Shown here one piece after another: positions 1 to 64,000 of a DNA stretch of 64,000 nucleotides (positions are counted from its first letter, which is position 1; each line of letters opens with the position of its first letter). The stretch lies in NCBI RefSeq assembly GCF_003990045.1, contig NZ_RZGZ01000001.1, positions 558,001 to 622,000 of the forward strand, written 5' to 3'. This DNA is from Labedella endophytica. GTDB lineage: Bacteria; Actinomycetota; Actinomycetes; Actinomycetales; Microbacteriaceae. Both the position numbers and the translations under genes were made by a program. Under the pieces are notes generated by a model that did no database searches, had not been told where the DNA came from, and was given only the letters and a program-made list of their open reading frames with translations.

Positions 1-1263
1 AAGAGGGACCTCACCCTCGACCTGGCGCGCGTCTTCTGCGTGCTGCTCGTCGTCGTGATCCACCTCCTCATGGTCGGCGTCGGCACGGGCCCCGACGGTG
101 GCATCGCCGTGTCGCGGCCGCTCGAGGAGCAGTGGTGGTTCGCGCCGGTGACCTGGATCGGCCAGATCATGCCCCTCTTCTTCGTCGTCGGGGGCTTCGC
201 GTCCCTCACCGCCTGGCGGAGCCTGCGGAGGCGCGGCGGGAACGCGGCCGACTACGTCCGGAACCGGGTGCTCCGGCTCGCGCAGCCCGCCCTTCCGCTG
301 TTCGTCTTCTACGTCGTCGCGATCGGGGGCGCCCGACTGCTCGGGGTCGACCCGGGGCTCGTCGAGGTCGCCGTCGTCGGAGCAGCCTCGCCCCTGTGGT
401 TCCTCGCCGCCTACACGCTCTGCCAGGCGCTCGTGCCGCTCATGGCCGGCTGGCACGCGCGCGCTCCCCGGCGGGCCCTGCTCGTGCTCCTCGCCGGAGC
501 CGTCGTGGTCGACGCGCTGCGCTACACCGCCGGTATCGACGGGATCGGGCTCGCGAACCTTTTCTTCGTGTGGCTCCTCGTCCAGCAGATCGGGTTCTGG
601 TACGCCGACGGGTGGTTCGTGGCACGGCGCTGGTGGACCCTCGCCGTGATCGCCGCCGTCGCGTACGCCACCCTCGTCCCGCTCACGGAGTGGGGCCCGT
701 ACTCCGTCGACATGCTCGGAAACCTCAATCCGCCCACCGTCCCGCTCGTGGCGCTCGCGGTGGGCCAGGCGTGCGTGCTGCGGCTGCTCCGACCGGTCCT
801 CTCACGGCTCATGAACACACACGCCGCCCGTGCGGCCGTGTTCGTCGTCGGCACGAGACTCATGACCATCTACCTGTGGCACCTCCCCGTCATCCTGATC
901 GTCTCGGGGGCGGCGCTCCTCGTGCCGTGGGCGAGCCCGGCGCCCGCGAGCCCCGCGTGGTGGTGGTCGCGCCCGCTGCTGTTCGTGCTCGTCATGGCCG
1001 CGGTCTTCGCCTTGTCGTTCCTCGTCGGTCGCTGGGAGGCTCCGCGCATGGCGGGGGCGACCCCGCGTCCGGCGATCGTCGCGGTGGCGACCCTTCTCGC
1101 CTTCATCCCGCCGTTCGTCGTGATGGAGTGGTCCATGGGCCTGCCCATCGCCGTCGTGGGCAGTGTGCTCCTGTCGGTGGCGGTCCTGATGCTCGGTCGC
1201 GGCGCTCCGGATCCCGCGCGGCGGCTCAGCCCGGCTGGATCGGGCGGCGTCGACGGGGCGTGA
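1..1263 (+). CDS. Acyltransferase family 3 membrane protein (5' end outside window)
   Basis: The frame is open from base 1 and ends at a TGA at 1261-1263, so the true start lies upstream. The first visible residues carry the family signature: LDLAR, then a membrane segment with the conserved His about residue 21 (VVVIH). About ten hydrophobic segments follow, as in acyltransferase-3 (OafA/YrhL) proteins, which move acyl groups from the cytoplasm onto envelope sugars or peptides. About 420 residues are visible, close to full length. The acceptor cannot be told from sequence. The last 38 bases overlap the end of the convergent pirin gene. Family call is firm; function beyond family is inference. 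Confidence 0.88.
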   Translation, partial: KRDLTLDLARVFCVLLVVVIHLLMVGVGTGPDGGIAVSRPLEEQWWFAPVTWIGQIMPLFFVVGGFASLTAWRSLRRRGGNAADYVRNRVLRLAQPALPLFVFYVVAIGGARLLGVDPGLVEVAVVGAASPLWFLAAYTLCQALVPLMAGWHARAPRRALLVLLAGAVVVDALRYTAGIDGIGLANLFFVWLLVQQIGFWYADGWFVARRWWTLAVIAAVAYATLVPLTEWGPYSVDMLGNLNPPTVPLVALAVGQACVLRLLRPVLSRLMNTHAARAAVFVVGTRLMTIYLWHLPVILIVSGAALLVPWASPAPASPAWWWSRPLLFVLVMAAVFALSFLVGRWEAPRMAGATPRPAIVAVATLLAFIPPFVVMEWSMGLPIAVVGSVLLSVAVLMLGRGAPDPARRLSPAGSGGVDGA

Positions 1264-2194
1264 GCCGGACCGTCGGAAGGGGAGGGGCCGGGATGCGGTC
1301 GTCCCCGTGTCCCTCGACGACGCCGAAGCGGGGGTTCCTCGCCTCCCAATCGGTGCGTGCCGCGACGATCTCGTCGTGGTCGCGTCCGACGAAGTTCCAC
1401 CACATCACGAGATCGTCCTCGAAGGGCTCGCCGCCGAGCAGGACGAAGCGGGCGCCGTCCGTACTCTCGATCGCGAGCACGGAACGCCCCGATCCGAGGT
1501 AGAGGAGCGGACCGGACGAGACCCTCGTGCCGGCGACGGTGACCGTACCGCTCAAGACGAGGACGGCATGCTCGAAAGAGGTATCGAGGGGGAGCGAGAC
1601 GTCGGTGCCCGGCTCCACGACGATGTCGGCCCCGAGGAGGGGGGAGAACACCATGGCCGGGGATGTCGCGCCTCCGAGCGTTCCGAGCATGACGGTGGCG
1701 GCCAGACCGGGCTGTCGGTGCACAGGGAGCTCGGTGTGCTGCTCGAAGAAGGGGGCCACGTGCGCGGAGGCCGCCGGGAGCGCCGTCCACAACTGCAGGC
1801 CATGCATCTCGGCCGGCTCCTCGGGGAGGGAGAGCTCCGAGTGAGAGATGCCGAGACCGGCCGTCATCATGTTGAGCTGCCCGGGCGCCACGACCACGTC
1901 GCTCCCGACGCTGTCGCGGTGGCGGATGTCGCCGTCGATCGGCCAGGTGACGGTCTGCAGTCCGATGTGCGGGTGAGGCAGGACCCGCATCACGGCGCTC
2001 TCGTGATCGAAGCGGTCGAGGAAACACCACGCTCCCACCATCGGCAGCGCCCGCTGAGGGAGGGTGCGGTGCACGGTGATGCCGCGGACGCCTCCGAGGG
2101 GGACCTCACGGGCGTCGAGCAGCTCGACCACGGGTCCCGGCGCACCGTCACGGTGGAGGGACGGTTCGTCCGTCTCAGCGTCGAGGCGTGTCAT
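1226..2194 (-). CDS. Pirin family protein
   Basis: A 322-residue cupin protein of the pirin family. Seen: the N-terminal cupin metal motif HPHIGLQTVTW near residues 73-83, HSEL near residue 117 and HGLQLW further on, which hold the metal-binding His residues of pirins. Pirins are iron-binding redox proteins; some act as quercetin dioxygenases or bind metabolic enzymes, so the role here is open. The start codon overlaps the stop of the upstream GNAT gene by 4 nt (ATGA at 2194-2191), suggesting translational coupling. The 3' end overlaps the acyltransferase gene on the other strand by 38 bp. Confidence 0.9.
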   Translation of the reverse strand: MTRLDAETDEPSLHRDGAPGPVVELLDAREVPLGGVRGITVHRTLPQRALPMVGAWCFLDRFDHESAVMRVLPHPHIGLQTVTWPIDGDIRHRDSVGSDVVVAPGQLNMMTAGLGISHSELSLPEEPAEMHGLQLWTALPAASAHVAPFFEQHTELPVHRQPGLAATVMLGTLGGATSPAMVFSPLLGADIVVEPGTDVSLPLDTSFEHAVLVLSGTVTVAGTRVSSGPLLYLGSGRSVLAIESTDGARFVLLGGEPFEDDLVMWWNFVGRDHDEIVAARTDWEARNPRFGVVEGHGDDRIPAPPLPTVRLTPRRRRPIQPG

Positions 2195-2526
2195 GGCCGG
2201 TCGCTATCCGGCCATTCGATGTCGGTCGCTGCGTCCGGGTGCTTCTCGAGCCAGGCCGCGATGAAGGGGCACCGCGGGACGATCGTCTCTCCGCGCTGCA
2301 CGGCGTCCTCGATCACGGCGCGTGCGATCGCGCTGCCGTAGCCGTGCCCCTCGTGGGCGGGGTCGACGACGGTGTGGGTGAACATGACCCGACCGGGTTC
2401 GCGGCGGTAGGCGGAGAAACCGACGCGGTCCTCGCCGACCCACAGCTCGTACCGGTTCGCGTGCGGGACGTCGACGATGCGGGGTTCGCCGCTCGCCGCA
2501 TCGGTCGTCGCGGAATCCGTGCTCAT
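2191..2526 (-). CDS. Small GNAT-like N-acetyltransferase (YjdJ type)
   Basis: A 111-residue protein beginning MSTDSATT. The open frame extends upstream but this ATG has AGGA five bases before it. The middle holds the short-GNAT pattern [24 protein letters not shown] (quoted by parts: [13 protein letters not shown] is the acetyl-CoA pyrophosphate loop), followed by [15 protein letters not shown], typical of the YjdJ/PF14542 single-domain group. Substrate of these small acetyltransferases is mostly unknown. It lies in a run with the upstream DMT exporter and the downstream pirin, whose start overlaps its stop. Confidence 0.85.
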
Positions 2527-2602
2527 GAGGTCCTCGTCTCCCGGACGTCCGCCCGGATCGTGGTGCTCCGATTCTGGCACCGGAGCCTGCACGATGGAAC
2601 GC

Positions 2603-3490
2603 TCACGCGACGGCGAGGATTCCCGCCGCTGCGAGGGCGAGAGCGAGGCCGACCCACTGCAGGGGCGCGATCCGCTCCCGCAAAACCACGGCGGCGAGCA
2701 GGATGGTGCCCGCCGGATACATCGCGATGAGCACACTCATGACGCTCAGATCGCCGGCGCGCAGCCCGACGAGGATGACGGCGTTGGCCGCCCCGTCGAG
2801 CGCTCCGCACGCGAGCGCGAGCGCGAGCCCGTTCCGGATCGCGGGACGCGCATCGACGGAGGGACGCGGTTCCGCGCGGCGCGCTCGCCCGCGGCGGACC
2901 ACGAGAACGATGATCCCGAACGCCGTGAACATGATGGCGGCGTTGACACCGCGATTGAGGACGAGGGGGAGGAGGCCCGAGTCGTCGGGCGTCTGATCGA
3001 GCAGGATGAAGAAGGTGCCGATGAGCGCGCCGGACGCCACCGCCATGATCAATCCCTTCGCCGACGGCCGGACCGCCCCCTTCTCCGGGACGAAGCCGAC
3101 GAGCACGACGGACACGAGTGCGAGACCGATCGCCGCGGCGGCGAGCGGGCCGAGGCGCTCGCCGCCGATGAAGCCCCACGTCACGGGCACGACCGCGGAG
3201 ACCACGGCGGTGAGCGGCGAGAGGATGCTCATCGGCCCGATCGCGAGGCACGCGTAGAGGAGGAACACGGCGAGCGCCCCGGTGACACCGGACAACGCTC
3301 CCCAGACGGCGGCGGCGGTCGACCATTCCCCCGGGACGACGAGGGCGCAGATCCCGAGGATCACGAGCCCCGCGACGGCGGACACGGCCGTGGTGAGCAC
3401 GGCGCTGATCCGCTTCGACGAGAGTCCGCCGAGGAAGTCGGCCGCGCCGAAGACGAGGGCGCCGACGAGCCCGAGGACGACCGTGATCAC
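2603..3490 (-). CDS. DMT/EamA family transporter
   Basis: A 295-residue protein with about ten membrane segments in two EamA repeats. The glycine-rich N-terminus ([18 protein letters not shown]) and the second-half motif [21 protein letters not shown] match drug/metabolite exporters. The substrate is unknown. The start is GTG at 3490-3488. A TAGGCT box sits at 3497-3502 on the minus strand with exactly six bases before the GTG and no ribosome-binding site, so the message is probably leaderless. It is divergent from recQ, 81 bp away, and heads the run DMT-GNAT-pirin. Confidence 0.88.
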
Positions 3491-3558
3491 GACCGAAGCC
3501 TAGGGCAGACCGTCCCCGGTTCGGACCCTGGCGGCCCGCGGATGTCGGTGGAGGCGGG

Positions 3559-3564
3559 TAGGGT
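3559..3564 (+). promoter_or_regulatory. -10 box of recQ (leaderless)
   Basis: TAGGGT, seven bases before the GTG start of recQ. No Shine-Dalgarno lies between, so transcription would begin at or next to the start codon. Confidence 0.55.
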
Positions 3565-3571
3565 GCAGGGC

Positions 3572-5428
3572 GTGGAGACGACGATCATGCCCGACGCGCC
3601 CTCGGCGCGCGAGGTCCTGCACCGGGTGTTCGGCTACGAGTCGTTCCGGGGCGATCAGCAGGCCATCGTCGAGCACGTGGGCGTCGGGGGCGACGCGATC
3701 GTGCTCATGCCCACGGGTGGCGGCAAGAGCCTCTGCTACCAGATCCCATCCCTCCTGCGTCCGGGCACCGGCATCGTCGTGTCTCCGCTCATCGCCCTCA
3801 TGCACGATCAGGTCGAGGCGCTGCGCGCCGTCGGCGTGCGGGCGGAGTTCCTCAACTCCACGCAGAGCCGAGACGAGCGCGACGGCGTGGAACGCGCCTA
3901 CCTCGCGGGCGAGCTCGATCTGCTCTACATCGCGCCGGAGCGGCTGTCGTCCGAGCAGACCAAGCGCTTCCTCGAGCGCGGGCGGATCGCGCTCTTCGCG
4001 ATCGACGAGGCCCACTGCGTGTCCCAGTGGGGTCACGACTTCCGGCCGGACTACCTCTCTCTCGGCGAACTGGCGGAGCGCTGGCCCGACGTGCCGCGCA
4101 TCGCGCTCACCGCCACCGCGACGGCCGCGACCCATCGGGAGATCGCCGAACGCTTGTCCCTGCGCGACGCGCGCAACTTCGTGTCGAGCTTCGACCGGCC
4201 GAACATCCAGTACCGGATCGTGTCGAAGAACGAGGTGCGCAAGCAACTGCTCGAGTTCATCCGCACCGAGGGGCGGCAGGGCGGTGACGGCCCACCGAGC
4301 GCGGGCATCGTCTACGCCCTCAGTCGCAACACGGTGGAGAAGACGGCCGAATACCTCCGGGCCAATGGCGTCGATGCTCTCGCCTACCACGCGGGACTCG
4401 AGTCCTCCGAGCGCGCGCGGGTGCAGTCGCGCTTCCTCAGGGAGGACGGCGTCGTCATCGTCGCGACGATCGCTTTCGGGATGGGGATCGACAAGCCGGA
4501 CGTGCGCTTCGTCGCCCATATCGATCTCCCCAAGTCGGTCGAGGGCTACTACCAGGAGACGGGTCGAGCGGGTCGCGACGGCGAGCCGTCCGTCGCGTGG
4601 CTCGCCTACGGCCTCAACGACGTCGTGCAGCAGCGCCGGATGATCGACGAGTCCCCCGGCGACCTCGCTCACCGACGCCGACTGTCGGCCCACCTCGACG
4701 CGATGCTCGCCCTCTGCGAGACGGTGGGCTGCCGGCGCGTCGATCTCCTGCGCTACTTCGGCGAGGAGTCGACTCCCTGCGGCAACTGCGACACGTGCCT
4801 CGTCCCGCCGGAGGTGTGGGATGGCACCGTTCCGGCGCAGAAGCTCCTCTCCACGGTCGTGCGCTTGAAGCGCGAGCGCAACCAGCAGTTCGGTGCCGGG
4901 CACCTCATCGACATCCTCCGCGGCAACGAGACCCCCCGGGTGCGTCAGCACGGGCACGACGCGCTCGCGACGTGGGGGATCGGAGCGGATCTCACCGACC
5001 AACAGTGGCGGGGTGTGATCCGGCAGCTGCTCGCCGCCGGCCTTCTCGCCACGCACGGAGAGTACGGGACGCTCGTGATCACGGAGGCCAGCGGCGAGGT
5101 GCTGTCGGGGGTGCGGACAGTGTCCCTCCGCACGGAGACGGGCTGGGTCACCCGAGTGAAGGCCGCTCGACCGGCCGCGGCCGACCTCGACGTCGCGGAC
5201 CGCGAGCTTTTCGAGGCGCTCCGGGCCTGGCGTGCGGAGGAGGCGAAGACGGCCGGTGTGCCTGCCTACATCGTGTTCGGCGACGCCACCCTCCGCGCGA
5301 TCGCCCTCGCAAAGCCCTCCTCCATCTCGGAGCTCGACGGCATCACCGGCATCGGAGAGAAGAAGCGGGCGAGCTACGGCGAGGCCGTCGTCGCCGTCGT
5401 GTCGGGGCGAGTGGGCAGCGACTCCTGA
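3572..5428 (+). CDS. recQ: ATP-dependent DNA helicase RecQ
   Basis: A 618-residue 3'-5' DNA helicase for recombination and replication repair. In order: DEAD/DEAH motor with Walker A PTGGGKS at residues 47-53 and DEAH at 145-148; helicase C lobe with the [10 protein letters not shown] motif near 333; RQC zinc site with Cys403, Cys406 and Cys409 (CGNCDTC) and an earlier Cys near 386; winged helix; and an HRDC domain from about 535 to the end. The start is taken as GTG 3572 because a TAGGGT box at 3559-3564 ends seven bases before it, indicating leaderless initiation. ATG 3542 and ATG 3587 are alternatives in frame. Length matches bacterial RecQ. Confidence 0.95.
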
Positions 5429-5471
5429 TCGCGAGCATGGTGTCGTTCCCGGTAGTGGAGGTACTCCCCTT

Positions 5472-5539
5472 CTTGTAGAGGGTCTCTGCTTGTAGAGGGT
5501 CTCTGCTTGTAGAGGGTCTCTGCTTGTAGAGGGTCGCTG
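5472..5539. repeat. Four tandem 17-bp repeats
   Basis: Unit CTTGTAGAGGGTCTCTG at 5472-5488, 5489-5505, 5506-5522 and 5523-5539. The first three are identical and the fourth differs by one base (TCGCTG). Each unit contains AGAG-GGT-CTCT, a short inverted repeat. The array lies 44 bp after the recQ stop and about 200 bp before the acyl-CoA oxidase start. The surrounding stretch (5429-5735) holds no gene; besides the array it has a short dyad at 5601-5616 (GGGCCGT-GG-ACGGCCC) and a TAGCGT box at 5644-5649 that may be the oxidase promoter. Confidence 0.9.
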
Positions 5540-5735
5540 GCCGATCGGGCCCCCGTTTGTCGATTCGCACAACGGGGCGGGGCGGCGGCAGCGCGCTTTT
5601 GTGGGCCGTGGACGGCCCGTTTCCGCACCGGGCATCCTCTTCGTAGCGTGGAGGGTGCAGCAGGGTCGAGCCGGTCGCGTTCCGACGATCTCGGAGGCGA
5701 TCACCGTCCGGCCACGCACGAGCAGAGGAGAATCG

Positions 5736-7874
5736 ATGTCGAACACAGTCGACCGCACGAACGTCACGGACACGAACGACGAGGTCGCCGAGGTGGCCGA
5801 CGTCACGGAGCGGGTCGACACCGGTCCGATCGACGTCCGGCCGGGCGCCGACCGTATCGACATCGAGGCGGTCCGCCGGCTCCTCCTCGGCTCCTGGCCG
5901 GAGGAGCGACTCGCGTCCCGCGAACTCGCCGCTCGGCCCGAGATGCAGAAGATCGAGGGGCAGCCGTACCCCGAACACCGCGAACGCGCACTCGAGCAGC
6001 TGAGGATGCTCGTCGAGGACGGACAGGTGCACCGCGCCTTCCCGACGCGGCTCGGTGGGGAGGACGACCACGGCGGGAACATCGCCGGCTTCGAGGAGCT
6101 CGTCGTCGGTGACCCGTCGCACCAGATCAAGTCCGGTGTGCAATGGGGGCTCTTCGGTGCCGCCGTGCTCCACCTCGGTACCGAGAAGCACCACGACGCC
6201 TGGCTCCCCGGGATCATGTCGCTCGAGGTCCCCGGCATCTTCGCGATGACCGAGACGGGTCACGGATCCGACGTCGCCTCGATCGGCACCACGGCGACCT
6301 TCGACGAGGCCACGGGCGAGTTCGTCATCGACACCCCGTTCCGCGGCGCCTGGAAGGACTACCTCGGCAACGCCGCCGTTCACGGCACCGCGGCCGTCGT
6401 GTTCGCGCAGCTCATCACGAAGAACGTCAATCACGGTGTGCACGCCCTCTACGTCCCGATCCGCGGGGAGGACGGCGGTTTCCTCCCGGGAATCGGAGGT
6501 GAGGACGACGGCCTGAAGGGCGGCCTCAACGGCATCGACAACGGCCGGCTGCACTTCACGGGCGTCCGCGTCCCGCGCGAGAATCTCCTCAACCGGTACG
6601 GCGATGTCGCCGAGGACGGGACCTACTCGTCGCCCATCGCGAGCCCCGGTCGACGCTTCTTCACGATGCTCGGCACGCTCGTGCAGGGCCGCGTCTCGCT
6701 CGACGGCGCCGCGACGGCGGCCTCGGCGATCGCCCTCCAGATCGCCATCGAGTACGGCTCCCAGCGTCGCCAGTTCACGGCGGCGTCGGACTCGGACGAG
6801 GAGGTGCTGCTCGACTACCAGCGCCACCAGCGACGGCTCTTGCCGAGACTGGCGCAGACGTACGCACACACGTTCGCCCACGACAAGCTCCTCGTGAAGT
6901 TCGACCGGGTGTTCAGCGGGGTCGCGGACACCGACACGGACCGGCAGGACCTCGAGACGCTCGCCGCCGCGCTCAAGCCCCTGTCCACGTGGGCGGCCCT
7001 CGACACGATCCAGGAGTCCCGGGAGGCCTGCGGCGGCGCCGGCTTCCTCGCGGAGAACCGGCTCGTCGGGCTCCGCGCGGACCTCGACGTCTACGTGACG
7101 TTCGAGGGAGACAACAACGTGCTCCTCCAACTCGTCGCCAAGCGACTGCTCAGCGACTACTCCAAGCGATTCCGCGGGGCGGACGCCGGTGCCCTCGCGC
7201 GCTTCGTCGTCGAGCAGGCGGCCGACCGCGCCTACCACGGGTCGGGCCTGCGCTCGCTCGGACAGACGCTCAAGGACTTCGGTCGGGTGCGTCGCTCCGT
7301 CGGCCAGTTGCGCGACACCGAGGTGCAGCGGGAGCTCCTCACGGATCGCGTCGAGACGATGATCGCCGAGGTCGCCCAGCGACTGCGCCCCGCGACGAAG
7401 CTCGGCAAGGCCGAGGCGGCCGCACTGTTCAACTCCCAGCAGAACGAATTGATCGAGGCAGCGAGGGCGCACGGCGAACTCCTCGAGTGGGAGGCCTTCA
7501 CCGAGGCCCTCGAGAAGACGGAGGACGCGGGTTCGCGCCAGGTGCTCACGTGGCTGCGGGATCTCTTCGGACTCTCCGTCATCGAGAAGCACCTCGCGTG
7601 GTACCTCATCCACGGCCGTCTCTCGCCGCAGCGGGCCCAGGCCGTCGACGCCTACATCAACCGCCTCGTCGCGCGACTGCGACCGCACGCCCTCGATCTC
7701 GTTCACGCGTTCGGGTACGAGCAGCGCCACGTGCGCGCCGCGATCACGTCGGGAGCGGAGCAGGAGCGCCAGGACGAGGCCCGCGCCTATCACCGCGATC
7801 AGCGCGAGTCGGGCACGGCGCCGATCGACGAGAAGGCCCTCGCGAAGCCCGGCCGCCCCTCCCTCACCGTTTGA
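5736..7874 (+). CDS. Acyl-CoA oxidase / acyl-CoA dehydrogenase family
   Basis: A 712-residue flavoprotein of the acyl-CoA oxidase type, which makes the trans-2-enoyl-CoA in fatty acid beta-oxidation and passes electrons to oxygen (peroxide) or another acceptor. Seen: MTETGHGSDVASIGTTATFD near residue 170, the flavin/substrate segment of the family; the middle domain; and the long C-terminal helical domain (about residues 480-650) that distinguishes oxidases from the shorter 380-residue dehydrogenases. ATG 5736 has AGGAG five bases upstream. The first 40 residues are acidic and probably disordered. No other beta-oxidation gene is adjacent. Confidence 0.9.
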   Translation: MSNTVDRTNVTDTNDEVAEVADVTERVDTGPIDVRPGADRIDIEAVRRLLLGSWPEERLASRELAARPEMQKIEGQPYPEHRERALEQLRMLVEDGQVHRAFPTRLGGEDDHGGNIAGFEELVVGDPSHQIKSGVQWGLFGAAVLHLGTEKHHDAWLPGIMSLEVPGIFAMTETGHGSDVASIGTTATFDEATGEFVIDTPFRGAWKDYLGNAAVHGTAAVVFAQLITKNVNHGVHALYVPIRGEDGGFLPGIGGEDDGLKGGLNGIDNGRLHFTGVRVPRENLLNRYGDVAEDGTYSSPIASPGRRFFTMLGTLVQGRVSLDGAATAASAIALQIAIEYGSQRRQFTAASDSDEEVLLDYQRHQRRLLPRLAQTYAHTFAHDKLLVKFDRVFSGVADTDTDRQDLETLAAALKPLSTWAALDTIQESREACGGAGFLAENRLVGLRADLDVYVTFEGDNNVLLQLVAKRLLSDYSKRFRGADAGALARFVVEQAADRAYHGSGLRSLGQTLKDFGRVRRSVGQLRDTEVQRELLTDRVETMIAEVAQRLRPATKLGKAEAAALFNSQQNELIEAARAHGELLEWEAFTEALEKTEDAGSRQVLTWLRDLFGLSVIEKHLAWYLIHGRLSPQRAQAVDAYINRLVARLRPHALDLVHAFGYEQRHVRAAITSGAEQERQDEARAYHRDQRESGTAPIDEKALAKPGRPSLTV

Positions 7875-7880
7875 CCTGAC

Positions 7881-7938
7881 CCCCCTGAAAACTTCGTATG
7901 TGCTCGAATATTCGGGCACATACGAAGTTTTCAGGGGG
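7881..7938. terminator. 58-nt near-perfect palindrome, bidirectional terminator
   Basis: Left arm 7881-7903 and right arm 7916-7938 are exact 23-nt inverted repeats. The 12-nt centre has T7904 opposite G7915 (a G:U pair in RNA) and then the perfect palindrome CGAATATTCG at 7905-7914. The whole 58 nt therefore folds as one stem with a single non-Watson-Crick pair. It starts six bases after the oxidase stop, and the stop codon of the convergent EamA gene (7931-7933) lies inside its right arm. Placement between two converging genes indicates a shared terminator. Confidence 0.85.
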
Positions 7939-8890
7939 TAGAGATGGGGGCGGGGGTCGGGAGGTCCAGGGGGGCCGTGGAGGCCCGGCCCGCTCCGTCG
8001 AGGCGGACGACGACCACGCCGGCCACGATGAGGACACCGCCGAGGGCCTGTACGACGCTCGGCACCTCGCCGAGGAGCAGCCACGCGATCACGACGGCGA
8101 ACAGCACCTCGGACAAGCCGACGAAGGATGCGAGCCGCTCGCCCATCCGACCGGCCGCCACGATTCCCGTCACATAGGCGAAGGCCGTGGCGACGAGCAC
8201 GATGACGCCGAGCGGGACCCACCAGGGCACGACGGCGCCGAGGAGATCGACGTCCACGAGCGGGGCTGACGCGGGGAGCGCCCCGACGAGCAGAGCCGAC
8301 CCGAGCGCGATCGTCGCGACGAGGAGCCCGCCCGCCGCGAGCGCGACGGGGGGAAGCTCGGTCGGCCGCGCGGACAGGACGAAGTAGAACCCCAGGCAGA
8401 TGGCGGCGCCGAGGGCGAAGACGACCCCGAGCACGTCGGGCGTGGCCCCCGTGATATCGATGACGAGGACGAGCCCGCCGATGCTGAGCGCCGATCCGCC
8501 GATCATGCGACCCCGCGGAGCCCGCCGCGTGCGCGCCCAGGCGGCGAGCACCAGCAGCACGGGGGCGAGGTATTCGATGAGGAGCGAGATCCCCACGGGC
8601 ATCCGGGAGACGGCCGCGAAGTAGCAGAGCTGCGCTCCCGCGACCGCGATGATCCCGAATCCGACGATGAGGCGCCATTCGCGTCGGGCGATCCCCCAGC
8701 GACCGCGCACCGCCCAGAGCCCGAGGGGCGTGAGCACGATCGCGGCCCCCAGCGTGCGTGCGAAGACCGCGGAACCCGGCGACCATCCCGCCTCGAGCAG
8801 GGTCTTCACGAACGGCCCGCTCGCGCCGAACGCGAGAGCCGAGAGGACGCCGATGAGCACGCCGGAGGCTGGGGAGGTCGTCGCGCGCAT
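7931..8890 (-). CDS. EamA/DMT family transporter under CGNR control
   Basis: A 319-residue membrane protein with ten hydrophobic segments in two EamA repeats (GPFVKTLLEAGWSPGSAVF and later GFYFVLSARPTELPPVAL, ending in a helix GGVLIVAGVVVVRL). It is a probable metabolite or drug exporter with unknown substrate. ATG 8890 is preceded by AGGAC. A good promoter lies on the minus strand: TTGACT (8959-8954), 17 bases, TAGTGT (8936-8931). That promoter is embedded in the TGTCAGGA repeat cluster shared with the divergent CGNR gene. The stop codon lies in the long palindrome. Confidence 0.88.
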   Translation of the reverse strand: MRATTSPASGVLIGVLSALAFGASGPFVKTLLEAGWSPGSAVFARTLGAAIVLTPLGLWAVRGRWGIARREWRLIVGFGIIAVAGAQLCYFAAVSRMPVGISLLIEYLAPVLLVLAAWARTRRAPRGRMIGGSALSIGGLVLVIDITGATPDVLGVVFALGAAICLGFYFVLSARPTELPPVALAAGGLLVATIALGSALLVGALPASAPLVDVDLLGAVVPWWVPLGVIVLVATAFAYVTGIVAAGRMGERLASFVGLSEVLFAVVIAWLLLGEVPSVVQALGGVLIVAGVVVVRLDGAGRASTAPLDLPTPAPISTP

Positions 8891-8900
8891 CGTGGGGTCC

Positions 8901-8960
8901 TGTCAGGAGTCAACGGGTAGGATGATCCTGACACTACGACCAGAGATGTCAGGAGTCAAC
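8901..8960. promoter_or_regulatory. Divergent promoter region with three TGTCAGGA operator-like repeats
   Basis: TGTCAGGAGTCAAC occurs twice, at 8901-8914 and 8947-8960, and the core is inverted at 8926-8933 (TCCTGACA). Minus-strand -35 TTGACT (8954-8959) and -10 TAGTGT (8931-8936), spaced 17, drive the EamA gene and overlap two copies. A TAGGAT box at 8918-8923 fits the CGNR gene. The arrangement is typical of a local repressor controlling its neighbour and itself; the CGNR protein is the natural candidate binder. Confidence 0.7.
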
Positions 8961-9518
8961 ATGCTTTTCGCCCATGACACCGAGGTATCGCTCGTCGCGG
9001 CGGCGCTGCTCGTCAACACGTTGCCGGCGGCGTCGCGTTCGCGGGACGATGAACTGACGAGCCCGGCCGATCTCGTGTCCTTTCTCGACGCCGAGGAGTT
9101 CACCGGTTCGCGATTCGGCACGGAGGAGGAACTCCAGGCTGTCCGGGCGTTGCGCCCGCGGTTGCGCGCGATCTGGCTCGCCGAACGCGACGCGGCGGTG
9201 GACGGCGTCAACGCCCTCCTCCGTGAGGGAGCGGCGCTTCCTCAGCTGCAGCGGCACGACGGATTCGACTGGCACATCCACGCGACGGAGTCGGACGCGC
9301 CTGTCGTGACGCGCCTCCAGGTTGAGGCGGCGATGGCGTTCGTCGACGTCCTGCGCTCGGACGAGTGGAACCGCATGCGCGAGTGCGCGGCCCCGGATTG
9401 CGAGGCGGTCCTCGTGGACCTGTCGCGGAACAGGTCGAAGCGCTACTGCGACGTCGGGAACTGCGGCAACCGCATGAACGTGAACGCCTACCGGGAGCGC
9501 CGCGCCGGCTCGGCCTGA
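8961..9518 (+). CDS. CGNR zinc-finger (ABATE domain) putative regulator
   Basis: A 185-residue protein. The N-terminal two-thirds is the ABATE-type helical domain; the C-terminus has the CGNR zinc finger: ECAAPDCEAVLVDLSRN then KRYCDVGNCGNRMNVNAYRER, with four Cys and the CGNR tetrapeptide. Members are seen as transcription regulators, often divergent from transporters. ATG 8961 is chosen over ATG 8946 because AGGAG lies five bases before it. The divergent EamA gene and the shared operator-like repeats indicate that it regulates that exporter and itself (inference). Confidence 0.88.
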   Translation: MLFAHDTEVSLVAAALLVNTLPAASRSRDDELTSPADLVSFLDAEEFTGSRFGTEEELQAVRALRPRLRAIWLAERDAAVDGVNALLREGAALPQLQRHDGFDWHIHATESDAPVVTRLQVEAAMAFVDVLRSDEWNRMRECAAPDCEAVLVDLSRNRSKRYCDVGNCGNRMNVNAYRERRAGSA

Positions 9519-9551
9519 TTCCTATCCCGCGGAGACCGGGCGAAAGGCGGC

Positions 9552-10547
<996 letters not shown>

Positions 10548-10591
10548 CTAGGCGTCGGGGACGGGTCGATCGAGGGTGGGAGGGATCAACC

Positions 10592-11047
10592 TCAGCCGCG
10601 AGCGACGGCGTGTTCGGCGACGGTCGCTCCGGCTTCGAGAGAGGCGAGCGCGCGGCGTAGGGCCGTGCTCGACGTGGACATCGTGTACGGGAAGTAGACG
10701 ACCTCGACGCCTACCTCGGCGAACTGCTGCTCGAGGGCGAGTCCCTGTGGGGTGCCGCGCCAGTCGTCGCCCTTGAAGAAGGTCGTGAAGCGCAGTCGCT
10801 CCCACATCTCCATCTTCGACGAGAGGTCCTCGGCCACGACCTGGTCGACATAGCGGATGTTGCCGACGATCTCCATGCGCTCGGCGAGCGGGATGACGGG
10901 GGTCACCTTCTTGCGCGAGATGAGGAGTTCGTCGCTCACGACGCCGGCGATGAGGTAGTCGCACGCGCTCTTGGCGTGCTTCAGGATGTTGAGGTGGCCG
11001 ACGTGGAAGAGGTCGTAGGCCCCGGCGGCGTATCCGATGCGGATCAT
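10592..11047 (-). CDS. Cytidylyltransferase (TagD/RfaE-type nucleotidyltransferase)
   Basis: A 151-residue protein with the full nucleotidyltransferase signature: GAYDLFHVGHLNILKHAK at residues 9-26 (HVGH is the nucleotide-binding HxGH), RYVD near 65, FKGDDWRGT near 90, and TSSTALR near 129, the counterpart of ISSTEIR. Close relatives make CDP-glycerol or other CDP-alcohols from a phospho-alcohol and CTP. It is divergent from a CDP-alcohol phosphatidyltransferase, which would use such a product. The exact phospho-alcohol is not known. RBS AGGGG lies seven bases before ATG 11047. Confidence 0.88.
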   Translation of the reverse strand: MIRIGYAAGAYDLFHVGHLNILKHAKSACDYLIAGVVSDELLISRKKVTPVIPLAERMEIVGNIRYVDQVVAEDLSSKMEMWERLRFTTFFKGDDWRGTPQGLALEQQFAEVGVEVVYFPYTMSTSSTALRRALASLEAGATVAEHAVARG

Positions 11048-11289
11048 GCTGCACCCCTGCTCTCGTGGTGGTGGGCGTCGGCGACGCGATCGCGCGGCCG
11101 TGAAGTCGAGGGAACCTCAGGTGAGGAACTCTCACGATCATAACGACGGGAGCCGCGCGCGGCGAGAAAACCCCGTGAACTGGGGGGAGTACGAGCTGAG
11201 GGATCCTCGTTATTCGTCTGCCGCCTTCTGTAACGTGGAATCGGTCGCGCTCCGGGAGGAGCGTGTCCGGACCCGAACGAGGAGTGACC

Positions 11290-12054
11290 ATGACGACCAT
11301 CGAGCGTCCCACCGAGGGGTATCGCGCCACCGTCGCGCGGCTCGCGTCGGCCCAGAAGGGCGCGGCCAGCGGCGCGCCCGCCTACTCCATCTACGTCAAT
11401 CGCAAGCTCGGTCGCTTCATCGCGGCCGCCGCCTACCGTGCGGGCATGACACCCAATGCGGTCACGGGGGTGAGCGCCCTCCTCACCTTCACGGGAATCG
11501 CGCTCCTCGCCACCGTCCCGCCCGTCTGGTGGTCGGGCGTCCTCATCTGGATCCTGCTCGCCGCCGGATACGCCTTCGACTCGGCCGACGGTCAGGTCGC
11601 TCGGCTGCGCGGCGGCGGGTCCGCCGCGGGGGAGTGGCTCGACCACGTGGTCGACGCCCTCAAGATCTCGACGCTGCACATCGCCGTGCTCATCTCGGCC
11701 TACCGCTTCTTCGATCTCCCGACGGACGCCTGGCTGCTCGTGCCGATCGGTTTCTCGATCGTGGCCAATGTCACGTTCTTCGCGATGATCCTCAACGACC
11801 AGCTGAAGTACGTGCGCGGACGCAAGGGGACGGCTGAGGCCGGCGGGGGCTCGCGACTGAGATCGTTCCTCGTGATCCCCACCGATTACGGGCTGCTGTG
11901 CTTCGTGTTCGTCCTGCTCGGTGCCCCGATGGTGTTCTTCGCCGTGTATGCCCTGCTCTTCCTGGCGAACGCCGGCTTCCTGCTGCTCGCAGCGATCAAG
12001 TGGTTCAGAGACATGGTGGCGCTCGACGCGCCGGAAACGGAGGGGGCGCGATGA
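11290..12054 (+). CDS. CDP-alcohol phosphatidyltransferase family membrane protein
   Basis: A 254-residue integral membrane enzyme. The catalytic motif is complete: DSADGQVARLRGGGSAAGEW followed by LDHVVD, matching D-x2-DG-x2-AR-x8-G-x3-D-x3-D (residues about 96-121). Six or so membrane helices follow. Such enzymes join a CDP-activated alcohol and an acceptor alcohol with release of CMP. Divergence from the cytidylyltransferase suggests that the CDP-alcohol is made next door (inference). ATG 11290 is chosen with GAGGAG six bases upstream; GTG 11263 is an in-frame alternative. The stop overlaps the next start (ATGA). Confidence 0.9.
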   Translation: MTTIERPTEGYRATVARLASAQKGAASGAPAYSIYVNRKLGRFIAAAAYRAGMTPNAVTGVSALLTFTGIALLATVPPVWWSGVLIWILLAAGYAFDSADGQVARLRGGGSAAGEWLDHVVDALKISTLHIAVLISAYRFFDLPTDAWLLVPIGFSIVANVTFFAMILNDQLKYVRGRKGTAEAGGGSRLRSFLVIPTDYGLLCFVFVLLGAPMVFFAVYALLFLANAGFLLLAAIKWFRDMVALDAPETEGAR

Positions 12055-12752
12055 GCGACGAGACGCAGGACGAGGCGGGGGAGCCGCGCTCTACCGAGGA
12101 GAACGCGGAGGTCGAGGCCCACTCGCGTCGCCGGGCGCTCGTGATCCTCGTGGTCGTGGTCGTCGTCGCCCTCGTGGGCGCGCTCGTGGCCTGGTCGATC
12201 GCGTCCAACGCGCAGGCCCCGGCCGCGACGGCATCGGCCTCCGCGAGTGCCTCGTCGGGTGCGTCCGATCCGGACGCGAGCGACGAACCGGCCGACCCGG
12301 GCGCGCCCGATGAGTCCGCCGACCCGGCCGACCCGGAGGCGGGCGGCGAGGTCACCGACGACATCCGGGAGTTCGACGACACGGCCCCCGTCGGCGACGG
12401 CGTCACCGTTGCGCTGTCCGACCTCGAGGCGGTGGAGGGAGAGGCGTCGATGCCGGGAGAGATCGCCGGGCCGTCCCTGCGCTTCACCGTCACCTTCGCG
12501 AACGACAGCGACGAGGCGTATTCGCTGCTCGGGGCTGTCACCAACGTCTACTTCGGTGCCGACCAGACCCCCGCGATCGAGCTCGCCGAGCCCGGCGGCG
12601 TCGCTCTGCCGTCCGAGGTCGCGCCCGGTGAGACGGTGACCGGCACCTTCGTCTACAACGTACCGACCGACGATCGTGGTCAGGTGCGGATCACCGTGGA
12701 CTACGCGGCCGCCGAGCCTGCCGTCGTCTTCGAGGGCGAGGCACCCCGCTAA
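12051..12752 (+). CDS. Single-pass membrane protein with secreted DUF4352-like beta domain
   Basis: A 233-residue protein. After an acidic 26-residue cytoplasmic start comes one membrane helix (residues about 27-50), then a low-complexity Ala/Ser/Asp/Pro stretch to about residue 105, then a beta-rich domain (GDGVTVALSDLEAVEGEASM, later RFTVTFANDSDEAYSL and GETVTGTFVYNVP) of the kind found in DUF4352/immunoprotective extracellular domains. Its start overlaps the phosphatidyltransferase stop by 4 nt, so the two are probably coexpressed. The function is unknown; a structural or ligand-binding role outside the membrane is inference. Confidence 0.75.
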   Translation: MSDETQDEAGEPRSTEENAEVEAHSRRRALVILVVVVVVALVGALVAWSIASNAQAPAATASASASASSGASDPDASDEPADPGAPDESADPADPEAGGEVTDDIREFDDTAPVGDGVTVALSDLEAVEGEASMPGEIAGPSLRFTVTFANDSDEAYSLLGAVTNVYFGADQTPAIELAEPGGVALPSEVAPGETVTGTFVYNVPTDDRGQVRITVDYAAAEPAVVFEGEAPR

Positions 12753-12771
12753 GCGCTCCACGATCGCCCAC

Positions 12772-12807
12772 GGCGGGCGGGGTCGACGATCGTCGACCCC
12801 GCCCGCC
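12772..12807. terminator. 36-bp perfect palindrome terminator
   Basis: Perfect self-complementary 36 nt centred on GTCGACGATCGTCGAC with GC-rich outer arms, 20 bp after the preceding stop. No T-run follows, but position and strength fit a terminator closing the two-gene run. From here to 13013 there is a non-coding leader before the giant surface protein; nothing else recognisable was seen in it. Confidence 0.75.
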
Positions 12808-13013
12808 CGTCGTCGTACGCCCCACGACTGCTCGAATCCCGCCCCTCCGACGGGGGGCGATTTCGGCCCCGAACGGGGGGGAGGGGAAAAACGTGAGGAA
12901 AGCTACCATTACGCATAGCACGATGTGAGTGGTCCTCAGGTACGACCCGAATCCGACCCGGACACCCGCACTCCGTCGCGCATCCTCTTCCCCTCAGAGA
13001 CGGCGAGTCCCCC

Positions 13014-16000
13014 ATGAGTCCATCGTTGTCGGTCCCCGAGACCGCGACCTCCGTTCCCCGGCCCCGACGAGCAGCGCGGCTCGTCGCCCTCGTCGGTGTC
13101 ACCGTTTCCGCCGTCGTGCTGAGCATGCTGTCCCTGCAGCCGGCCGTCGCGGACACGCTGCCCCTGGCAGGCACGCCCGAGACGGTGTCGTCCGATGCGC
13201 TTCCCGCCCCCCAGATCGACGGCGTCGTCTGGGACCAGGCGGTCATCGGCAACACGGTCTACGTCGCCGGCAAGTTCGAGACCGCGCGACCCGCCGGGTC
13301 GGCGGCCGGCGCGAACACGGTGGTGCGGAAGAACTTCCTCGCCTACGACCTGACGACGGGGGCCTTGCTGCCGTTCGCACCTCGCTTCAACCAGCAGGTC
13401 AAGGCGCTCGCGACCTCGCCCGACGGCACCCGGCTCTACGCGGGCGGCTACTTCACGACCGTCAACGACACGGCGCGTTCCTACATCGCGGCCTTCGACA
13501 TCCCCGGCAATTCGCTCTCGACGTTCGCCCCCAAGCTGAACCGCCGTGTCGAGGCGATCGTCGCGACGAACGCGACCGCCTTCGTCGGTGGCGCGTTCAC
13601 CGCCGTGGGAACGACCGAGCGCCTCCGTGGCGCCGCCTTCTCCCGCGCCGGGGTCCTGACGGCATGGACGCCGCGGATCGAGGGCGGATCGGTGAACGCC
13701 ATCACCCTGTCCCCGGATTCCTCGAAGGTCGTCGTCGGCGGGTCGTTCACGACCGTGAACGGCTCGAGCAACCCCGGGTACGGCCTCGCAGCCGTGGACA
13801 CGGCAGCCGGCGAGATCTTGCCGTGGGGAATCAACTCCCTCGTCCGTAACGGCGGTGAGGACGCCGCGATCCTGTCGCTCTCGTCCGACGGGACGAGCGT
13901 CTACGGCACCGGCTACGTCTTCGGCGACGGCGGCAACCTCGAGGGCGCCTTCAAGGCCGATTGGAACGACGGCAGCCTCCAGTGGGTCGAGGACTGCCAC
14001 GGCGACACGTATTCGGTCTCCGCGAGCTCCGATGTCGTCTACACGGCCGGTCACGCGCACTACTGCGGCAACCTCGGCGGCTTCCCTCAGACCGACCCGT
14101 GGGGTTTCCAGCGTGCCGTCGCGTTCACCAAGGCGACCACGCAGACGCTGACGGCCGACCCGCACGGCTACTACAACTACGCCGGCACCCCGGCCCCGTC
14201 GCTCCTCGACTGGTTCCCCACCTTCAACACCGGCTCGGCGTCCGGAGCGACCCAGGGTCCGTGGGACGTGCTCGTCGCCGGGAAGTACGTCCTCTACGGG
14301 GGCGAGTTCACGAGGGTCAACAACGTGGGCCAGCAGGGTCTCGTCCGATTCGCGACGAAGGACATCGCACCGAACACGGACGGTCCGCGACTCAACAGCA
14401 CGAACTTCATGCCCAATGTGGTGTCGTTCAGTGAGGGGACCGCGCGCATCGCCTGGCCGGCCAACCACGACCGGGACAACGCCCTCCTCACGTACCAGGT
14501 GATCCGGAACAACCAGACGGCCACCCCCGTCTACACGACGACGGCCCGGTCCAACTTCTACACGAGGCCGATCCTCTCCTTCACCGACACCGGGCTCACG
14601 CCGGGGGCGACCTACAACTACCGCATCCGGGCGATCGATCCCTACGGCAACGCGTCGCAGGGAAACCCGGTGACCGTCACGGTCGCGGCGAACGGATCCA
14701 TCAGCACGTACGCCCAGTCGGTGCTCGACGACAGCCCCACCTCGTTCTGGCCCCTCGGCGAAGCGTCCGGCACCGCCGGCTACGACTGGGCGGCCGGCGA
14801 CGACCTGACCCTCACGGGCAGCGTCACGCGTGGCACGACCGGTCAGTCCGCCGCCTCGAACGACACCGCGACGACCTTCTCGGGCGCCTCGGACACCTTC
14901 GGCGTCTCGACGGCCGCGCAGTCCGGGCCGAACACGTTCACCGCCGAGGCGTGGATCAAGACGTCCACGACCTCCGGTGGAAAGATCATCGGATTCGGCA
15001 ATGCGCGGACCGGTGACTCCGGTTCGTACGACCGCCACGTCTACATGGACAACTCCGGTCGGATCAACTTCGGCGTCTACACCGGCAACACGCAGGTCGT
15101 GACGAGCGGTTCGAGCTACAACGACGATCAGTGGCACCACGTGGTCGCGAGCATGGGACCGAGCGGCATGCAGCTGTATGTCGACTCGAAGAAGGTCGCG
15201 AGCCGCGCGGACACGACGGCCGGCCAGATCTTCACGGGCTACTGGCGCGTGGGCGGGGACAACCTCGGCGGCTGGCCGAACGGCCCGTCGAACAACCGCT
15301 TCACCGGCGCGATCGACGACGTCGCGGTGTACTCGAGCGTGCTGACGCGTCAGCAGATCGACGCGCACTACGTCGCGTCGGGCCGTGCTTCCACGATCCC
15401 CGTCGCCCCGACGGACGCCTACGGCGCCGCGGTCTTCACCCTCGAGCCGACGAGCTTCTGGCGACTCGGTGAGTCGAGCGGCTCCGTCGCAGCGGACTCC
15501 GGTCCGTTCGGCAACCCGGGCACCTACACGGGACTCGTGGAGAAGGGCGCCGCCGGCGCCATCTCCGGTACCTCCGACACGGCCGCTCGGTTCGCCCCCA
15601 CCGAGGAATGGTGGGGCTGGAACGAGTCCGGCGTCGCGAGTACGAACAGCTACGCGAACCCGACGACGTACGCCCTCGAGGCGTGGTTCAAGACCACGAC
15701 GACCCGCGGCGGCAAGATCATCGGCTTCGGTGCGAGCCCCACGGGCGGCTCCAACGGATACGACCGTCACATCTACATGGAGAACGACGGTCGCCTGACC
15801 TTCGGAACCTGGACGGGACAGTCGAACACCATCACGTCGAGCTCGGCGCTCAACGACGGGACGTGGCACCACGTCGTCGGCCAGCAGTCGTCCGCCGGTA
15901 TGAAGCTGTACGTCGACGGAGTCTCAGTCGGCACCAACCCGCAGACCGGTGCGCAGGACTACACCGGGTACTGGAGGGTCGGAGGCGACACGACGTGGGG

Positions 16001-18410
16001 CGGAACCGCTCCGTACTTCGCCGGCACGATCGACGAGGTCGCGGTGTACTCCGCGCCCCTCACGGACGGGCAGGTCGAGCAGCACCACACCCTCGGCCTC
16101 GGGACGGCGGCCAACGTCCTCCCGACCGCGTCCTTCACGGCAGGGGCGACCGACCTCTCGGTCGCGTTCGACGCAACGGCTTCGGCCGATTCCGACGGCA
16201 CCATCGTCTCCACCATGTGGGACTTCGGTGACGACACCCAGGGGACCGGTTCGATGGTCTCGCACTCCTACACGACGGGTGGCACGTACTCCGTGACCGT
16301 CACCGTGACGGACAACCGCGGGGGAACGGCGACGGAGACGCGCGACGTGACCGTCATCGCCCCCAACGCGGTACCCACCGCCTCGTTCACGGCGAGCGGC
16401 TCGGCCCTCACCGCTTCGTTCGACGCCTCGGCGTCGAGCGACCCGGACGGGACGATCGCGAGCTACGACTGGGCCTTCGGGGACGGGACCTCGGCGACGG
16501 GCGTGACCACCGACCACACCTACGGCGGCGCGGGCACCTTCGTGGTCACGCTCACCGTCACGGACAACCGTGGCGGGACGGCGACGACCACGCGGAACGT
16601 CACCGTCGAGGCCCCGGCCAACCAGAACCCCACGGCGAGCTTCACGGCCGCGGGTTCCGGGCTCGGCGTGAGCGTCGACGCGGCGACGTCGAACGACCCG
16701 GACGGGACCATCGCGTCCTACTCGTGGGAGTTCGGAGACGACGGGACGGCGACGGGCGCGACAGCGACGCACACCTATGCCGAAGCCGGCACCTACACCG
16801 TGACCCTCACCGTCACGGACGACAAGGGAGCCACGGCGCAGACCACCCGGTCCGTGACCGTGACGGCGCCACCCGTCTCCTCGACGATCGCCACGGACGC
16901 CTTCGAGCGCTCCGCGACGAGCGGCTGGGGCGCGGCGAACACCGGTGGTCCCTGGACCGTGACCGGCGGAGCCGCAGCGTTCTCCGTCGCCGGCGGTGAT
17001 GGTGTCATGACACTCGCAGCCGGTCAGACGCGCAACGCGCGCCTCGGGCAGGTCTCCGTCACCGACGTGACGCTCGCGGCCGACATCGCGACGCCGACCC
17101 TCGCGAACGGAGGCGGGTCGTACGTCTCCCTCGTCGCCCGCTCTGTCGACTCGTCGTACTACTCGGCCCGAGTGCGGATCCAGTCCGGAGCAGTCACGCT
17201 GCAGATCCTGCGCAACGGAACGGCGATCTCGCAGACGAACGTCGCGGGACTCACGGTGACGCCGAGCACCACCCTCCGACTGAAGGTGGAGGCGACCGGA
17301 ACATCGCCGACGACCATCCGGTCGAAGGTGTGGATCGCCGGGCAGACCGAGCCGGGGGCCTGGCAGCTCAGCACGACCGACTCGACCGCCGGCCTCCAAG
17401 CCGCCGGCCAGATCGGGATGACGGCCTACATCTCGGGCTCCACCACCAACGGCCCGATCCCGGTCCGGTTCGACGACCTCTCGGCCGTCGCCCCCGGCAC
17501 CGTGACCCCGCCGGTCGACGAGCCGGCGAACCAGGCCCCGACGGCCTCCTTCACGGCGGCTCCGACGGACCTCACGGTCGCGGTGAACGCGTCGGCCTCG
17601 GCCGATGCGGACGGGTCGATCGCGTCCTACGCGTGGAACTTCGGCGACGGCACGACGGGCACGGGGGTCTCGACCTCCCACCCGTACGCGGCGGCCGGCA
17701 CCTACACGGTGACGCTCACCGTGACGGACGACGACGGGGCGACCGCCTCGACGACCCGTTCCGTCGCGGTGGCCGCCCCCGCGGACGCCCAGACGGTCGC
17801 CGCAGACACGTTCGAGCAGCGCACGGTCGCGAACGGCTGGGGAACCAGCACGTCCGGCGCCCCCTGGACCACCGGAGGCTCCGCCTCGGGCTTCGGAGTG
17901 AACGGCGGTGCCGGTGTCATCACCAACGCAGCCGGAGCCTCGCGGTCCGTCTCGCTCAACTCGGTGTCGGAGACGGGTACCGACTCGACCGTGTCCTTCG
18001 TGGTCCCGGCGATCGCAACAGGAGGTGGGCAGTACGTCACGGTGGTCGGTCGACAGATCGGCTCCGAGAAGTACTCGGCCCTCGTGCTCCTGAACGCCAA
18101 CGGCACACTCCAGCTCCAGATCGCTCGCGGAGGGACGAAGCTCCAGACGCTGACCCTTCCGGGCACGACCTACCGGGCAGACAGCACCGTGACGGTCAGG
18201 GTGCAGGTGTCGGGCACATCTCCGACGACGATCCGCGCGAAGGCGTGGGTCGACGGGCAGAGCGAGCCAGACGCGTGGCAGCTCAGCCGCACGGACACCA
18301 CCGCCGTCCTCCAGGCCGCGGGGACGACGGGCCTCGTCTTCTACGTCTCGGGATCGAGCACGGCGCCGGCGTCGATCCGCTTCACGGACTACCTCGTGCG
18401 GAGGATCTGA
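13014..18410 (+). CDS. Giant secreted LamG/PKD surface protein
   Basis: A 1798-residue secreted protein. Order: signal peptide with cleavage after AVA near residue 46; beta-propeller of repeated TVYVAGKFET / RLYAGGYFTT / AFVGGAFTAVG blades (about 60-455); one FN3-like domain (457-560); two LamG/concanavalin domains (565-790 and 801-1024), each with a WHHV core; three PKD domains (1034-1290); a ~200-residue beta domain starting DAFERSATSGWG (1292-1494); a fourth PKD (1509-1594); and a second copy of that beta domain starting DTFEQRTVANGWG (1596-1798). No LPxTG motif or C-terminal helix is present, so it is released or held non-covalently. The folds suggest binding to polysaccharide (inference). 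The same beta domain recurs in the beta-helix protein at 24772-27471. Confidence 0.88.
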   Translation: MSPSLSVPETATSVPRPRRAARLVALVGVTVSAVVLSMLSLQPAVADTLPLAGTPETVSSDALPAPQIDGVVWDQAVIGNTVYVAGKFETARPAGSAAGANTVVRKNFLAYDLTTGALLPFAPRFNQQVKALATSPDGTRLYAGGYFTTVNDTARSYIAAFDIPGNSLSTFAPKLNRRVEAIVATNATAFVGGAFTAVGTTERLRGAAFSRAGVLTAWTPRIEGGSVNAITLSPDSSKVVVGGSFTTVNGSSNPGYGLAAVDTAAGEILPWGINSLVRNGGEDAAILSLSSDGTSVYGTGYVFGDGGNLEGAFKADWNDGSLQWVEDCHGDTYSVSASSDVVYTAGHAHYCGNLGGFPQTDPWGFQRAVAFTKATTQTLTADPHGYYNYAGTPAPSLLDWFPTFNTGSASGATQGPWDVLVAGKYVLYGGEFTRVNNVGQQGLVRFATKDIAPNTDGPRLNSTNFMPNVVSFSEGTARIAWPANHDRDNALLTYQVIRNNQTATPVYTTTARSNFYTRPILSFTDTGLTPGATYNYRIRAIDPYGNASQGNPVTVTVAANGSISTYAQSVLDDSPTSFWPLGEASGTAGYDWAAGDDLTLTGSVTRGTTGQSAASNDTATTFSGASDTFGVSTAAQSGPNTFTAEAWIKTSTTSGGKIIGFGNARTGDSGSYDRHVYMDNSGRINFGVYTGNTQVVTSGSSYNDDQWHHVVASMGPSGMQLYVDSKKVASRADTTAGQIFTGYWRVGGDNLGGWPNGPSNNRFTGAIDDVAVYSSVLTRQQIDAHYVASGRASTIPVAPTDAYGAAVFTLEPTSFWRLGESSGSVAADSGPFGNPGTYTGLVEKGAAGAISGTSDTAARFAPTEEWWGWNESGVASTNSYANPTTYALEAWFKTTTTRGGKIIGFGASPTGGSNGYDRHIYMENDGRLTFGTWTGQSNTITSSSALNDGTWHHVVGQQSSAGMKLYVDGVSVGTNPQTGAQDYTGYWRVGGDTTWGGTAPYFAGTIDEVAVYSAPLTDGQVEQHHTLGLGTAANVLPTASFTAGATDLSVAFDATASADSDGTIVSTMWDFGDDTQGTGSMVSHSYTTGGTYSVTVTVTDNRGGTATETRDVTVIAPNAVPTASFTASGSALTASFDASASSDPDGTIASYDWAFGDGTSATGVTTDHTYGGAGTFVVTLTVTDNRGGTATTTRNVTVEAPANQNPTASFTAAGSGLGVSVDAATSNDPDGTIASYSWEFGDDGTATGATATHTYAEAGTYTVTLTVTDDKGATAQTTRSVTVTAPPVSSTIATDAFERSATSGWGAANTGGPWTVTGGAAAFSVAGGDGVMTLAAGQTRNARLGQVSVTDVTLAADIATPTLANGGGSYVSLVARSVDSSYYSARVRIQSGAVTLQILRNGTAISQTNVAGLTVTPSTTLRLKVEATGTSPTTIRSKVWIAGQTEPGAWQLSTTDSTAGLQAAGQIGMTAYISGSTTNGPIPVRFDDLSAVAPGTVTPPVDEPANQAPTASFTAAPTDLTVAVNASASADADGSIASYAWNFGDGTTGTGVSTSHPYAAAGTYTVTLTVTDDDGATASTTRSVAVAAPADAQTVAADTFEQRTVANGWGTSTSGAPWTTGGSASGFGVNGGAGVITNAAGASRSVSLNSVSETGTDSTVSFVVPAIATGGGQYVTVVGRQIGSEKYSALVLLNANGTLQLQIARGGTKLQTLTLPGTTYRADSTVTVRVQVSGTSPTTIRAKAWVDGQSEPDAWQLSRTDTTAVLQAAGTTGLVFYVSGSSTAPASIRFTDYLVRRI

Positions 18411-18435
18411 CCGCCGTCACTCATCGATGAAGCCA

Positions 18436-18476
18436 CCGGGTGCGCATCCCTTCCCCCTCAGAGGGTGCGCACCCGG
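18436..18476. terminator. Terminator hairpin after the surface protein gene
   Basis: Inverted repeat CCGGGTGCGCA (18436-18446) / TGCGCACCCGG (18466-18476), 11-bp stem, 25 bp after the stop codon, followed by a weak T-containing stretch (TTCGTCGTCC). Confidence 0.7.
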
Positions 18477-18512
18477 TTCGTCGTCCGGCCGCTCGAGCGG
18501 TCGGTGAGAGCA

Positions 18513-18551
18513 CAGAACGCCCGACTCGTCGCCGTCGAGTCGGGCGTTCTG
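18513..18551. terminator. Terminator hairpin for the minus-strand glycosyltransferase run
   Basis: Inverted repeat CAGAACGCCCGACTC (18513-18527) / GAGTCGGGCGTTCTG (18537-18551), 15-bp perfect stem and 9-nt loop. It lies 34 bp downstream of the minus-strand glycosyltransferase stop, so it probably ends that transcript. Confidence 0.75.
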
Positions 18552-18584
18552 CGTGGTAGAAGCCCGCGGAGGGCGGCGGCGGCG

Positions 18585-19562
18585 TCAGCCTGCGTGGCGG
18601 GCTCGGCGTGCGCGACGGGCGAGCCGCCGGCCGTCGCGGAGGCCGCGGAGCGCGGCGCCGAGCGGGGCGGTGGATTGCAGGAGTTGCCGCCGGCCGCCCT
18701 GGAGCAGGATCTCCCAGGCGACGGCGCGGGAGTGGGACAGCCACGACCGGTAGTCCGCGTCCTCCAGATGGAGAGCGGCGAAGAGCAGTCGATTGCGGAT
18801 GTTGTAGTAGTAGTAGGTCGCCGACTTGGGCTCCCCGGCCGAGGAGTGACCGGCCGCTTGCGTACCGCCCTGAGCGTGCTCGGCCGTGACCTCGTCGAGG
18901 AGGACGAGCTCGCCGCCGGTCGCGACGACCCGATGGGAGAGATCGACGTCCTCCCAGTAGAGGAAGTAGTCGTCCGAGAAGCCTCCGGTGGCCTCCCAGA
19001 GTTCCTGCGACACCGCGAGGCACGCACCCGTGAGCCAGGGCTCGATGCGCTCCAGGGGGACGCCGTCGAGCCGTCTGCGACGGGACCGGATGCGGCCATC
19101 GTCGAGATAGAGGTCGGAACCGGCGAACCACACGGTCCCGTCCGGCCGCAGGATCTTCGGGGCGACGAGGGCGTTCGGGGTCTCGCGGACCCGCTCGAAG
19201 AGGGCGGCGGCCGCGTCGACCTCGATGATCGCGTCCGGGTTGAGCAGGAGGTAACGCGAGGCGCCGAGCGCGCGAGCCGCCTCCACGCCGCGGTTCATCC
19301 CGACGCCGAAGCCGAGATTGATCGGGGGCTCGTCGACGTGCCAGCCCTCGGCGGCGGCGAGGTGCCGCAGGTTCTCGCGCTCGAGGGGGTCGGTGTAGTT
19401 GTCGACGACGACGGCGACGATCCCGGGGGCCGCTCGCGTGAGGACGGTGAGGTTCTCCGCGAGGAGACTGCTCGAGCCGTAGTTGACGACGATCACGGCC
19501 GAGCCGTCGAACGGGCCGGCGCCGGGGGAGACTCCCGCCGGTGCCGTCTGATCCTGGCTCAT
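18585..19562 (-). CDS. Family 2 glycosyltransferase
   Basis: A 325-residue GT-A fold transferase. Seen: AVIVVNYGSSSLL at residues 22-34, VVVDNYTD, NLGFGVGMNRGVE, the metal-binding LLNPDAII (the DxD-like site), and GGFSDDYFLYWEDVDLSHRV, the catalytic ED region of rhamnosyltransferase-like GT2 proteins. It lacks membrane segments and would act on a lipid-linked sugar at the inner face of the membrane. Its start overlaps the stop of the upstream flippase gene by 4 nt. Sugar donor unknown, though the WEDVDL form is common in rhamnosyltransferases. Confidence 0.9.
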   Translation of the reverse strand: MSQDQTAPAGVSPGAGPFDGSAVIVVNYGSSSLLAENLTVLTRAAPGIVAVVVDNYTDPLERENLRHLAAAEGWHVDEPPINLGFGVGMNRGVEAARALGASRYLLLNPDAIIEVDAAAALFERVRETPNALVAPKILRPDGTVWFAGSDLYLDDGRIRSRRRRLDGVPLERIEPWLTGACLAVSQELWEATGGFSDDYFLYWEDVDLSHRVVATGGELVLLDEVTAEHAQGGTQAAGHSSAGEPKSATYYYYNIRNRLLFAALHLEDADYRSWLSHSRAVAWEILLQGGRRQLLQSTAPLGAALRGLRDGRRLARRARRARHAG

Positions 19563-21097
19563 CGGAGGTCCTCCTGATCGGTCGGCATGGCGCCGGCAGA
19601 GGGCGACGGTCGCGGCCCGCGGTGTCGGGCCGCGTTCGCGATCTGCACGAGCTCGACGACGTCGCGACGCACGGCCGGGACGACGAGGGCCGCGAGCGCG
19701 TAGACGACGAGGTCCGCCACGGTCGCGGCGAGGATCTGCACGACGGGACCGGCGGGGGCCACGATGGTCGACGCGGCGAACGCTGCGAGGCCGCCGACGA
19801 GGGCGACGGACGAGAGCCGGATCACACCGAGGACGAGCGGGCGCACGGGGATACGGGTGTACCGGGTGAGCCACCAGATCGCGAGCGGCCAGGAGAGGAC
19901 GGGTTCGAGAGCGTAACCGGCCGCGACCCCGACGACCCCCCACTGCGACCCGATCAGGACGAAGGCGATCTTCATGGAGGCCGTGATGAGCGTGAATCGG
20001 AAGAGGGCTCCGGTGAGAGCGCGGGAGACGAAGACCCAGTAGGCGACGTAGGCGAGGGTCTGGAAGGCGCCGGCGACGATGAGGAATCGGAGGACGGGGG
20101 TGACCTCCGCCCACTTCTCGCCGAGGAAGATCGCGACGACCGGCTCGGCGGCACCCGCGACGAGGCCGAGTCCGGCGACGAGCGTGTAGCCGAGCACGAT
20201 CTGTCCGCGGAGGATGTAGGCGTCGAATCGGTCGTACTCGTGCTGCAAGCGTGAGAACAGTGGGATAGCGACGCGCGTGGCGGGGGCGCGGAGCTGATTG
20301 AGCGGATTCATCAGCAGCTGCAGACTCCGGTTGTAGAAACCGAGCTCCCGTGCGCCGAGGCGGAGTCCGATGACCAGCGAGGCCATGTTGTTCGCCGAGT
20401 ACTGCACGAGCTGGGTCGCCACGGTGTTCCACCCGAACCGGTAGAAGCCGGTCATGTCGGTGCCGCGTCTCGGGAGCCTCGGGAGCCACCGGGCCGTCGC
20501 GACACTCAGGATCAGCGTCACGGCGGCGAGCGAGACCATCTGCCAGGCCAGCGCCCAGTACCCGAGGCCGGCGAGGGACAGTACGATCGCGACGACGAGG
20601 GCGGCGACGGCCGCGACGGTATCGATCACGGTGAGGGACCAGAACCGCAGGTCGCGGTTGAGCGAGGCGCGGTGCTGCGTCGCGAGCCCGTTGAACACGA
20701 AGGTGATGCCCATGAACTGGGTCAGGGGGATGAGCTCCGGCCGCCCGTACAGGGCGCCGACGCCGTAGGCGACGCCGACGATGACGACCCCGAGCGCCAG
20801 ACCGATGCCCGAGTTCACCCAGAACAGGACGTCGCGCTGTCGCGTGCTCAACGTGGGGGCCTGGACGGCGGCGTTCGAGAGGCCGAAGTCCCGGAAGACC
20901 TCGGACACGCCGACGACGACCATGACCATGGCGAAGAGGCCGTAATCGGTCGCGCCGAGCAAGCGGGCGAGGATCGAGAGTCCGCCGATCTGGACGGCGA
21001 TACGGATGAGCTGCCCGATGAAGGTGACGGCCGCTCCGCGCGCGGCGCGACGGCCGAATTCGCCGGCTGCAGGCGCTGCGGCTGTTCGTGCGCTCAT
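19559..21097 (-). CDS. Wzx-type polysaccharide flippase
   Basis: A 512-residue polytopic membrane protein of the MOP/polysaccharide transport family (12-14 hydrophobic segments). It starts GAAVTFIGQLIRIAVQIGG, followed by LARLLGATDYGLFAMVMVVVG and DFGLSNAAVQ, the usual N-terminal signature of Wzx/lipopolysaccharide flippases. It would move the undecaprenyl-linked repeat unit across the membrane. It is co-transcribed with the downstream GT2. ATG 21097 is chosen as the first start before the membrane region. A 171-bp divergent intergenic region (21098-21268) separates it from the next GT2. Confidence 0.9.
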   Translation of the reverse strand: MSARTAAAPAAGEFGRRAARGAAVTFIGQLIRIAVQIGGLSILARLLGATDYGLFAMVMVVVGVSEVFRDFGLSNAAVQAPTLSTRQRDVLFWVNSGIGLALGVVIVGVAYGVGALYGRPELIPLTQFMGITFVFNGLATQHRASLNRDLRFWSLTVIDTVAAVAALVVAIVLSLAGLGYWALAWQMVSLAAVTLILSVATARWLPRLPRRGTDMTGFYRFGWNTVATQLVQYSANNMASLVIGLRLGARELGFYNRSLQLLMNPLNQLRAPATRVAIPLFSRLQHEYDRFDAYILRGQIVLGYTLVAGLGLVAGAAEPVVAIFLGEKWAEVTPVLRFLIVAGAFQTLAYVAYWVFVSRALTGALFRFTLITASMKIAFVLIGSQWGVVGVAAGYALEPVLSWPLAIWWLTRYTRIPVRPLVLGVIRLSSVALVGGLAAFAASTIVAPAGPVVQILAATVADLVVYALAALVVPAVRRDVVELVQIANAARHRGPRPSPSAGAMPTDQEDLR

Positions 21098-21268
21098 CGC
21101 GTCGCTTCCTCTCGCGTGTTTGTGGCGTGGTCTGGGGTGATGCGGCCAGGGGGGTGATGAGCGACCCGTGGATGATCGCGCAGGGGGGAGTCGTCCGACA
21201 GAATAAAGTGAGGTCCGACACGCACCCCCCACCCGATCCGTGCGTGCGACCCGGAAGAAGGAGCTCCG

Positions 21269-22297
21269 ATGAGCGCTGGAACATCGCCCCGCCCCGACCA
21301 GGGGAGACCACGGCGTGCTCCTCTCAGCGAGTCCAGCGTCACCATCGCCGTGCTCACCTTCAAGCGACCGGAGGACATCGCCGAGACTCTCCCGCTGCTG
21401 GCCGACCAGGCCGAGTCCGTCATCGCGCGGGTGGGGCGGGCGTCCGTGCTGGTCGTCGACAACGACCCGGCGGAGAGCGCTCGGACTCTCGTGGAGGCGT
21501 ACGCCGCGGAGCGGGCGGAGATCCCGATCCGGTACCACGCCGAACCCGTCTCGGGCATCACGGCGGGACGCAACCGTGCATTGACCGAGGCGGCGGGGGA
21601 CGACATCCTCGTCTTCATCGACGATGACGAACGCCCGACGGATGCCTGGCTCTCGTTGCTCCTCGACACGTTCGAGCAATCCGACGCCGTCGCGGTGGTG
21701 GGTCCCGTCATCTCGCGCTTCGACGTCGAGCCGGACTCCTGGGTCGCGGCCGGCGAGTTCTTCTCGCGCCGGCGGCTGCCCACCGGGTCGGCCGTGACGG
21801 TCGCAGCGACGAACAATCTGCTCCTCGACCTGCGCGTCGTCCGTTCGATCGGGCTCGAATTCGACCCGGCGTTCGGCATCACGGGTGGGGGGGACACGAT
21901 GTTCTCCCGCACGCTCGCCGATCGCGGCGGACGGTTGCTGTGGTGCGACGAGGCGATCGTGTGGGACGTCGTCCCGGCGTCGCGCGTGACACGCGACTGG
22001 GTGGTGCGGCGGGCGTTCCGCAGCGGGAACAGCTGGACGCTCACGTCCGTCGCGCTCGCCGGGGGAGCGGCTGCCGCCTGGAAGGCCAGGGCATCCTGCT
22101 TCGTCAAGGGCGTCGTCCGTGTGGTCGGCGGGGCCGTCCGAGCGGCGCTCGGCGTGCTGACGCGATCGACGCGGCACCGCGCGAAGGGCGTCCGCACGAT
22201 GGCTCGCGGCGCCGGCATGGTCTCGGGGCTCGTCGGATACTCGTACAAGGAGTACCGGCGCGCGGCCCCGCGGTCATCGTCCACGACGCCGGCCTGA
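21269..22297 (+). CDS. Family 2 glycosyltransferase
   Basis: A 342-residue GT-A fold transferase. Seen: VTIAVLTFKRPEDIAETLP near residue 24, VVDNDPAESART, GITAGRNRAL, the DxD metal site FIDDDERPTDAW, and GGGDTMFSRTLADRGGRLLWCDEA. It is the only glycosyltransferase here on the plus strand. RBS AAGGAG lies six bases before ATG 21269. Its 3' end overlaps the convergent GT4 gene by 24 bp. The C-terminal 90 residues form amphipathic/hydrophobic helices that may hold it at the membrane. Donor and acceptor unknown. Confidence 0.88.
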   Translation: MSAGTSPRPDQGRPRRAPLSESSVTIAVLTFKRPEDIAETLPLLADQAESVIARVGRASVLVVDNDPAESARTLVEAYAAERAEIPIRYHAEPVSGITAGRNRALTEAAGDDILVFIDDDERPTDAWLSLLLDTFEQSDAVAVVGPVISRFDVEPDSWVAAGEFFSRRRLPTGSAVTVAATNNLLLDLRVVRSIGLEFDPAFGITGGGDTMFSRTLADRGGRLLWCDEAIVWDVVPASRVTRDWVVRRAFRSGNSWTLTSVALAGGAAAAWKARASCFVKGVVRVVGGAVRAALGVLTRSTRHRAKGVRTMARGAGMVSGLVGYSYKEYRRAAPRSSSTTPA

Positions 22298-23326
22298 ACG
22301 GAGGCGGGCCGAGCGGCGGCTGAGGGCCGCCCCGTACGCGTCGAGATGAGCGCGTCCGGCGCGATCCCAGTCCCGTGCGGACAGGTCGGGACGCGCGGGC
22401 CGGTCCGCTCCTCGGACGGTCTCGAGTGCGGCGGTCAGATCGTCCGGCCCCAGATCGCCCTCGTACTGGACGACCCATCCGTGGCCGACCTCCTCGGCGA
22501 GGCGCTGATTGACGCCGTTCGCCGGGACGAGAACGGGGCGGTCGACCGAGAGGGCCGCGAGCGCGCCCCCCGAGTTGTGCATCTCTCGGTAGGGCAGCAC
22601 CACGATCTCGCCCTGCCTGGCGACGTCGACGAGTTCGGCCTCGGAGAGGAACTCGAGGCTCAACTCCACCCGGTCGTCCGCCGCGGCCAGCGCCGTGAGC
22701 TCCTCCGCGAGTTCGTCGGCCCGCGCCTTGCCGGCGACGCGCAGCGAGAACGCACCGGGGAGTGCCCTGAAGGCCCGCAGGAGTGAATCGACCCCCTTGT
22801 AGCGGCGGATGAGGCCGAAGTAGCTGAAGCGGCCACCGACCGACTCCCGCTGGGGGAATCGCGCGAACCAGTCGCGGTAGTGGCCGTGCAGGATGAGCGA
22901 CGTGGGCGTTCCGAGCGGCACGACGGACGCCTCCGTGTGCACCGTCGAGTCGTTGAGGACGATCGCGTGCGACGTCGCCCTCTCCAGGGCGCCGAGAAGT
23001 ACGTTCTGGGTGCGGCTGAGTCCGTCCGGGCGGTGGAGGTTGTGGACCGTCCGGACGATCGGTGTCCGGGTGAGCTGCAGGCGCGCGAGCAGAGCGGCTG
23101 TGAGGAGCTGTCGCGCGGCCGTCTTGAGCGGGGAGTGCCCCGTGACGAGGATCTCGGGCCAGTGGACGTGGAACACGTCGTAGCGGCCGACGATCGCGCG
23201 CCGCCAGGAGAAGGTCCGCACACCGAGACCGGGGGTCACCGCGAGCTGTTCCCGCAACATGACGATGTACGGGTTCGTCGTCGGACGGGGGTCGGGGAAG
23301 GACTGCTGGACGATGAGGGTCTTCAC
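22274..23326 (-). CDS. Family 4-like glycosyltransferase (GT-B fold)
   Basis: A 350-residue GT-B transferase. N-terminal half: YDVFHVHWPEILVTGHSPLK and VRTVHNLHRPDG, with LLGALERATSHAIVLND. C-terminal half: GRFSYFGLIRRYKGVDSLL, LRVAGKAR, and VVLPYREMHNSGGALAALS, the donor-phosphate EX7E-like region (here with RE and no second E). It overlaps the Wzy-like gene by 4 nt (ATGA), so the two are coexpressed. It likely adds one sugar to the lipid-linked repeat. The conventional second Glu of EX7E is replaced, a feature of this subgroup. Confidence 0.85.
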   Translation of the reverse strand: MKTLIVQQSFPDPRPTTNPYIVMLREQLAVTPGLGVRTFSWRRAIVGRYDVFHVHWPEILVTGHSPLKTAARQLLTAALLARLQLTRTPIVRTVHNLHRPDGLSRTQNVLLGALERATSHAIVLNDSTVHTEASVVPLGTPTSLILHGHYRDWFARFPQRESVGGRFSYFGLIRRYKGVDSLLRAFRALPGAFSLRVAGKARADELAEELTALAAADDRVELSLEFLSEAELVDVARQGEIVVLPYREMHNSGGALAALSVDRPVLVPANGVNQRLAEEVGHGWVVQYEGDLGPDDLTAALETVRGADRPARPDLSARDWDRAGRAHLDAYGAALSRRSARLRSGRRRGR

Positions 23327-24681
23327 GCCGATGCCTTCCGCGCCCGCTGTCGGATCGTCTGCGCCTGCGCACCCGTATCGCTCCCGTGTGCGTGCGGAGC
23401 GCCGAGTGGTGCTGGATGGCGTGGCTGCGCGATGTCCTCGCGCGCCACGAGTCCGACGGCGAGGAAGAGGATCATCGACGGCAGCGAGGAGTGGATCGGG
23501 CTGAACAGCAGATCCCAGAGGAGGATGACGGAGAGGAAGAGGAACGCGGCCGACCCGCTGCGGTGAGCGAGGCGGTGGCTGAGTGCGAGGAATACCAGGA
23601 CCACGATGGAGATGGCGAGTGCGGCCCCGGGCAACCCGAACTGGATCCAGAGATTGCCGATGATCGAATGGACCTCGTACCCGGAACCGAACATGTAATT
23701 CTCGACGTATCCGTTGTTGGGCTGGTAGCCGAGCGCGCTCATCCCGGTCTTCGCCACGAGGATGTCGCTGAAGTTCGCGAGGACGCCCTGGCCGTATCCG
23801 AGGGGCTGATGGGTGAGGAGGGCCACGGAGGCGCCGGCTTCCGGGCGCCCCCCGAGCAGGAGCGTGCCGGAGGTCTCGATCTGCATCTCGCTGCGTTCCT
23901 GGGTGTGTTCGCCGAGGTAGCCGCCGAGGATCGCGGCCTGGACGACGGAGTACACGATCGAGCCGAGGACGCCGAAGCCGATGAGCGTCCGCGCGGTGGA
24001 GGCGCGTCGTCCGCGTGATGTCGGACGCATCTGCCAGAGCACGAGCATTGCGACCATGATGAGGATCGCGCTGCCGGAGCGGACATCGCCCAGGAGCGGC
24101 ACGAGGCTGATCGCGGCGGTCGCGACGAGCCCGACCACGGGGCTACCTGTCTTCCACGCCAGTGCGAGGACCAGGGTCGTGACGGGGAAGCTGAACCCCA
24201 TGCGCCACGGGTCCTCGCTCGAGAGCGCGCCGTCCATGATCAGATGGACGATCGCGGCGGCCGCGAACAGGATCGCGACGAGGGGAGCGCCGATCACACG
24301 GCGCGACCACAGCAGACCGCCGACGAGCAGGGCGATCCCGAGGACCTCCGCGCTGTTCGCGACGAACGCTGCGAGGTAGAAATCGTGGTCCACTCGGGCG
24401 AACTCCGTCAGAACGGCGCCCGAGACGACGCTCAGGACACTGAGTCCGGCGACGAGACGATAGCCCCGGAAACCGATGGCCGCAGAGGCCCAGACAGGGA
24501 GAAGGAGCAGGGCGACGACGTGACCGGCCTGGATCTGGTTCCAGAGGTTGTACTGCAGGCCGAAGACGAGCGGGAGGAAGACCGCGAGCCATACCTCGAT
24601 GGTGCCGCGAGTCGTGGAACGCGAATCGCCGTCGGCCCGGGACTGCGGGCGCGGCGGCGACGGTCGCGTGATCGTGTGCAC
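23323..24681 (-). CDS. Wzy-like O-antigen polymerase/ligase membrane protein
   Basis: About 452 residues with ten to twelve hydrophobic segments and one large outside loop (residues about 250-330, including LTHQPLGYGQGVLANFSDIL and NNGYVENYMFGSGYEVHS), the layout of Wzy/O-antigen polymerases. It would join repeat units on the outer face of the membrane. Start: GTG 24681 is preferred because a strong hairpin (24704-24731), the likely terminator of the beta-helix gene, lies just upstream. The reading frame also stays open to a TTG at 24732. Sequence conservation in this family is poor, so the call rests on topology and neighbours. Confidence 0.8.
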   Translation of the reverse strand: MHTITRPSPPRPQSRADGDSRSTTRGTIEVWLAVFLPLVFGLQYNLWNQIQAGHVVALLLLPVWASAAIGFRGYRLVAGLSVLSVVSGAVLTEFARVDHDFYLAAFVANSAEVLGIALLVGGLLWSRRVIGAPLVAILFAAAAIVHLIMDGALSSEDPWRMGFSFPVTTLVLALAWKTGSPVVGLVATAAISLVPLLGDVRSGSAILIMVAMLVLWQMRPTSRGRRASTARTLIGFGVLGSIVYSVVQAAILGGYLGEHTQERSEMQIETSGTLLLGGRPEAGASVALLTHQPLGYGQGVLANFSDILVAKTGMSALGYQPNNGYVENYMFGSGYEVHSIIGNLWIQFGLPGAALAISIVVLVFLALSHRLAHRSGSAAFLFLSVILLWDLLFSPIHSSLPSMILFLAVGLVAREDIAQPRHPAPLGAPHAHGSDTGAQAQTIRQRARKASA

Positions 24682-24703
24682 GTGGATCCCCCGGACTGCC
24701 CGA

Positions 24704-24731
24704 TGACGGCGCCTCGAGCGAGGCGCCGTCA
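24704..24731. terminator. Terminator hairpin after the beta-helix gene
   Basis: Inverted repeat TGACGGCGCCTC (24704-24715) / GAGGCGCCGTCA (24720-24731), perfect 12-bp stem with a 4-nt loop. On the minus strand it follows the beta-helix stop by about 40 bp and precedes the Wzy-like start, so it separates the two transcripts. Confidence 0.65.
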
Positions 24732-24771
24732 ATCAGACTAGTCGAGGTGACGAATGCTCACATTCCCCTGT

Positions 24772-27471
24772 TCACGGGGTAGGTGAGGCTCCGACCGACG
24801 GGAGGCCCAGAGCCCCGAGCAGGCCGGACAGCTTGCCCGGAAGCGGGACCGAGATGCCCGAAGCGAGGTTCTTCGCGGCCTGCGTGAGAGCGAAGGAGCC
24901 TGTCACCGCGTCCGCGCCCTGCAGGAACTTCGAGCGCTTCTCCTGTCCAGTACCCGCGGTGAACTCGGTGAGACTCCGGTAGTAGCTGAGTCCGTTCGCG
25001 CCATCGGCCCACCGTGCCACGGTGTACCGGCCCGGGGTCGTGTTCTGGTAGAGATTGCCGTTCGTCGTGATCCGCATCTGTTCGGCCGTGAGCTTCTTCT
25101 TCTGGTCGACGACGTGGAAGAGGCCACCGTCGGTCGAGCCGCCGAGGATGTTGTTCGAGACCGTGATGTCCTGCGTCAGCCAGGGGACCGTCATGTCGGG
25201 CTGCTTCTGCCGCGAGTCGTGTCCAGCGTCGGAGGCATTCGTCTGTCGACGTGGGTCCTGGACGATCGTCACGGGCGCGCCTCCGTTGTCCACGATGCTG
25301 TTGTTCCACACCTGGACGTCTCCCGTGTTCTGGATGCTGAGACCGAGTCGGGCGTTGTCGTGGATGCGGTTGTCCGCGACGACGAGCTTCGCGGACAGCT
25401 CGAGCGACAACCCCGTGGAACTTCCCGAGATGTCGTTGCCGGTGATGGTGACGTTGTAGACCGACTCGTCGAACCACAGTCCCGTCGTGCGGTTGGCGGC
25501 GAATTCGTTATCGGTGACCGCCACGCCTCGCGAACGCGTGACCTTGAAGCCTCCCGAGCCGGGCAACTCCTTGAACCGCTGCACGTTGTTGTTCACGAGG
25601 AGCGAACCGTCGAGGGTGAAGTCGTCGGAGTACACGCTGCCTCCCCCGGATCGGCCGTTGTCGGCCAGCGTGAGGGCGCGGTAGACGGTGCCCGAGCCCC
25701 GCGACGCGTAGATGCCGGAGGCGGCGTTCCCGCGGGAGACGACGTTCTCGATGAGCACGTCGTCGGCCTGCGTGTAGAGGGCCGACTTCTGCCAGACCGA
25801 GGTCGCGTACCGTTGAACGCCGATACCGCGGACCACGGTGCCGTCGCCGCTCACCGTGATGCCGACCTGGAGCGTGCTCACGCGGACATCGCGGCCCGCC
25901 GGGTTCGTGCCGAGGACGAGCTGGTCGGCCCGGCGGTCGACGTAGAAGGTCCCGTCCTTCACCGCCCCACGGGAGCCGACCTCCGTGAGCGTCGCGCCGT
26001 CGACCCAGACCTGGTCGGGGTGCGCCGCGAGCGGGAATGCCGGGTCGATGAACTTGATGGACTCGTCCGTGTTGTCCGGTGCGCCCTTCGTGAAGGTGGG
26101 GCTCGTGTCGAAGTCGTAGTCGTAGCCGTCGAGCACCCAGCCGGTGGAGGCCTTCTTCCAGGAGTTGACCTTCTCGGCTCCGTCGAACCAGACGGCCTCG
26201 CCCGGGTAGGACTGGATGGTGAGTCGCTTGCCGTTCGGGACCTCCACGGATTCGTGGTACGTGCCCGCCCGGAGCACGAGGGTGGCTCCGTTCGGCGCTG
26301 CGGCGATCGCGCGATTCACCGAGGAGTAGGGCGATCCCTTCGATCCGTTGCCCGTCGACGTCGCGGACGACGAGACGAACACCGCGCCGGAGGGGACCGG
26401 GTAGGAGGTGGACCCGACGGTCGCCGATCCGCGATCGCCCGCCGTGCTCGGCGGAACCGGCTTCGTGGGCTCCGGAGTGGTCGGCGTCGGTGCCGGTGTC
26501 GTCGGCTTGGTGGTGGGTGCCGGTGCCGGTGCCGGTGTTGTCGGCTTCGTGGTCGGTGTCGGAGCGGGTGTCGTCGGCTTCGTGGTCGGAGTCGGCGCCG
26601 GTGTCGTCGGCTTCGGCTCCGTGGTCTTCGAGGGCACGAGCTTGACTGCTCGCAGGTCGTCCACCGTGAGCGCGAGGGGGCGGGTGCCGTACGACAGATA
26701 GGTCCAGATGGCGACACCGCCCGACGCGATCCGCTTGCTGCTCGTGTCGGTGGCGATCTTCTGCCACGTCGGTGCGCTCCTGCCGGCCACGTAGGCCCGG
26801 GCGTTCACCGTGACCTCGGTGCTCCCGATCACCTCGAGGTCGATGCGGATCGGTGTCTTGGCGGTGACCCCACGAGCGACGACGGTGGAGGCGGCCAGAA
26901 CGGCGACCTTGTTCGATCCGTTGGCGCGGACGATCTGCATCGATGCGTCTCCACTGGGGGTCACCCGGAGCTTCGCGCCGTAGTAGGTCCCCCCGGTCGC
27001 TCGCGCTTGGAGGGTCGTGTAGTAACCACCGCCCGACGTCGGCGCGACCGGCGCCGTGACGGTGATGCCGGTGGAGACGTCCGCCACCTTCCCGTCGACG
27101 CCGACACCGCGACCGGCACCCGACGAGTCGAGGGAGACGTTTCCGACGCCCTTGCCGACGGAGAGTCCGGACGTGCTCGACGACGTGTACGCGCCACCCG
27201 TGTCGGCGGATCCGAACCCGGAGGCGACGCTGCGGCTGAAGGTATCGGTGACCATCGTCTCGCCCTCGACGTAGGCGGCGGCGTCCGCGCCGTCCGGCGT
27301 CGGCACGACGTTGGCGACGACGAGTGCCCCGGCCGCGGCGGCGGCCGCGACGGCCAGGAGGCCTCGGTAGCGGCGATCGGAGGAGCGGCGAGCTCGGCGA
27401 GCGGCAGCACGGGTCGGGGCGATGGGTGGGCCGTCGGTAGGAGCGATGGACGTGCTTCGGCGTTCGGTCAC
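24772..27471 (-). CDS. Secreted right-handed beta-helix protein (polysaccharide-active candidate)
   Basis: An 899-residue secreted protein. Seen: Arg-rich start, hydrophobic signal segment at residues 37-55, cleavage near ADAAA (65); a ~200-residue beta domain (76-280) beginning DTFSRSVASGFGSADTGG, the same type as the two copies in the giant surface protein; a Pro/Thr-rich linker (282-341); then a parallel beta-helix region (about 365-750) with ladders such as VTDNEFAANRTTGLWFDE, ITGNDISGSSTGLSLE and VADNRIHDNARLGLSIQN. Such helices are found in pectate, alginate and tailspike lyases or epimerases. Placed between the polymerase and the BY-kinase genes, it may trim or modify the polymer (inference; no catalytic residues can be assigned). 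Confidence 0.85.
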   Translation of the reverse strand: MTERRSTSIAPTDGPPIAPTRAAARRARRSSDRRYRGLLAVAAAAAAGALVVANVVPTPDGADAAAYVEGETMVTDTFSRSVASGFGSADTGGAYTSSSTSGLSVGKGVGNVSLDSSGAGRGVGVDGKVADVSTGITVTAPVAPTSGGGYYTTLQARATGGTYYGAKLRVTPSGDASMQIVRANGSNKVAVLAASTVVARGVTAKTPIRIDLEVIGSTEVTVNARAYVAGRSAPTWQKIATDTSSKRIASGGVAIWTYLSYGTRPLALTVDDLRAVKLVPSKTTEPKPTTPAPTPTTKPTTPAPTPTTKPTTPAPAPAPTTKPTTPAPTPTTPEPTKPVPPSTAGDRGSATVGSTSYPVPSGAVFVSSSATSTGNGSKGSPYSSVNRAIAAAPNGATLVLRAGTYHESVEVPNGKRLTIQSYPGEAVWFDGAEKVNSWKKASTGWVLDGYDYDFDTSPTFTKGAPDNTDESIKFIDPAFPLAAHPDQVWVDGATLTEVGSRGAVKDGTFYVDRRADQLVLGTNPAGRDVRVSTLQVGITVSGDGTVVRGIGVQRYATSVWQKSALYTQADDVLIENVVSRGNAASGIYASRGSGTVYRALTLADNGRSGGGSVYSDDFTLDGSLLVNNNVQRFKELPGSGGFKVTRSRGVAVTDNEFAANRTTGLWFDESVYNVTITGNDISGSSTGLSLELSAKLVVADNRIHDNARLGLSIQNTGDVQVWNNSIVDNGGAPVTIVQDPRRQTNASDAGHDSRQKQPDMTVPWLTQDITVSNNILGGSTDGGLFHVVDQKKKLTAEQMRITTNGNLYQNTTPGRYTVARWADGANGLSYYRSLTEFTAGTGQEKRSKFLQGADAVTGSFALTQAAKNLASGISVPLPGKLSGLLGALGLPSVGASPTP
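26449..26628 (-). repeat. Pro/Thr minisatellite in the beta-helix gene
   Basis: About 180 bp of degenerate tandem repeat coding for alternating PTTPAP and PTTK units (residues 282-341). It forms a stiff linker between the beta domain and the beta-helix. Such repeats change length easily by slippage. Confidence 0.8.
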
Positions 27472-27666
27472 GAGTCCTCTTCGGAGTACTGACGGCCGAC
27501 CGGGGTCTGGCTGTCGTCAACGGGTGGGGATAGGGAGAGCGCGCGATCACCCCGGGAGTCATGCCCCCCGAACGAGTCACACGGATTGCCGAAAGGCTAG
27601 CAAGTCCTCCGCCTTGCAGCCACCCGAACCCGAGGATCGCTCAGGGCAACGATCTCGCCAGACGAC

Positions 27667-27706
27667 AAAAGACCCCGTCACCCCCTCGATCGGGGGCGAC
27701 GGGGTC
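27667..27706 (-). terminator. Intrinsic terminator of the Wzz/BY-kinase gene
   Basis: Minus-strand hairpin from 27706 to 27671: GACCCCGTC pairs with GACGGGGTC, one mismatch, then CCCCC with GGGGG around a TCGATC loop. It is followed directly by TTTT (27670-27667). This hairpin plus T-run lies 33 bp after the kinase stop. Confidence 0.85.
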
Positions 27707-27738
27707 CGTCTGTCGGAGCTGGTCGCTCTGGGCGTGTC

Positions 27739-29142
27739 CTATACGTCGTCGGGGCGGGAGGATGCCGCCACGCGGGGGTCGGCGACGCGTCGCGTGGGTG
27801 CCTTCTCCGACTCCGTGTAGTAGGTCAGTCGTTCGTGTCCCGTGACGTCGTTCGTCACGACGCCGAGTACACGCGCTCCGACGGAGCCGAGGGTCGCCAT
27901 GGCCTTCGAGAGCTGCGGGCGCTTGGTCTTCTTGGATCGGGCGACGACGATCGCGCCGTCCGTCTCGTGCACGAGCCACAGGGGATCGGTCACCGGGATG
28001 AGCGGGGAGGTGTCGATGACGACGAAGTCGTACCGCTTCTTCAGCTCGGCGAGCGTCGCGCGCATGGTGTCGGACGCGAGGAGCTGGTTGGGATTCGGCG
28101 GGACGGTGCCCGCGGTCAGCACGTCGAGACCGCGGGTGCCCCAGGGCTGGACGGCCTCCTCGATCGTGGAGCCCCCGAGCAGGACGCTCGTGAGGCCGAC
28201 GGTGCCGTCGAGGCCCGTGTAGTCGGCGACCGACGGCTTGCGGAGGTCGGCGTCCACGAGGAGGACGCGCCCCATGCTCTCGGCCAGGGCCAGTGCCAGG
28301 CCGACCGACACCGAGCTCTTTCCCTCGCCCGGCATGGCCGACGTGACGACGACGGCGGAGACGGGCTTGTCCACGTCCGCGAAGGCGAGGCTCATGCACA
28401 GGCTGCGGAACGACTCGGCGGTGGCACCGTTCGGGTTCGTGCTGATGATCTGCGCGAGGCTGCGGTCGCGGGGGCCGCGGCCGATCTCCGCGAGGATCGG
28501 CGAGTCGGTGACGAGCTCGATGTCCTTCTGGGTGCGGATGCGGGTGTCGATGAGTTCGCGGAGAACGCCCCAGGCGAGACCCAGCAGGAGACCGATCGCC
28601 GCGCCGATGGCGACGATCATCCGCGTGTCGGGGGAGAACGGCGCCACGGGTGCCGTCGCCGGCGAGATGATCGTCAGCTCCACGGGCGAGTCGGTCTCGA
28701 CGCCCCTCGTGGAGATCTCCGCGACGGCCTCGGCGAGTCGGCGGGTGACGGCCGAAGCGATCTCCTGCGCCTCGGAGGCGTCACCGCTCACGACGGAGAT
28801 CTCGATGACGACGGTGTTGAGAGGGGTGTCGACGGAGACGGCACTCGCGAGGTCCTTGACGCTCGTGTCCAGATCGAGGTCGTCGATGACGGGGCCGAGG
28901 ACGTAGTCCGTCGTCGCCATCGTGGCGTAGGACTGCACGAGCCCTTGGACGAGGCTGGATCCCTGGACGAGTTCGCCTGTCGTCTCGCCGGTCACCGTCG
29001 ACGCGTAGGCCTGGGCCGTGGAGCGGTACATGTCCGGCATCGTCTGCGCGTATCCGTAACCGGCCCCGGCGCCGAGCAGCGTCAGCGCGGTGATGACGAT
29101 CCAGTTCTTCCGGATCGCGCCGATGTAGTCGTGGATGTTCAT
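27739..29142 (-). CDS. Wzz-domain BY-kinase (polysaccharide co-polymerase)
   Basis: A 467-residue one-piece Wzc-type protein. Order: Wzz chain-length domain with membrane helices at residues 14-33 and 175-194; then the cytoplasmic tyrosine kinase with Walker A SAMPGEGKSS (268-277), Walker A' VLLVDADL (293-300) and Walker B FVVIDTSP (373-380). The C-terminal tail has only one Tyr pair (441-442). The oligomerisation motif ExxRxxR appears as ESFRSLC (243-249), with the last Arg replaced by Cys. It sets chain length with the Wzy-like polymerase and is reset by the divergent tyrosine phosphatase. ATG 29142 has GAGGGGG upstream. Confidence 0.92.
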   Translation of the reverse strand: MNIHDYIGAIRKNWIVITALTLLGAGAGYGYAQTMPDMYRSTAQAYASTVTGETTGELVQGSSLVQGLVQSYATMATTDYVLGPVIDDLDLDTSVKDLASAVSVDTPLNTVVIEISVVSGDASEAQEIASAVTRRLAEAVAEISTRGVETDSPVELTIISPATAPVAPFSPDTRMIVAIGAAIGLLLGLAWGVLRELIDTRIRTQKDIELVTDSPILAEIGRGPRDRSLAQIISTNPNGATAESFRSLCMSLAFADVDKPVSAVVVTSAMPGEGKSSVSVGLALALAESMGRVLLVDADLRKPSVADYTGLDGTVGLTSVLLGGSTIEEAVQPWGTRGLDVLTAGTVPPNPNQLLASDTMRATLAELKKRYDFVVIDTSPLIPVTDPLWLVHETDGAIVVARSKKTKRPQLSKAMATLGSVGARVLGVVTNDVTGHERLTYYTESEKAPTRRVADPRVAASSRPDDV

Positions 29143-29187
29143 GAGTCCCCCTCGGGTGAGTCGACCGGTTGAGGGGCCGGTCGCCCC

Positions 29188-29883
29188 ATGCATCGTGTCC
29201 CCGCCCGGCCGACTAGGATTGGCCGGAACGATAGGGGAGTTGTCCTGGACGAAGAACGTGGCCCGAACCTGCTGGTCGTGTGTGCCGCGAACGTCTGTCG
29301 ATCGCCCCTCGCCGAGTATCTCCTGGCTCGAGGCCTCGCGTCACTACCCGAATTCGAGGGACACTCAGTTTCGAGTGCCGGGGCGGGAGCACGAGACGGC
29401 GCAGGTCTCTGCGAACGCGTCGACGAGCGGATCGGCGCCGACGGCGCCGAGTTCGCGGCTGCCCATCGGTCCAGCCGACTCACGGCCGCGGACGTCGGAC
29501 GCTCGGCGCTCGTGCTCACGGCCTCGAAGGCGGAGCGCGCCGCCGTCGCGACGATCGACCCGTCCGCTCGCTCTCGCACGTTCACGCTGCGAGAGGCGAT
29601 GTACCTCGCTGCGGCCGAGCCGATCGACAGCCGGGCGGGGGCCGATGAGGAGCCGCTCACCGTGTTCGCGGCGGAGATCCACGGTCGTCGCGGACTCATG
29701 CGCTCGACGCCGGCGCCGGCGCCGAGCGGTCTGCGGACCCTGCTGCGTCGGAAGCCGACGGGTGATCCGCTCGACGTGCCGGACGGGCACCATCTGACGC
29801 TGCGGCAGCACCGCAGTGCCCTCGACGATGTCTCCGACGCCGTCGATTCGATCCTCGGGGCGCTACGCCGGCTCACGCGCTGA
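29188..29883 (+). CDS. Low-molecular-weight protein-tyrosine phosphatase
   Basis: About 231 residues if started at ATG 29188. The phosphatase loop CAANVCRSP (C-x5-R) lies at residues 32-40, and a DVPDGHH segment near 190 stands for the general-acid Asp loop. It removes phosphate from tyrosines of the divergent BY-kinase and so controls chain length. The start is uncertain: TAGGAT at 29214-29219 looks like a -10 box inside the long form, and AGGGGAG at 29233-29239 sits five bases before a CTG (29245), which would give a 212-residue protein beginning just before the catalytic strand. Confidence 0.88.
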   Translation: MHRVPARPTRIGRNDRGVVLDEERGPNLLVVCAANVCRSPLAEYLLARGLASLPEFEGHSVSSAGAGARDGAGLCERVDERIGADGAEFAAAHRSSRLTAADVGRSALVLTASKAERAAVATIDPSARSRTFTLREAMYLAAAEPIDSRAGADEEPLTVFAAEIHGRRGLMRSTPAPAPSGLRTLLRRKPTGDPLDVPDGHHLTLRQHRSALDDVSDAVDSILGALRRLTR

Positions 29884-29937
29884 GGTGCCGCGGTCTCCGC
29901 TGCGACGTGCTGCGGCGTCGAGATCGATCGTCGCGGG

Positions 29938-31173
29938 TCACGCATGGGACCTGACGCCGAAACGGCGGCCGACGCCGACGCCCACGGCCGTCGCGGCCTC
30001 GGAGATGCGGCGCTGATAGGTCTCCACCGAGTGGCGCTCATGGGCGACGAGCTCGTCGGCGAGGGCTTCGGAGCGGAAACGCGTCCAGTCAGACCACACC
30101 CGCTCGAGGGCGTCGGCGATGTCCTGCGTGTCGCCCGGTTCCACCTGCTGAGCCGAACGGTAGCCCCATGCGGCCTCGCGGAGGCCTGAGGTGTCGCTCA
30201 CGACCACGGGACGGGCCGCGAGGACGCTCTCCACGGCGGTGTTGCCGAACGGCTCGTCGAGCCGGGACGGCACGACCATGACGTCGCTCGCCGCGAGGAA
30301 CGGCCAGGGCGAGTCCTGGAATCCGCGGAGGTGCACCCGGTCACGGAGGTCAAGGGCGGCGATCGAGTCGCGCAACTGGTCCTCGAACCATTCGTACCCG
30401 GGGAAGACGGCACCGACGAGGTCGAGCGTCGCCGGGATGCCGCGGTCGCGGAGAGCGGCGATCGCCTCGATGATCAGGTCGGGTCCCTTGCGGGGCGACA
30501 GTCGTCCGACGTAGAGCACGCGGAGATCGTCGTCGATGGAGGCACGCGGCGGGGCGACGGCATCGGGACCTGCGACGCCGTTGTACACGACCGTGCAGCG
30601 ATCGCCGAGTCGTGCGAAGGAGTCCCGGAGGACGCCGGCGCTGTAGTTGCTGTTCGCCACGAGTTGGTCGGCGAAGAGGAGCGGGAAGGCGAGGGTGCGC
30701 ATGACGGCACGGGACGCCGACCCTTCGGCCTCGTGCACGTGCACGATCGAGGTCACGCGGAAGAGGCGGGCGAGGAGCGTCCACAGGGGGATCGTGATGG
30801 TGTTGGTCCAGACCAGGGTCGGCCGTACCTCGCGCATGAGGCGTCGCCCGGCGCGGAGCCCGGCGATGGTCTGCGAAACGAGGGATATGAGGCCCTTCGG
30901 CGTCATCAGGCTCTTCCGCAGCACGAGAGTGGGGGCGAACACCACGCGCGCGCCCCGTTCCTCCAGCAGAGGGACGAGGGGGCCGTCGGCGGGGACGGTG
31001 ACGGTCACCGCGGCCCCGGACCGGACGAAGCCCGAGACGGACTCGAGCAGCACGCGGTCGGAGCCGTACATGTCGGCGCTCGGGTGGGCGACCAGGTACG
31101 ACACGGATGACCCGGAGCGCTCCGTCGGACGGGCGGACGTGGAGACGCGTCCGCTCACGGTGACGCCGTTCAC
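29938..31173 (-). CDS. Family 4 glycosyltransferase (GT-B fold)
   Basis: A 411-residue transferase. N-terminal half: YLVAHPSADMYGSDRVLLES and IVHVHEAEGSASR. C-terminal half: LRVLYVGRLSPRKGPDLIIE, HLRGFQDSPWPFLAASDVMV and VPSRLDEPFGNTAVESVLAARP, where E-x7-E (EPFGNTAVE) is the donor phosphate and sugar site. GTG 31173 overlaps the upstream stop by 4 nt (GTGA), which decides the start. It is the last gene of the three-gene run from the initiating transferase. Nothing recognisable lies in the 54 bp before the phosphatase stop. Confidence 0.9.
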   Translation of the reverse strand: MNGVTVSGRVSTSARPTERSGSSVSYLVAHPSADMYGSDRVLLESVSGFVRSGAAVTVTVPADGPLVPLLEERGARVVFAPTLVLRKSLMTPKGLISLVSQTIAGLRAGRRLMREVRPTLVWTNTITIPLWTLLARLFRVTSIVHVHEAEGSASRAVMRTLAFPLLFADQLVANSNYSAGVLRDSFARLGDRCTVVYNGVAGPDAVAPPRASIDDDLRVLYVGRLSPRKGPDLIIEAIAALRDRGIPATLDLVGAVFPGYEWFEDQLRDSIAALDLRDRVHLRGFQDSPWPFLAASDVMVVPSRLDEPFGNTAVESVLAARPVVVSDTSGLREAAWGYRSAQQVEPGDTQDIADALERVWSDWTRFRSEALADELVAHERHSVETYQRRISEAATAVGVGVGRRFGVRSHA

Positions 31174-32375
31174 GAGACGGGGGACGCGACGGGCGTGCCC
31201 GTCCGGCCGGAGGAGGACCGTCGAGCGGCCTTCGCGATGGGACGGATGGAGTAGCCGCCTGCGAGACGGGCCGCGAGCTGTTCGTAGCCCGTGGTCACGA
31301 GGTCCCAGTCGTACGTCGAGGCGGCGCGCTCGCGGAGGCGGTCGCCCGTCGAGAGCGTACCCGTGACGTCGGCCTCCGCCGATTCGAGGAGGGGGGACAG
31401 GGCCTCCGCCGAGCCGAAGTAGCGACCGTTCTCGAGGGTGACCTCGCGGTTGAAGGCGACGTCCCAGGCGAGGACGGCGGTTCCGGCGCCGATGGCGCGC
31501 AGGAGCGACGGGTTCGTGCCGCCGACCGAGTGGCCGTGGACGTAGGTGAGGGCGTTCGCGTAGAGCTCGTCGAGCAGATCCTGGTCCCAGACGCCTCCGA
31601 GCATACGGATGCGCGGGTCGCGGGCGGCGATCGTCTCGATGGCCGTGGTGTACTCGGCCGAGTACGGGGCGGAGCCCACGACGACGAGGGGGAGGTTCGC
31701 GTCGCTCGCGGTGTAGCCCTCGACGATCTCGCGCACGTGGTTCTCCGGTTCGAAGCGTGCGACGACGAGGTGGAACCCGCCGGCGGTGAGGCCGATCTCG
31801 GCGATCTTCGCCGTGGTCGGCTCGTCGATGATCGTGGCCCCGTAGCTGATGAGCTCCGTCGGGACGCCGAACTCGTCGTCGTAGTAGTCGGCGATGCCCT
31901 GGGCGTCGGCGATGAGCGCGTCGGAGGTGCGGACGGCCGTGGTCTCGGCGGCACGGTAGTAGCGCTTGCCGGCACCGCCCCACTTGTCGCGCTTCCATTC
32001 GAGTCCGTCCACGTGCACGGCCGTCGGGATGCCTTTGGCGCGCAGGATCGGGACGAACGGCGCGTTCGCCGCGTTGAAGACGAACGCCGCGTCGGGCGCG
32101 CGGTGCACGAGGGCGTGGAGCGTCGACAGTGCGGTGTGGCTCAGCGTCTCGGCGACCTTCACGTGGAGGGCCGGGAGGTGCACGAGGGACATGCCGAGGT
32201 GCTCGGTCGGCTTCTCGCCGTCCTTGGACCGGCAGTAGACGGTGACGGAGTGTCCGCGCTCGACGAGTCGCCGACCGATCTCCTCGATCGCCGTCTCGAA
32301 GCCGCCGTAGGCCGCGGGCACGCCGCGCGTCCCGATCATGGCGATCGAGAGGGGGGCGGTGGTCGTGGCGTTCAT
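31170..32375 (-). CDS. DUF1972-type glycosyltransferase (rhamnosyltransferase-like)
   Basis: A 401-residue GT-B transferase. It opens with IAMIGTRGVPAAYGGFETAI, the DUF1972 signature seen in rhamnosyl- and related transferases of capsule loci, and later has VHVDGLEWKRDKWG. C-terminal half: HLVVARFEPENHVREIVEG, RIRMLGGVWDQDLLDELYANA and HGHSVGGTNPSLLRAIGAG. It probably adds the second sugar after the initiating transferase (inference from gene order). The start overlaps the upstream stop by one base (TGATG) and its stop overlaps the next GTG. Confidence 0.9.
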   Translation of the reverse strand: MNATTTAPLSIAMIGTRGVPAAYGGFETAIEEIGRRLVERGHSVTVYCRSKDGEKPTEHLGMSLVHLPALHVKVAETLSHTALSTLHALVHRAPDAAFVFNAANAPFVPILRAKGIPTAVHVDGLEWKRDKWGGAGKRYYRAAETTAVRTSDALIADAQGIADYYDDEFGVPTELISYGATIIDEPTTAKIAEIGLTAGGFHLVVARFEPENHVREIVEGYTASDANLPLVVVGSAPYSAEYTTAIETIAARDPRIRMLGGVWDQDLLDELYANALTYVHGHSVGGTNPSLLRAIGAGTAVLAWDVAFNREVTLENGRYFGSAEALSPLLESAEADVTGTLSTGDRLRERAASTYDWDLVTTGYEQLAARLAGGYSIRPIAKAARRSSSGRTGTPVASPVS

Positions 32376-33886
32376 CAGTAGGCTCCGGTCGGGCGGGTGA
32401 CGACCTTGACGGTGCGCCACAGGATCATGAGGTCGCCGACGAGCGACCAGTTCTCCACGTAGTAGAGGTCGAGCCGGACGCTCTCCTCCCAGCTGAGGTC
32501 GCTGCGTCCGCCCACCTGCCACATCCCGGTGAGGCCGGGCTTGATGTACAGACGGCGTCGCACGTGGCTCTCGTAGTCGATGACCTCGCGGGGGAGCGGA
32601 GGGCGCGGGCCCACGAGGCTCATGTCGCCGATGAAGACGTTCCACAGCTGCGGGAGCTCGTCGAGCGAATACTTGCGGAGCACGCGGCCGACACGCGTCA
32701 CGCGGGGGTCGTTCTTCATCTTGAAGAGGAGTCCGTTGCCCTCGTTGTCCTCGAGCAGGGCGGCCAGGTCCTGCTCGGCCGTCGCGACCATCGTGCGGAA
32801 CTTGAGCATCGTGAAGCTGCGCTCGCCCTTGCCGACGCGTTCCTGACGGAAGAGGACTCCGCCGGGGCTGTCGAGGTGGACGAGCAGCGCGACGACGCCG
32901 AAGAGCGGCGCGAGCACGAGGAGACCGAGGCCGGAGGCGGCGATGTCGAAGGATCGCTTGAGCGCGTGGCGCACTCCCTCGAACTGAGGGATCTCGACGT
33001 GCATGAGCGGGAGCCCGTCGACCGGCCGGAAGTGGATCCGCGGCCCGGCGACGTCCGTCAGCTGAGCGGCGAGCACGAGCTCGGTACCCGTGCCCTCGAG
33101 GTCCCAGCTGAGGCTGCGGATGTAGGACGGGTTGCGGCTCGCGGCGCCGGCGACGATGACCGTGTCGGCCTGCAGATTGCGGGCGAGGGTCGAGACGGCG
33201 TTCGGGTCGCCGACGATCGGGACGCGGCGGTCGCCGACCTCGATGTGGCTCGAGGTCGCGTCGGAGACCGAGGCGGCGACGACGTTGTAGCTCGCCCGGG
33301 ACTTCTCGTTGATCTGACGCACCACGTACTCGGCCTCGTCGGTCCCGCCGACGACGATCGCACGAGAGAGGAAGCGATCGCGGGCCGGCTGGCGGATGAG
33401 CCAGTGGCGCCACATCCAGCGGGTCGAGACGAGACCGGCCGTTCCGACGCCCATGGCGGTGAAGAAGAAGGCGCGGGACACCTCGGCCTGCACGGCGAAG
33501 AGGAGCACTCCGAGCACGGCGAAGGCCACCATGCTCGCGTTGGTCACGCGCTTGTACTCGCCGGCGCCGATGCCGATCACGCGGATGTCGCGAGTGCGGT
33601 GCGCGCCGAGGGCGGCGAGCCACACGAAGAAGATGATGGTGGACGCGACGGCGTAGGTCGTGACCCAGGTACTGCCGACGGACGCCGGGTCGACGAGCGA
33701 CCGGACGAGGTAGGCGAGGGCGAGAGCCGAACCGATGACGGCGACGTCGTTGACCAGCAGTCGTGCGCGGTGGCCCTGCGCCCACTGGCGCTCCGACGTG
33801 GTGCGCGCGCTGCGGCGAGCCGCCCAGGTCGACGGCAGGAAGCGCGAGAGCTCATCGGCCGGGAGATGGTGCTTGAGCTCCGTCAT
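32375..33886 (-). CDS. Undecaprenyl-phosphate sugar phosphotransferase (WbaP/CpsE type)
   Basis: A 503-residue initiating enzyme that puts the first sugar-1-phosphate on undecaprenyl phosphate. Order: four membrane helices (about residues 45-170), a CoA-binding-like central domain with AIVVGGTDEAEYVVRQINE, another helix (GLGLLVLAPLFGVVALLVHL), then the bacterial sugar transferase domain with FRQERVGKGERSFTMLKFRTM, KYSLDELPQLWNVFIGDMSL and VGPRPPLPREV, and GLTGMWQVGGRSDLSWEE. ATG 33886 is chosen over an ATG further up because it begins the conserved region and has GGAAGG upstream. It heads the minus-strand operon of this locus. Confidence 0.93.
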   Translation of the reverse strand: MTELKHHLPADELSRFLPSTWAARRSARTTSERQWAQGHRARLLVNDVAVIGSALALAYLVRSLVDPASVGSTWVTTYAVASTIIFFVWLAALGAHRTRDIRVIGIGAGEYKRVTNASMVAFAVLGVLLFAVQAEVSRAFFFTAMGVGTAGLVSTRWMWRHWLIRQPARDRFLSRAIVVGGTDEAEYVVRQINEKSRASYNVVAASVSDATSSHIEVGDRRVPIVGDPNAVSTLARNLQADTVIVAGAASRNPSYIRSLSWDLEGTGTELVLAAQLTDVAGPRIHFRPVDGLPLMHVEIPQFEGVRHALKRSFDIAASGLGLLVLAPLFGVVALLVHLDSPGGVLFRQERVGKGERSFTMLKFRTMVATAEQDLAALLEDNEGNGLLFKMKNDPRVTRVGRVLRKYSLDELPQLWNVFIGDMSLVGPRPPLPREVIDYESHVRRRLYIKPGLTGMWQVGGRSDLSWEESVRLDLYYVENWSLVGDLMILWRTVKVVTRPTGAY

Positions 33887-34063
33887 GAGCGGACCTTCCC
33901 TGGAACGATGGCGGGCCGTTCTGCCCGGAGTCGGATGAATGAACGCATGATCGTCTACCCCCAATGTCGACGATGAGAGGACGGCCCCCCGCCCGGTCCT
34001 TTTTCGGGTCGGAATGCGGGCGGGAGGCGTCCGTGAGTGGAATGTGAGGTGCCCTCAATTCCG

Positions 34064-34130
34064 TAATCTGAGATTAGCTCAGTTACCGAAACGGGAACAG
34101 TATCCACATCACCCCCATTGCGGGGGGTGA
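34064..34130. promoter_or_regulatory. AT-rich dyads in the exopolysaccharide operon control region
   Basis: The 33887-34216 gap is non-coding. It holds nested dyads TAATC-TGA-GATTA (34064-34076) and CTGAG-ATTAG-CTCAG (34068-34082) in an AT-rich patch, and a GC-rich stem TCACCCCC (34109-34116) / GGGGGTGA (34123-34130). The dyads are about 180 bp before the initiating transferase start and could be a regulator site; the GC stem could separate the divergent transcripts. No -35/-10 pair could be assigned with confidence. Confidence 0.4.
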
Positions 34131-34216
34131 GGTCTCCTCATGTTTCGGAAAGGACCCCCCAACGGCGGATTCGCAAGGGTGACTCGATGTCGTCGACCCT
34201 CCGCTACGGTGGCGCT

Positions 34217-35083
34217 GTGACGTTCAACGAGGGTGCTGATATCCGTGGCGGCAAGGTCCGCCGGCGACGTGGCCGGACGGCCGGAGTGGCTGCTGGCGGC
34301 GGCGGTCTGGTCGTGCTCGCCGTCTTCCTCATCGGTCAGTTCACCGGGGTCGACGTGAGTGGTCTGCTCGGTGGCGGCACGAGCGGTGGGGGACAGGCGT
34401 CCGACACCGCGCTCACACAGTGTGAGACCGGGGCGGACGCGAACGAGCAGCTGGACTGCCGGATGCAGGCGGCCGCCACGTCGCTCGACGACTACTGGGC
34501 ATCGGAGGTCGACGGCTACCCGCAGCCCGAGCTGATCCTCTTCGAGGGCGCCGTCGACACGGGCTGCGGAAGCGCGACGAGCGCGGTCGGCCCCTTCTAC
34601 TGCCCGCCGGACCAGACCGTCTACATCGATACGAGCTTCTTCGAGGACCTACGGACCCGGTTCGGGTCGTCGGGCGGCTCACTCGCCCAGCTGTACGTCG
34701 TCGCCCACGAGTGGGGGCACCACATCCAGAACGTGACGGGCGCGATGGACGGCCTCGACACCTCGCAGGCGGGGCCGGAATCGGACGGGGTCCGTCTCGA
34801 GCTCCAGGCCGACTGCTACGCCGGGGCCTGGGTGCGTGCGGCCCAGGAGACGACGGACGCCGACGGCGACGTGTTCCTCGAGCCCGTGACGAGTGCGCAA
34901 CTCGCGGATGCGCTGAGCGCCGCCGAGGCCGTCGGTGACGACCGTATCCAGGAATCCGCCGGTGGTGGCGTGAATCCCGAGACGTGGACGCACGGCGCGA
35001 GCGAGCAGCGACAGGAGTGGTTCACGACGGGCCTCGAGAACGGCCCCGGATCCTGCGACACGTTCTCGGCGTCGACCCTCTGA
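34217..35083 (+). CDS. YpfJ-like neutral zinc metallopeptidase
   Basis: A 288-residue membrane-anchored protease of the KPN_02809/YpfJ family (zincin). It begins VTFNEGADIRGGKVRRRRGR, the usual family start, then one membrane helix (about residues 30-48), a Gly/Ser linker, and the catalytic domain outside with AHEWGHHIQN (HExxH, about 170-174) and ELQADCYAGAW, which supplies the third zinc ligand. The start GTG 34217 is chosen because a TACGGT box at 34205-34210 ends six bases earlier, indicating leaderless initiation. ATG 34187 is the alternative. Substrate unknown. Confidence 0.88.
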   Translation: MTFNEGADIRGGKVRRRRGRTAGVAAGGGGLVVLAVFLIGQFTGVDVSGLLGGGTSGGGQASDTALTQCETGADANEQLDCRMQAAATSLDDYWASEVDGYPQPELILFEGAVDTGCGSATSAVGPFYCPPDQTVYIDTSFFEDLRTRFGSSGGSLAQLYVVAHEWGHHIQNVTGAMDGLDTSQAGPESDGVRLELQADCYAGAWVRAAQETTDADGDVFLEPVTSAQLADALSAAEAVGDDRIQESAGGGVNPETWTHGASEQRQEWFTTGLENGPGSCDTFSASTL

Positions 35084-35178
35084 CCTGCGCGCGCCGCGCT
35101 CTCAGCTCTCCTCGCGCCCGGGATCTCCGCGCACCTGCCCTTCTGCGAACCCACCCGGTTGTTGCGCACGCAATGCCC

Positions 35179-35210
35179 CTGCGCGGGTGAAATCTCACCC
35201 GCGCAGGGCG
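35179..35210. terminator. Terminator of the metallopeptidase gene
   Basis: Inverted repeat CCCTGCGCGGGTGA (35179-35192) / TCACCCGCGCAGGG (35197-35210), perfect 14-bp stem with a 4-nt loop, about 95 bp after the stop. Confidence 0.75.
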
Positions 35211-35246
35211 TCAGCGTGCGCATCGCCGAGGAATGAGACTGTGTCA

Positions 35247-35284
35247 TTGACTATGGTGTGTGACGCACAGTAACGTGTGACGCA
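35247..35284 (+). promoter_or_regulatory. padR promoter with direct repeats
   Basis: -35 TTGACT (35247-35252), 18 bases, -10 TAACGT (35271-35276), then seven bases to the ATG at 35284, so the message is probably leaderless. GTGTGACGCA occurs twice (35258-35267 and 35275-35284), 17 bp apart, overlapping spacer and start; these are likely PadR operator half-sites for self-control. Confidence 0.6.
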
Positions 35285-35619
35285 TGGACGACGTCACCGC
35301 ACAGCACCTCCAGGAGCTCCGCCGGGGGACGGTCGTGCTCGCGTGTCTCGTCACCCTCGAGCGGGCCGACTACGGGTATGCACTGCTCGAGAGCCTCGCG
35401 ACGGCCGGCTTCTCCGTCGACGCCAACACGCTCTATCCGCTGCTCCGCCGCCTCGAACGGCAGGGCCTGCTCATGAGCGAGTGGAACACCGAGGACGCAC
35501 GGCCGCGCAAGTTCTACCGCACCTCGGCGGACGGTCGCGAGCTCGCGACGCTCCTGCGCCGCGACTGGGACGCGCTGCACACCGCCATCTCCGACCTCAC
35601 CGAAGGGACCTCGTCATGA
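35284..35619 (+). CDS. PadR family transcriptional regulator
   Basis: A 111-residue winged-helix regulator: RRGTVVLACLVTLERADYGY at residues 14-33, NTLYPLLRRLERQGLL (recognition helix, 48-63) and the wing ARPRKFYRTSADGRE. This is the short PadR form that binds DNA as a dimer. Its stop overlaps the start of the downstream HAAS-domain membrane protein (ATGA), an arrangement in which the regulator controls its own two-gene operon. The effector is unknown. Confidence 0.92.
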   Translation: MDDVTAQHLQELRRGTVVLACLVTLERADYGYALLESLATAGFSVDANTLYPLLRRLERQGLLMSEWNTEDARPRKFYRTSADGRELATLLRRDWDALHTAISDLTEGTSS

Positions 35620-36593
35620 CCCCGCACTCCACGCTCACCGAACGCTACGTCGCAGCGGCCGTCCGCAGCCTCCCCGAGAATCAGCGGGACGACGTCGAAC
35701 GCGAACTGCGCGCGTCGATCGAGGACGACATCGACGCCCGCATCGAGTCGGGTGTCTCGTCGGACGCCGCCGAGCGCGACGTGCTCACGGAGCTCGGGGA
35801 TCCGAGCGGGCTCGCCGCACGCTACTCCGAGCGTCCCCTGTACCTCATCGGACCGACGAACTTCCTCGTCTACCGGCGCACCCTCGTCCTCATCGTGTCG
35901 ATGGTCGCGCCCATCGCCTCGATCGCCTCGGGGGCCGCGCACGCGCTCGCCGGGGACGCGATCGGTGAGATCATCGCGTCCGTCGTCGTGACGGCTTTCA
36001 CCTCGGCGATCCAGATCGCGTTCTGGCTCACCCTCGTGTTCGCGGTCCTCGACTGGTCGGGGGCCTCACGCCGCGGTCCCCTCGTGCCGTGGACGGTGGA
36101 GTCGCTCCCCGACGTGCCGGAACGACGAGCCCAGCTCGGGGACACGATCGCATCGCTCGTCTTCCTCGGCCTCGCCGTGGCGTTCGTCTTCTACCAGCAG
36201 TTCCTCCCTGTCGCGTGGAACCGGGAGGGCGCGGTGGACGCGCCACTGCTCGACCCGGCCCTCTGGTCGTCGTGGATCCCGGTCATCCTCGTACTCATGG
36301 TGCTCGAGGCCGTCTCCACGATCGTGAAGTACCGGGCGGGCGGATGGACCTGGCCGCTCGCGATCCTCAACATCGTCCTCGCCTCCGCAGGGGGAGCCGT
36401 CGTCGCGGTCCTCGCGCTCGCCGGATCCCTCTACAACCCCGCGTTCTTCGCCGCATTCCCGTGGGGTACGAGCGCGGGAATCCTGGGCGTCATCGCCGTG
36501 GGCACGGCCGTCCTGTCCATCGTGATCGCACTGTGGGACGCGATCGACGGCGTCGTCCGTACGGCCAGGATGCCTCGGGGATCCCGCGCCTGA
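35616..36593 (+). CDS. HAAS-domain (permease prefix) membrane protein
   Basis: A 325-residue protein. The N-terminal 75 residues are the HAAS/permease-prefix helical domain (ERYVAAAVRSLPENQRDDVE, later AERDVLTELGDPSGLAARYS), a sensor-like segment almost always encoded next to PadR regulators. Then come about seven membrane helices. Translation is coupled to padR by ATGA. Such pairs are thought to sense membrane or ligand state and pass it to PadR, but the mechanism is not established. No ABC transporter follows. Confidence 0.85.
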   Translation: MTPHSTLTERYVAAAVRSLPENQRDDVERELRASIEDDIDARIESGVSSDAAERDVLTELGDPSGLAARYSERPLYLIGPTNFLVYRRTLVLIVSMVAPIASIASGAAHALAGDAIGEIIASVVVTAFTSAIQIAFWLTLVFAVLDWSGASRRGPLVPWTVESLPDVPERRAQLGDTIASLVFLGLAVAFVFYQQFLPVAWNREGAVDAPLLDPALWSSWIPVILVLMVLEAVSTIVKYRAGGWTWPLAILNIVLASAGGAVVAVLALAGSLYNPAFFAAFPWGTSAGILGVIAVGTAVLSIVIALWDAIDGVVRTARMPRGSRA

Positions 36594-36610
36594 GCGCATG
36601 TGCGGGTCTA

Positions 36611-36643
36611 GCGCCTGAGTGCCCTCGGGTGGGTCTCAGGCGC
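36611..36643. terminator. Convergent terminator
   Basis: Inverted repeat GCGCCTGAG (36611-36619) / CTCAGGCGC (36635-36643) between the HAAS gene and the convergent methylcitrate synthase gene; the right arm contains the latter's stop codon (36636-36638). Confidence 0.65.
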
Positions 36644-37772
36644 CGGGAACGTGCCGCTCGTCCGGGCCGTCGTAGAGGGACAGCGGCCGGATGAGGGCGT
36701 TCGAGGCGAGCTGCTCGCGGATGTGAGCCGTCCAGCCCACGACGCGGGCGGCGACGAAGAGCGGGGTGAACGCCTCCGTCGAGAAGCCCATGAGGTGGTA
36801 CGCGGGCCCCGACGGGTAGTCGAGATTCGGCTTGATGTTCTTCCGCTCGCCCATCGCCGACTCGAGCTCCTCGTAGAGCGCCAGCACCTCGGGCCGGTCG
36901 TAGTGGTCGACGAGCCGGACGAGCGCGTCCCGCATGGTGGGAACGCGCGAGTCGCCGTTCTTGTAGACGCGGTGCCCGAAGCCCATGATCTTGCGCTTCT
37001 CGGTGAGAGCCGTGTCTAGCCACGCGGCGGCCCGGCCGTTCGGCGCCTCGTCCATGCCGATCTCGGCGAACGTGTGGAGCACGGCCTCGTTCGCGCCGCC
37101 GTGGAGCTGGCCCTTGAGCGCTCCGACCGCGCCGGTGACGGCCGAGTAGACGTCGGAGAGCGTCGACGTGATCACGCGCGCCGTGAAGGTGGACGCGTTG
37201 AAGGAATGCTCGGCGTACAGCACGAGCGAGACGCGGAACGCGTCCACGACGACGTCGTCGGGCACCTCGCCGAACGTCATCCAGAGGAAGTTGCGGGCGT
37301 AGTCGAGATCGTCGCGCGCCTCCACGAGGTCCTTGCCCTGCCTCCGGCGCTCGTCGTACGCGACGATCGCCGGGATGGCGGCGAAGAGACGGACGGACTT
37401 CTCGAGCGTGCCGTCGGGGGTCCGGTCGTCCGCATCGGGGTCGAGGCCGCCGAGAACACTGACCGCCGTGCGCACGACGTCCATCGGGTGCGCCGTCGTG
37501 GGCAGGAGGTCGATCGCCGCTCGGATCTCCGGAGCGAGTGCGCGCTGCGCCCGTTCGGCCCGCTCGAAGCCGGCGAGTTCCTCGTCGGTCGGCAGCTCGC
37601 CGTGCCACAGCAGCCACGACACGGCCTCGAACGACTGTGTCGCGGCGAGCTCCTGCACCGGGTACCCGCGGTAGAGCAGGGAATTGGTCTCCGGGTTCAC
37701 CTTCGAGACGGCCGTCGTATCGACGACGACGCCGGCGAGGCCCTTGCGGATCTCCTGGTCGGATTCGGACAT
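36636..37772 (-). CDS. prpC: 2-methylcitrate synthase / citrate synthase II
   Basis: A 378-residue citrate-synthase-fold enzyme of the short methylcitrate type, joining propionyl-CoA (or acetyl-CoA) with oxaloacetate. Seen: the N-terminal GLAGVVVDTTAVSKV and LLYRGYPVQELA, catalytic His in LHGGANEAV, IMGFGHRVYKNGDSR with the second His, and the Asp-containing PNLDYPSGPAYHLMGF. The pairing with methylisocitrate lyase 76 bp upstream supports the methylcitrate role. RBS AAGGAG lies six bases before ATG 37772. No prpD is adjacent, so the dehydratase step is encoded elsewhere. Confidence 0.92.
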   Translation of the reverse strand: MSESDQEIRKGLAGVVVDTTAVSKVNPETNSLLYRGYPVQELAATQSFEAVSWLLWHGELPTDEELAGFERAERAQRALAPEIRAAIDLLPTTAHPMDVVRTAVSVLGGLDPDADDRTPDGTLEKSVRLFAAIPAIVAYDERRRQGKDLVEARDDLDYARNFLWMTFGEVPDDVVVDAFRVSLVLYAEHSFNASTFTARVITSTLSDVYSAVTGAVGALKGQLHGGANEAVLHTFAEIGMDEAPNGRAAAWLDTALTEKRKIMGFGHRVYKNGDSRVPTMRDALVRLVDHYDRPEVLALYEELESAMGERKNIKPNLDYPSGPAYHLMGFSTEAFTPLFVAARVVGWTAHIREQLASNALIRPLSLYDGPDERHVPGA

Positions 37773-37848
37773 CGTGTCTCCTTCGTGAGGGTCGTGCGTC
37801 GGGTCGTGCAACGGATCGGGTGGCGCGTGCGCAGGAGCGGCGGAACGC

Positions 37849-38757
37849 TCAGCCGTGGTTGTCGTCGAGCGTGAAGTCGAAGACCCCCGCGTCGAAGCTC
37901 GAATACGACTCGTAGTCGAGCAGGGAGTACAGCTCGGCACGCGTCTGCATGTTCGGTACCTCGGCGGTGAGCGACCCATCCGCCTTGAGGGTGTCGAGGG
38001 CGCGCATCGCGGCACCCATCGCAAGCCGGAGGAGCGAGACGGGATAGATCACGAGGTTCACGCCGACGTCGCGCAACTGCGCCGTCGTGAAGAGCTCGCT
38101 CTTGCCGAACTCGGTCATGTTCGCGAGGACCGGCACGTCGACGGCGGCACGGATCGCTTCGAACTCGGACAGGTCGCGCATCGCCTCGGGGAAGATCGCG
38201 TCGGCACCGGCATCGACGAACTCCTTGGCACGATCGACGGCGGACGGGAGCCCCTCGATGGCGCGCACGTCGGTCCGTGCCATGATCAGGAGGTTCTCGT
38301 CCCGCCGAGCGTCGGCGGCGGCGCGGATGCGCTTGGTGGCCGTCCCGCGGTCGACGACGGCCTTGCCGTCGAGGTGCCCGCAGCGCTTGGGGTTCACCTG
38401 GTCCTCGATGTGGAGGCCGGCGACGCCGGCGTCCTCGAGGGTCTGCACCGTGCGGGCGACGTTCATCGGTTCGCCGAAACCCGTGTCGGCGTCGACGAGC
38501 ACGGGGAGATCGGTCATGCGGGCGATCTGCCCGGCGCGCCCGGCGACCTCGGTGAGCGTCGTCAGCCCGATGTCGGGGAGCCCCAGTTCGGCGGAGAGGA
38601 CCGCGCCGGACACGTAGACGCCGTCGAAACCCTTCTGCTCGATGAGCTTCGCCGACAGGGGCGTGAAGGCGCCGGGGAGCTGCAGCAGGTCCCCGCTCGC
38701 GAGTCGCTCGCGGAACAGCCGGCGCTTGTCCGCCGGGGTCATCGTGGCGTAGAGCAT
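37849..38757 (-). CDS. prpB: Methylisocitrate lyase
   Basis: A 302-residue PEP-mutase/isocitrate-lyase family enzyme that splits 2-methylisocitrate into pyruvate and succinate. Seen: LQLPGAFTPLSAKLIEQKGF, GVYVSGAVLSAELGLPDIGL, the metal-site VDADTGFGEP, HIEDQVNPKRCGHLDGK with the catalytic KRCGH loop, and MTEFGKSELFT. All key residues are present. It is transcribed ahead of prpC, and together they handle propionyl-CoA from odd-chain fats or amino acids. ATG 38757 is used; an in-frame ATG at 38742 is possible. Confidence 0.94.
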   Translation of the reverse strand: MLYATMTPADKRRLFRERLASGDLLQLPGAFTPLSAKLIEQKGFDGVYVSGAVLSAELGLPDIGLTTLTEVAGRAGQIARMTDLPVLVDADTGFGEPMNVARTVQTLEDAGVAGLHIEDQVNPKRCGHLDGKAVVDRGTATKRIRAAADARRDENLLIMARTDVRAIEGLPSAVDRAKEFVDAGADAIFPEAMRDLSEFEAIRAAVDVPVLANMTEFGKSELFTTAQLRDVGVNLVIYPVSLLRLAMGAAMRALDTLKADGSLTAEVPNMQTRAELYSLLDYESYSSFDAGVFDFTLDDNHG

Positions 38758-38801
38758 CGTTGCCACCCTTTCATCCGTGAACCGGCCGGTTCGTCCCCAG
38801 C

Positions 38802-39956
38802 CTACGGAACCTCGACCCGGGACGGGGAGTCGGGGACGGACGGATGCGGTCCCCGCGCATCGATCAGCTCGGTTCCGGCGAGCACCCCGGACAGCCCTCG
38901 CCGCCCGCGGGTGACGGGAACCGATACGACGGCGGCGATGACGAGACCGGTGGCCGCGAGTTGCACGGCGAGGAGCACGAGCGACCAGGCGACATCGGCG
39001 ACGGCTCCCGAGCCGACGGCGACGGACACCGTGTACGCGCCGCCCGACGAGAGGGCGCGCACGAGCCGCCGCCCGAGCGGCACGTGCGCCACGCCGGCAC
39101 GCACCGGCTCGAGCCAGACGATGCGCTGACCGATCGACGCACCCGAGCCGACGAGCGCCGGAAGGAGGAAGACGAGCAGCCCGGCCGCCACGGCCGCCAC
39201 CACACTCTCGAGGGGAGTGGCTGCCGCGTCGTCGCCCGACAGCAGGCGGATCGACGAGATCGCCATGGCGATCGTCGTCGAGACGGCGCTGAACGCGAGG
39301 AGGTCGACGATCATGCCGGCCCATCGCCGCCACACCGTCACGGGTCGCGCTTCGAGCCGGCCGGAGCGCAGCTCGCTCGAGCGCGGCATCCACCAGAGCA
39401 CCGCGGGAGCGATGAGGGCGCCGACGAGGGCTCCCGACGTGTTCGCGATGAGATCGTCCACGTCCGAGACGCGGTAGGCGCACGAGTAGAGCCCCCAGAT
39501 CCCGGTGTACTGCGTCGCCTCGATCACGAACGACGTCGCGAGGCCCAGGAGGGTCGCCGACGCGATGCCGAACGTGAAGTACCGCCGCGCGATGACGCCG
39601 AGCGGGACGAAGAGCAGCACGTTGAAGGCGAACTGCAGGGTCGCGCGGCCCGTGAGCAGCGCGCTCGTCCCGTGATCGCGCACGTCCGTCGCGATGTCGT
39701 CGACGACGGCGAATGGGGACAACTGGGCGGGGATCCCGCCGGAGAGGCACGCCGCGCGGCTGTCCGGCAGGGGGAGGAACGTGTAGGCGAGGAGCGCGAC
39801 GGCGTAGATGCTCAGCGCTGCGGCGCCCACCAGCCGTCCGACGCTGACGCGACCGTAGCGGCGGTACTGCAGGATCAGGATCGGCACGAACACCGCGACG
39901 AAGACGCCCCCTCCGCCGAAGACACCGATGATCGCCTGCCGCCCCCATTCGCTCAT
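38802..39956 (-). CDS. VanZ-RDD fusion membrane protein
   Basis: A 384-residue membrane protein with two family domains. Residues about 1-180 form a VanZ-like domain: four or five helices with FAFNVLLFVPLGV and the acidic DVDDLIANTSGALVGALI. Residues about 200-350 form an RDD domain: RRWAGMIVDLLAFSAVS, with the Arg and Asp in the first helix, and IGQRIVWLEPV further on. Neither domain has a clear biochemical role; VanZ confers low-level teicoplanin resistance in some bacteria. ATG 39956 is chosen as the start of the membrane domain. The gap to the next gene (39957-40082) shows nothing. Confidence 0.8.
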   Translation of the reverse strand: MSEWGRQAIIGVFGGGGVFVAVFVPILILQYRRYGRVSVGRLVGAAALSIYAVALLAYTFLPLPDSRAACLSGGIPAQLSPFAVVDDIATDVRDHGTSALLTGRATLQFAFNVLLFVPLGVIARRYFTFGIASATLLGLATSFVIEATQYTGIWGLYSCAYRVSDVDDLIANTSGALVGALIAPAVLWWMPRSSELRSGRLEARPVTVWRRWAGMIVDLLAFSAVSTTIAMAISSIRLLSGDDAAATPLESVVAAVAAGLLVFLLPALVGSGASIGQRIVWLEPVRAGVAHVPLGRRLVRALSSGGAYTVSVAVGSGAVADVAWSLVLLAVQLAATGLVIAAVVSVPVTRGRRGLSGVLAGTELIDARGPHPSVPDSPSRVEVP

Positions 39957-40082
39957 GGGTTCAGCCTGACAGAACCGGCGTTCGGCCTCGTCGACCGCCC
40001 GATCGATCTGCACCGCGGCGACGTCCACCCTCCGATCGACGGAATCCGCACAGGGGATGAGGCCGGGTCGGGGCGAGGCCGG

Positions 40083-40958
40083 TCACGGAATCAGTCCGCG
40101 TCGCCGGGCCTCCGAGACGGCCCGGAGCCGGGTCGGCGCGTCGAGCTTCGTCATCGCCGAGGCGAGGTAGCTCTTCACCGTGGACTCCTTGAGACCGAGC
40201 CGCGCGGCGACGTCGGCGTTCGTGAGGCCGACGGCCGTCTGCACCAGGACGTCGCGCTCGCGGGGGGAGAGGCTGACGTCGTCCGGCGAATTCCCCTCCT
40301 CTTCGGGGATCGGGATACCGCCGAGGGTCGCGAGCCGCCTCTCGACGGACGCGAGCCGCGCTCGGAGGTCGGGGTCCCCGACGGTGCCCGTGATGCTCCG
40401 GAGTTCCGCGTATGCGACGCGCGCGCCCTCGAGGGACGAGGACCACGACGTGGGGGTCGGCGGCTGCACGGGCATCGCGTCGAGCGCGCGGGCGGCGTGA
40501 TCCCGCGCGCGGGCCGCGGCGAGGTCGCGCGCGATCCGCGAGGCGACTCCCAGGGCCGAGGCGGCGAAACGGTCGCCCACCGTCCCTGGCACCCGGGAGC
40601 CCCCGTAGATCATCCCGAGGGTCTCACCGGCCACGACGACGGGCACCGCGAGGAGCGCCGCGATCCCCTCCCCGAGGATGTGGCGATCGTAGTCGTGGGT
40701 GATCCGCTCGGAGGAGCCGTAGTCGCTCGTGGCGTGGGGTCGACCATCGATGAGGGACTGCCCGCCGAGGCCGAGCCGCGGCGAGACGGTGAGGCCGTCG
40801 AGCGCGTTCGTCCGGGCCCCGGCGACGCTCGTGACGGGCACGATGCCGCCGACGGTCGCGCCCCCGAAGGCGACGGGGATCCCGGTCATCCGGGCGAGGT
40901 CCGCAATGGCGGCCTCGATGACGGTCGAAGCGTCCGGCTCCAGTGCCGACGTTCTCAT
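40083..40958 (-). CDS. GAF-LuxR transcriptional regulator
   Basis: A 291-residue regulator. The first 155 residues form a GAF-like sensor (VIEAAIADLARMTGIPVAFG, later ILGEGIAALLAVPVVVAGET), as in RamB/RamA-type acetate regulators of actinobacteria. The C-terminus is a LuxR helix-turn-helix: LSPRERDVLVQTAVGLTNAD and VAARLGLKESTVKSYLASAM. It is divergent from DUF485-ActP, 115 bp away, so it most likely controls acetate uptake (inference). ATG 40958 is chosen; the frame continues upstream without family similarity. Confidence 0.88.
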   Translation of the reverse strand: MRTSALEPDASTVIEAAIADLARMTGIPVAFGGATVGGIVPVTSVAGARTNALDGLTVSPRLGLGGQSLIDGRPHATSDYGSSERITHDYDRHILGEGIAALLAVPVVVAGETLGMIYGGSRVPGTVGDRFAASALGVASRIARDLAAARARDHAARALDAMPVQPPTPTSWSSSLEGARVAYAELRSITGTVGDPDLRARLASVERRLATLGGIPIPEEEGNSPDDVSLSPRERDVLVQTAVGLTNADVAARLGLKESTVKSYLASAMTKLDAPTRLRAVSEARRRGLIP

Positions 40959-41073
40959 GTGGTCGTTACCGCCTTTCGGGGGTAGTCGATGCGCCCGTCG
41001 GGTTCGTAGCGTGAACCCTACCACCGGCCACACGTCAACGGACGGCGCGGCAAATCGTTTCAAAGGAGAGATG

Positions 41074-41430
41074 ATGACCCCGATCGATGCAGGGCGAGGA
41101 CGAGACGGCCACGACGCCGTCGACTACCTCGCCGTCGAGGATTCCCCCGACTTCCGGGCACTGAAGTCGCGCCATCGGCGCTTCGTCCTGCCCGTCGCGG
41201 GGCTCGCCTTCCTCTGGTTCCTGGCCTACGTGCTCCTCGCGACGTACGCGTCCGACTTCATGGCGACCCCCGTCTTCGGTCGGATCAACATCGGGCTGAT
41301 CCTGGGCCTCGCGCAGTTCGTGACGACCTTCGCGATCACGATGACCTACGTGTCGTACGCGAACCGCCGGCTCGACCCGCTCGCGGAGAAGCTCCGCGTG
41401 GAGCTCGCCGAGACGGAGGCCGCACGGTGA
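41074..41430 (+). CDS. DUF485 membrane protein (ActP partner)
   Basis: A 118-residue protein with two membrane helices: VLPVAGLAFLWFLAYVLLAT and a second around INIGLILGLAQFVTTFAITM, matching DUF485, a small subunit that accompanies ActP-like acetate symporters. ATG 41074 has AAGGAG at a 5-base spacing; ATG 41071 is also possible. The stop overlaps the GTG of the next gene (GTGA), so the two are translated together. Confidence 0.9.
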   Translation: MTPIDAGRGRDGHDAVDYLAVEDSPDFRALKSRHRRFVLPVAGLAFLWFLAYVLLATYASDFMATPVFGRINIGLILGLAQFVTTFAITMTYVSYANRRLDPLAEKLRVELAETEAAR

Positions 41431-43013
41431 ACGTCGAAGAGCTCAACAACCCGGTCCTCAACATCTCGATCTTCGTCCTGTTCGTCGGAGTCACCCTCTT
41501 CGTCGTGATCCGGGCGAGCCGGAACAACAAGACGGCGTCGGACTACTACGCGGCCGGCCGCTCCTTCACCGGGCCGCAGAACGGCGCGGCGATCGCCGGC
41601 GACTACCTGTCGGCGGCGTCCTTCCTCGGCATCGTCGGCGCGATCGCGGTCAACGGCTACGACGGCTTCCTCTACTCCATCGGCTTCCTCGTCGCGTGGA
41701 TCATCGCCCTGCTGCTCGTCGCGGAGCTCATGCGGAACACCGGGAAGTTCACGATGGCGGACGTCCTGTCGTTCCGTCTGCGTCAGCGGCCCGTGCGACT
41801 CGCCGCGGCGATCACGACACTCGCCGTCACGTTCTTCTACCTGCTCGCGCAGATGGCCGGGGCCGGCGGACTCGTGGCGCTCCTCCTCGGCATCAACGAC
41901 AGCATAGGGACGTCCGTGGTCGTCACCGTCGTCGGCGCGATCATGATCGTCTACGTCCTCGTCGGCGGAATGAAGGGCACGACCTGGGTGCAGATCATCA
42001 AGGCTGTCCTCCTCATCGCGGGAGCCGGCGTCATGACGATCTGGGTGCTCGCGCTCAACGGTTTCGACCTGTCGGCGCTCCTCGACAAGGCGGTCCAGGC
42101 GGCCGGCACAGACGAGATCCTCGCCCCGGGCAAGCAGTACGGCGCGAACCCGCTGAACTTCGTCTCGCTCGGGCTCGCCCTGATCCTCGGTACCGCCGGA
42201 CTCCCGCACGTTCTCATGCGGTTCTACACGGTCCCGACCGCGAAGGAGGCGCGTCGCTCCGTCGTCTGGGCGATCTGGCTCATCGGCATCTTCTACCTCT
42301 TCACGCTCGTCCTCGGCTACGGGGCGGTCGCGCTCGTCGGGAGCGAGACGATCCTCGCCTCCGCCGGCGGTGTGAACTCGGCGGCTCCGCTCCTCGCGCT
42401 GCAGCTCGGAGGACCGATCCTCCTCGGCATCATCTCGGCCGTCGCGTTCGCGACGATCCTCGCCGTCGTCGCCGGCCTGACGATCACCGCCGCCGCGTCG
42501 TTCGCCCACGACATCTACGCGAACGTCGTGAAGCGCGGCAACGCTGATCCGGAGATGGAGGTCAAGGTCGGTCGGCGCACGGTCGTCGTGATCGGGGCCG
42601 TCGCGATCCTCGGGGGCATCGCCGTGCAGGGACAGAACGTGGCCTTCCTCGTGGCGCTCGCGTTCGCCGTGGCGGCGAGTGCAAACCTGCCGACGATCAT
42701 CTACTCGCTGTTCTGGCGACGGTTCACCACGCGAGGAGCCGTGTTCAGCATGTACGGGGGACTCGGGAGCGCGCTCGTACTGATCGTGTTCTCACCGGTG
42801 TTCTCCGGTACGGAGACCTCCGTGTTCAAGGGAGTCGACTTCTCCTGGTTCCCGCTCGACAACCCGGGCATCGTGTCGATCCCCCTCGGATTCCTCCTCG
42901 GTTTCGTCGGGTCCCTCATCCCGCAGAAGGCGCCGGAGGATCGGCGGCTCGCGGCCGAGATGGATGTGCGGTCCCTCACCGGTCACGGCGCGGAGAAGGC
43001 GACCGAGCACTGA
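41427..43013 (+). CDS. actP: Acetate/monocarboxylate:cation symporter (ActP-like, SSS family)
   Basis: A 528-residue sodium:solute symporter with 13 predicted membrane helices. Seen: SDYYAAGRSFTGPQNGAAIA with GDYLSAASFLGIVGAIAVNG, the SSS sodium/substrate signature, and GTAGLPHVLMRFYTVPTAKE, typical of acetate permeases. It imports acetate or related short acids. It follows a DUF485 gene with 4-nt overlap and GTG start, and the divergent GAF-LuxR regulator fits acetate control. Together with prpBC this stretch deals with short-chain acids. The substrate is inferred from family. Confidence 0.9.
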   Translation: MNVEELNNPVLNISIFVLFVGVTLFVVIRASRNNKTASDYYAAGRSFTGPQNGAAIAGDYLSAASFLGIVGAIAVNGYDGFLYSIGFLVAWIIALLLVAELMRNTGKFTMADVLSFRLRQRPVRLAAAITTLAVTFFYLLAQMAGAGGLVALLLGINDSIGTSVVVTVVGAIMIVYVLVGGMKGTTWVQIIKAVLLIAGAGVMTIWVLALNGFDLSALLDKAVQAAGTDEILAPGKQYGANPLNFVSLGLALILGTAGLPHVLMRFYTVPTAKEARRSVVWAIWLIGIFYLFTLVLGYGAVALVGSETILASAGGVNSAAPLLALQLGGPILLGIISAVAFATILAVVAGLTITAAASFAHDIYANVVKRGNADPEMEVKVGRRTVVVIGAVAILGGIAVQGQNVAFLVALAFAVAASANLPTIIYSLFWRRFTTRGAVFSMYGGLGSALVLIVFSPVFSGTETSVFKGVDFSWFPLDNPGIVSIPLGFLLGFVGSLIPQKAPEDRRLAAEMDVRSLTGHGAEKATEH

Positions 43014-43071
43014 TCGCGACCCCGCGGCGGCCCTGGATTCCGGGGGCCGCGGCGGGGAGGGCCACCCGATC

Positions 43072-43102
43072 GAGGACCCGGCGCGGGATGCGCCGGGTCC
43101 TC
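43072..43102. terminator. Convergent terminator after actP
   Basis: Inverted repeat GAGGACCCGGCGC (43072-43084) / GCGCCGGGTCCTC (43090-43102), perfect 13-bp stem with GGGAT loop, between actP and the convergent sbcC. Confidence 0.75.
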
Positions 43103-43116
43103 CGTCGCTCTCCGCG

Positions 43117-46100
43117 TCAGACGGGCGCGCCGACCACCTGCTGACGCACTCGACTCGCCCCCGACTCGTCGACCTCGACGGTCAGGCGCGCGGCGATGCG
43201 CTCCTTCATCGCGTCGACGTGGCTGATGAGTCCCACCGTGCGCCCTCCCGAGCGGAGCTCGTCGAGAGTCGACATCGCGATCTCCAGTGTCTCGCCGTCG
43301 AGAGATCCGAATCCCTCGTCGATGAAGAGGGTCTCGAGGGTGATGCCGCCGGCGCGTTCCGTGACGACCTCGGCGAGCCCGAGGGCCAGTGCGAGCGCCG
43401 CGAGGAAGGTCTCCCCGCCCGAGAGGGATGCGGTGGGGCGGGATCGTCCGGTGTACTCGTCGCGGATCGACAGACCGAGACCGGACGCGGTGTTGCGATA
43501 CGCCACGGCGTCGTCGTGCTCGAGGGTGAAGCGGCCGCTCGTCATGACGGCGAAGCGACGGTTCGCCGCGGCGATGATCTGCTCCAGCTGGGCCGCGAGC
43601 ACGAATGTCTCGAGGTCCATCCGTCGGGTGTTGGGGGCCTTGCCCTCGACCGTATCGGCGAGCCCGCGGATGGCGTCGACCTCGTCGCGACGAGCGCGCA
43701 CGGCCGAGAGCGCGGTCAGCGCGTCGACGCGGATCTGCTCGAGTTCGCGCTCGATCCCCTCGATGACGGTGACCCGGGCGATGGCCGCGTCTCGCGCCGC
43801 TCGCGCCGCGCGGAGGGCGTCGGCTGTCGCCGCCGTGTCCGGAGCGGCCCCGCCGAGGTCGGCGAGATCGGGATGGGCGAGCGCGGCGACGTTGGCTGCG
43901 CGCTCCTCGGCTGCGGCCTGGACGCGGGCCTCGAGCGAACGGATCGCGCTGTCGCTGCGTCGGGCGGCGCGCACGGCGTCGGCGTCCGCGAATCGCGGGA
44001 AGGACTCGTCGCCGTCAACGTGCTCGGCGAGGGCAGCCGCGACCGCCGTCGTGGCCGCGTCGAGTTCGCGGATGCGCTCCTCGAGGGCAGCTCGTGCGTC
44101 GACGAGGGCGGCCGCCGCGTCGCGGACACGCGTGACGCGCGCGACCCGGTCGGCGACGGATGCGTCGTCGCCCCGTGCCGCGGAGAGCCGCGACCGCGTC
44201 GCCTCGAGGCGGGTGGACGCGGCGGTCGCGGCCTCCGCGGCGGCGTCGCGATCCGCGATCCGCTCCGCCAGAGCGGCGTCGGCGCTCGCCGATTGATCGA
44301 TCAGTGCGGCCACGACGGCCTCGAGAGCGGGAAGACGGGCGCTCGCGCTCGCGCACTCGTCCCGATGTGTCTCGGCCGTGGCCGATCGGGCGTCGAGTTC
44401 CTCGACGGGCACCCCTCCGGACGCGACGAGTGCTTGCGTGTGGGCGGCGTCCGCCTCGCGCACGGCGCGGGTCGCGCGCGACGCCGCGGTGTTCGCGTCC
44501 TCGAGGGCGGAACGTGCGGCGTCGAGATCGTCCTCGCGCACGGGGTCCGCGTTCGCCGACGCCGGAGCGGGATGCGAGGTCGATCCGCACACCGCGCACG
44601 GCTCCCCGTCCGTGAGCTCCTCGGCGAGTTCACCGGCGAATCCGGCGAGACGGCGCGTGAGGAGATGCTGGAGGCGGGAGGTGGCGTCGCCCGCTGCGGC
44701 GAGCGTCGCGATCTCCTTCTCTCGTGCCGACCGGAGCTCTTTCTCGCGCGACAGTGCGTCGTGGGCGGCCGTCACCTGCAGTTTCAGGCCCTCGACGGCC
44801 ACCGTCGCGGCATCGAGGCCGTCGGCGATCGCTCGAGCGGCGGCCACGGCCGAGCGGGCGCTCTCGAGCTCCGCCGGAAGGGCATCGCGACGTTCGGCCG
44901 CGGCGTCCGCCGCCCGTCGGGCCGCCGCCAACCGGTCGCGAGCGCGTTCCGCTTCCGCGTCGAAACCGGGGAGGGACCGCTCCTCGACGAGGGCGTCGGC
45001 GAGACTGCCGAGTTCTCGGGTGAGCGAATCCACGGTCTCGGCGGGATCGAGTTCCGATCCGAGGGACACCCGGGCGAACGCGGCGTCGGCGTCCTCGAAC
45101 GTGGTCCGCGCGCGCCCCTCTCGGGAGACGGCCGCATCCATCGTCTCGACGAGGGGCCAGAGGGGGGCGGCTGCCCGCGCATCGGAGAGCTCGCGGCGAT
45201 CCTCCGCGTCCGCCTCCGCGCGCACCGCGAGCCGGTCGCGATCGGCGATCGCGGCATCCCGGCGGCGGAGGCGAGCCGCGAGTTCCTGGGCCCGACGGTC
45301 GGCGGCGTCCGCCTCCGCGAGGGCGTCGTCGGCCTGTGCAGCGTGACGATCGGCCTCCCGCCGGGCGGGAGCCGCCGCGCGCGCGATGGTCGAGAACCAC
45401 GCGTCATCGGCGTCGGATGCTCCGTCGGAGTCGGTCGTCGCATCGGCGTCCGCGTCCGGGGCCGGATCGGCGTCCGTCCCCGCGGCATCGGGCGCGACGG
45501 CCGCGGGGAGCCCGTCATCCGATTCCGACTCCGACTCCCGCATCGGGTCGGGCTCGGGCAGAGCCGCGACGAGCGCGCGCGCCCTCTCCGCGAGACGCTC
45601 CACGGCGGCGAGCTCCGTGCCGAGTTCGCCCTCCACCGCCTTCCGACGCTCGACGAGGTAGTCCTCGAACGACGAGAAGCGCTCGGTGGCGAAGAGGGAG
45701 CGCAAGAGGTCCTGCCGCTCGTCGTGCCCGGCCGCGAGGAAACGCTGGAAGCGGTTCTGCGCGAGCAGGATCACCTGGAGGAACTGATCCCTCGTGAGCT
45801 GCACGATGCCCTCGAGCTCGATGCCCACGTCCTTCGGACGCGCGGCCAGACCTCGCCACTGCCCGTCCTCGAAGACCGCGAGCTCGGCGGTGGGCGCGGA
45901 GGTCGTCGTGCCCTCGCCCCGAGCCTTCGCCCGCTCGTAGGTGGGGGAGCGGCGCACGCGGTACTCGCGGCCGCCCGCCGAGAACTCGAGCTCGACCCAC
46001 GTCGGATCCGTCGGGGCGCTGTGGTCGCTGCGCAGTCGCGCCTCGCCCTTCTCGAATCGGGGGACGGAGGCGTACAGCGCGAAGCAGACCGCGTCGAGGA

Positions 46101-46230
46101 TCGTGGACTTCCCCGCTCCTGTCCGCCCTCCGATGAGGTAGATGCCGTCGTCCTCGAATGCGCGGAAATCGATGGTCTGTTCGTCGCGGTACGGCCCGAA
46201 GCCGGTGAAGCTCAGCCTCGTGATCCTCAT
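43117..46230 (-). CDS. sbcC: Exonuclease SbcC (SMC-like ATPase subunit)
   Basis: A 1037-residue SMC-type ATPase that works with SbcD to cut DNA hairpins and ends. Seen: N-terminal ATPase half with FTGFGPYRDEQTIDF and Walker A GGRTGAGKSTILDAV; Q-loop LLAQNRFQRFLAAGHDERQD; long coiled coils interrupted by the zinc hook EPCAVCGSTSHP (CxxC); C-terminal half with signature SLSGGETFLAALALALGLAE and Walker B LETLFIDEGFGSLD. An acidic insertion (about residues 225-275, rich in ESESESDD and DADADATTDSD) is unusual. The start overlaps the sbcD stop by 4 nt (ATGA). Confidence 0.94.
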   Translation of the reverse strand: MRITRLSFTGFGPYRDEQTIDFRAFEDDGIYLIGGRTGAGKSTILDAVCFALYASVPRFEKGEARLRSDHSAPTDPTWVELEFSAGGREYRVRRSPTYERAKARGEGTTTSAPTAELAVFEDGQWRGLAARPKDVGIELEGIVQLTRDQFLQVILLAQNRFQRFLAAGHDERQDLLRSLFATERFSSFEDYLVERRKAVEGELGTELAAVERLAERARALVAALPEPDPMRESESESDDGLPAAVAPDAAGTDADPAPDADADATTDSDGASDADDAWFSTIARAAAPARREADRHAAQADDALAEADAADRRAQELAARLRRRDAAIADRDRLAVRAEADAEDRRELSDARAAAPLWPLVETMDAAVSREGRARTTFEDADAAFARVSLGSELDPAETVDSLTRELGSLADALVEERSLPGFDAEAERARDRLAAARRAADAAAERRDALPAELESARSAVAAARAIADGLDAATVAVEGLKLQVTAAHDALSREKELRSAREKEIATLAAAGDATSRLQHLLTRRLAGFAGELAEELTDGEPCAVCGSTSHPAPASANADPVREDDLDAARSALEDANTAASRATRAVREADAAHTQALVASGGVPVEELDARSATAETHRDECASASARLPALEAVVAALIDQSASADAALAERIADRDAAAEAATAASTRLEATRSRLSAARGDDASVADRVARVTRVRDAAAALVDARAALEERIRELDAATTAVAAALAEHVDGDESFPRFADADAVRAARRSDSAIRSLEARVQAAAEERAANVAALAHPDLADLGGAAPDTAATADALRAARAARDAAIARVTVIEGIERELEQIRVDALTALSAVRARRDEVDAIRGLADTVEGKAPNTRRMDLETFVLAAQLEQIIAAANRRFAVMTSGRFTLEHDDAVAYRNTASGLGLSIRDEYTGRSRPTASLSGGETFLAALALALGLAEVVTERAGGITLETLFIDEGFGSLDGETLEIAMSTLDELRSGGRTVGLISHVDAMKERIAARLTVEVDESGASRVRQQVVGAPV

Positions 46231-47378
46231 CGACCGGCCTCGCGGGATCGCAGCGCGGAGAAGGCCTCGTCCACGAGTCCGGCCTCCCGCGTGGTCGGAC
46301 CGCGGCCGTTGCGGACGTGCTCGAGGAAACCGGCGACGATCTCCACGTCGCTCTTCTCCTCGATGCGGGTCGCGTAGGTGGCGTGCCCGTCCGCGTGCAC
46401 GATGCTCGGGCGGTGCTCCAGCTGCGCGCACCACGGGAACCGCTTCTGCAGTCGCGGCATGGCGTCGAGGGGCCGGACGTCGTCGGTGAGCGTCGCGGCG
46501 ACCCAGTGCTCGGTGAGTCCGTCGTAGGCCGACGACGTCACGAGGTCGTCGAGGGTGCCGGTGATCCGGGACAGGGGCCGCGGAACGGGCAGGCGGACCC
46601 ATTCGACGGAGTCGAGGCGCGTCGCGCCGAGGTCGACGAGCCAGGCGCCGCGCGGCTTGTCCGCCTCGCTGAACGAGTAGTGGAGCGGAGCGCCCGAATA
46701 CCGGACCCGCTCGGAGAGCGTCGCCCGGCCGTGGATGTGGCCGAGCGCCACGTAGTCCGGGCCGTCGAACGTCGTGAGAGGGACGTAGTCGAGGCCGCCC
46801 GCGGTGATGTCACGTTCCACGTCGCTGCCGGCCGCGCCCGTCGCGAAGCAGTGGGAGACGACGACGGAGCGTCCGCCGCGCTGCAGTGAGTCCTCACGGA
46901 TGCGTCCCATGACGAAGCCGAGCACGTCGGAGTGGCGGCGCAGCGGGACGTCGGGGTAGAGGTGACGGACGAGGGACGGCTCGAGGTAGGGGATGCCGTA
47001 GACGTGCACGGGACCGTGTTCGTCGGAGAGGGTGACGGGCGCGTCGTGCTGCTCGGGACGGGTGATCACGTGGATCCCGGCGAGCTGCGCGAAGTCGGAC
47101 TGATAGCCGAGCCGGGCCGCCGAATCGTGGTTGCCGCTCGTGACGACGACGGCCGCGCCCGCATCGCGTAAGGAGGACAACGTGCGTCCGAGGACGCCGT
47201 AGTGCTCGGCCGCGGGCATCGTCGAATCGAAGACGTCGCCCGCGACGATCACGAGGTCGACCGACCGCTCGCGCACGACGTCGACGAGCGCGGCGAGGAC
47301 CGTCTCCAGTGCTCCGACGGTGCTGTGACCGTGGAACGTTCGCCCGATGTGCCAGTCGGAGGTGTGGAGGATCCTCAT
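46227..47378 (-). CDS. sbcD: Exonuclease SbcD (metallophosphoesterase subunit)
   Basis: A 383-residue Mre11-like nuclease subunit. Metal motifs are in order: HTSDWHIG (residues 5-12), VIVAGDVFDS (near 45), VVTSGNHDSAARL (near 80), SHCFATG, and LGHIHGRAT (near 208). It forms the nuclease with SbcC, encoded directly downstream with 4-nt overlap. ATG 47378 begins the canonical MRILHTSDWH start. The pair acts at stalled forks, palindromes and DNA ends, which is notable in a region so full of long palindromes. Confidence 0.95.
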   Translation of the reverse strand: MRILHTSDWHIGRTFHGHSTVGALETVLAALVDVVRERSVDLVIVAGDVFDSTMPAAEHYGVLGRTLSSLRDAGAAVVVTSGNHDSAARLGYQSDFAQLAGIHVITRPEQHDAPVTLSDEHGPVHVYGIPYLEPSLVRHLYPDVPLRRHSDVLGFVMGRIREDSLQRGGRSVVVSHCFATGAAGSDVERDITAGGLDYVPLTTFDGPDYVALGHIHGRATLSERVRYSGAPLHYSFSEADKPRGAWLVDLGATRLDSVEWVRLPVPRPLSRITGTLDDLVTSSAYDGLTEHWVAATLTDDVRPLDAMPRLQKRFPWCAQLEHRPSIVHADGHATYATRIEEKSDVEIVAGFLEHVRNGRGPTTREAGLVDEAFSALRSREAGR

Positions 47379-47467
47379 GCCCACAACGATAACGAGAGCC
47401 GCCGACAGTCCGGCCGGCCCTCGACGAGAGCACCGTGTTCCGCCGCGATGCAGCTCGAGGCGATGTG

Positions 47468-48070
47468 TCAGGCCGGGCGCGGCGACATCGCGGCGGCTCG
47501 GCGGCGGCGGCGTCGCACATAGACGACGGTGAGCCAGACGAGGGCCACGATCGCGAGCACGACGAGCACGGGCACGACGATCGCGAGGATAACGAGCATG
47601 ATGCTGGCGCCGTCCTCGATCGTGCTGAGCACGGGGGCTGCGAGCCCGAAGGTCGCCGCATTGGCGATCGGGCGGATCGCCGCCTTCGCGAGGTGCACGA
47701 GCAGGGCGATCACGACTCCCGTGACGATCGGGACCCATTGCCCGCTCGATACGAAGGACTCGGGGTCGGTGACCGCGACGGTCTCGGAGGCCGATCCCGA
47801 TCCGAACACGATCCCGCCCGACGCAGGCCTCACGACGGTCTGGACGATGTCGTTGATGCTGTCCACCGCGGGGATCTTGTCGGCGACCATGTCGATCACG
47901 AGGAGGACTCCGAGGATGACCATGACCCACTCGTTCTCGAGCCAGGCCCAACCGGGTGGGACGGCCAGGAGATCAGTGAATCGCGAGAGGAGGCCCATGG
48001 CGAGCATGGGGATGTAGGCGTTGAGGCCGGCGGCCGACGCGAGACCGAGCCCCGTGAGTGCCTCGAGCAT
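47468..48070 (-). CDS. DUF4126 membrane protein
   Basis: A 200-residue protein with four or five membrane helices. The start LEALTGLGLASAAGLNAYIP is the DUF4126 signature, followed by DMVADKIPAVDSINDIVQTV and a C-terminal helix before a basic tail (RRRRRRAAAM). The function of the family is unknown. It lies 89 bp upstream of sbcD on the same strand and may be cotranscribed, though the gap is large enough for a separate promoter. Confidence 0.88.
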   Translation of the reverse strand: MLEALTGLGLASAAGLNAYIPMLAMGLLSRFTDLLAVPPGWAWLENEWVMVILGVLLVIDMVADKIPAVDSINDIVQTVVRPASGGIVFGSGSASETVAVTDPESFVSSGQWVPIVTGVVIALLVHLAKAAIRPIANAATFGLAAPVLSTIEDGASIMLVILAIVVPVLVVLAIVALVWLTVVYVRRRRRRAAAMSPRPA

Positions 48071-48168
48071 CGTCGCCCCTCCCGATCGTGGTCGGCACGA
48101 TGGAACGGGCCGACGTCACGATTCTACGCGCGGGAGGTGGGCGCGGGTCGGGGCTGGACATGAAGAAA

Positions 48169-48212
48169 GCCGGGCCGGTCGAGTCGCGTGAGCGACTCGG
48201 CCGACCCGGCTT
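48169..48212. terminator. Bidirectional terminator hairpin (first copy of the 50-bp repeat)
   Basis: Arms 48169-48187 and 48192-48210 pair over 19 bp with one G:U and one mismatch, loop GTGA. AAAG precedes and CTTT follows, so it has a T-run in either direction. It would end the cspA transcript on the minus strand. Part of a larger tandem repeat. Confidence 0.7.
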
Positions 48213-48320
48213 TCCGAGTGGGGCCAGGCGGTCAAGTCGCTGAGCGACTCACCGAACCGGGCTCCGGGTAGGGCCAGGAGGTCGAGCCGCTGAGCGACTC
48301 ACCGAACCGGGCTCTGGGTC
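48171..48320. repeat. Tandem ~50-bp repeats, each with a hairpin core
   Basis: Units at 48171-48220 (diverged), 48221-48270 and 48271-48320. The last two differ at only a few positions and share the stretch TGAGCGACTCACCGAACCGG. Each unit has a stem of the type AGTCGC-TGA-GCGACT. They lie directly after the cspA stop region, 3' of cspA on the minus strand. Confidence 0.85.
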
Positions 48321-48328
48321 AAGCAGAC

Positions 48329-48532
48329 TCAGATCGCGTGGATCTTCTCGGCCTGCAGGCCCTTGGGGCCGCGAGCGGTCTCGAACTCGACGCGCTGGTT
48401 CTCCTCGAGCGACCGGTAGCCGGTCGACTCGATGGCGGAGAAGTGAGCGAAGACGTCGGCAGAGCCGTCATCGGGGGAGATGAAGCCGAAGCCCTTTTCC
48501 GCGTTGAACCACTTAACAGTTCCAGTAGCCAT
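48329..48532 (-). CDS. cspA: Cold shock protein (CspA family)
   Basis: A 67-residue single cold-shock domain: [20 protein letters not shown] with RNP1 KGFGFI, and DVFAHFSAI as RNP2 (VFAHF). It binds single-stranded nucleic acid and melts RNA structure. ATG 48532 is preferred over ATG 48538 because AAGGAATGATC puts the ribosome site at the right distance. A ~370-bp non-coding leader precedes it, as in known cold-shock genes. The next gene upstream is a fatty acid desaturase. Confidence 0.95.
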
Positions 48533-48900
48533 GATCATTCCTTACTTTGTGGTGTTGCCGACCCGGCTTGCGGGACGAAAGGGCGAGGCGGTTTCACCAA
48601 GCCCGCTCCGACGGAGATCGGCTCCGTGGAGAGATTGAGGTGCTGTCACCCGGCGGCGCCCGCGCAGACCAGAGATGGTCGCGTCCGGATACGCCGCTTC
48701 AGCGGGGTGAAGCGGGACAGAGGTAATTCGGGAGGGTGCTGCAGTTTTGATGTGTCGCGAACTCTCCTGGGATTCCCTCTTGTGCAGACGAGGGGTCCCG
48801 TACAAACGGGCCTGCTAGTGGGCTTGATCCGGAATGATGCACGAAAACACGGACCCACGAGGCAAACGATAACAATGTCCAGCGTAGCGTACTGGGGGCT
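48533..48900 (-). promoter_or_regulatory. Long leader region of cspA
   Basis: No gene is visible in this 370-bp stretch. It holds several short stems and lower GC patches. Cold-shock genes of this family often carry long 5' leaders that refold at low temperature; position and size fit that, but the transcription start is not shown by the sequence. Confidence 0.35.
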
Positions 48901-48905
48901 CCAAC

Positions 48906-48954
48906 GGAACCGCCCCGTGCGCTCCTCGTCATGAGGGGCGCACGGGGCGGTTCC
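48906..48954. terminator. Terminator of the fatty acid desaturase gene
   Basis: Arms 48906-48922 and 48938-48954 pair perfectly over 17 bp, with an inner CCTC/GAGG extension. It lies 23 bp after the desaturase stop on the minus strand. Confidence 0.75.
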
Positions 48955-48976
48955 GATCCGATGGGACCGGACGGTG

Positions 48977-50080
48977 TCAGCTCCGACGGAACTGGTTGAC
49001 CATGGGGCAGTCGAACGGGTCGCGAGCCGACAGGCCCACGCGGTTCAGGTAGGCGATGACGATGCCGTACGACTGAAGCAGCGTCGTCTCCGTGTAGGGG
49101 ACGCCGAGGGTCGCGCAGTGCTCGCGCACGATGTCGCGGGCCTTGGCGAGGTGAGGACGCGGCATGTTCGGGAACAGGTGGTGCTCGATCTGGTAGTTGA
49201 GCCCGCCCATGAGCGCGCTGGCCCAGATGCCGCCGCTGATGTTGCGCGAGGTGCGGACCTGCTTGGCGAAGAAGTCCAGCTTCTCCTCCGGTCCGACGAG
49301 CGGCATGCCCTTGTGGTTCGGAGCGAAGGATGCGCCCATGTAGACGCCGAAGACGGCGAGCTGCACGCCGATGAAGGCGAACGCCATGCCCAGGGGGAGG
49401 AGCCAGAAGATCGCGCCGAAGTAGACCGCGAAGCGGACGACGATCGCGGACAGCTCGATCCAACGTCCCTTGACGGGTTCGCGGACGAAGAGAGCCTTGA
49501 GACCCAGGAAGTGGAGGTTGAGGCCCTCGAGCGTGAGGAGGGGGAAGAACAGGTAGCCCTGCTTGCGCGTGATGAGCGCGAGGAGGCCCGTCGCCTTGGC
49601 CGCGTCGGCCTCCTGGAAGGAGATCGTGTCGACGTCGATGTCCGGGTCCTTGCCGACCTTGTTGGGGTTGGCGTGGTGGCGGGAGTGCTTGTTCATCCAC
49701 CAGGCGTAGCTGATGCCGACGATGGCGGTCGCGACGAAGCGGCCGGCGCGGTCGTTGGCCGGGCCGGAGATGAAGACCTGGCGGTGCGATGCCTCGTGGG
49801 CGAGGAACGCGAACTGCGTGAAGATGAGGCCGAGCGCCGCCGCGATGAGCAGCTGGAACCAGGAATCTCCGAGCAGGATGAATCCGGTGACGGCGCCGCC
49901 GAGGGCGAGCATGAGGCCGGAGAAGAGAAGGATGTAGAAGAGGCGCGTGCGCTCGAGGAGGTTCGTCTCCTTCACCACGCGGGACACGGCAGCGAAGCTG
50001 CGAGTCGTGTCGCCCGGGGCGCTCGTGCGGGGCTTCGTGCGGCGGATCGTGCCGGCGGGAAGGATGCTCGCATTGTCCAT
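48977..50080 (-). CDS. Membrane fatty acid desaturase
   Basis: A 367-residue di-iron membrane desaturase. The three His boxes are HEASH (residues about 94-98), HSRHH (about 130-134) and QIEHH (about 298-302). The Gln in the last box puts it in the front-end/acyl-lipid desaturase group (linoleoyl-CoA desaturase-like). Four membrane helices lie between. It puts a double bond into membrane acyl chains, which keeps membranes fluid in the cold and fits its place next to cspA. ATG 50080 has AGGAG nine bases upstream. Bond position and acceptor are unknown. Confidence 0.92.
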   Translation of the reverse strand: MDNASILPAGTIRRTKPRTSAPGDTTRSFAAVSRVVKETNLLERTRLFYILLFSGLMLALGGAVTGFILLGDSWFQLLIAAALGLIFTQFAFLAHEASHRQVFISGPANDRAGRFVATAIVGISYAWWMNKHSRHHANPNKVGKDPDIDVDTISFQEADAAKATGLLALITRKQGYLFFPLLTLEGLNLHFLGLKALFVREPVKGRWIELSAIVVRFAVYFGAIFWLLPLGMAFAFIGVQLAVFGVYMGASFAPNHKGMPLVGPEEKLDFFAKQVRTSRNISGGIWASALMGGLNYQIEHHLFPNMPRPHLAKARDIVREHCATLGVPYTETTLLQSYGIVIAYLNRVGLSARDPFDCPMVNQFRRS

Positions 50081-50191
50081 AGACAGGTTCTCCTGGCTGG
50101 TTGGTCGACTTCTCAGCCGGGTAATGAGCCCGTTTGATCGGGATGTTTTCAGGCTACGGGGATCACTTCACCGTTTGCGGTATATACGGCA

Positions 50192-50233
50192 AAGACGGAG
50201 GGACGGCCGGTTGAACGGCCATCGCTCCGTCTT
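50192..50233. terminator. Terminator hairpin of the 58-residue protein gene
   Basis: AAGACGGAG (50192-50200) pairs with CTCCGTCTT (50225-50233), with an inner GGCCG/CGGCC stem (50205-50209 / 50216-50220). On the minus strand it lies 33 bp after the small acidic protein's stop. Confidence 0.65.
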
Positions 50234-50265
50234 CGTTCGGCGCAGCAGGGCTGCGTGGGTTGGAA

Positions 50266-50442
50266 TCAGTCGGGGGGCTCGGGGGCGCCGCCCGAGACGG
50301 TGTCCTCATCCGTGCCGGAACCGGCCTTGACGTTGTCGTCGGTGCTCGTGTCGTCCGAACCCGTGGAGGACGTGTCGGAGTCCGCGGGGGTTCCCGCGTC
50401 TTCGACCTCGTCCTCGGGGGAGGGGCTGCTGTAATCGCTCAT
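50266..50442 (-). CDS. Small acidic disordered protein (58 aa)
   Basis: A short gene read from the sequence: ATG at 50442-50440, TGA at 50268-50266, 58 residues beginning MSDYSSPSPEDEVEDAG and ending GGAPEPPD. It is rich in Asp, Ser, Thr and Gly and should be disordered. A TAGCGT box at 50449-50454 on the minus strand ends six bases before the ATG, and a strong hairpin follows the stop, so it looks like a real one-gene leaderless unit. No family is recognised. Two more short acidic genes lie within 1.3 kb. Confidence 0.65.
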   Translation of the reverse strand: MSDYSSPSPEDEVEDAGTPADSDTSSTGSDDTSTDDNVKAGSGTDEDTVSGGAPEPPD

Positions 50443-50629
50443 ACCTCGACGCTAGGCCGATAAGGTCCCGGCGTCCACTCGCTTGACACGGACGAATCGG
50501 AGGGGGAGCGCCCGGACCGCCGTGTCCACTAACGAGGGTTGTATGGCGACGTCAAGGCCGGGCCGCGCCGACGGAGCGACGCCTATCGTCGGAAGCCCCG
50601 CGACAGACGACAGAGAGAGGACGTGCGCG

Positions 50630-50824
50630 ATGAGCGACACATCTGGAACGAACGAGACCCACGCCGAGGCGAACGGCACCGCGGCCGAGGAGGCCGAGAG
50701 CCTGCGGGAGAACGAGGAGATCGTCCAGGAGTCGACCGTCGTCGACCCGGCCGATGTTCTCCAGGAGTACGGCGAGGACGTCGCATCGTCGCCCGCGAGC
50801 CGTGCGCGCGAGGACGGCGCCTGA
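50630..50824 (+). CDS. Small acidic protein (64 aa)
   Basis: A 64-residue protein, MSDTSGTNETHAEANGTAAE to a tail ending AREDGA, with a Glu-rich middle that may form one helix (EEAESLRENEEIVQEST). ATG 50630 has AGAGAGG about nine bases upstream; the frame stays open further up but the upstream part looks like non-coding leader. A perfect 19-bp hairpin ends the unit. Not recognised as a known family; it resembles other short acidic proteins of actinobacteria only in composition. Confidence 0.65.
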   Translation: MSDTSGTNETHAEANGTAAEEAESLRENEEIVQESTVVDPADVLQEYGEDVASSPASRAREDGA

Positions 50825-50868
50825 CCCCGGTCGGCAGGGACGGCGTCGACGCAGACGCCGCTCTCGAG

Positions 50869-50910
50869 ACATGACGATGCCGCGCGGGCGACCGCGCGGC
50901 ATCGTCATGT
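50869..50910. terminator. Convergent terminator, 19-bp perfect stem
   Basis: Arms 50869-50887 and 50892-50910 pair perfectly, loop GCGA. It lies between the plus-strand 64-aa gene and the minus-strand HhH-GPD gene and can serve both. Confidence 0.8.
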
Positions 50911-50965
50911 CACGGCGCCCATGTCCGGTCCGAGTGACCCTGCGTTCGATCGACGTCGCGTCGGA

Positions 50966-51532
50966 TCAGCGCGCGGCCGCCTTGGCGGCTCTCTTGGTCT
51001 CGCGCACCTTCACGAGCGAGTCGGGATCGACGATGTCGGCGACGGATCGGAAGCATCCCTCCTCGCCGTAGGCTCCGGCGGCCTCGCGCCAACCCTCGGC
51101 TCGGAGGCCGCACTGCTTGCCGAGGAGGGCGAGGAAGATGCGCGCCTTCTGGTCCCCGAAGCCGGGGAGCGCCATGAGCCGGGACAAGATCTCCGGCCCC
51201 GACGGTTCCCCCCGCGTCCAGATCGATGAGGCGTCGCCCTCCCACTCGTCGACGATCGCGCGACAGAGCGCCTGTACGCGGCCGGCCATCGAGCCGGGGA
51301 AGCGATGCACGGCCGGCGTCTGCCGGAAGACGTCGACGATCGAGTCGGGATCCGCGTCGGCGATCGCTGCGGCGTCGATCGAGCCGAGACGGTCGCGGAT
51401 CTTCGCGGGACCGGCGAACGCTGTCTCCATGGCGATCTGCTGGTCGAGGAGCATCCCGACGAGGAGAGCGAGCGGATCCTCGGAGAGCAGGCTGTCCGCG
51501 TCCGCGTCTCCCGTGATGTGTAGCGAGGTCAT
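50966..51532 (-). CDS. HhH-GPD family DNA repair-like protein
   Basis: A 188-residue protein of the actinobacterial HhH-GPD group (TIGR03252). Seen: LALLVGMLLDQQIAMETAFA near residue 20, the usual start of the glycosylase helical fold, and the helix-hairpin-helix ALPGFGDQKARIFLALLGK near 125. The typical Asp after the hairpin of active glycosylases is not obvious, so catalysis is uncertain. It starts at ATG 51532, four bases after the stop of the short acidic gene upstream, so the two share a transcript. Confidence 0.85.
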   Translation of the reverse strand: MTSLHITGDADADSLLSEDPLALLVGMLLDQQIAMETAFAGPAKIRDRLGSIDAAAIADADPDSIVDVFRQTPAVHRFPGSMAGRVQALCRAIVDEWEGDASSIWTRGEPSGPEILSRLMALPGFGDQKARIFLALLGKQCGLRAEGWREAAGAYGEEGCFRSVADIVDPDSLVKVRETKRAAKAAAR

Positions 51533-51536
51533 GACG

Positions 51537-51719
51537 TCAGGAGGCGTCGGAGTCGTCGCGCTCACCCGGGCGGACGGCGGCATCGTCGGACACGTCGATG
51601 CGTGTGACGCCGTCCTCCTTCTCCGTCACCTCGATGCGCGGGGCCGCGTCGGCCTCCGTCGACTTCTCGGCGCGCGTGAGTTGCTCGTGGCGGTTCTCGT
51701 CGTGGGTCGGTTCGCTCAT
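51537..51719 (-). CDS. Small acidic protein (60 aa) upstream of HhH-GPD gene
   Basis: A 60-residue hydrophilic protein, MSEPTHDENRHEQLTRAEKS then a segment RIEVTEKEDGVTRIDVSD and an acidic tail DDSDAS. ATG 51719 lies six bases after a TACGGT box (51726-51731 on the minus strand), so initiation is likely leaderless. Four bases separate its stop from the HhH-GPD start. Role unknown; coexpression with a repair-like protein is the only functional hint. Confidence 0.7.
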   Translation of the reverse strand: MSEPTHDENRHEQLTRAEKSTEADAAPRIEVTEKEDGVTRIDVSDDAAVRPGERDDSDAS

Positions 51720-51916
51720 GAGCAGACCGTAACAGGCGTGCGGCCGACGGTCAGGGGGTGGCGCGACCGTCCCTCTCGATACTGCAACCCCCGGTCCGGG
51801 CGAGCCGTCCCGGGCTAAGGTCACCCTTACCGGCCTGATTCGCGCTCGCGTGACGTACGACCGGGTATCGGCGCAAGAGGTTGTGCGGTCGCGAGGGGAA
51901 GAGAAAGGTGGGGGCC

Positions 51917-52225
51917 ATGAAGCGCATCGTCTATGGCAACGAGACATTCGTGGTGGACGATCGCTCCGGAGCCGCTCTCATGCAGCAGGCGCTCGCGATC
52001 GCCGAATCGCGGGATCCGGAGCTCGTCCGTATCGACGTCGTGCAGGCCGACGGGTCGACGCGCGAGGCCTCGCTCATCATCGGACCGTGGACCCCGGTCT
52101 CGGCGGTCGACGCCCCGGACCTCGAACGCTCGGACTCCCGGCCGATGGCGCGCATCCGATCGATCGACCCGGACGCCGTCTACGACGACGCCCACACCTA
52201 CTTCGATCTCGGCTTCGATTCCTGA
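51917..52225 (+). CDS. Hypothetical protein (102 aa)
   Basis: A 102-residue protein starting MKRIVYGNETFVVDDRSGAA. It has a regular alternation of beta strands and one helix (LMQQALAIAESRDPELVRID), with no membrane or signal segment. ATG 51917 is preceded by AAGGTGG. A clear terminator follows. I do not recognise the family. It is divergent from the 60-aa acidic gene. Confidence 0.7.
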   Translation: MKRIVYGNETFVVDDRSGAALMQQALAIAESRDPELVRIDVVQADGSTREASLIIGPWTPVSAVDAPDLERSDSRPMARIRSIDPDAVYDDAHTYFDLGFDS

Positions 52226-52264
52226 CGGATCGGCTGCCGCTGGTGGCCTCTGGAGCACAGAGAC

Positions 52265-52292
52265 GAGGGCCGGTGACGAATCACCGGCCCTC
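52265..52292. terminator. Terminator hairpin
   Basis: GAGGGCCGGTGA (52265-52276) pairs with TCACCGGCCCTC (52281-52292), 12-bp perfect stem, tetraloop CGAA, 40 bp after the 102-aa gene. Confidence 0.75.
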
Positions 52293-52488
52293 GGGGTCGC
52301 CGGCTGGACACGCGGCCGGTAACTGAGGGGGTGCTACCGGCTGCAGTCGCGCGCCGACGACTCACGGCAACAATAGCCCCTCGGACTTCGCGCATCCTGT
52401 GGGGAGCGCAATCCGGACGACGCTGGATCCGGCACCACGGTGGCGGCGATCGACCGCCGTGATTCTCGCTGTCCCGCAGTGATTAAAC

Positions 52489-52525
52489 GACAGAGGGTCG
52501 GTGACCCGAACACCGACCCTCTGTC
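52489..52525 (-). terminator. Terminator of the sugar-acid operon
   Basis: GACAGAGGGTCGGTG (52489-52503) pairs with CACCGACCCTCTGTC (52511-52525), 15-bp perfect stem. On the minus strand it is followed by TTTAATC. It lies 150 bp after the esterase stop. The rest of 52226-52674 holds no gene; 52526-52674 is AT-rich for this genome and has three CTAG sites. Confidence 0.75.
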
Positions 52526-52674
52526 TCCCGAAATGATGGCCGGCACGCACCCACGACGGCGTAATAGCGGCGTGACGGCGACGGGAAATCCATCTAGTAA
52601 GAAGCTAGTTCACCTAGCAATCGAAATGCAAGCCCACGTATGTCGGATAAAAGGGGGACACGGGCTGGCCTTGG

Positions 52675-53643
52675 TCAGACGCCGAGCGCCTTCAGCCAGG
52701 CGACCTGACGCTGCCAATGGAATCCCTGGCCGCTCTCGTGCTCGTTGTAGGGGTACTCCACGATGTCCGCGCCCCCGCCCCATCGGTTGGCGGTCGCGAA
52801 GACCGTGGACGGTGGGCACACCGGGTCCATGAGTGCAACGCCGACGTGGGCGGGCATCGTGGCCCGCGTGGCGAAGTTCGCCCCGTCGAAATAGGAGAGG
52901 GTGGCGAACGTTCCGGGAGCGGCGTCCCGGTGGACGGAGAGGTAGCGCGCCACCTCGTTGTACGGGCTCCGCTCAGTCAGTCCCACCCCGCGCTCGAAGT
53001 TGCAGAGGAAGGGGACCTCCGGCATTGCCGCGACGACCCCGTCAGCGAGAGCCGCCGCAGCGATCGCGATGCCGCCGCCCTGGCTGCCACCGCAGACGGC
53101 GATTCGTGAGCCGTCGACCAGGTCGAACGAGCGCACAGCATCGATGGCGAGCGCAGCGTCGGTGTACACGCGCCGGTAGAAGTAGGTGAGCGGGTCCTCG
53201 ATCCCGCGGGTCACGAATCCCGTGCCCGATGGTCCGCTGCCGTGCGGGTCGGGGGTGCAGCCGCCGGTTCCGCCGCCGCTGCCCTGCCCGCGCGTGTCCA
53301 TTAGGAAGTAGGCGTAGCCGCAGGACGGCCATGCCAGGCGCTCGTGCGGCAGGCCTCGTCCCGCGCCGTATCCGAGGTACTCGACGATCGTTGGAAGGGG
53401 GCCGTCCGAACCGGCCGGCACGATGAACCATCCCGACACCGGGTCGCCGGCGAACCCGCTGAAGGACACGTCGAAGATGTCGAAGGAGCTGACGACGGAG
53501 TCGATACGCGTGAGGGTGGGCGCGATGGCGGCTGCCCGCGACTCCTCGAGGGTCCGTGACCAGAAGTCGTCGAAGTCGTCCGGAAGCGCGACTTCCGGCC
53601 GGAAGGTGCGGAGCTGGTCGATGGGGAGATCGAGAAATGGCAC
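52675..53643 (-). CDS. Acetyl xylan esterase / cephalosporin-C deacetylase family
   Basis: A 322-residue alpha/beta hydrolase of the AXE1 group, which removes acetyl or other acyl groups from sugars. Catalytic triad: Ser in CGGSQGGG (about residue 185), Asp in LMDPVCPPSTVFA (about 270) and His in YNEHESGQG (about 300). It has no signal peptide, so it acts inside the cell on imported substrate. GTG 53643 with AGGA upstream follows the aldolase stop by 10 bases. Its presence hints that the imported sugar acid is acylated (inference). Confidence 0.9.
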   Translation of the reverse strand: MPFLDLPIDQLRTFRPEVALPDDFDDFWSRTLEESRAAAIAPTLTRIDSVVSSFDIFDVSFSGFAGDPVSGWFIVPAGSDGPLPTIVEYLGYGAGRGLPHERLAWPSCGYAYFLMDTRGQGSGGGTGGCTPDPHGSGPSGTGFVTRGIEDPLTYFYRRVYTDAALAIDAVRSFDLVDGSRIAVCGGSQGGGIAIAAAALADGVVAAMPEVPFLCNFERGVGLTERSPYNEVARYLSVHRDAAPGTFATLSYFDGANFATRATMPAHVGVALMDPVCPPSTVFATANRWGGGADIVEYPYNEHESGQGFHWQRQVAWLKALGV

Positions 53644-53653
53644 GGTTCTGTCC

Positions 53654-54283
53654 TCAGTTCGCTGGTTCGGTGGGGGAGAAGGGTGCTCGCGACCTCAGGA
53701 GGTCGGCGAGCCGGGGCAGCTGGTCCGGATCCTCCAACGCCGAACCGACGGCGACCCCCGCGGCTCCGGCCACGAGGAACTCCTCCGCGTTCCGGGCCGA
53801 GATGCCGCCGGATGCAAAGAAGCGCACGAGCGGGAACGGCCCGCCGGTCATGGCGAGGAACCACTCCGGGGAGAGCACCGACGCCGGGAAGGCCTTCACC
53901 CACCGGCAGCCGGCGGCGACGGCCATCTGGATCTCGGTGGGTGTCGCGATGCCGGGGAGGTGGGGGACCTCCAACTCCCGGCTGCGCCGGAGCACGTCCT
54001 CGTCCAGACCGGGAGCGACGGTGAACGATGCTCCGAGCCGGGCGCACAGTTCGACCTGTTCGACGGTCGTCACGGTGCCGGCCCCGCAGCCGGCGTCCCG
54101 CTCACGCGCCGCGGTGATGGCGGCCTCGAGAGCCGGCACCGCGTCGGGCGTCTGGATGGGCACCTCGATGAGACCGATGCCAAGGTCGAGTGCGGTGTGC
54201 GTGAGCCGCACGGTCTCCCCGGCGCTGTGGTTGCGGAGCACGGCCATGACGGTATGGCCGTCGAAGATCTCGTCGCCGATCAT
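53654..54283 (-). CDS. KDPG-type aldolase (2-dehydro-3-deoxy-phosphogluconate/galactonate)
   Basis: A 209-residue class I aldolase. Seen: MAVLRNHSAGETVRLTHTAL, Glu in GLIEVPIQTPDAV, CGAGTVTTVEQVE, and the Schiff-base Lys in CRWVKAFPAS (about residue 128), with GGISARNAEEFLVAGA binding phosphate. It splits a 2-keto-3-deoxy-6-phospho sugar acid into pyruvate and glyceraldehyde 3-phosphate. The gluco or galacto form cannot be told. Start overlaps the kinase stop by 4 nt (ATGA). Confidence 0.9.
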   Translation of the reverse strand: MIGDEIFDGHTVMAVLRNHSAGETVRLTHTALDLGIGLIEVPIQTPDAVPALEAAITAARERDAGCGAGTVTTVEQVELCARLGASFTVAPGLDEDVLRRSRELEVPHLPGIATPTEIQMAVAAGCRWVKAFPASVLSPEWFLAMTGGPFPLVRFFASGGISARNAEEFLVAGAAGVAVGSALEDPDQLPRLADLLRSRAPFSPTEPAN

Positions 54284-55278
54284 TCGGTCTCTCTCTCGTC
54301 GGTGGGGAGGGGAAGCGGGAGTCGCACGGCTTTCCAGCCGTCGTCGTCGAGGCGCCGAAGGCGATCGAATTCACGCGGATCCAGGGGTGTCGGCACGTCG
54401 GAAGCGCTGAGGAGAGCGAGTCCCGCCGAGAGATGGCCCGACCGGAGGGCCTGGACGACGTCCGTGCGCTCGAGCCATGAGGCGAGATACCCGGCCGCGA
54501 AGGCGTCACCGGCTCCGACGGTCTCGACGACGCGCACGGAGAGTGCCGGAACGCGGTGGATGGTGTCGCGCTCGCCGTCCGCTCGGACGAAAGCGACGGC
54601 CTCGATGTCGTCGTCCTTCACGATCACGCTGCTCGGGGAAGGGAGCAGGGCGCGGATACCCTCCGCGTCGCTCGTTCCCCACAGCCGCTCACCCTCGTCG
54701 CGGCCGACGAAGACGAGGTCCGCGCGATCGGCGAGCGTCCGGAGCCGGTCCGCCGCCGTCGCCACGTCGGGCCAGAGGGCTGGCCGGTGGTTGACGTCGA
54801 AGCTCACCAGTGGGCTGCGCGGTGCGCTGAGGACGTCGTCGATGAGCTCGTCGCAGGAAGGCGACAACGCCGGCGTGATACCGGTGACGTGGATGAGGCG
54901 TCGTTCCTGCAATCGGAGTGACGGCAGGTCGCGGGTCGACATCGCGGATGCCGCCGAACCGGCTCGGTAGTAGTGGACGGACGTCCTCGAGCCGACCGAG
55001 TCCTTGAAGTAGACGCCGGTCGGGCGGTCGGCGTCTCGTGCGACATCGACGCACGAGACGCCGCGCCGGGCGAGCTCCCCGACGACGCGCTCGCCGAACG
55101 GGTCTCTCCCCACCCGAGACCACCACTCGACGGGGACACCGAGGGCCGCCAATCCACTCGCGACGTTCGCCTCAGCTCCGGCGACGTGCAGATGCACCGT
55201 CTCCGCCGAGGCGAGCCGATCGCCGTCGGCGCCGACCCCCAGCACCATGGCCTCGCCGATGCAGAGGACGTCGGTCAT
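54280..55278 (-). CDS. PfkB-family 2-keto-3-deoxy sugar acid kinase
   Basis: A 332-residue ribokinase-fold kinase. Seen: VLCIGEAMVLGVG at the start, AGAEANVASGLAALG, HYYRAGSAAS (a KDG-kinase feature), SFDVNHRPALWP, and the catalytic VETVGAGDAFAAGYLASWL with Asp. It phosphorylates 2-keto-3-deoxygluconate or -galactonate for the aldolase encoded next. ATG 55278 is used; GTG 55281 is equally possible and better spaced from GGGAG. Its promoter (TTGACT 55374-55369, 17 bases, GATCAT) is followed by a LacI-type site at 55316-55329. Confidence 0.9.
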   Translation of the reverse strand: MTDVLCIGEAMVLGVGADGDRLASAETVHLHVAGAEANVASGLAALGVPVEWWSRVGRDPFGERVVGELARRGVSCVDVARDADRPTGVYFKDSVGSRTSVHYYRAGSAASAMSTRDLPSLRLQERRLIHVTGITPALSPSCDELIDDVLSAPRSPLVSFDVNHRPALWPDVATAADRLRTLADRADLVFVGRDEGERLWGTSDAEGIRALLPSPSSVIVKDDDIEAVAFVRADGERDTIHRVPALSVRVVETVGAGDAFAAGYLASWLERTDVVQALRSGHLSAGLALLSASDVPTPLDPREFDRLRRLDDDGWKAVRLPLPLPTDERETE

Positions 55279-55315
55279 CACGGCAGCTCTCCCTCGAGTC
55301 GCGAACATCAGTTGC

Positions 55316-55329
55316 CGAAAGCGGTTTCA
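55316..55329. promoter_or_regulatory. LacI-type operator, kinase-aldolase-esterase operon
   Basis: CGAAAGCGGTTTCA, matching the TGAAAnCGnTTTCA pattern. It lies just downstream of the minus-strand promoter TTGACT (55374-55369) / GATCAT (55351-55346), spaced 17, and before the kinase start. Confidence 0.65.
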
Positions 55330-55416
55330 CAGCGTTCGTTCCACCATGATCTTAGAGGGACGACTCGAAGTCAAGCGCGAAAGACCTGCGCTCAGAGTGT
55401 TCTTCTGGCCATGTCA

Positions 55417-55465
55417 TTGACACGTGCATCGGCCGTGTGATTCCGTAGGAATGAAAACAGTTTCA
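55417..55465 (+). promoter_or_regulatory. Promoter and LacI-type operator of the RspA/ManD-like gene
   Basis: -35 TTGACA (55417-55422); the -10 region about 55440-55446 is weak. The operator TGAAAACAGTTTCA (55452-55465), extended to ATGAAA...TTTCAT, sits at the expected start of transcription and 25 bases before the GTG start. Confidence 0.6.
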
Positions 55466-55489
55466 TTCGGCGGATCAAGGGAGACCCCA

Positions 55490-56767
55490 GTGCAGCAGAC
55501 CGTGAACCCCAGCGACCCGGCCTTCGCGCAGCCCTGGCCAGCACGAGACGACGTCCGCATCACAGCGGTTCGAGCCATCGTCACTGCGCCGGCGGGGATC
55601 CCCCTGGTCGTCGTCAAGGTCGAGACGAGCGACGACGGACTGTACGGGCTCGGATGCGCGACCTTCACTCAACGGTGGCGCGCGGTGGTCACCTACGTCG
55701 AGGAGCACATGGCGCGTCTCGTCATTGGCCGCTATCCCGGTGACATCGAGGATCTCGCCCGCATGGTGCGGTTCAATTCGTATTGGCGCGAGGGACCCGT
55801 CGGCAACAACGCGCTCTCGGGGCTCGACGAGGCCCTCTGGGACATCGCCGGAAAGCGCGCCGGCATGCCGGTCCACGAGATGCTCGGGGGCAAGGCCAGA
55901 GCCGCAGCCGACACCTACCTGCATGCGGGAGGGCGCACGATCGACGAGACCCTCGAGCAGGCCGAGCGACTGCGCGAGAGAGGACTCCGGCACATCCGGC
56001 TCCAGCTCGGCCAATCCGGCAGCGGTCACTACGGCTCGCGGCCGACGTCTCCGATCACCGACCCCTCGGCGCCCTACCCCGGAGGGTGGCGGGTCGGGGA
56101 ATACCTGTACCGGACTCCCGAGCTGTTCGCCGCCGCGCGTGAGCGTCTCGGCGACGATATCGAACTCCTCCATGACGTCCACTCTCGGCTGACGCCGAAG
56201 CAGGCCGTCACGCTGGCGAGATCCCTCGAGCCCTACCGACTCTTCTTCCTGGAGGACGTCATCGCTCCGGAGCACTGGGACCGCCTCCCGGAGGTCTGCG
56301 CCGCGTCGCCGGTACCGATCGCCGTCGGGGAGCTGACGACGTCGGTGACCGATGCGGCCCGTCTCGTGCTCGGCGGCGGCGTCGACTTCATCCGCTCCCA
56401 CGTCTCGGACATCGGAGGATTGACGGCTGCACGCAAGATCGCGGCCGCCGCCGAGCTGGTCGGAGTCCGTACCGCCTGGCACGGCCCGGGTGACACCTCG
56501 CCGATCGGGGCCGCCGCGAACGTGGCACTCGACGTCACGAGCCCCGCCTTCGGCATCCAGGAGGGACATATCTACCCGGAGCAGATGCATGACGTCTTCC
56601 CGGGGACCCTGCGGATCGAGAACGGCTGGTTGACGCCGAACGAGACCCCGGGCTGGGGGATCGACATCGACGAGGCGGCGGCGGCCCGGTTCCCGGCGAC
56701 GACCTCCGTCCACGACGAATGGGCCGCCCGTGTCCGGGGGATCGACGGCGGGATGATCGCGCCGTAG
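55490..56767 (+). CDS. RspA/ManD-like enolase-superfamily sugar acid dehydratase
   Basis: About 425 residues. N-terminal capping domain with TAVRAIVTAPAGIPLVVVKV; barrel with GGKARAAADTYLHAGGRTID, LHDVHSRLTPKQAVTLARSL, metal ligand Glu in FFLEDVIAPEH, Glu in VGELTTSVTD, SHVSDIGGLTAARKIAAAAE and AWHGPGDTSPIGAAANVALD. These match the RspA/mannonate dehydratase group, which removes water from sugar acids to give 2-keto-3-deoxy acids. Many members are not mannonate dehydratases, so the substrate is open. GTG 55490 is chosen for its AAGGGAG site; ATG 55451 would place the start inside the operator. Confidence 0.88.
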   Translation: MQQTVNPSDPAFAQPWPARDDVRITAVRAIVTAPAGIPLVVVKVETSDDGLYGLGCATFTQRWRAVVTYVEEHMARLVIGRYPGDIEDLARMVRFNSYWREGPVGNNALSGLDEALWDIAGKRAGMPVHEMLGGKARAAADTYLHAGGRTIDETLEQAERLRERGLRHIRLQLGQSGSGHYGSRPTSPITDPSAPYPGGWRVGEYLYRTPELFAAARERLGDDIELLHDVHSRLTPKQAVTLARSLEPYRLFFLEDVIAPEHWDRLPEVCAASPVPIAVGELTTSVTDAARLVLGGGVDFIRSHVSDIGGLTAARKIAAAAELVGVRTAWHGPGDTSPIGAAANVALDVTSPAFGIQEGHIYPEQMHDVFPGTLRIENGWLTPNETPGWGIDIDEAAAARFPATTSVHDEWAARVRGIDGGMIAP

Positions 56768-56788
56768 TCCCGGACCGGACACCGGCCC

Positions 56789-57826
56789 CTAGATCGTGGG
56801 CGAACTGCTGCCGACGACGAGGACCGGCGTCACCGTGCGACGGTTCGTCGTGGCGGGGTCGGGTGTGTGCGTGCCCTCCACGTCCCCGCTCACGAGGAGT
56901 CGGGCGGCGGCGGCGCCGAGGCTCTCGAGCCGCAGGTCGACGCTCGTCAGCCGGCGCGGGGGAGCCTGCGCCAGGAGGACCTCTTCCTGGTTGTCGACCC
57001 CGATGACGGCGACGTCGTCGGGCACACGGACGCCGGCGGACTCGAGAGCATCGATCACGCCCAGGGCGATGTTGTCGTTGCCGCAGAAGATCGCGTCGAC
57101 GGGCGTCCCCGATTCGAGGAGGGCGACGGCGGCCTCCATGCCCCACTCCCGAGACCAGATGCCGTGGGCGGCGGGCGCGACGAAGCCCAGCCCGTGCTCG
57201 TCGAGGGCGGCGAGCGCCCCGGCCATCCGACCCTGGACGGAGAGGCTCTCCTCGCCCGCCGTGATATGGGCGATGCGTCGGCGGCCGGTGGCGACGAGGT
57301 GTTCGATCGCGAGGCGCCCCGCCCCGGCGCTGTCGATCTGGAGCACGGTGTCGTCCGGATCGTCGCTGTCGGTGAAGGCGTAGACGACCGGCGAGGAGAA
57401 GCGCTCCGTGAGCGAGCGGGTCATCTGATCGTTGTTGGTTCCGACGACCAGGACCCCCTCGACCTTGCGCGCCTGGAGCCCCTTCACATCCTCGTCGCGC
57501 CACCGCCCGGCTCGTGCCGCCGAGTCGAAGAGCAGGGCGGCTCGTCCCAGCAGGCTGAGCTCCTTGACCGCCCCGATCACAACGGGGCGGGCGAACGGGA
57601 TCTGGGCACTGTGGGTGAAGACGCCGACGGCGCCGCTGCGCCCGCTGGCGAAGGACTGCGCAAGGGCGTTCGGGGTGTAGTCGAGGCGTCTGGCCGTCTC
57701 GTGGACGCGCCGCCGGGTGGTCTCCGACACCCGGTGGTCGTCGCGGAGGGCCTTCGACGCCGTGGCGATCGACACGCCGGCCACGGCTGCGACGTCGCGG
57801 AGCGTGACGACGTCGCTTTTTCCCAT
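56789..57826 (-). CDS. LacI family transcriptional regulator
   Basis: A 345-residue regulator: helix-turn-helix TLRDVAAVAGVSIATASKAL at residues 7-26 with the hinge helix YTPNALAQSFASGRS, then a periplasmic-binding-like effector domain (GVFTHSAQIPFARPVVIG, later FCGNDNIALGVIDALESAG). ATG 57826 has a TATGCT box (57838-57833) six bases before it, suggesting a leaderless message. It is the only regulator in the sugar-acid locus and the likely binder of the four TGAAAnCGnTTTCA sites around it. It converges on the RspA-like gene with a 21-bp gap. Confidence 0.93.
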   Translation of the reverse strand: MGKSDVVTLRDVAAVAGVSIATASKALRDDHRVSETTRRRVHETARRLDYTPNALAQSFASGRSGAVGVFTHSAQIPFARPVVIGAVKELSLLGRAALLFDSAARAGRWRDEDVKGLQARKVEGVLVVGTNNDQMTRSLTERFSSPVVYAFTDSDDPDDTVLQIDSAGAGRLAIEHLVATGRRRIAHITAGEESLSVQGRMAGALAALDEHGLGFVAPAAHGIWSREWGMEAAVALLESGTPVDAIFCGNDNIALGVIDALESAGVRVPDDVAVIGVDNQEEVLLAQAPPRRLTSVDLRLESLGAAAARLLVSGDVEGTHTPDPATTNRRTVTPVLVVGSSSPTI

Positions 57827-57901
57827 GCGAGGAGCATATCGGCCCGCGCCCGACGGCCCCGTCGGGCGCGGGCTATCGCCCATCGACCGACTCTCGTCGA
57901 C

Positions 57902-59047
57902 TCACCATTCGGCGAGGCTGCCGTCGGGGTGGTGCCAGCGCGGGCTCTGCCAGTCGTGACCGATCTTCGCAGCCCTCCTCACCTCGTCCTCGTCCACCTC
58001 GATGCCGAGGCCCGGCGCCGCGGGGCGCTCGACCGAGCCGTCGACCACATCGAAGCCGGATCGGTCGACGAGGTAGTCGAGGTAGCTGGATCCCTCGGCG
58101 TAGTTGAGTCCGAGGCTCTGCTCCTGGATCAGGAAGTTGGGGATGGCGAAGTCGATCTGGAGGCAGGCGGCCAGGGCGATCGGGCCGAGGGGGCAGTGCG
58201 GGGCGAGATACGCACCGTATGTCTCGGCGGCCGACGCGATCCGGCGCACCTCCGAGATGCCACCGGCGTGCGAGAGGTCGGGTTGCAATACGGCGACTCC
58301 CGCATCGAGGGCCGTCCGCATGTCTCCCCGGGAGTACAGCCGCTCGCCCACGGCGATCGGGATGCTCGTCGCCTCGACGACGTCCCGCAGCCGCCAGGTG
58401 AGTTCCGGAACCACGGGTTCCTCGATGAACATCGGGGCGAACGGCTCCAGGAGCGACAGGGAGCGCCGGGCCATGGGCAGGCTGTACCGTCCGTGGAAGT
58501 CGATGGCGACGTCCCCGTCCCGGCCCATGGCTTCCCGAACAGCGGCGACGCGCTCTACGAGGAGGTCGAGCGTCGCCGGCGTGTCGATCGGACCGAGCGC
58601 TTCGGAGCCGTTCATCTTCACGGCCGTCATCCCCGTGGCCCGCTGGGCGCTCGCGGCGTCGGCGAGCTCTGCCGGCGACCCGCCGTACACCCAACCGTAG
58701 AGGCGGACGCGGTCCCTCACGTGGCCGCCGAGCAGGGTGTGCACCGGACGTCCCGCGTCCTTCCCGGCGATGTCCCAGAGCGCCTGGTCGATCCCCGCGA
58801 TGGCGCTGGAGAGCACAGCGCCATCGCGATAGAAGCCGCCGCGAGTGAGTGTCTGCCAGAGGTGTTCGATGCGGAGGGGATCCGCTCCAATGAGCACATC
58901 GCTCATCTCGGCGACGGCCGCCTCGACGGTGCGCGCGCGCCCCTCGAGCACCGGCTCGCCCCAGCCGACGATCCCGTCGTCGGTCTCCACGCGCACGAAC
59001 AGCCAACGAGGGGGGACGCGGAACGTCTCGATGCGAGCGATCTTCAC
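57902..59047 (-). CDS. dgoD: D-galactonate dehydratase-like enzyme (DgoD type)
   Basis: A 381-residue enolase-superfamily dehydratase; E. coli DgoD is 382. Seen: PPRWLFVRVETDDGIVGWGE, GKDAGRPVHTLLGGHVRDRV, Asp in AIDFHGRYSLPMA, Glu in MFIEEPVVPE, IAVGERLYSRGDM, VLQPDLSHAGGISEVRRIAS, the His in APHCPLGPIALAA and QEQSLGLNY. All metal and acid-base residues of the DgoD group are present. It turns D-galactonate into 2-keto-3-deoxygalactonate. GTG 59047 starts 13 bases after the FAD oxidoreductase stop, so the two are cotranscribed. Confidence 0.9.
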   Translation of the reverse strand: MKIARIETFRVPPRWLFVRVETDDGIVGWGEPVLEGRARTVEAAVAEMSDVLIGADPLRIEHLWQTLTRGGFYRDGAVLSSAIAGIDQALWDIAGKDAGRPVHTLLGGHVRDRVRLYGWVYGGSPAELADAASAQRATGMTAVKMNGSEALGPIDTPATLDLLVERVAAVREAMGRDGDVAIDFHGRYSLPMARRSLSLLEPFAPMFIEEPVVPELTWRLRDVVEATSIPIAVGERLYSRGDMRTALDAGVAVLQPDLSHAGGISEVRRIASAAETYGAYLAPHCPLGPIALAACLQIDFAIPNFLIQEQSLGLNYAEGSSYLDYLVDRSGFDVVDGSVERPAAPGLGIEVDEDEVRRAAKIGHDWQSPRWHHPDGSLAEW

Positions 59048-59060
59048 GGTCGCGGCCGTC

Positions 59061-60668
59061 TCACGGCTGGATCCGGCGCGGCCAGTGCAGCTGCACGCCG
59101 CGCGCGCGAAGGGCTCCTTGCAGGTCGGTCACGAGGCGTTCGTCGGCGTGGACCGCTTGCGGGGCGAGCCGCCGGTCGAGACAGAGCGCGGCGAGCGAAC
59201 CCGCCGCCTCCCCGATACTCCATTCCACGGGGTGCAGCCGGTAGCTGCCGTTGGTGATCTGCGTCGTCCCGATGTTCTTCGCGGCCGGTAGAACGTTGGA
59301 TGCCGTCCGGGGCACGAGCGAGCCGAGGGGGATCTCGAAGGGCCAGGGCACGTCCGCCGACCCCTTGCGTCCGCCAGTCGAGGCGTGGCGGTCCATCCAG
59401 AAGTAGTGACCGACGCCGACGCTGTCGGAGTATGTCAGCGGCGAGTCGCGCCGTTTCGTCGACACGTCCTGCTCCCGGATCGTGTGGAGCGCACGGATAC
59501 GGCGTGACTCGCGGATGTACGGCGCCATCGCGAGACCGTCTTCCGTGCCCGCCATGTCGGAGCGCAGGTGTAATCCCGGCCAGCCGGTGCCTCCGTCCGG
59601 CCGGGGGGCCTCCGTCTGCATCCAGTACAGCAGCGAGAGGCTCATTTGACGAGCTCGGTAGGCGTGCAGATCGGCGTCCGGCGTGCCGAACAGAGCGCCG
59701 CCGACATAGTCGTTCATGGGCCAGTTCACGATCGTCACATCGCTCGGCGCGCTACCCGGGCGCAGTTGGTTGCGAGCGAGGACCCGGCGGTAGGTCCACA
59801 GGTCGATCGGGCTCGACATGTTGCGGTGGTCGATGTCGATGTCGGCCGGATCGTCGTCCGGGTTCGGGACGAGCGAATACGTGAACGTGTGCTCGTTCTG
59901 CTCCTCGGGCCCGTCGAAGGACAGGGCGCGGGCTCCTCCCAACGCCGCCGGCCGCAGGTCGCGGAACTCCTCGTAGAGCTCGGGTTTGTCGATGGTGTGC
60001 GTTCCGTCGAGGTGCTCCATCGCGAAGCACCAGGTGGCGCTCTGCATGTCGAGAGGATCGGCGGTGTCCGCTGCGCTCGGCTCTCCGGTCTCGTCTCGGC
60101 TCTCCCGACCGGAGACGTGATCGATACCGGCCAAATCGAGGAGGTCGCCGGTCTCGCTGGCATCCAGGAAGAAGTCGGCCTCGAGATCGTGTTCACCTTC
60201 CGGGCCCGTCACCCGCACCGAGGTGATGCGGTGTCCGTCCATGGTCGAACCCACGGGCCGTGTCTCGGTGAGGACGGTGACGCGCCCGCTGGAAACATGG
60301 GGTGCGAGCATACCGTCGATCACGGCGCGGCACACGCGTGGATCGGCGGCGATGGGGCTGACCCAGGAGGCGCCGGGGTTCAGGAGAGGGTCTGCCCGAG
60401 CCGCATCGGTGAGCGGGAACCAGTCCCGGTAGTAGCGGCGGATGCCCTCTCGCAGCGTGCGGTAGGAGCGGGATGCCCCGGTCCACTCGATGTGGCGGTG
60501 CTCGTCGGACGGCACCATCTGACTCGTGAGCTGTCCCCCCAGCCAGAGGGTCGGTTCCGTGATGACGACCGTGCGACCCGCATCGGCCAGGGCGAGGGCG
60601 GCCGACACGCCGCCCAGGCCCCCTCCGACGATCAGAACGTCGGCTTTGACGCTTGTAAACGATTTCAT
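59061..60668 (-). CDS. FAD-dependent oxidoreductase (PF12831 type)
   Basis: A 535-residue flavoprotein. N-terminal FAD site VLIVGGGLGGVSAALALADA (about residues 11-30), followed by TEPTLWLGGQLTSQMVPSDE, the FAD_oxidored (PF12831) signature; a C-terminal FAD-contact region PAAKNIGTTQITNGSYRLHP with VEWSIGEAAGSLAALCL. No signal peptide. These proteins occur in sugar and uronic-acid clusters but few have a known reaction; oxidation of a sugar hydroxyl is inference. ATG 60668 has AGGATGA upstream and coincides with the predicted transcription start (-35 TTGACC 60704-60699, 17, CAGGAT), with the operator directly after it. Confidence 0.85.
   Translation of the reverse strand: MKSFTSVKADVLIVGGGLGGVSAALALADAGRTVVITEPTLWLGGQLTSQMVPSDEHRHIEWTGASRSYRTLREGIRRYYRDWFPLTDAARADPLLNPGASWVSPIAADPRVCRAVIDGMLAPHVSSGRVTVLTETRPVGSTMDGHRITSVRVTGPEGEHDLEADFFLDASETGDLLDLAGIDHVSGRESRDETGEPSAADTADPLDMQSATWCFAMEHLDGTHTIDKPELYEEFRDLRPAALGGARALSFDGPEEQNEHTFTYSLVPNPDDDPADIDIDHRNMSSPIDLWTYRRVLARNQLRPGSAPSDVTIVNWPMNDYVGGALFGTPDADLHAYRARQMSLSLLYWMQTEAPRPDGGTGWPGLHLRSDMAGTEDGLAMAPYIRESRRIRALHTIREQDVSTKRRDSPLTYSDSVGVGHYFWMDRHASTGGRKGSADVPWPFEIPLGSLVPRTASNVLPAAKNIGTTQITNGSYRLHPVEWSIGEAAGSLAALCLDRRLAPQAVHADERLVTDLQGALRARGVQLHWPRRIQP
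60654..60667. promoter_or_regulatory. LacI-type operator at the FAD oxidoreductase start
   Basis: TGTAAACGATTTCA, overlapping codons 1-5 of the minus-strand gene. The promoter TTGACC (60704-60699), 17 bases, CAGGAT (60681-60676) places transcription start next to it. Confidence 0.6.
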
Positions 60669-60737
60669 GTGGCTCATCCTGAACCATGCCGACGGATTGG
60701 TCAAATGTCTGAAAATACAAGCAATAACGGCGGACTG

Positions 60738-60781
60738 TTGACAGGGAACGTTCAATGTGGTGACATGTGAAACCGGTTAGT
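60738..60781 (+). promoter_or_regulatory. Promoter and LacI-type operator of the dehydrogenase-ABC operon
   Basis: -35 TTGACA (60738-60743), 17 bases, -10 TGACAT (60761-60766). The operator TGAAACCGGTTAGT (60768-60781; core AAACCGGTT is palindromic) covers the predicted transcription start near 60773. Confidence 0.7.
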
Positions 60782-60807
60782 ACTGACCCGATCGCAAGGA
60801 GGCGAAC

Positions 60808-61779
60808 GTGCTCGATGACTCTGCTCTCGACGGGATCGACCGCGTTCTCGTCACCGGCGCGGACGGACGAGTCGGCCGCGCAGCCTGCGACGCTCTGACG
60901 TCCAGAGGGGTGGCGGTCACCGGACTCGCCCTCGACTGGACGGCGGAGAGCTCGGCCGACCGACTCGTCACCGGGGATGCGCGTGACCGTGTCGCCGTGG
61001 CGGAGGCACTCGACGGGGTCGACGCGATCGTCCACACCGCTGCGATCGCGCATCCCAGCCTCGGCGACGCCGTCACCGTCTTCGGCGTCAACACGATCTC
61101 GACACTCAACGTCCTCAGCTCCGCGGGGGAACGCGGTATCCGGCGTGCCGTCATCTGCAGCAGCATCAACGCCTTCGGCGTTCCGATGAACCATCACGAC
61201 ATCGCGCCGGCCTACTACCCGCTCGACGAGGACATGCCCGTCGCCCTCGACGACTGGTACTCGCTCTCGAAGCTCACCGACGAGAACACCGCCAGGATGG
61301 CCGCGAGTCGATGGGGCATGAGCATCGTCGCGCTCCGCCTGCCGTTCGTCCGGAGCGGTGCCGAGCTCCTCGAGTACTCGCGGCGCCTGTCGAACGACCC
61401 CGACTCCTTCGCCACCCTGGCGAAGGAAGGGTGGTCGTACATCGCGGTCCAGGATGCGGTCACGGCGATCATCGGAGGCCTGGCCGATCGACCGGCCGGC
61501 GCTCATGTGCTCATGGTGGCCGCCGACGACACAGTCATCGACCTGCCGACGGACGAACTGCTCCGACGCTACGCACCCGACGTGCCCGTGCGCACTCGGA
61601 TCACCGGCCGGACGGGTCTCGTAGACTCCGGCCGTGCCCTCCGCCTGTTCGGATGGCGTCCCGAATTCTCGGTGCACGCCGCCTCCGGCGACCACGCTCC
61701 CGTCGAACCCGAACAGCGGCCGTCGGCCGCTGCGCGGATCAGCGGTACGGATGGCGCGCTCACGCCATCGGACACCTGA
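60808..61779 (+). CDS. NAD-dependent epimerase/dehydratase (uronate dehydrogenase-like)
   Basis: A 323-residue extended short-chain dehydrogenase: RVLVTGADGRVGRAACDALT gives the NAD site, HTAAIAHPSLG follows, and the catalytic Tyr-Lys are in YSLSKLTDEN (about residues 151-155) with Ser in CSSINAFG. Within a sugar-acid pathway the nearest function is oxidation of an aldose or uronate to a lactone, as in uronate dehydrogenase (inference). GTG 60808 has a perfect AAGGAGG five bases upstream. It leads the plus-strand operon with the ABC importer. Confidence 0.85.
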   Translation: MLDDSALDGIDRVLVTGADGRVGRAACDALTSRGVAVTGLALDWTAESSADRLVTGDARDRVAVAEALDGVDAIVHTAAIAHPSLGDAVTVFGVNTISTLNVLSSAGERGIRRAVICSSINAFGVPMNHHDIAPAYYPLDEDMPVALDDWYSLSKLTDENTARMAASRWGMSIVALRLPFVRSGAELLEYSRRLSNDPDSFATLAKEGWSYIAVQDAVTAIIGGLADRPAGAHVLMVAADDTVIDLPTDELLRRYAPDVPVRTRITGRTGLVDSGRALRLFGWRPEFSVHAASGDHAPVEPEQRPSAAARISGTDGALTPSDT

Positions 61780-61815
61780 CCCCGCTCCGGGGTCACCTAT
61801 CACGAGGAAGTCTCA

Positions 61816-63183
61816 ATGAAGATGCTTGCGAAACGTTGGATGGCGGGAACCGTCGCGGTCGTCACGGTCGCCGGGCTGGCGGCCTGCGCGACGGGCGATG
61901 CCGATTCGGACGGTACCGTCGACGGGCCCGTCACGATCTCGGTGGGCGGGATGCCCACCACCGAGCGACCCGAGGAGCGGGCGTTCTTCCAGAACCGCAT
62001 CGAGGAGTTCGAGAAGGCCAACCCGGACATCACGATCGAGGGGGAGGAGACCCGCTACGACGTCAACACGTTCAACGCGCTCCTGGCCGGCGGAGGCCTA
62101 CCCACCCTCATCAACGTGCCGTTCACCGAGATGCAGGGCCTCATCAGCCGGCAGCAGGTGCTCGATGTCACGCCATACACGTCTGAGAGCGAGGTCCTCT
62201 CGCAGCTGAACCCCCGCGTTCAGGAGGTCGTGAGCAGTGACGACAAGATCTACGGCGTTCCGTGGACGGCCTATACGATGTCGCTCCTCTACAACCGCGA
62301 CCTCTTCGCGGCAGCGGGTCTCGATCCCGACGCACCACCGACGACGTGGGACGAGGTGCGTGAGGCCGCCGTGGCGATCACGGAGAGCACCGACGCCCAG
62401 GGGTTCGGCAGCATGACGACGGAGAACGCGGGCGGCTGGGCCGCAGCCACGATGGCCTACTCGTTCGGCGGTCTCGTCGAGAACGAGGAGGGAACGGAGG
62501 CAACCGTCGACACGGACGCCATGCGCGAGGTCCTGGAGTTCTACCAGACTCTGCGCTGGGAGGACAACGTCTTCGGTGACAACTTCCTGCTGAACTACGA
62601 CGACGCCTCGCAGCAGTTCGCGGCCGGCAACATCGGCATGTTCCTGCAGGGTTCGGACGCCTACCCCCGCATGGTCGACTCGCTGGGCATGACGCCGGAT
62701 TCCGTGGGCATCGCCCCCCTCCCGCAGGAGTCGAACGGGCTCGGCACGCTCGCCGGCGGCACGGTCGCCGTCATCACCCCGACCGCGACGGAGGCCGAGG
62801 CGGCTGCCGCGATCAAGTGGATCGAGTTCCACCGCTTCGAGAAGTACTCGAGCGAGGAGGCCGCCCGCGCGGAGGCCGAAGCCGGAGTGGCGGAAGGAGT
62901 CACTGTCGGATCTCCGGAATCGCCCGTCGTCGACGAGGCCGTCTACGCCACCTACCTGTCGTGGATCGACGACCTGATCAACGTCCCTCGGGAAAACTTC
63001 ACCGTGTTCCTCGACAGCGTCGAGACGCTCCCGCTCGTTCCGGAGCCCGCGACCAAGGCCCAGGAGGTCTACGCGCTCCTCGACCCCGTGGTGCAGGCCG
63101 TCCTCACTCGTGAGGACGCGGATATCCCCGCCCTCCTCGAGAGCGCCCAATCCGCCGCGCAATCGGCGATCGACGCAGGTTGA
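61816..63183 (+). CDS. ABC sugar transporter substrate-binding lipoprotein
   Basis: A 455-residue extracellular binding protein (family 1, MalE-like). A lipoprotein signal peptide ends in AGLAACA with the lipid-modified Cys at about residue 24. Then the two-lobe fold: TISVGGMPTTERPEERAFFQ, INVPFTEMQGLISRQQVLDV, GVPWTAYTMSLLYNRDLFAA and IKWIEFHRFEKYSSEEAARA. ATG 61816 has GAGGAAG upstream. It delivers the locus substrate to the permease encoded downstream; a binding protein of this family usually takes oligosaccharides or modified sugars. Confidence 0.93.
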   Translation: MKMLAKRWMAGTVAVVTVAGLAACATGDADSDGTVDGPVTISVGGMPTTERPEERAFFQNRIEEFEKANPDITIEGEETRYDVNTFNALLAGGGLPTLINVPFTEMQGLISRQQVLDVTPYTSESEVLSQLNPRVQEVVSSDDKIYGVPWTAYTMSLLYNRDLFAAAGLDPDAPPTTWDEVREAAVAITESTDAQGFGSMTTENAGGWAAATMAYSFGGLVENEEGTEATVDTDAMREVLEFYQTLRWEDNVFGDNFLLNYDDASQQFAAGNIGMFLQGSDAYPRMVDSLGMTPDSVGIAPLPQESNGLGTLAGGTVAVITPTATEAEAAAAIKWIEFHRFEKYSSEEAARAEAEAGVAEGVTVGSPESPVVDEAVYATYLSWIDDLINVPRENFTVFLDSVETLPLVPEPATKAQEVYALLDPVVQAVLTREDADIPALLESAQSAAQSAIDAG

Positions 63184-63186
63184 CCC

Positions 63187-63218
63187 GTGTGGCGGGCGCC
63201 CTCCGGCGCCCGCCACAC
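63187..63218 (+). terminator. Intra-operon hairpin between binding protein and permease
   Basis: GTGTGGCGGGCGC (63187-63199) pairs with GCGCCCGCCACAC (63206-63218), 13-bp perfect stem, starting three bases after the binding-protein stop. No T-run follows. Such stems in ABC sugar operons give more binding protein than permease by partial termination or 3' protection. Confidence 0.7.
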
Positions 63219-63241
63219 CCCACTGATCCGAAGGAATGCGC

Positions 63242-64000
63242 ATGGCGACCACCACCCTCAGGCCACGCTCGACGTCGATGGGGAGTTCGACGAGAGCGGG
63301 ACGACGATCGCATCCGATCGCGCGCTGGTTGAAGTACGGCGGACCCGTCCGCTTCCTCTTCATCCTGCCGACGCTCCTGGTCTTCGGTCTCTTCGCGTGG
63401 TGGCCCATCGTGCGCTCGCTGGGCATCAGCCTGCAGCAGACCAACTTCGTCACGACGCGATGGGTGGGTCTCGAGAACTTCACGCGGGTGTTCGCCGATC
63501 CCCTCCTCGGGACCGCGACGGTGAACACGATCTGGTTCGCCGCGCTCGCCCTCGTGATCGGCTTCCCCGTGCCCCTCCTGCTCGCCGTCGCGGTGTCGGA
63601 GATGCGCCGCGCTCGGGGCATCGCCTCGGTCCTGGCCTACATGCCGGTCATCCTGCCCCCGGTGGTCGCGACGCTCCTCTGGAAGGCGTTCTATGACCCC
63701 AGCTCCACGGGGCTCTTCAACTCGATCTTCGGTTCCGTCGGAATGGACCCGATTCCCTGGCTCAACAACGGCGACCTGGCGATGCCCGCGATCGTCGTCC
63801 AGGCGACGTGGGCCAGCTTCGGCACGGCGACGATCATCTACCTGGCATCCCTCATGAGCATCGGCCCTGAGCTCTACGAGGCGGCCGAGGTCGACGGCGC
63901 CGGGTTCTTCCGGCGCATCTGGCACATCACGCTGCCGCAGCTGCGATCGGTGATCCTCGTGCTGGTCCTCCTCCAGATAATCGGGACACTGCAGGTGTTC
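63242..64000 (+). CDS. ABC sugar transporter permease (3' end outside window)
   Basis: Open from ATG 63242 to the window edge, 253 codons read directly. Basic N-terminus (RPRSTSMGSSTRAGRRSHP), first membrane helix FLFILPTLLVFGLFAWWPIV, then QTNFVTTRWVGLENFTRVF, several helices, and the EAA loop EAAEVDGAGFFRRIWHITLP near residue 220 that docks the ATPase. It is the MalF-type (first) permease of a carbohydrate importer; a second permease should follow outside the window. AAGGAATGCGC lies upstream as ribosome site. Confidence 0.92.
   Translation, partial: MATTTLRPRSTSMGSSTRAGRRSHPIARWLKYGGPVRFLFILPTLLVFGLFAWWPIVRSLGISLQQTNFVTTRWVGLENFTRVFADPLLGTATVNTIWFAALALVIGFPVPLLLAVAVSEMRRARGIASVLAYMPVILPPVVATLLWKAFYDPSSTGLFNSIFGSVGMDPIPWLNNGDLAMPAIVVQATWASFGTATIIYLASLMSIGPELYEAAEVDGAGFFRRIWHITLPQLRSVILVLVLLQIIGTLQVF

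Follow-up and report, generated by a model that had tools for sequence, protein, structure and literature searches.

CBM66 of Bacillus subtilis (PDB IDs: 4azz, 4b1m and 4b1l) is a ConA-like beta-sandwich that binds terminal fructosides; ConA-like folds also occur as catalytic or protein-binding domains. At the tail tip of mycobacteriophage Douge, the CFP C-terminal domain (PDB ID: 8zdp) and BppU-CBM (PDB ID: 8zdo) are reported to bind both to the surface of M. smegmatis and, on an array, to fragments of mycobacterial glycans, the CFP construct in this binding work also including the tip domain (PMC13033339). The GH120 enzymes, among them the beta-xylosidase XylC (PDB ID: 3vst), have an Ig-like sandwich inserted into their core (PMC6887791). 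In XylC, Asp382 is the nucleophile and Glu405 the acid/base, mutation of the equivalent residues abolishes activity in three relatives (PMC8954004), and the characterised GH120 enzymes described in two papers act on xylo-oligosaccharides (PMC8954004, PMC6887791). Likenesses to each of these systems are found in a 64,000-nucleotide stretch of Labedella endophytica DNA (the window), in which two secreted proteins carry a shared, so far unnamed domain of ~205 residues, here called X, at an exopolysaccharide locus (Table 1).

Table 1 Features of the window and the basis of their assignment.
Feature	Coordinates	Strand	Basis and remarks
Cytidylyltransferase-like gene	10592-11047	-	Pfam; recurs in related loci
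CDP-alcohol phosphatidyltransferase-like gene	11284-12054	+	Pfam; recurs in related loci
DUF4232-like gene	12051-12752	+	Pfam below cut-off; recurs beside giant protein
Giant secreted protein, 1798 aa	13014-18410	+	ORF, Pfam, family-profile architecture, hydropathy
Domain X copy 1	16878-17504	+	Giant protein; BLASTP, family-profile boundaries, AlphaFold2 pLDDT 95.8
Domain X copy 2	17787-18407	+	Giant protein, reaches its last residue; BLASTP, family-profile boundaries
Glycosyltransferase family 2	18585-19562	-	Pfam, scores slightly under curated cut-offs
Wzx-type flippase	19559-21097	-	Pfam Polysacc_synt_3 8.4e-68
Glycosyltransferase family 2	21269-22297	+	Pfam
Glycosyltransferase group 1	22274-23326	-	Pfam
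Putative Wzy polymerase	23323-24681	-	Inferred from position and many hydrophobic stretches; relatives in related loci
Secreted X-beta-helix protein, 899 aa	24772-27471	-	ORF; Pfam Beta_helix 8.3e-17; inside exopolysaccharide locus
GH120-like right-handed beta-helix	25192-26433	-	Profile match to XylC
E691	25399-25401	-	Aligns with XylC Glu405
D668	25468-25470	-	Aligns with XylC Asp382
Domain X copy 3	26626-27264	-	Beta-helix protein, directly after hydrophobic N-terminal segment; BLASTP, family-profile boundaries
Wzz/tyrosine-kinase-like chain-length protein	27739-29193	-	Pfam
Glycosyltransferase group 1	29938-31173	-	Pfam
Glycosyltransferase with DUF1972	31170-32375	-	Pfam
Initiating sugar transferase	32375-33886	-	Pfam Bac_transf 2.5e-69

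An earlier sequence-only reading had described three copies of one beta domain in the two secreted proteins, and all three are present at the places it gave. In pairwise BLASTP, copies 1 and 2 share 47% identity (E 6e-56), copies 1 and 3 share 34% (E 4e-27) and copies 2 and 3 share 32% (E 5e-19), E-values that rule out chance similarity. The motif that had been proposed for them, DxFxRxxxxGWGxAxxGGxW, is exact in copy 1 and inexact in the other two: in the alignment, copy 2 has one additional residue (DTFEQR) and GTS in place of GxA, and copy 3 has GFG in place of GWG and Y in place of W. Elsewhere in the 3.67-Mb genome, for which two named Labedella species are the nearest hits (80 and 85% identity over the best segment), three more copies each end a protein with propeller-FN3-LamG organisation. 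As for the proposed profile search against domain databases, no Pfam model falls on X in either window protein, 22 members scanned one at a time give nothing better than E 0.024 (chance level), and no NCBIfam model falls on it in the two window proteins. Assignment to a known Pfam or NCBIfam domain is rejected for want of a usable score, and identity with a LamG or PKD repeat is rejected because Pfam places both elsewhere in the giant protein. A sequence search of the PDB with X gives no relative, its best hit (E 0.043) being to a ribosomal protein and put down to chance, and no description of the domain was found in searches of the open-licence literature.

Based on an AlphaFold2 model from 22 sequences, X is confidently predicted to be all-beta (pLDDT 95.8, pTM 0.92), and the model has the two-sheet jelly-roll sandwich of the ConA-like lectin/glucanase fold. 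The jelly-roll CBM fold that had been expected is thus borne out by a model close to CBM66. With this model, Foldseek returns 266 PDB matches at E <= 0.001, the best 50 of which are mostly lectins and GH16-type and GH43 ConA-like domains. The top VIA-align match is CBM66 (PDB ID: 4azz; Z 18.3, rmsd 2.3, 159 residues), which shares the ConA-like beta-sandwich with X but only 18% of its residues, and whose solved chain has 165 residues rather than ~205. Comparable values (Z 18.1 and 17.6, 179 aligned) are obtained for the fibre and baseplate domains of Douge, at residues 688-878 (CFP C-terminal domain) and 113-310 (BppU-CBM). These two domains occupy a tail-tip place resembling that of X in Streptomyces phages, but they are only 17% and 9% identical to X and are missed when the PDB is searched with the X profile. 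The next matches are galactocerebrosidase, ERGIC-53, alginate lyase and legume lectins. A predicted fold shared with sugar-binding domains does not prove the function of X.

In the giant protein, a hydrophobic N-terminal segment is followed by a beta-propeller, an FN3 domain, two LamG domains, three PKD domains, X copy 1, a further PKD domain and X copy 2; the protein may be adhesin-like. Neither this protein nor the beta-helix protein contains an LPxTG motif, and hydropathy shows only one strongly hydrophobic stretch in each.

The second X protein resembles XylC in its beta-helix. Thirty-one frames in the fetched loci match this region, duplicates and fragments included, and with a profile built on 24 long members XylC is the best PDB match (E 1.6e-16), ahead of mannuronan epimerases at 2.6e-8 and weaker; together with the Pfam Beta_helix match, this points to the right-handed parallel beta-helix core of GH120. 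Counted along the alignment, the Asp of GLWLD corresponds to XylC residue 382 and the Glu that follows to residue 405, which makes D668 and E691 a candidate catalytic pair, in a stretch whose match is weak alone (i-Evalue 0.089). Both residues are invariant in 24 of 24 beta-helix homologues, X-less members included. The AlphaFold2 model of this protein is poor (pLDDT 61.5), including between the N-terminal stretch and the helix, and although a fold search with it places XylC first, the model is too poor for this ranking to carry weight. An alginate epimerase and a NosD-type copper protein were each rejected, since NCBIfam scores lie far under cut-off and, for the former, XylC outscores the epimerases. 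The protein is proposed to be a GH120-like glycosidase that may act on the surface polymer. Unlike XylC, it is exported, often carries X and belongs to a locus for biosynthesis, in which the degradation of xylan is no obvious task. Seven complete beta-helix proteins in exopolysaccharide loci lack X, so the domain is not needed for that enzyme; these are what remains of ten X-less frames once the frames of L007 and L008, truncated where the locus ends, and a fragment in L064 are set aside. The beta-helix gene at L064:4479-7205, beside an intact copy, is broken into two frames, the first with X and the second without, and is likely a disrupted gene.

On the minus strand from position 33886, the exopolysaccharide locus encodes the initiating transferase, two glycosyltransferases, the Wzz-kinase, the X-beta-helix protein, the putative polymerase, a glycosyltransferase, the flippase and another glycosyltransferase. 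The plus strand holds one further glycosyltransferase and, converging on the end of the locus, the giant protein. The Wzx/Wzy-type components Bac_transf, Polysacc_synt_3 and Wzz are found; the putative polymerase matches no Pfam family. According to the sequence-only reading, the two X proteins bracket the exopolysaccharide genes. This description holds only in part: the locus contains the beta-helix gene, and the Wzz-kinase, two glycosyltransferases and the initiating transferase (27739-33886) lie beyond it. By eye, the five-gene interval between the two X proteins keeps its order in L062, L086 and L110, the three remaining genomes of the genus, and in L068 and L120, both from a second genus, and the locus is reshuffled in other genera. 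The genes at 10592-12752 recur in related loci across genera, which extends the locus to 10592; these cytidylyltransferase-, CDP-alcohol phosphatidyltransferase- and DUF4232-like genes may modify the polymer with a phospho-substituent or serve in making a lipid.

Of 199 Microbacteriaceae genomes, 55 carry X (30 of 85 genera), against only 18 of 396 genomes sampled from the phylum. Linkage was assessed in 53 X-positive genomes holding 150 copies with listed places in 85 clusters, two X-positive genomes with no listed place (G029 and G056) being omitted; the distance limit is 15 kb in the linkage and architecture counts and 20 kb in the tree labels. In these counts, which come from related genomes and are not independent, a Wzz (PF02706) gene is no more than 15 kb away from 47 of the 85 clusters, each in a different genome, against ~1.7 expected under uniform placement, and a PF13440 flippase is near 22, against 1.1 expected. 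A forty-eighth genome, G076, has a Wzz relative missed by PF02706 at 3.4 kb from its X cluster. As controls in the same genomes, 1 of 38 Big_5 and 0 of 32 LPXTG anchor occurrences are near Wzz. Since 47 of the 107 Wzz genes in the 53 genomes are near X, the domain marks one exopolysaccharide locus among several. The Wzz proteins near X are 25 to 100% identical to that of the window; a single shared Wzz type beside X is rejected, some genomes (e.g., G028 and G140) keeping a closer Wzz relative away from X. In total, 102 copies are near Wzz and the other 59 of 161 have no Wzz gene inside 15 kb. X is tied to exopolysaccharide loci, yet not confined to them. The observation that would have told against the sequence-only reading, a domain equally common far from polysaccharide loci, is not made: X is far commoner near them than by chance, without being exclusive.

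Of the 125 distinct X frames counted for these genomes, with L007-L017 omitted, the giant type (propeller or LamG) accounts for 83 and the X-beta-helix type for 20, with 22 of other kinds; the family-profile boundary set is larger (181 copies in 139 frames) and holds duplicates (L007 with L062, L008 with L110). Giant-type proteins with two X domains are near Wzz in 28 of 31 cases, and those with one X in 25 of 52. All 20 X-beta-helix genes sit in stretches that hold exopolysaccharide genes, including four that are scored as far from Wzz and share their fetched stretch with such genes. In ten of the other frames, Pfam identifies GH88 (two), metallophosphoesterase (three), CotH with LTD (one), a Ser/Thr protein kinase (one) and a weak beta-helix (one), with nothing clear in two. 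The kinase, from Streptosporangium (L015:8840-10636), has X as its C-terminal part, which suggests an extracellular sensor of surface glycan. At L019:6009-9646, two adjoining DUF3131-glucoamylase-like proteins are encoded beside a single-X propeller protein of the same genome, between purine biosynthesis genes.

In a FastTree phylogeny of 173 X copies, in which many deep branches are weak, the 22 beta-helix copies need 2 label changes against a shuffled mean of 21.0 and form nearly one clade across genera, apart from the giant-protein X of the same locus; the giant-type copies are scattered. From this placement, the three window copies are old paralogues and not recent duplicates of each other. 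Recent duplication within the locus is rejected, as the beta-helix X groups with the beta-helix X of other genera, and the two kinds of protein need not share a ligand.

X also occurs in phages. By tblastn it is present in 17 of 50,697 phage records, 16 from Streptomyces phages, with some phages entered twice, and one uncultured; in six records, the profile E-values range from 8e-22 to 4e-56. In five annotated phages, X lies in a large protein whose gene follows the tape-measure gene directly or with one small gene between them, the gene preceding it in Dagobah carrying no name. Two X proteins of large-genome relatives in the class are within prophages with head, tape-measure and endolysin genes. 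In addition, 15 of 22 X members match phrog_24476 (best 1.1e-22), annotated as phosphodiesterase, whose C-terminal positions 829-1035 of 1066 match X (member 1); unlike X, this PHROG describes a whole phage tail protein and not the domain alone. Three X copies are present in an unannotated record of the phage collection that comes from human faeces (L167:2782-8599), the closest being 40% identical to the window's.

The presence of X on phage tail proteins independently supports action at the cell surface, and, as the domain is also lectin-shaped, it probably grips cell-surface sugars. Its association with GH88 and the GH120-like beta-helix, partners acting on sugars, likewise counts for sugar binding, and we consider it probable that X is a carbohydrate-binding-type domain that binds glycan. 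A terminal structural or sorting domain, serving in export, as a folding cap or in protein-protein contact with no sugar bound, would account for the giant-type proteins, 81 of 83 of which have X ending no more than 5 residues from the C-terminus, where a sorting signal could lie; this role is improbable given that X is N-terminal in 20 of 20 beta-helix proteins and internal or close to the C-terminus in phage proteins, and that its nearest folds are sugar-binding. The many architectures could also reflect an ordinary modular domain that shuffling has spread and that is co-located only through a general clustering of surface genes; this reading is very improbable because the other surface markers of the same genomes are so rarely near Wzz (1/38 and 0/32).

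As to the glycan that would be bound, the polymer of its own locus, which the sequence-only reading had suggested for both proteins, is a plausible ligand, at slightly less than an even chance. Its serious rival is a general actinobacterial envelope glycan, a wall polymer or arabinan-like sugar, in which case the linkage would reflect where surface-acting proteins are encoded and not the product of the neighbouring genes. Such a ligand would explain X on Streptomyces phage tail proteins, in two prophages and on a Ser/Thr kinase, metallophosphoesterases and a CotH protein, the 59 of 161 copies far from Wzz, and the persistence of X beside Wzz proteins so divergent that the machinery differs; the far copies, unrelated carriers, phage tails and separate beta-helix clade all argue against a locus-specific ligand. 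The strong enrichment of X beside exopolysaccharide loci and the excess of two-X giants there point the other way, and we regard a general glycan as possible though unlikely. The preferred reading, given about an even chance, is that X represents a ConA-like carbohydrate-binding module family and is the grip that holds the exported GH120-like glycosidase and the giant protein, which have no other recognised anchor, at the surface polymer. The enzyme, putatively of retaining type, would trim or remodel the polymer of the surrounding Wzx/Wzy-type genes, and the giant propeller-LamG-PKD protein would stay on it through its two X domains while its N-terminal part reaches outward. A broader form of this grip, in which X is the hook of an anchor-free display in Microbacteriaceae, tethering exported proteins that lack LPXTG or membrane anchors to the Wzx/Wzy polymer which their locus makes, and is carried on the tails of actinobacterial phages to recognise surface glycans, is tentative and rather doubtful. 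X recurs but has no Pfam model, and bacterial surface proteins share it with the tails of actinobacteria-attacking phages; a name for it would allow many proteins now called 'hypothetical' or 'minor tail' to be annotated, provide a probe for actinobacterial surface glycans and draw attention to a GH120-like enzyme among biosynthetic genes. The window also contains a long ORF on the minus strand at 43117-46230, in its most G+C-rich stretch (0.748 at 44001-46000).
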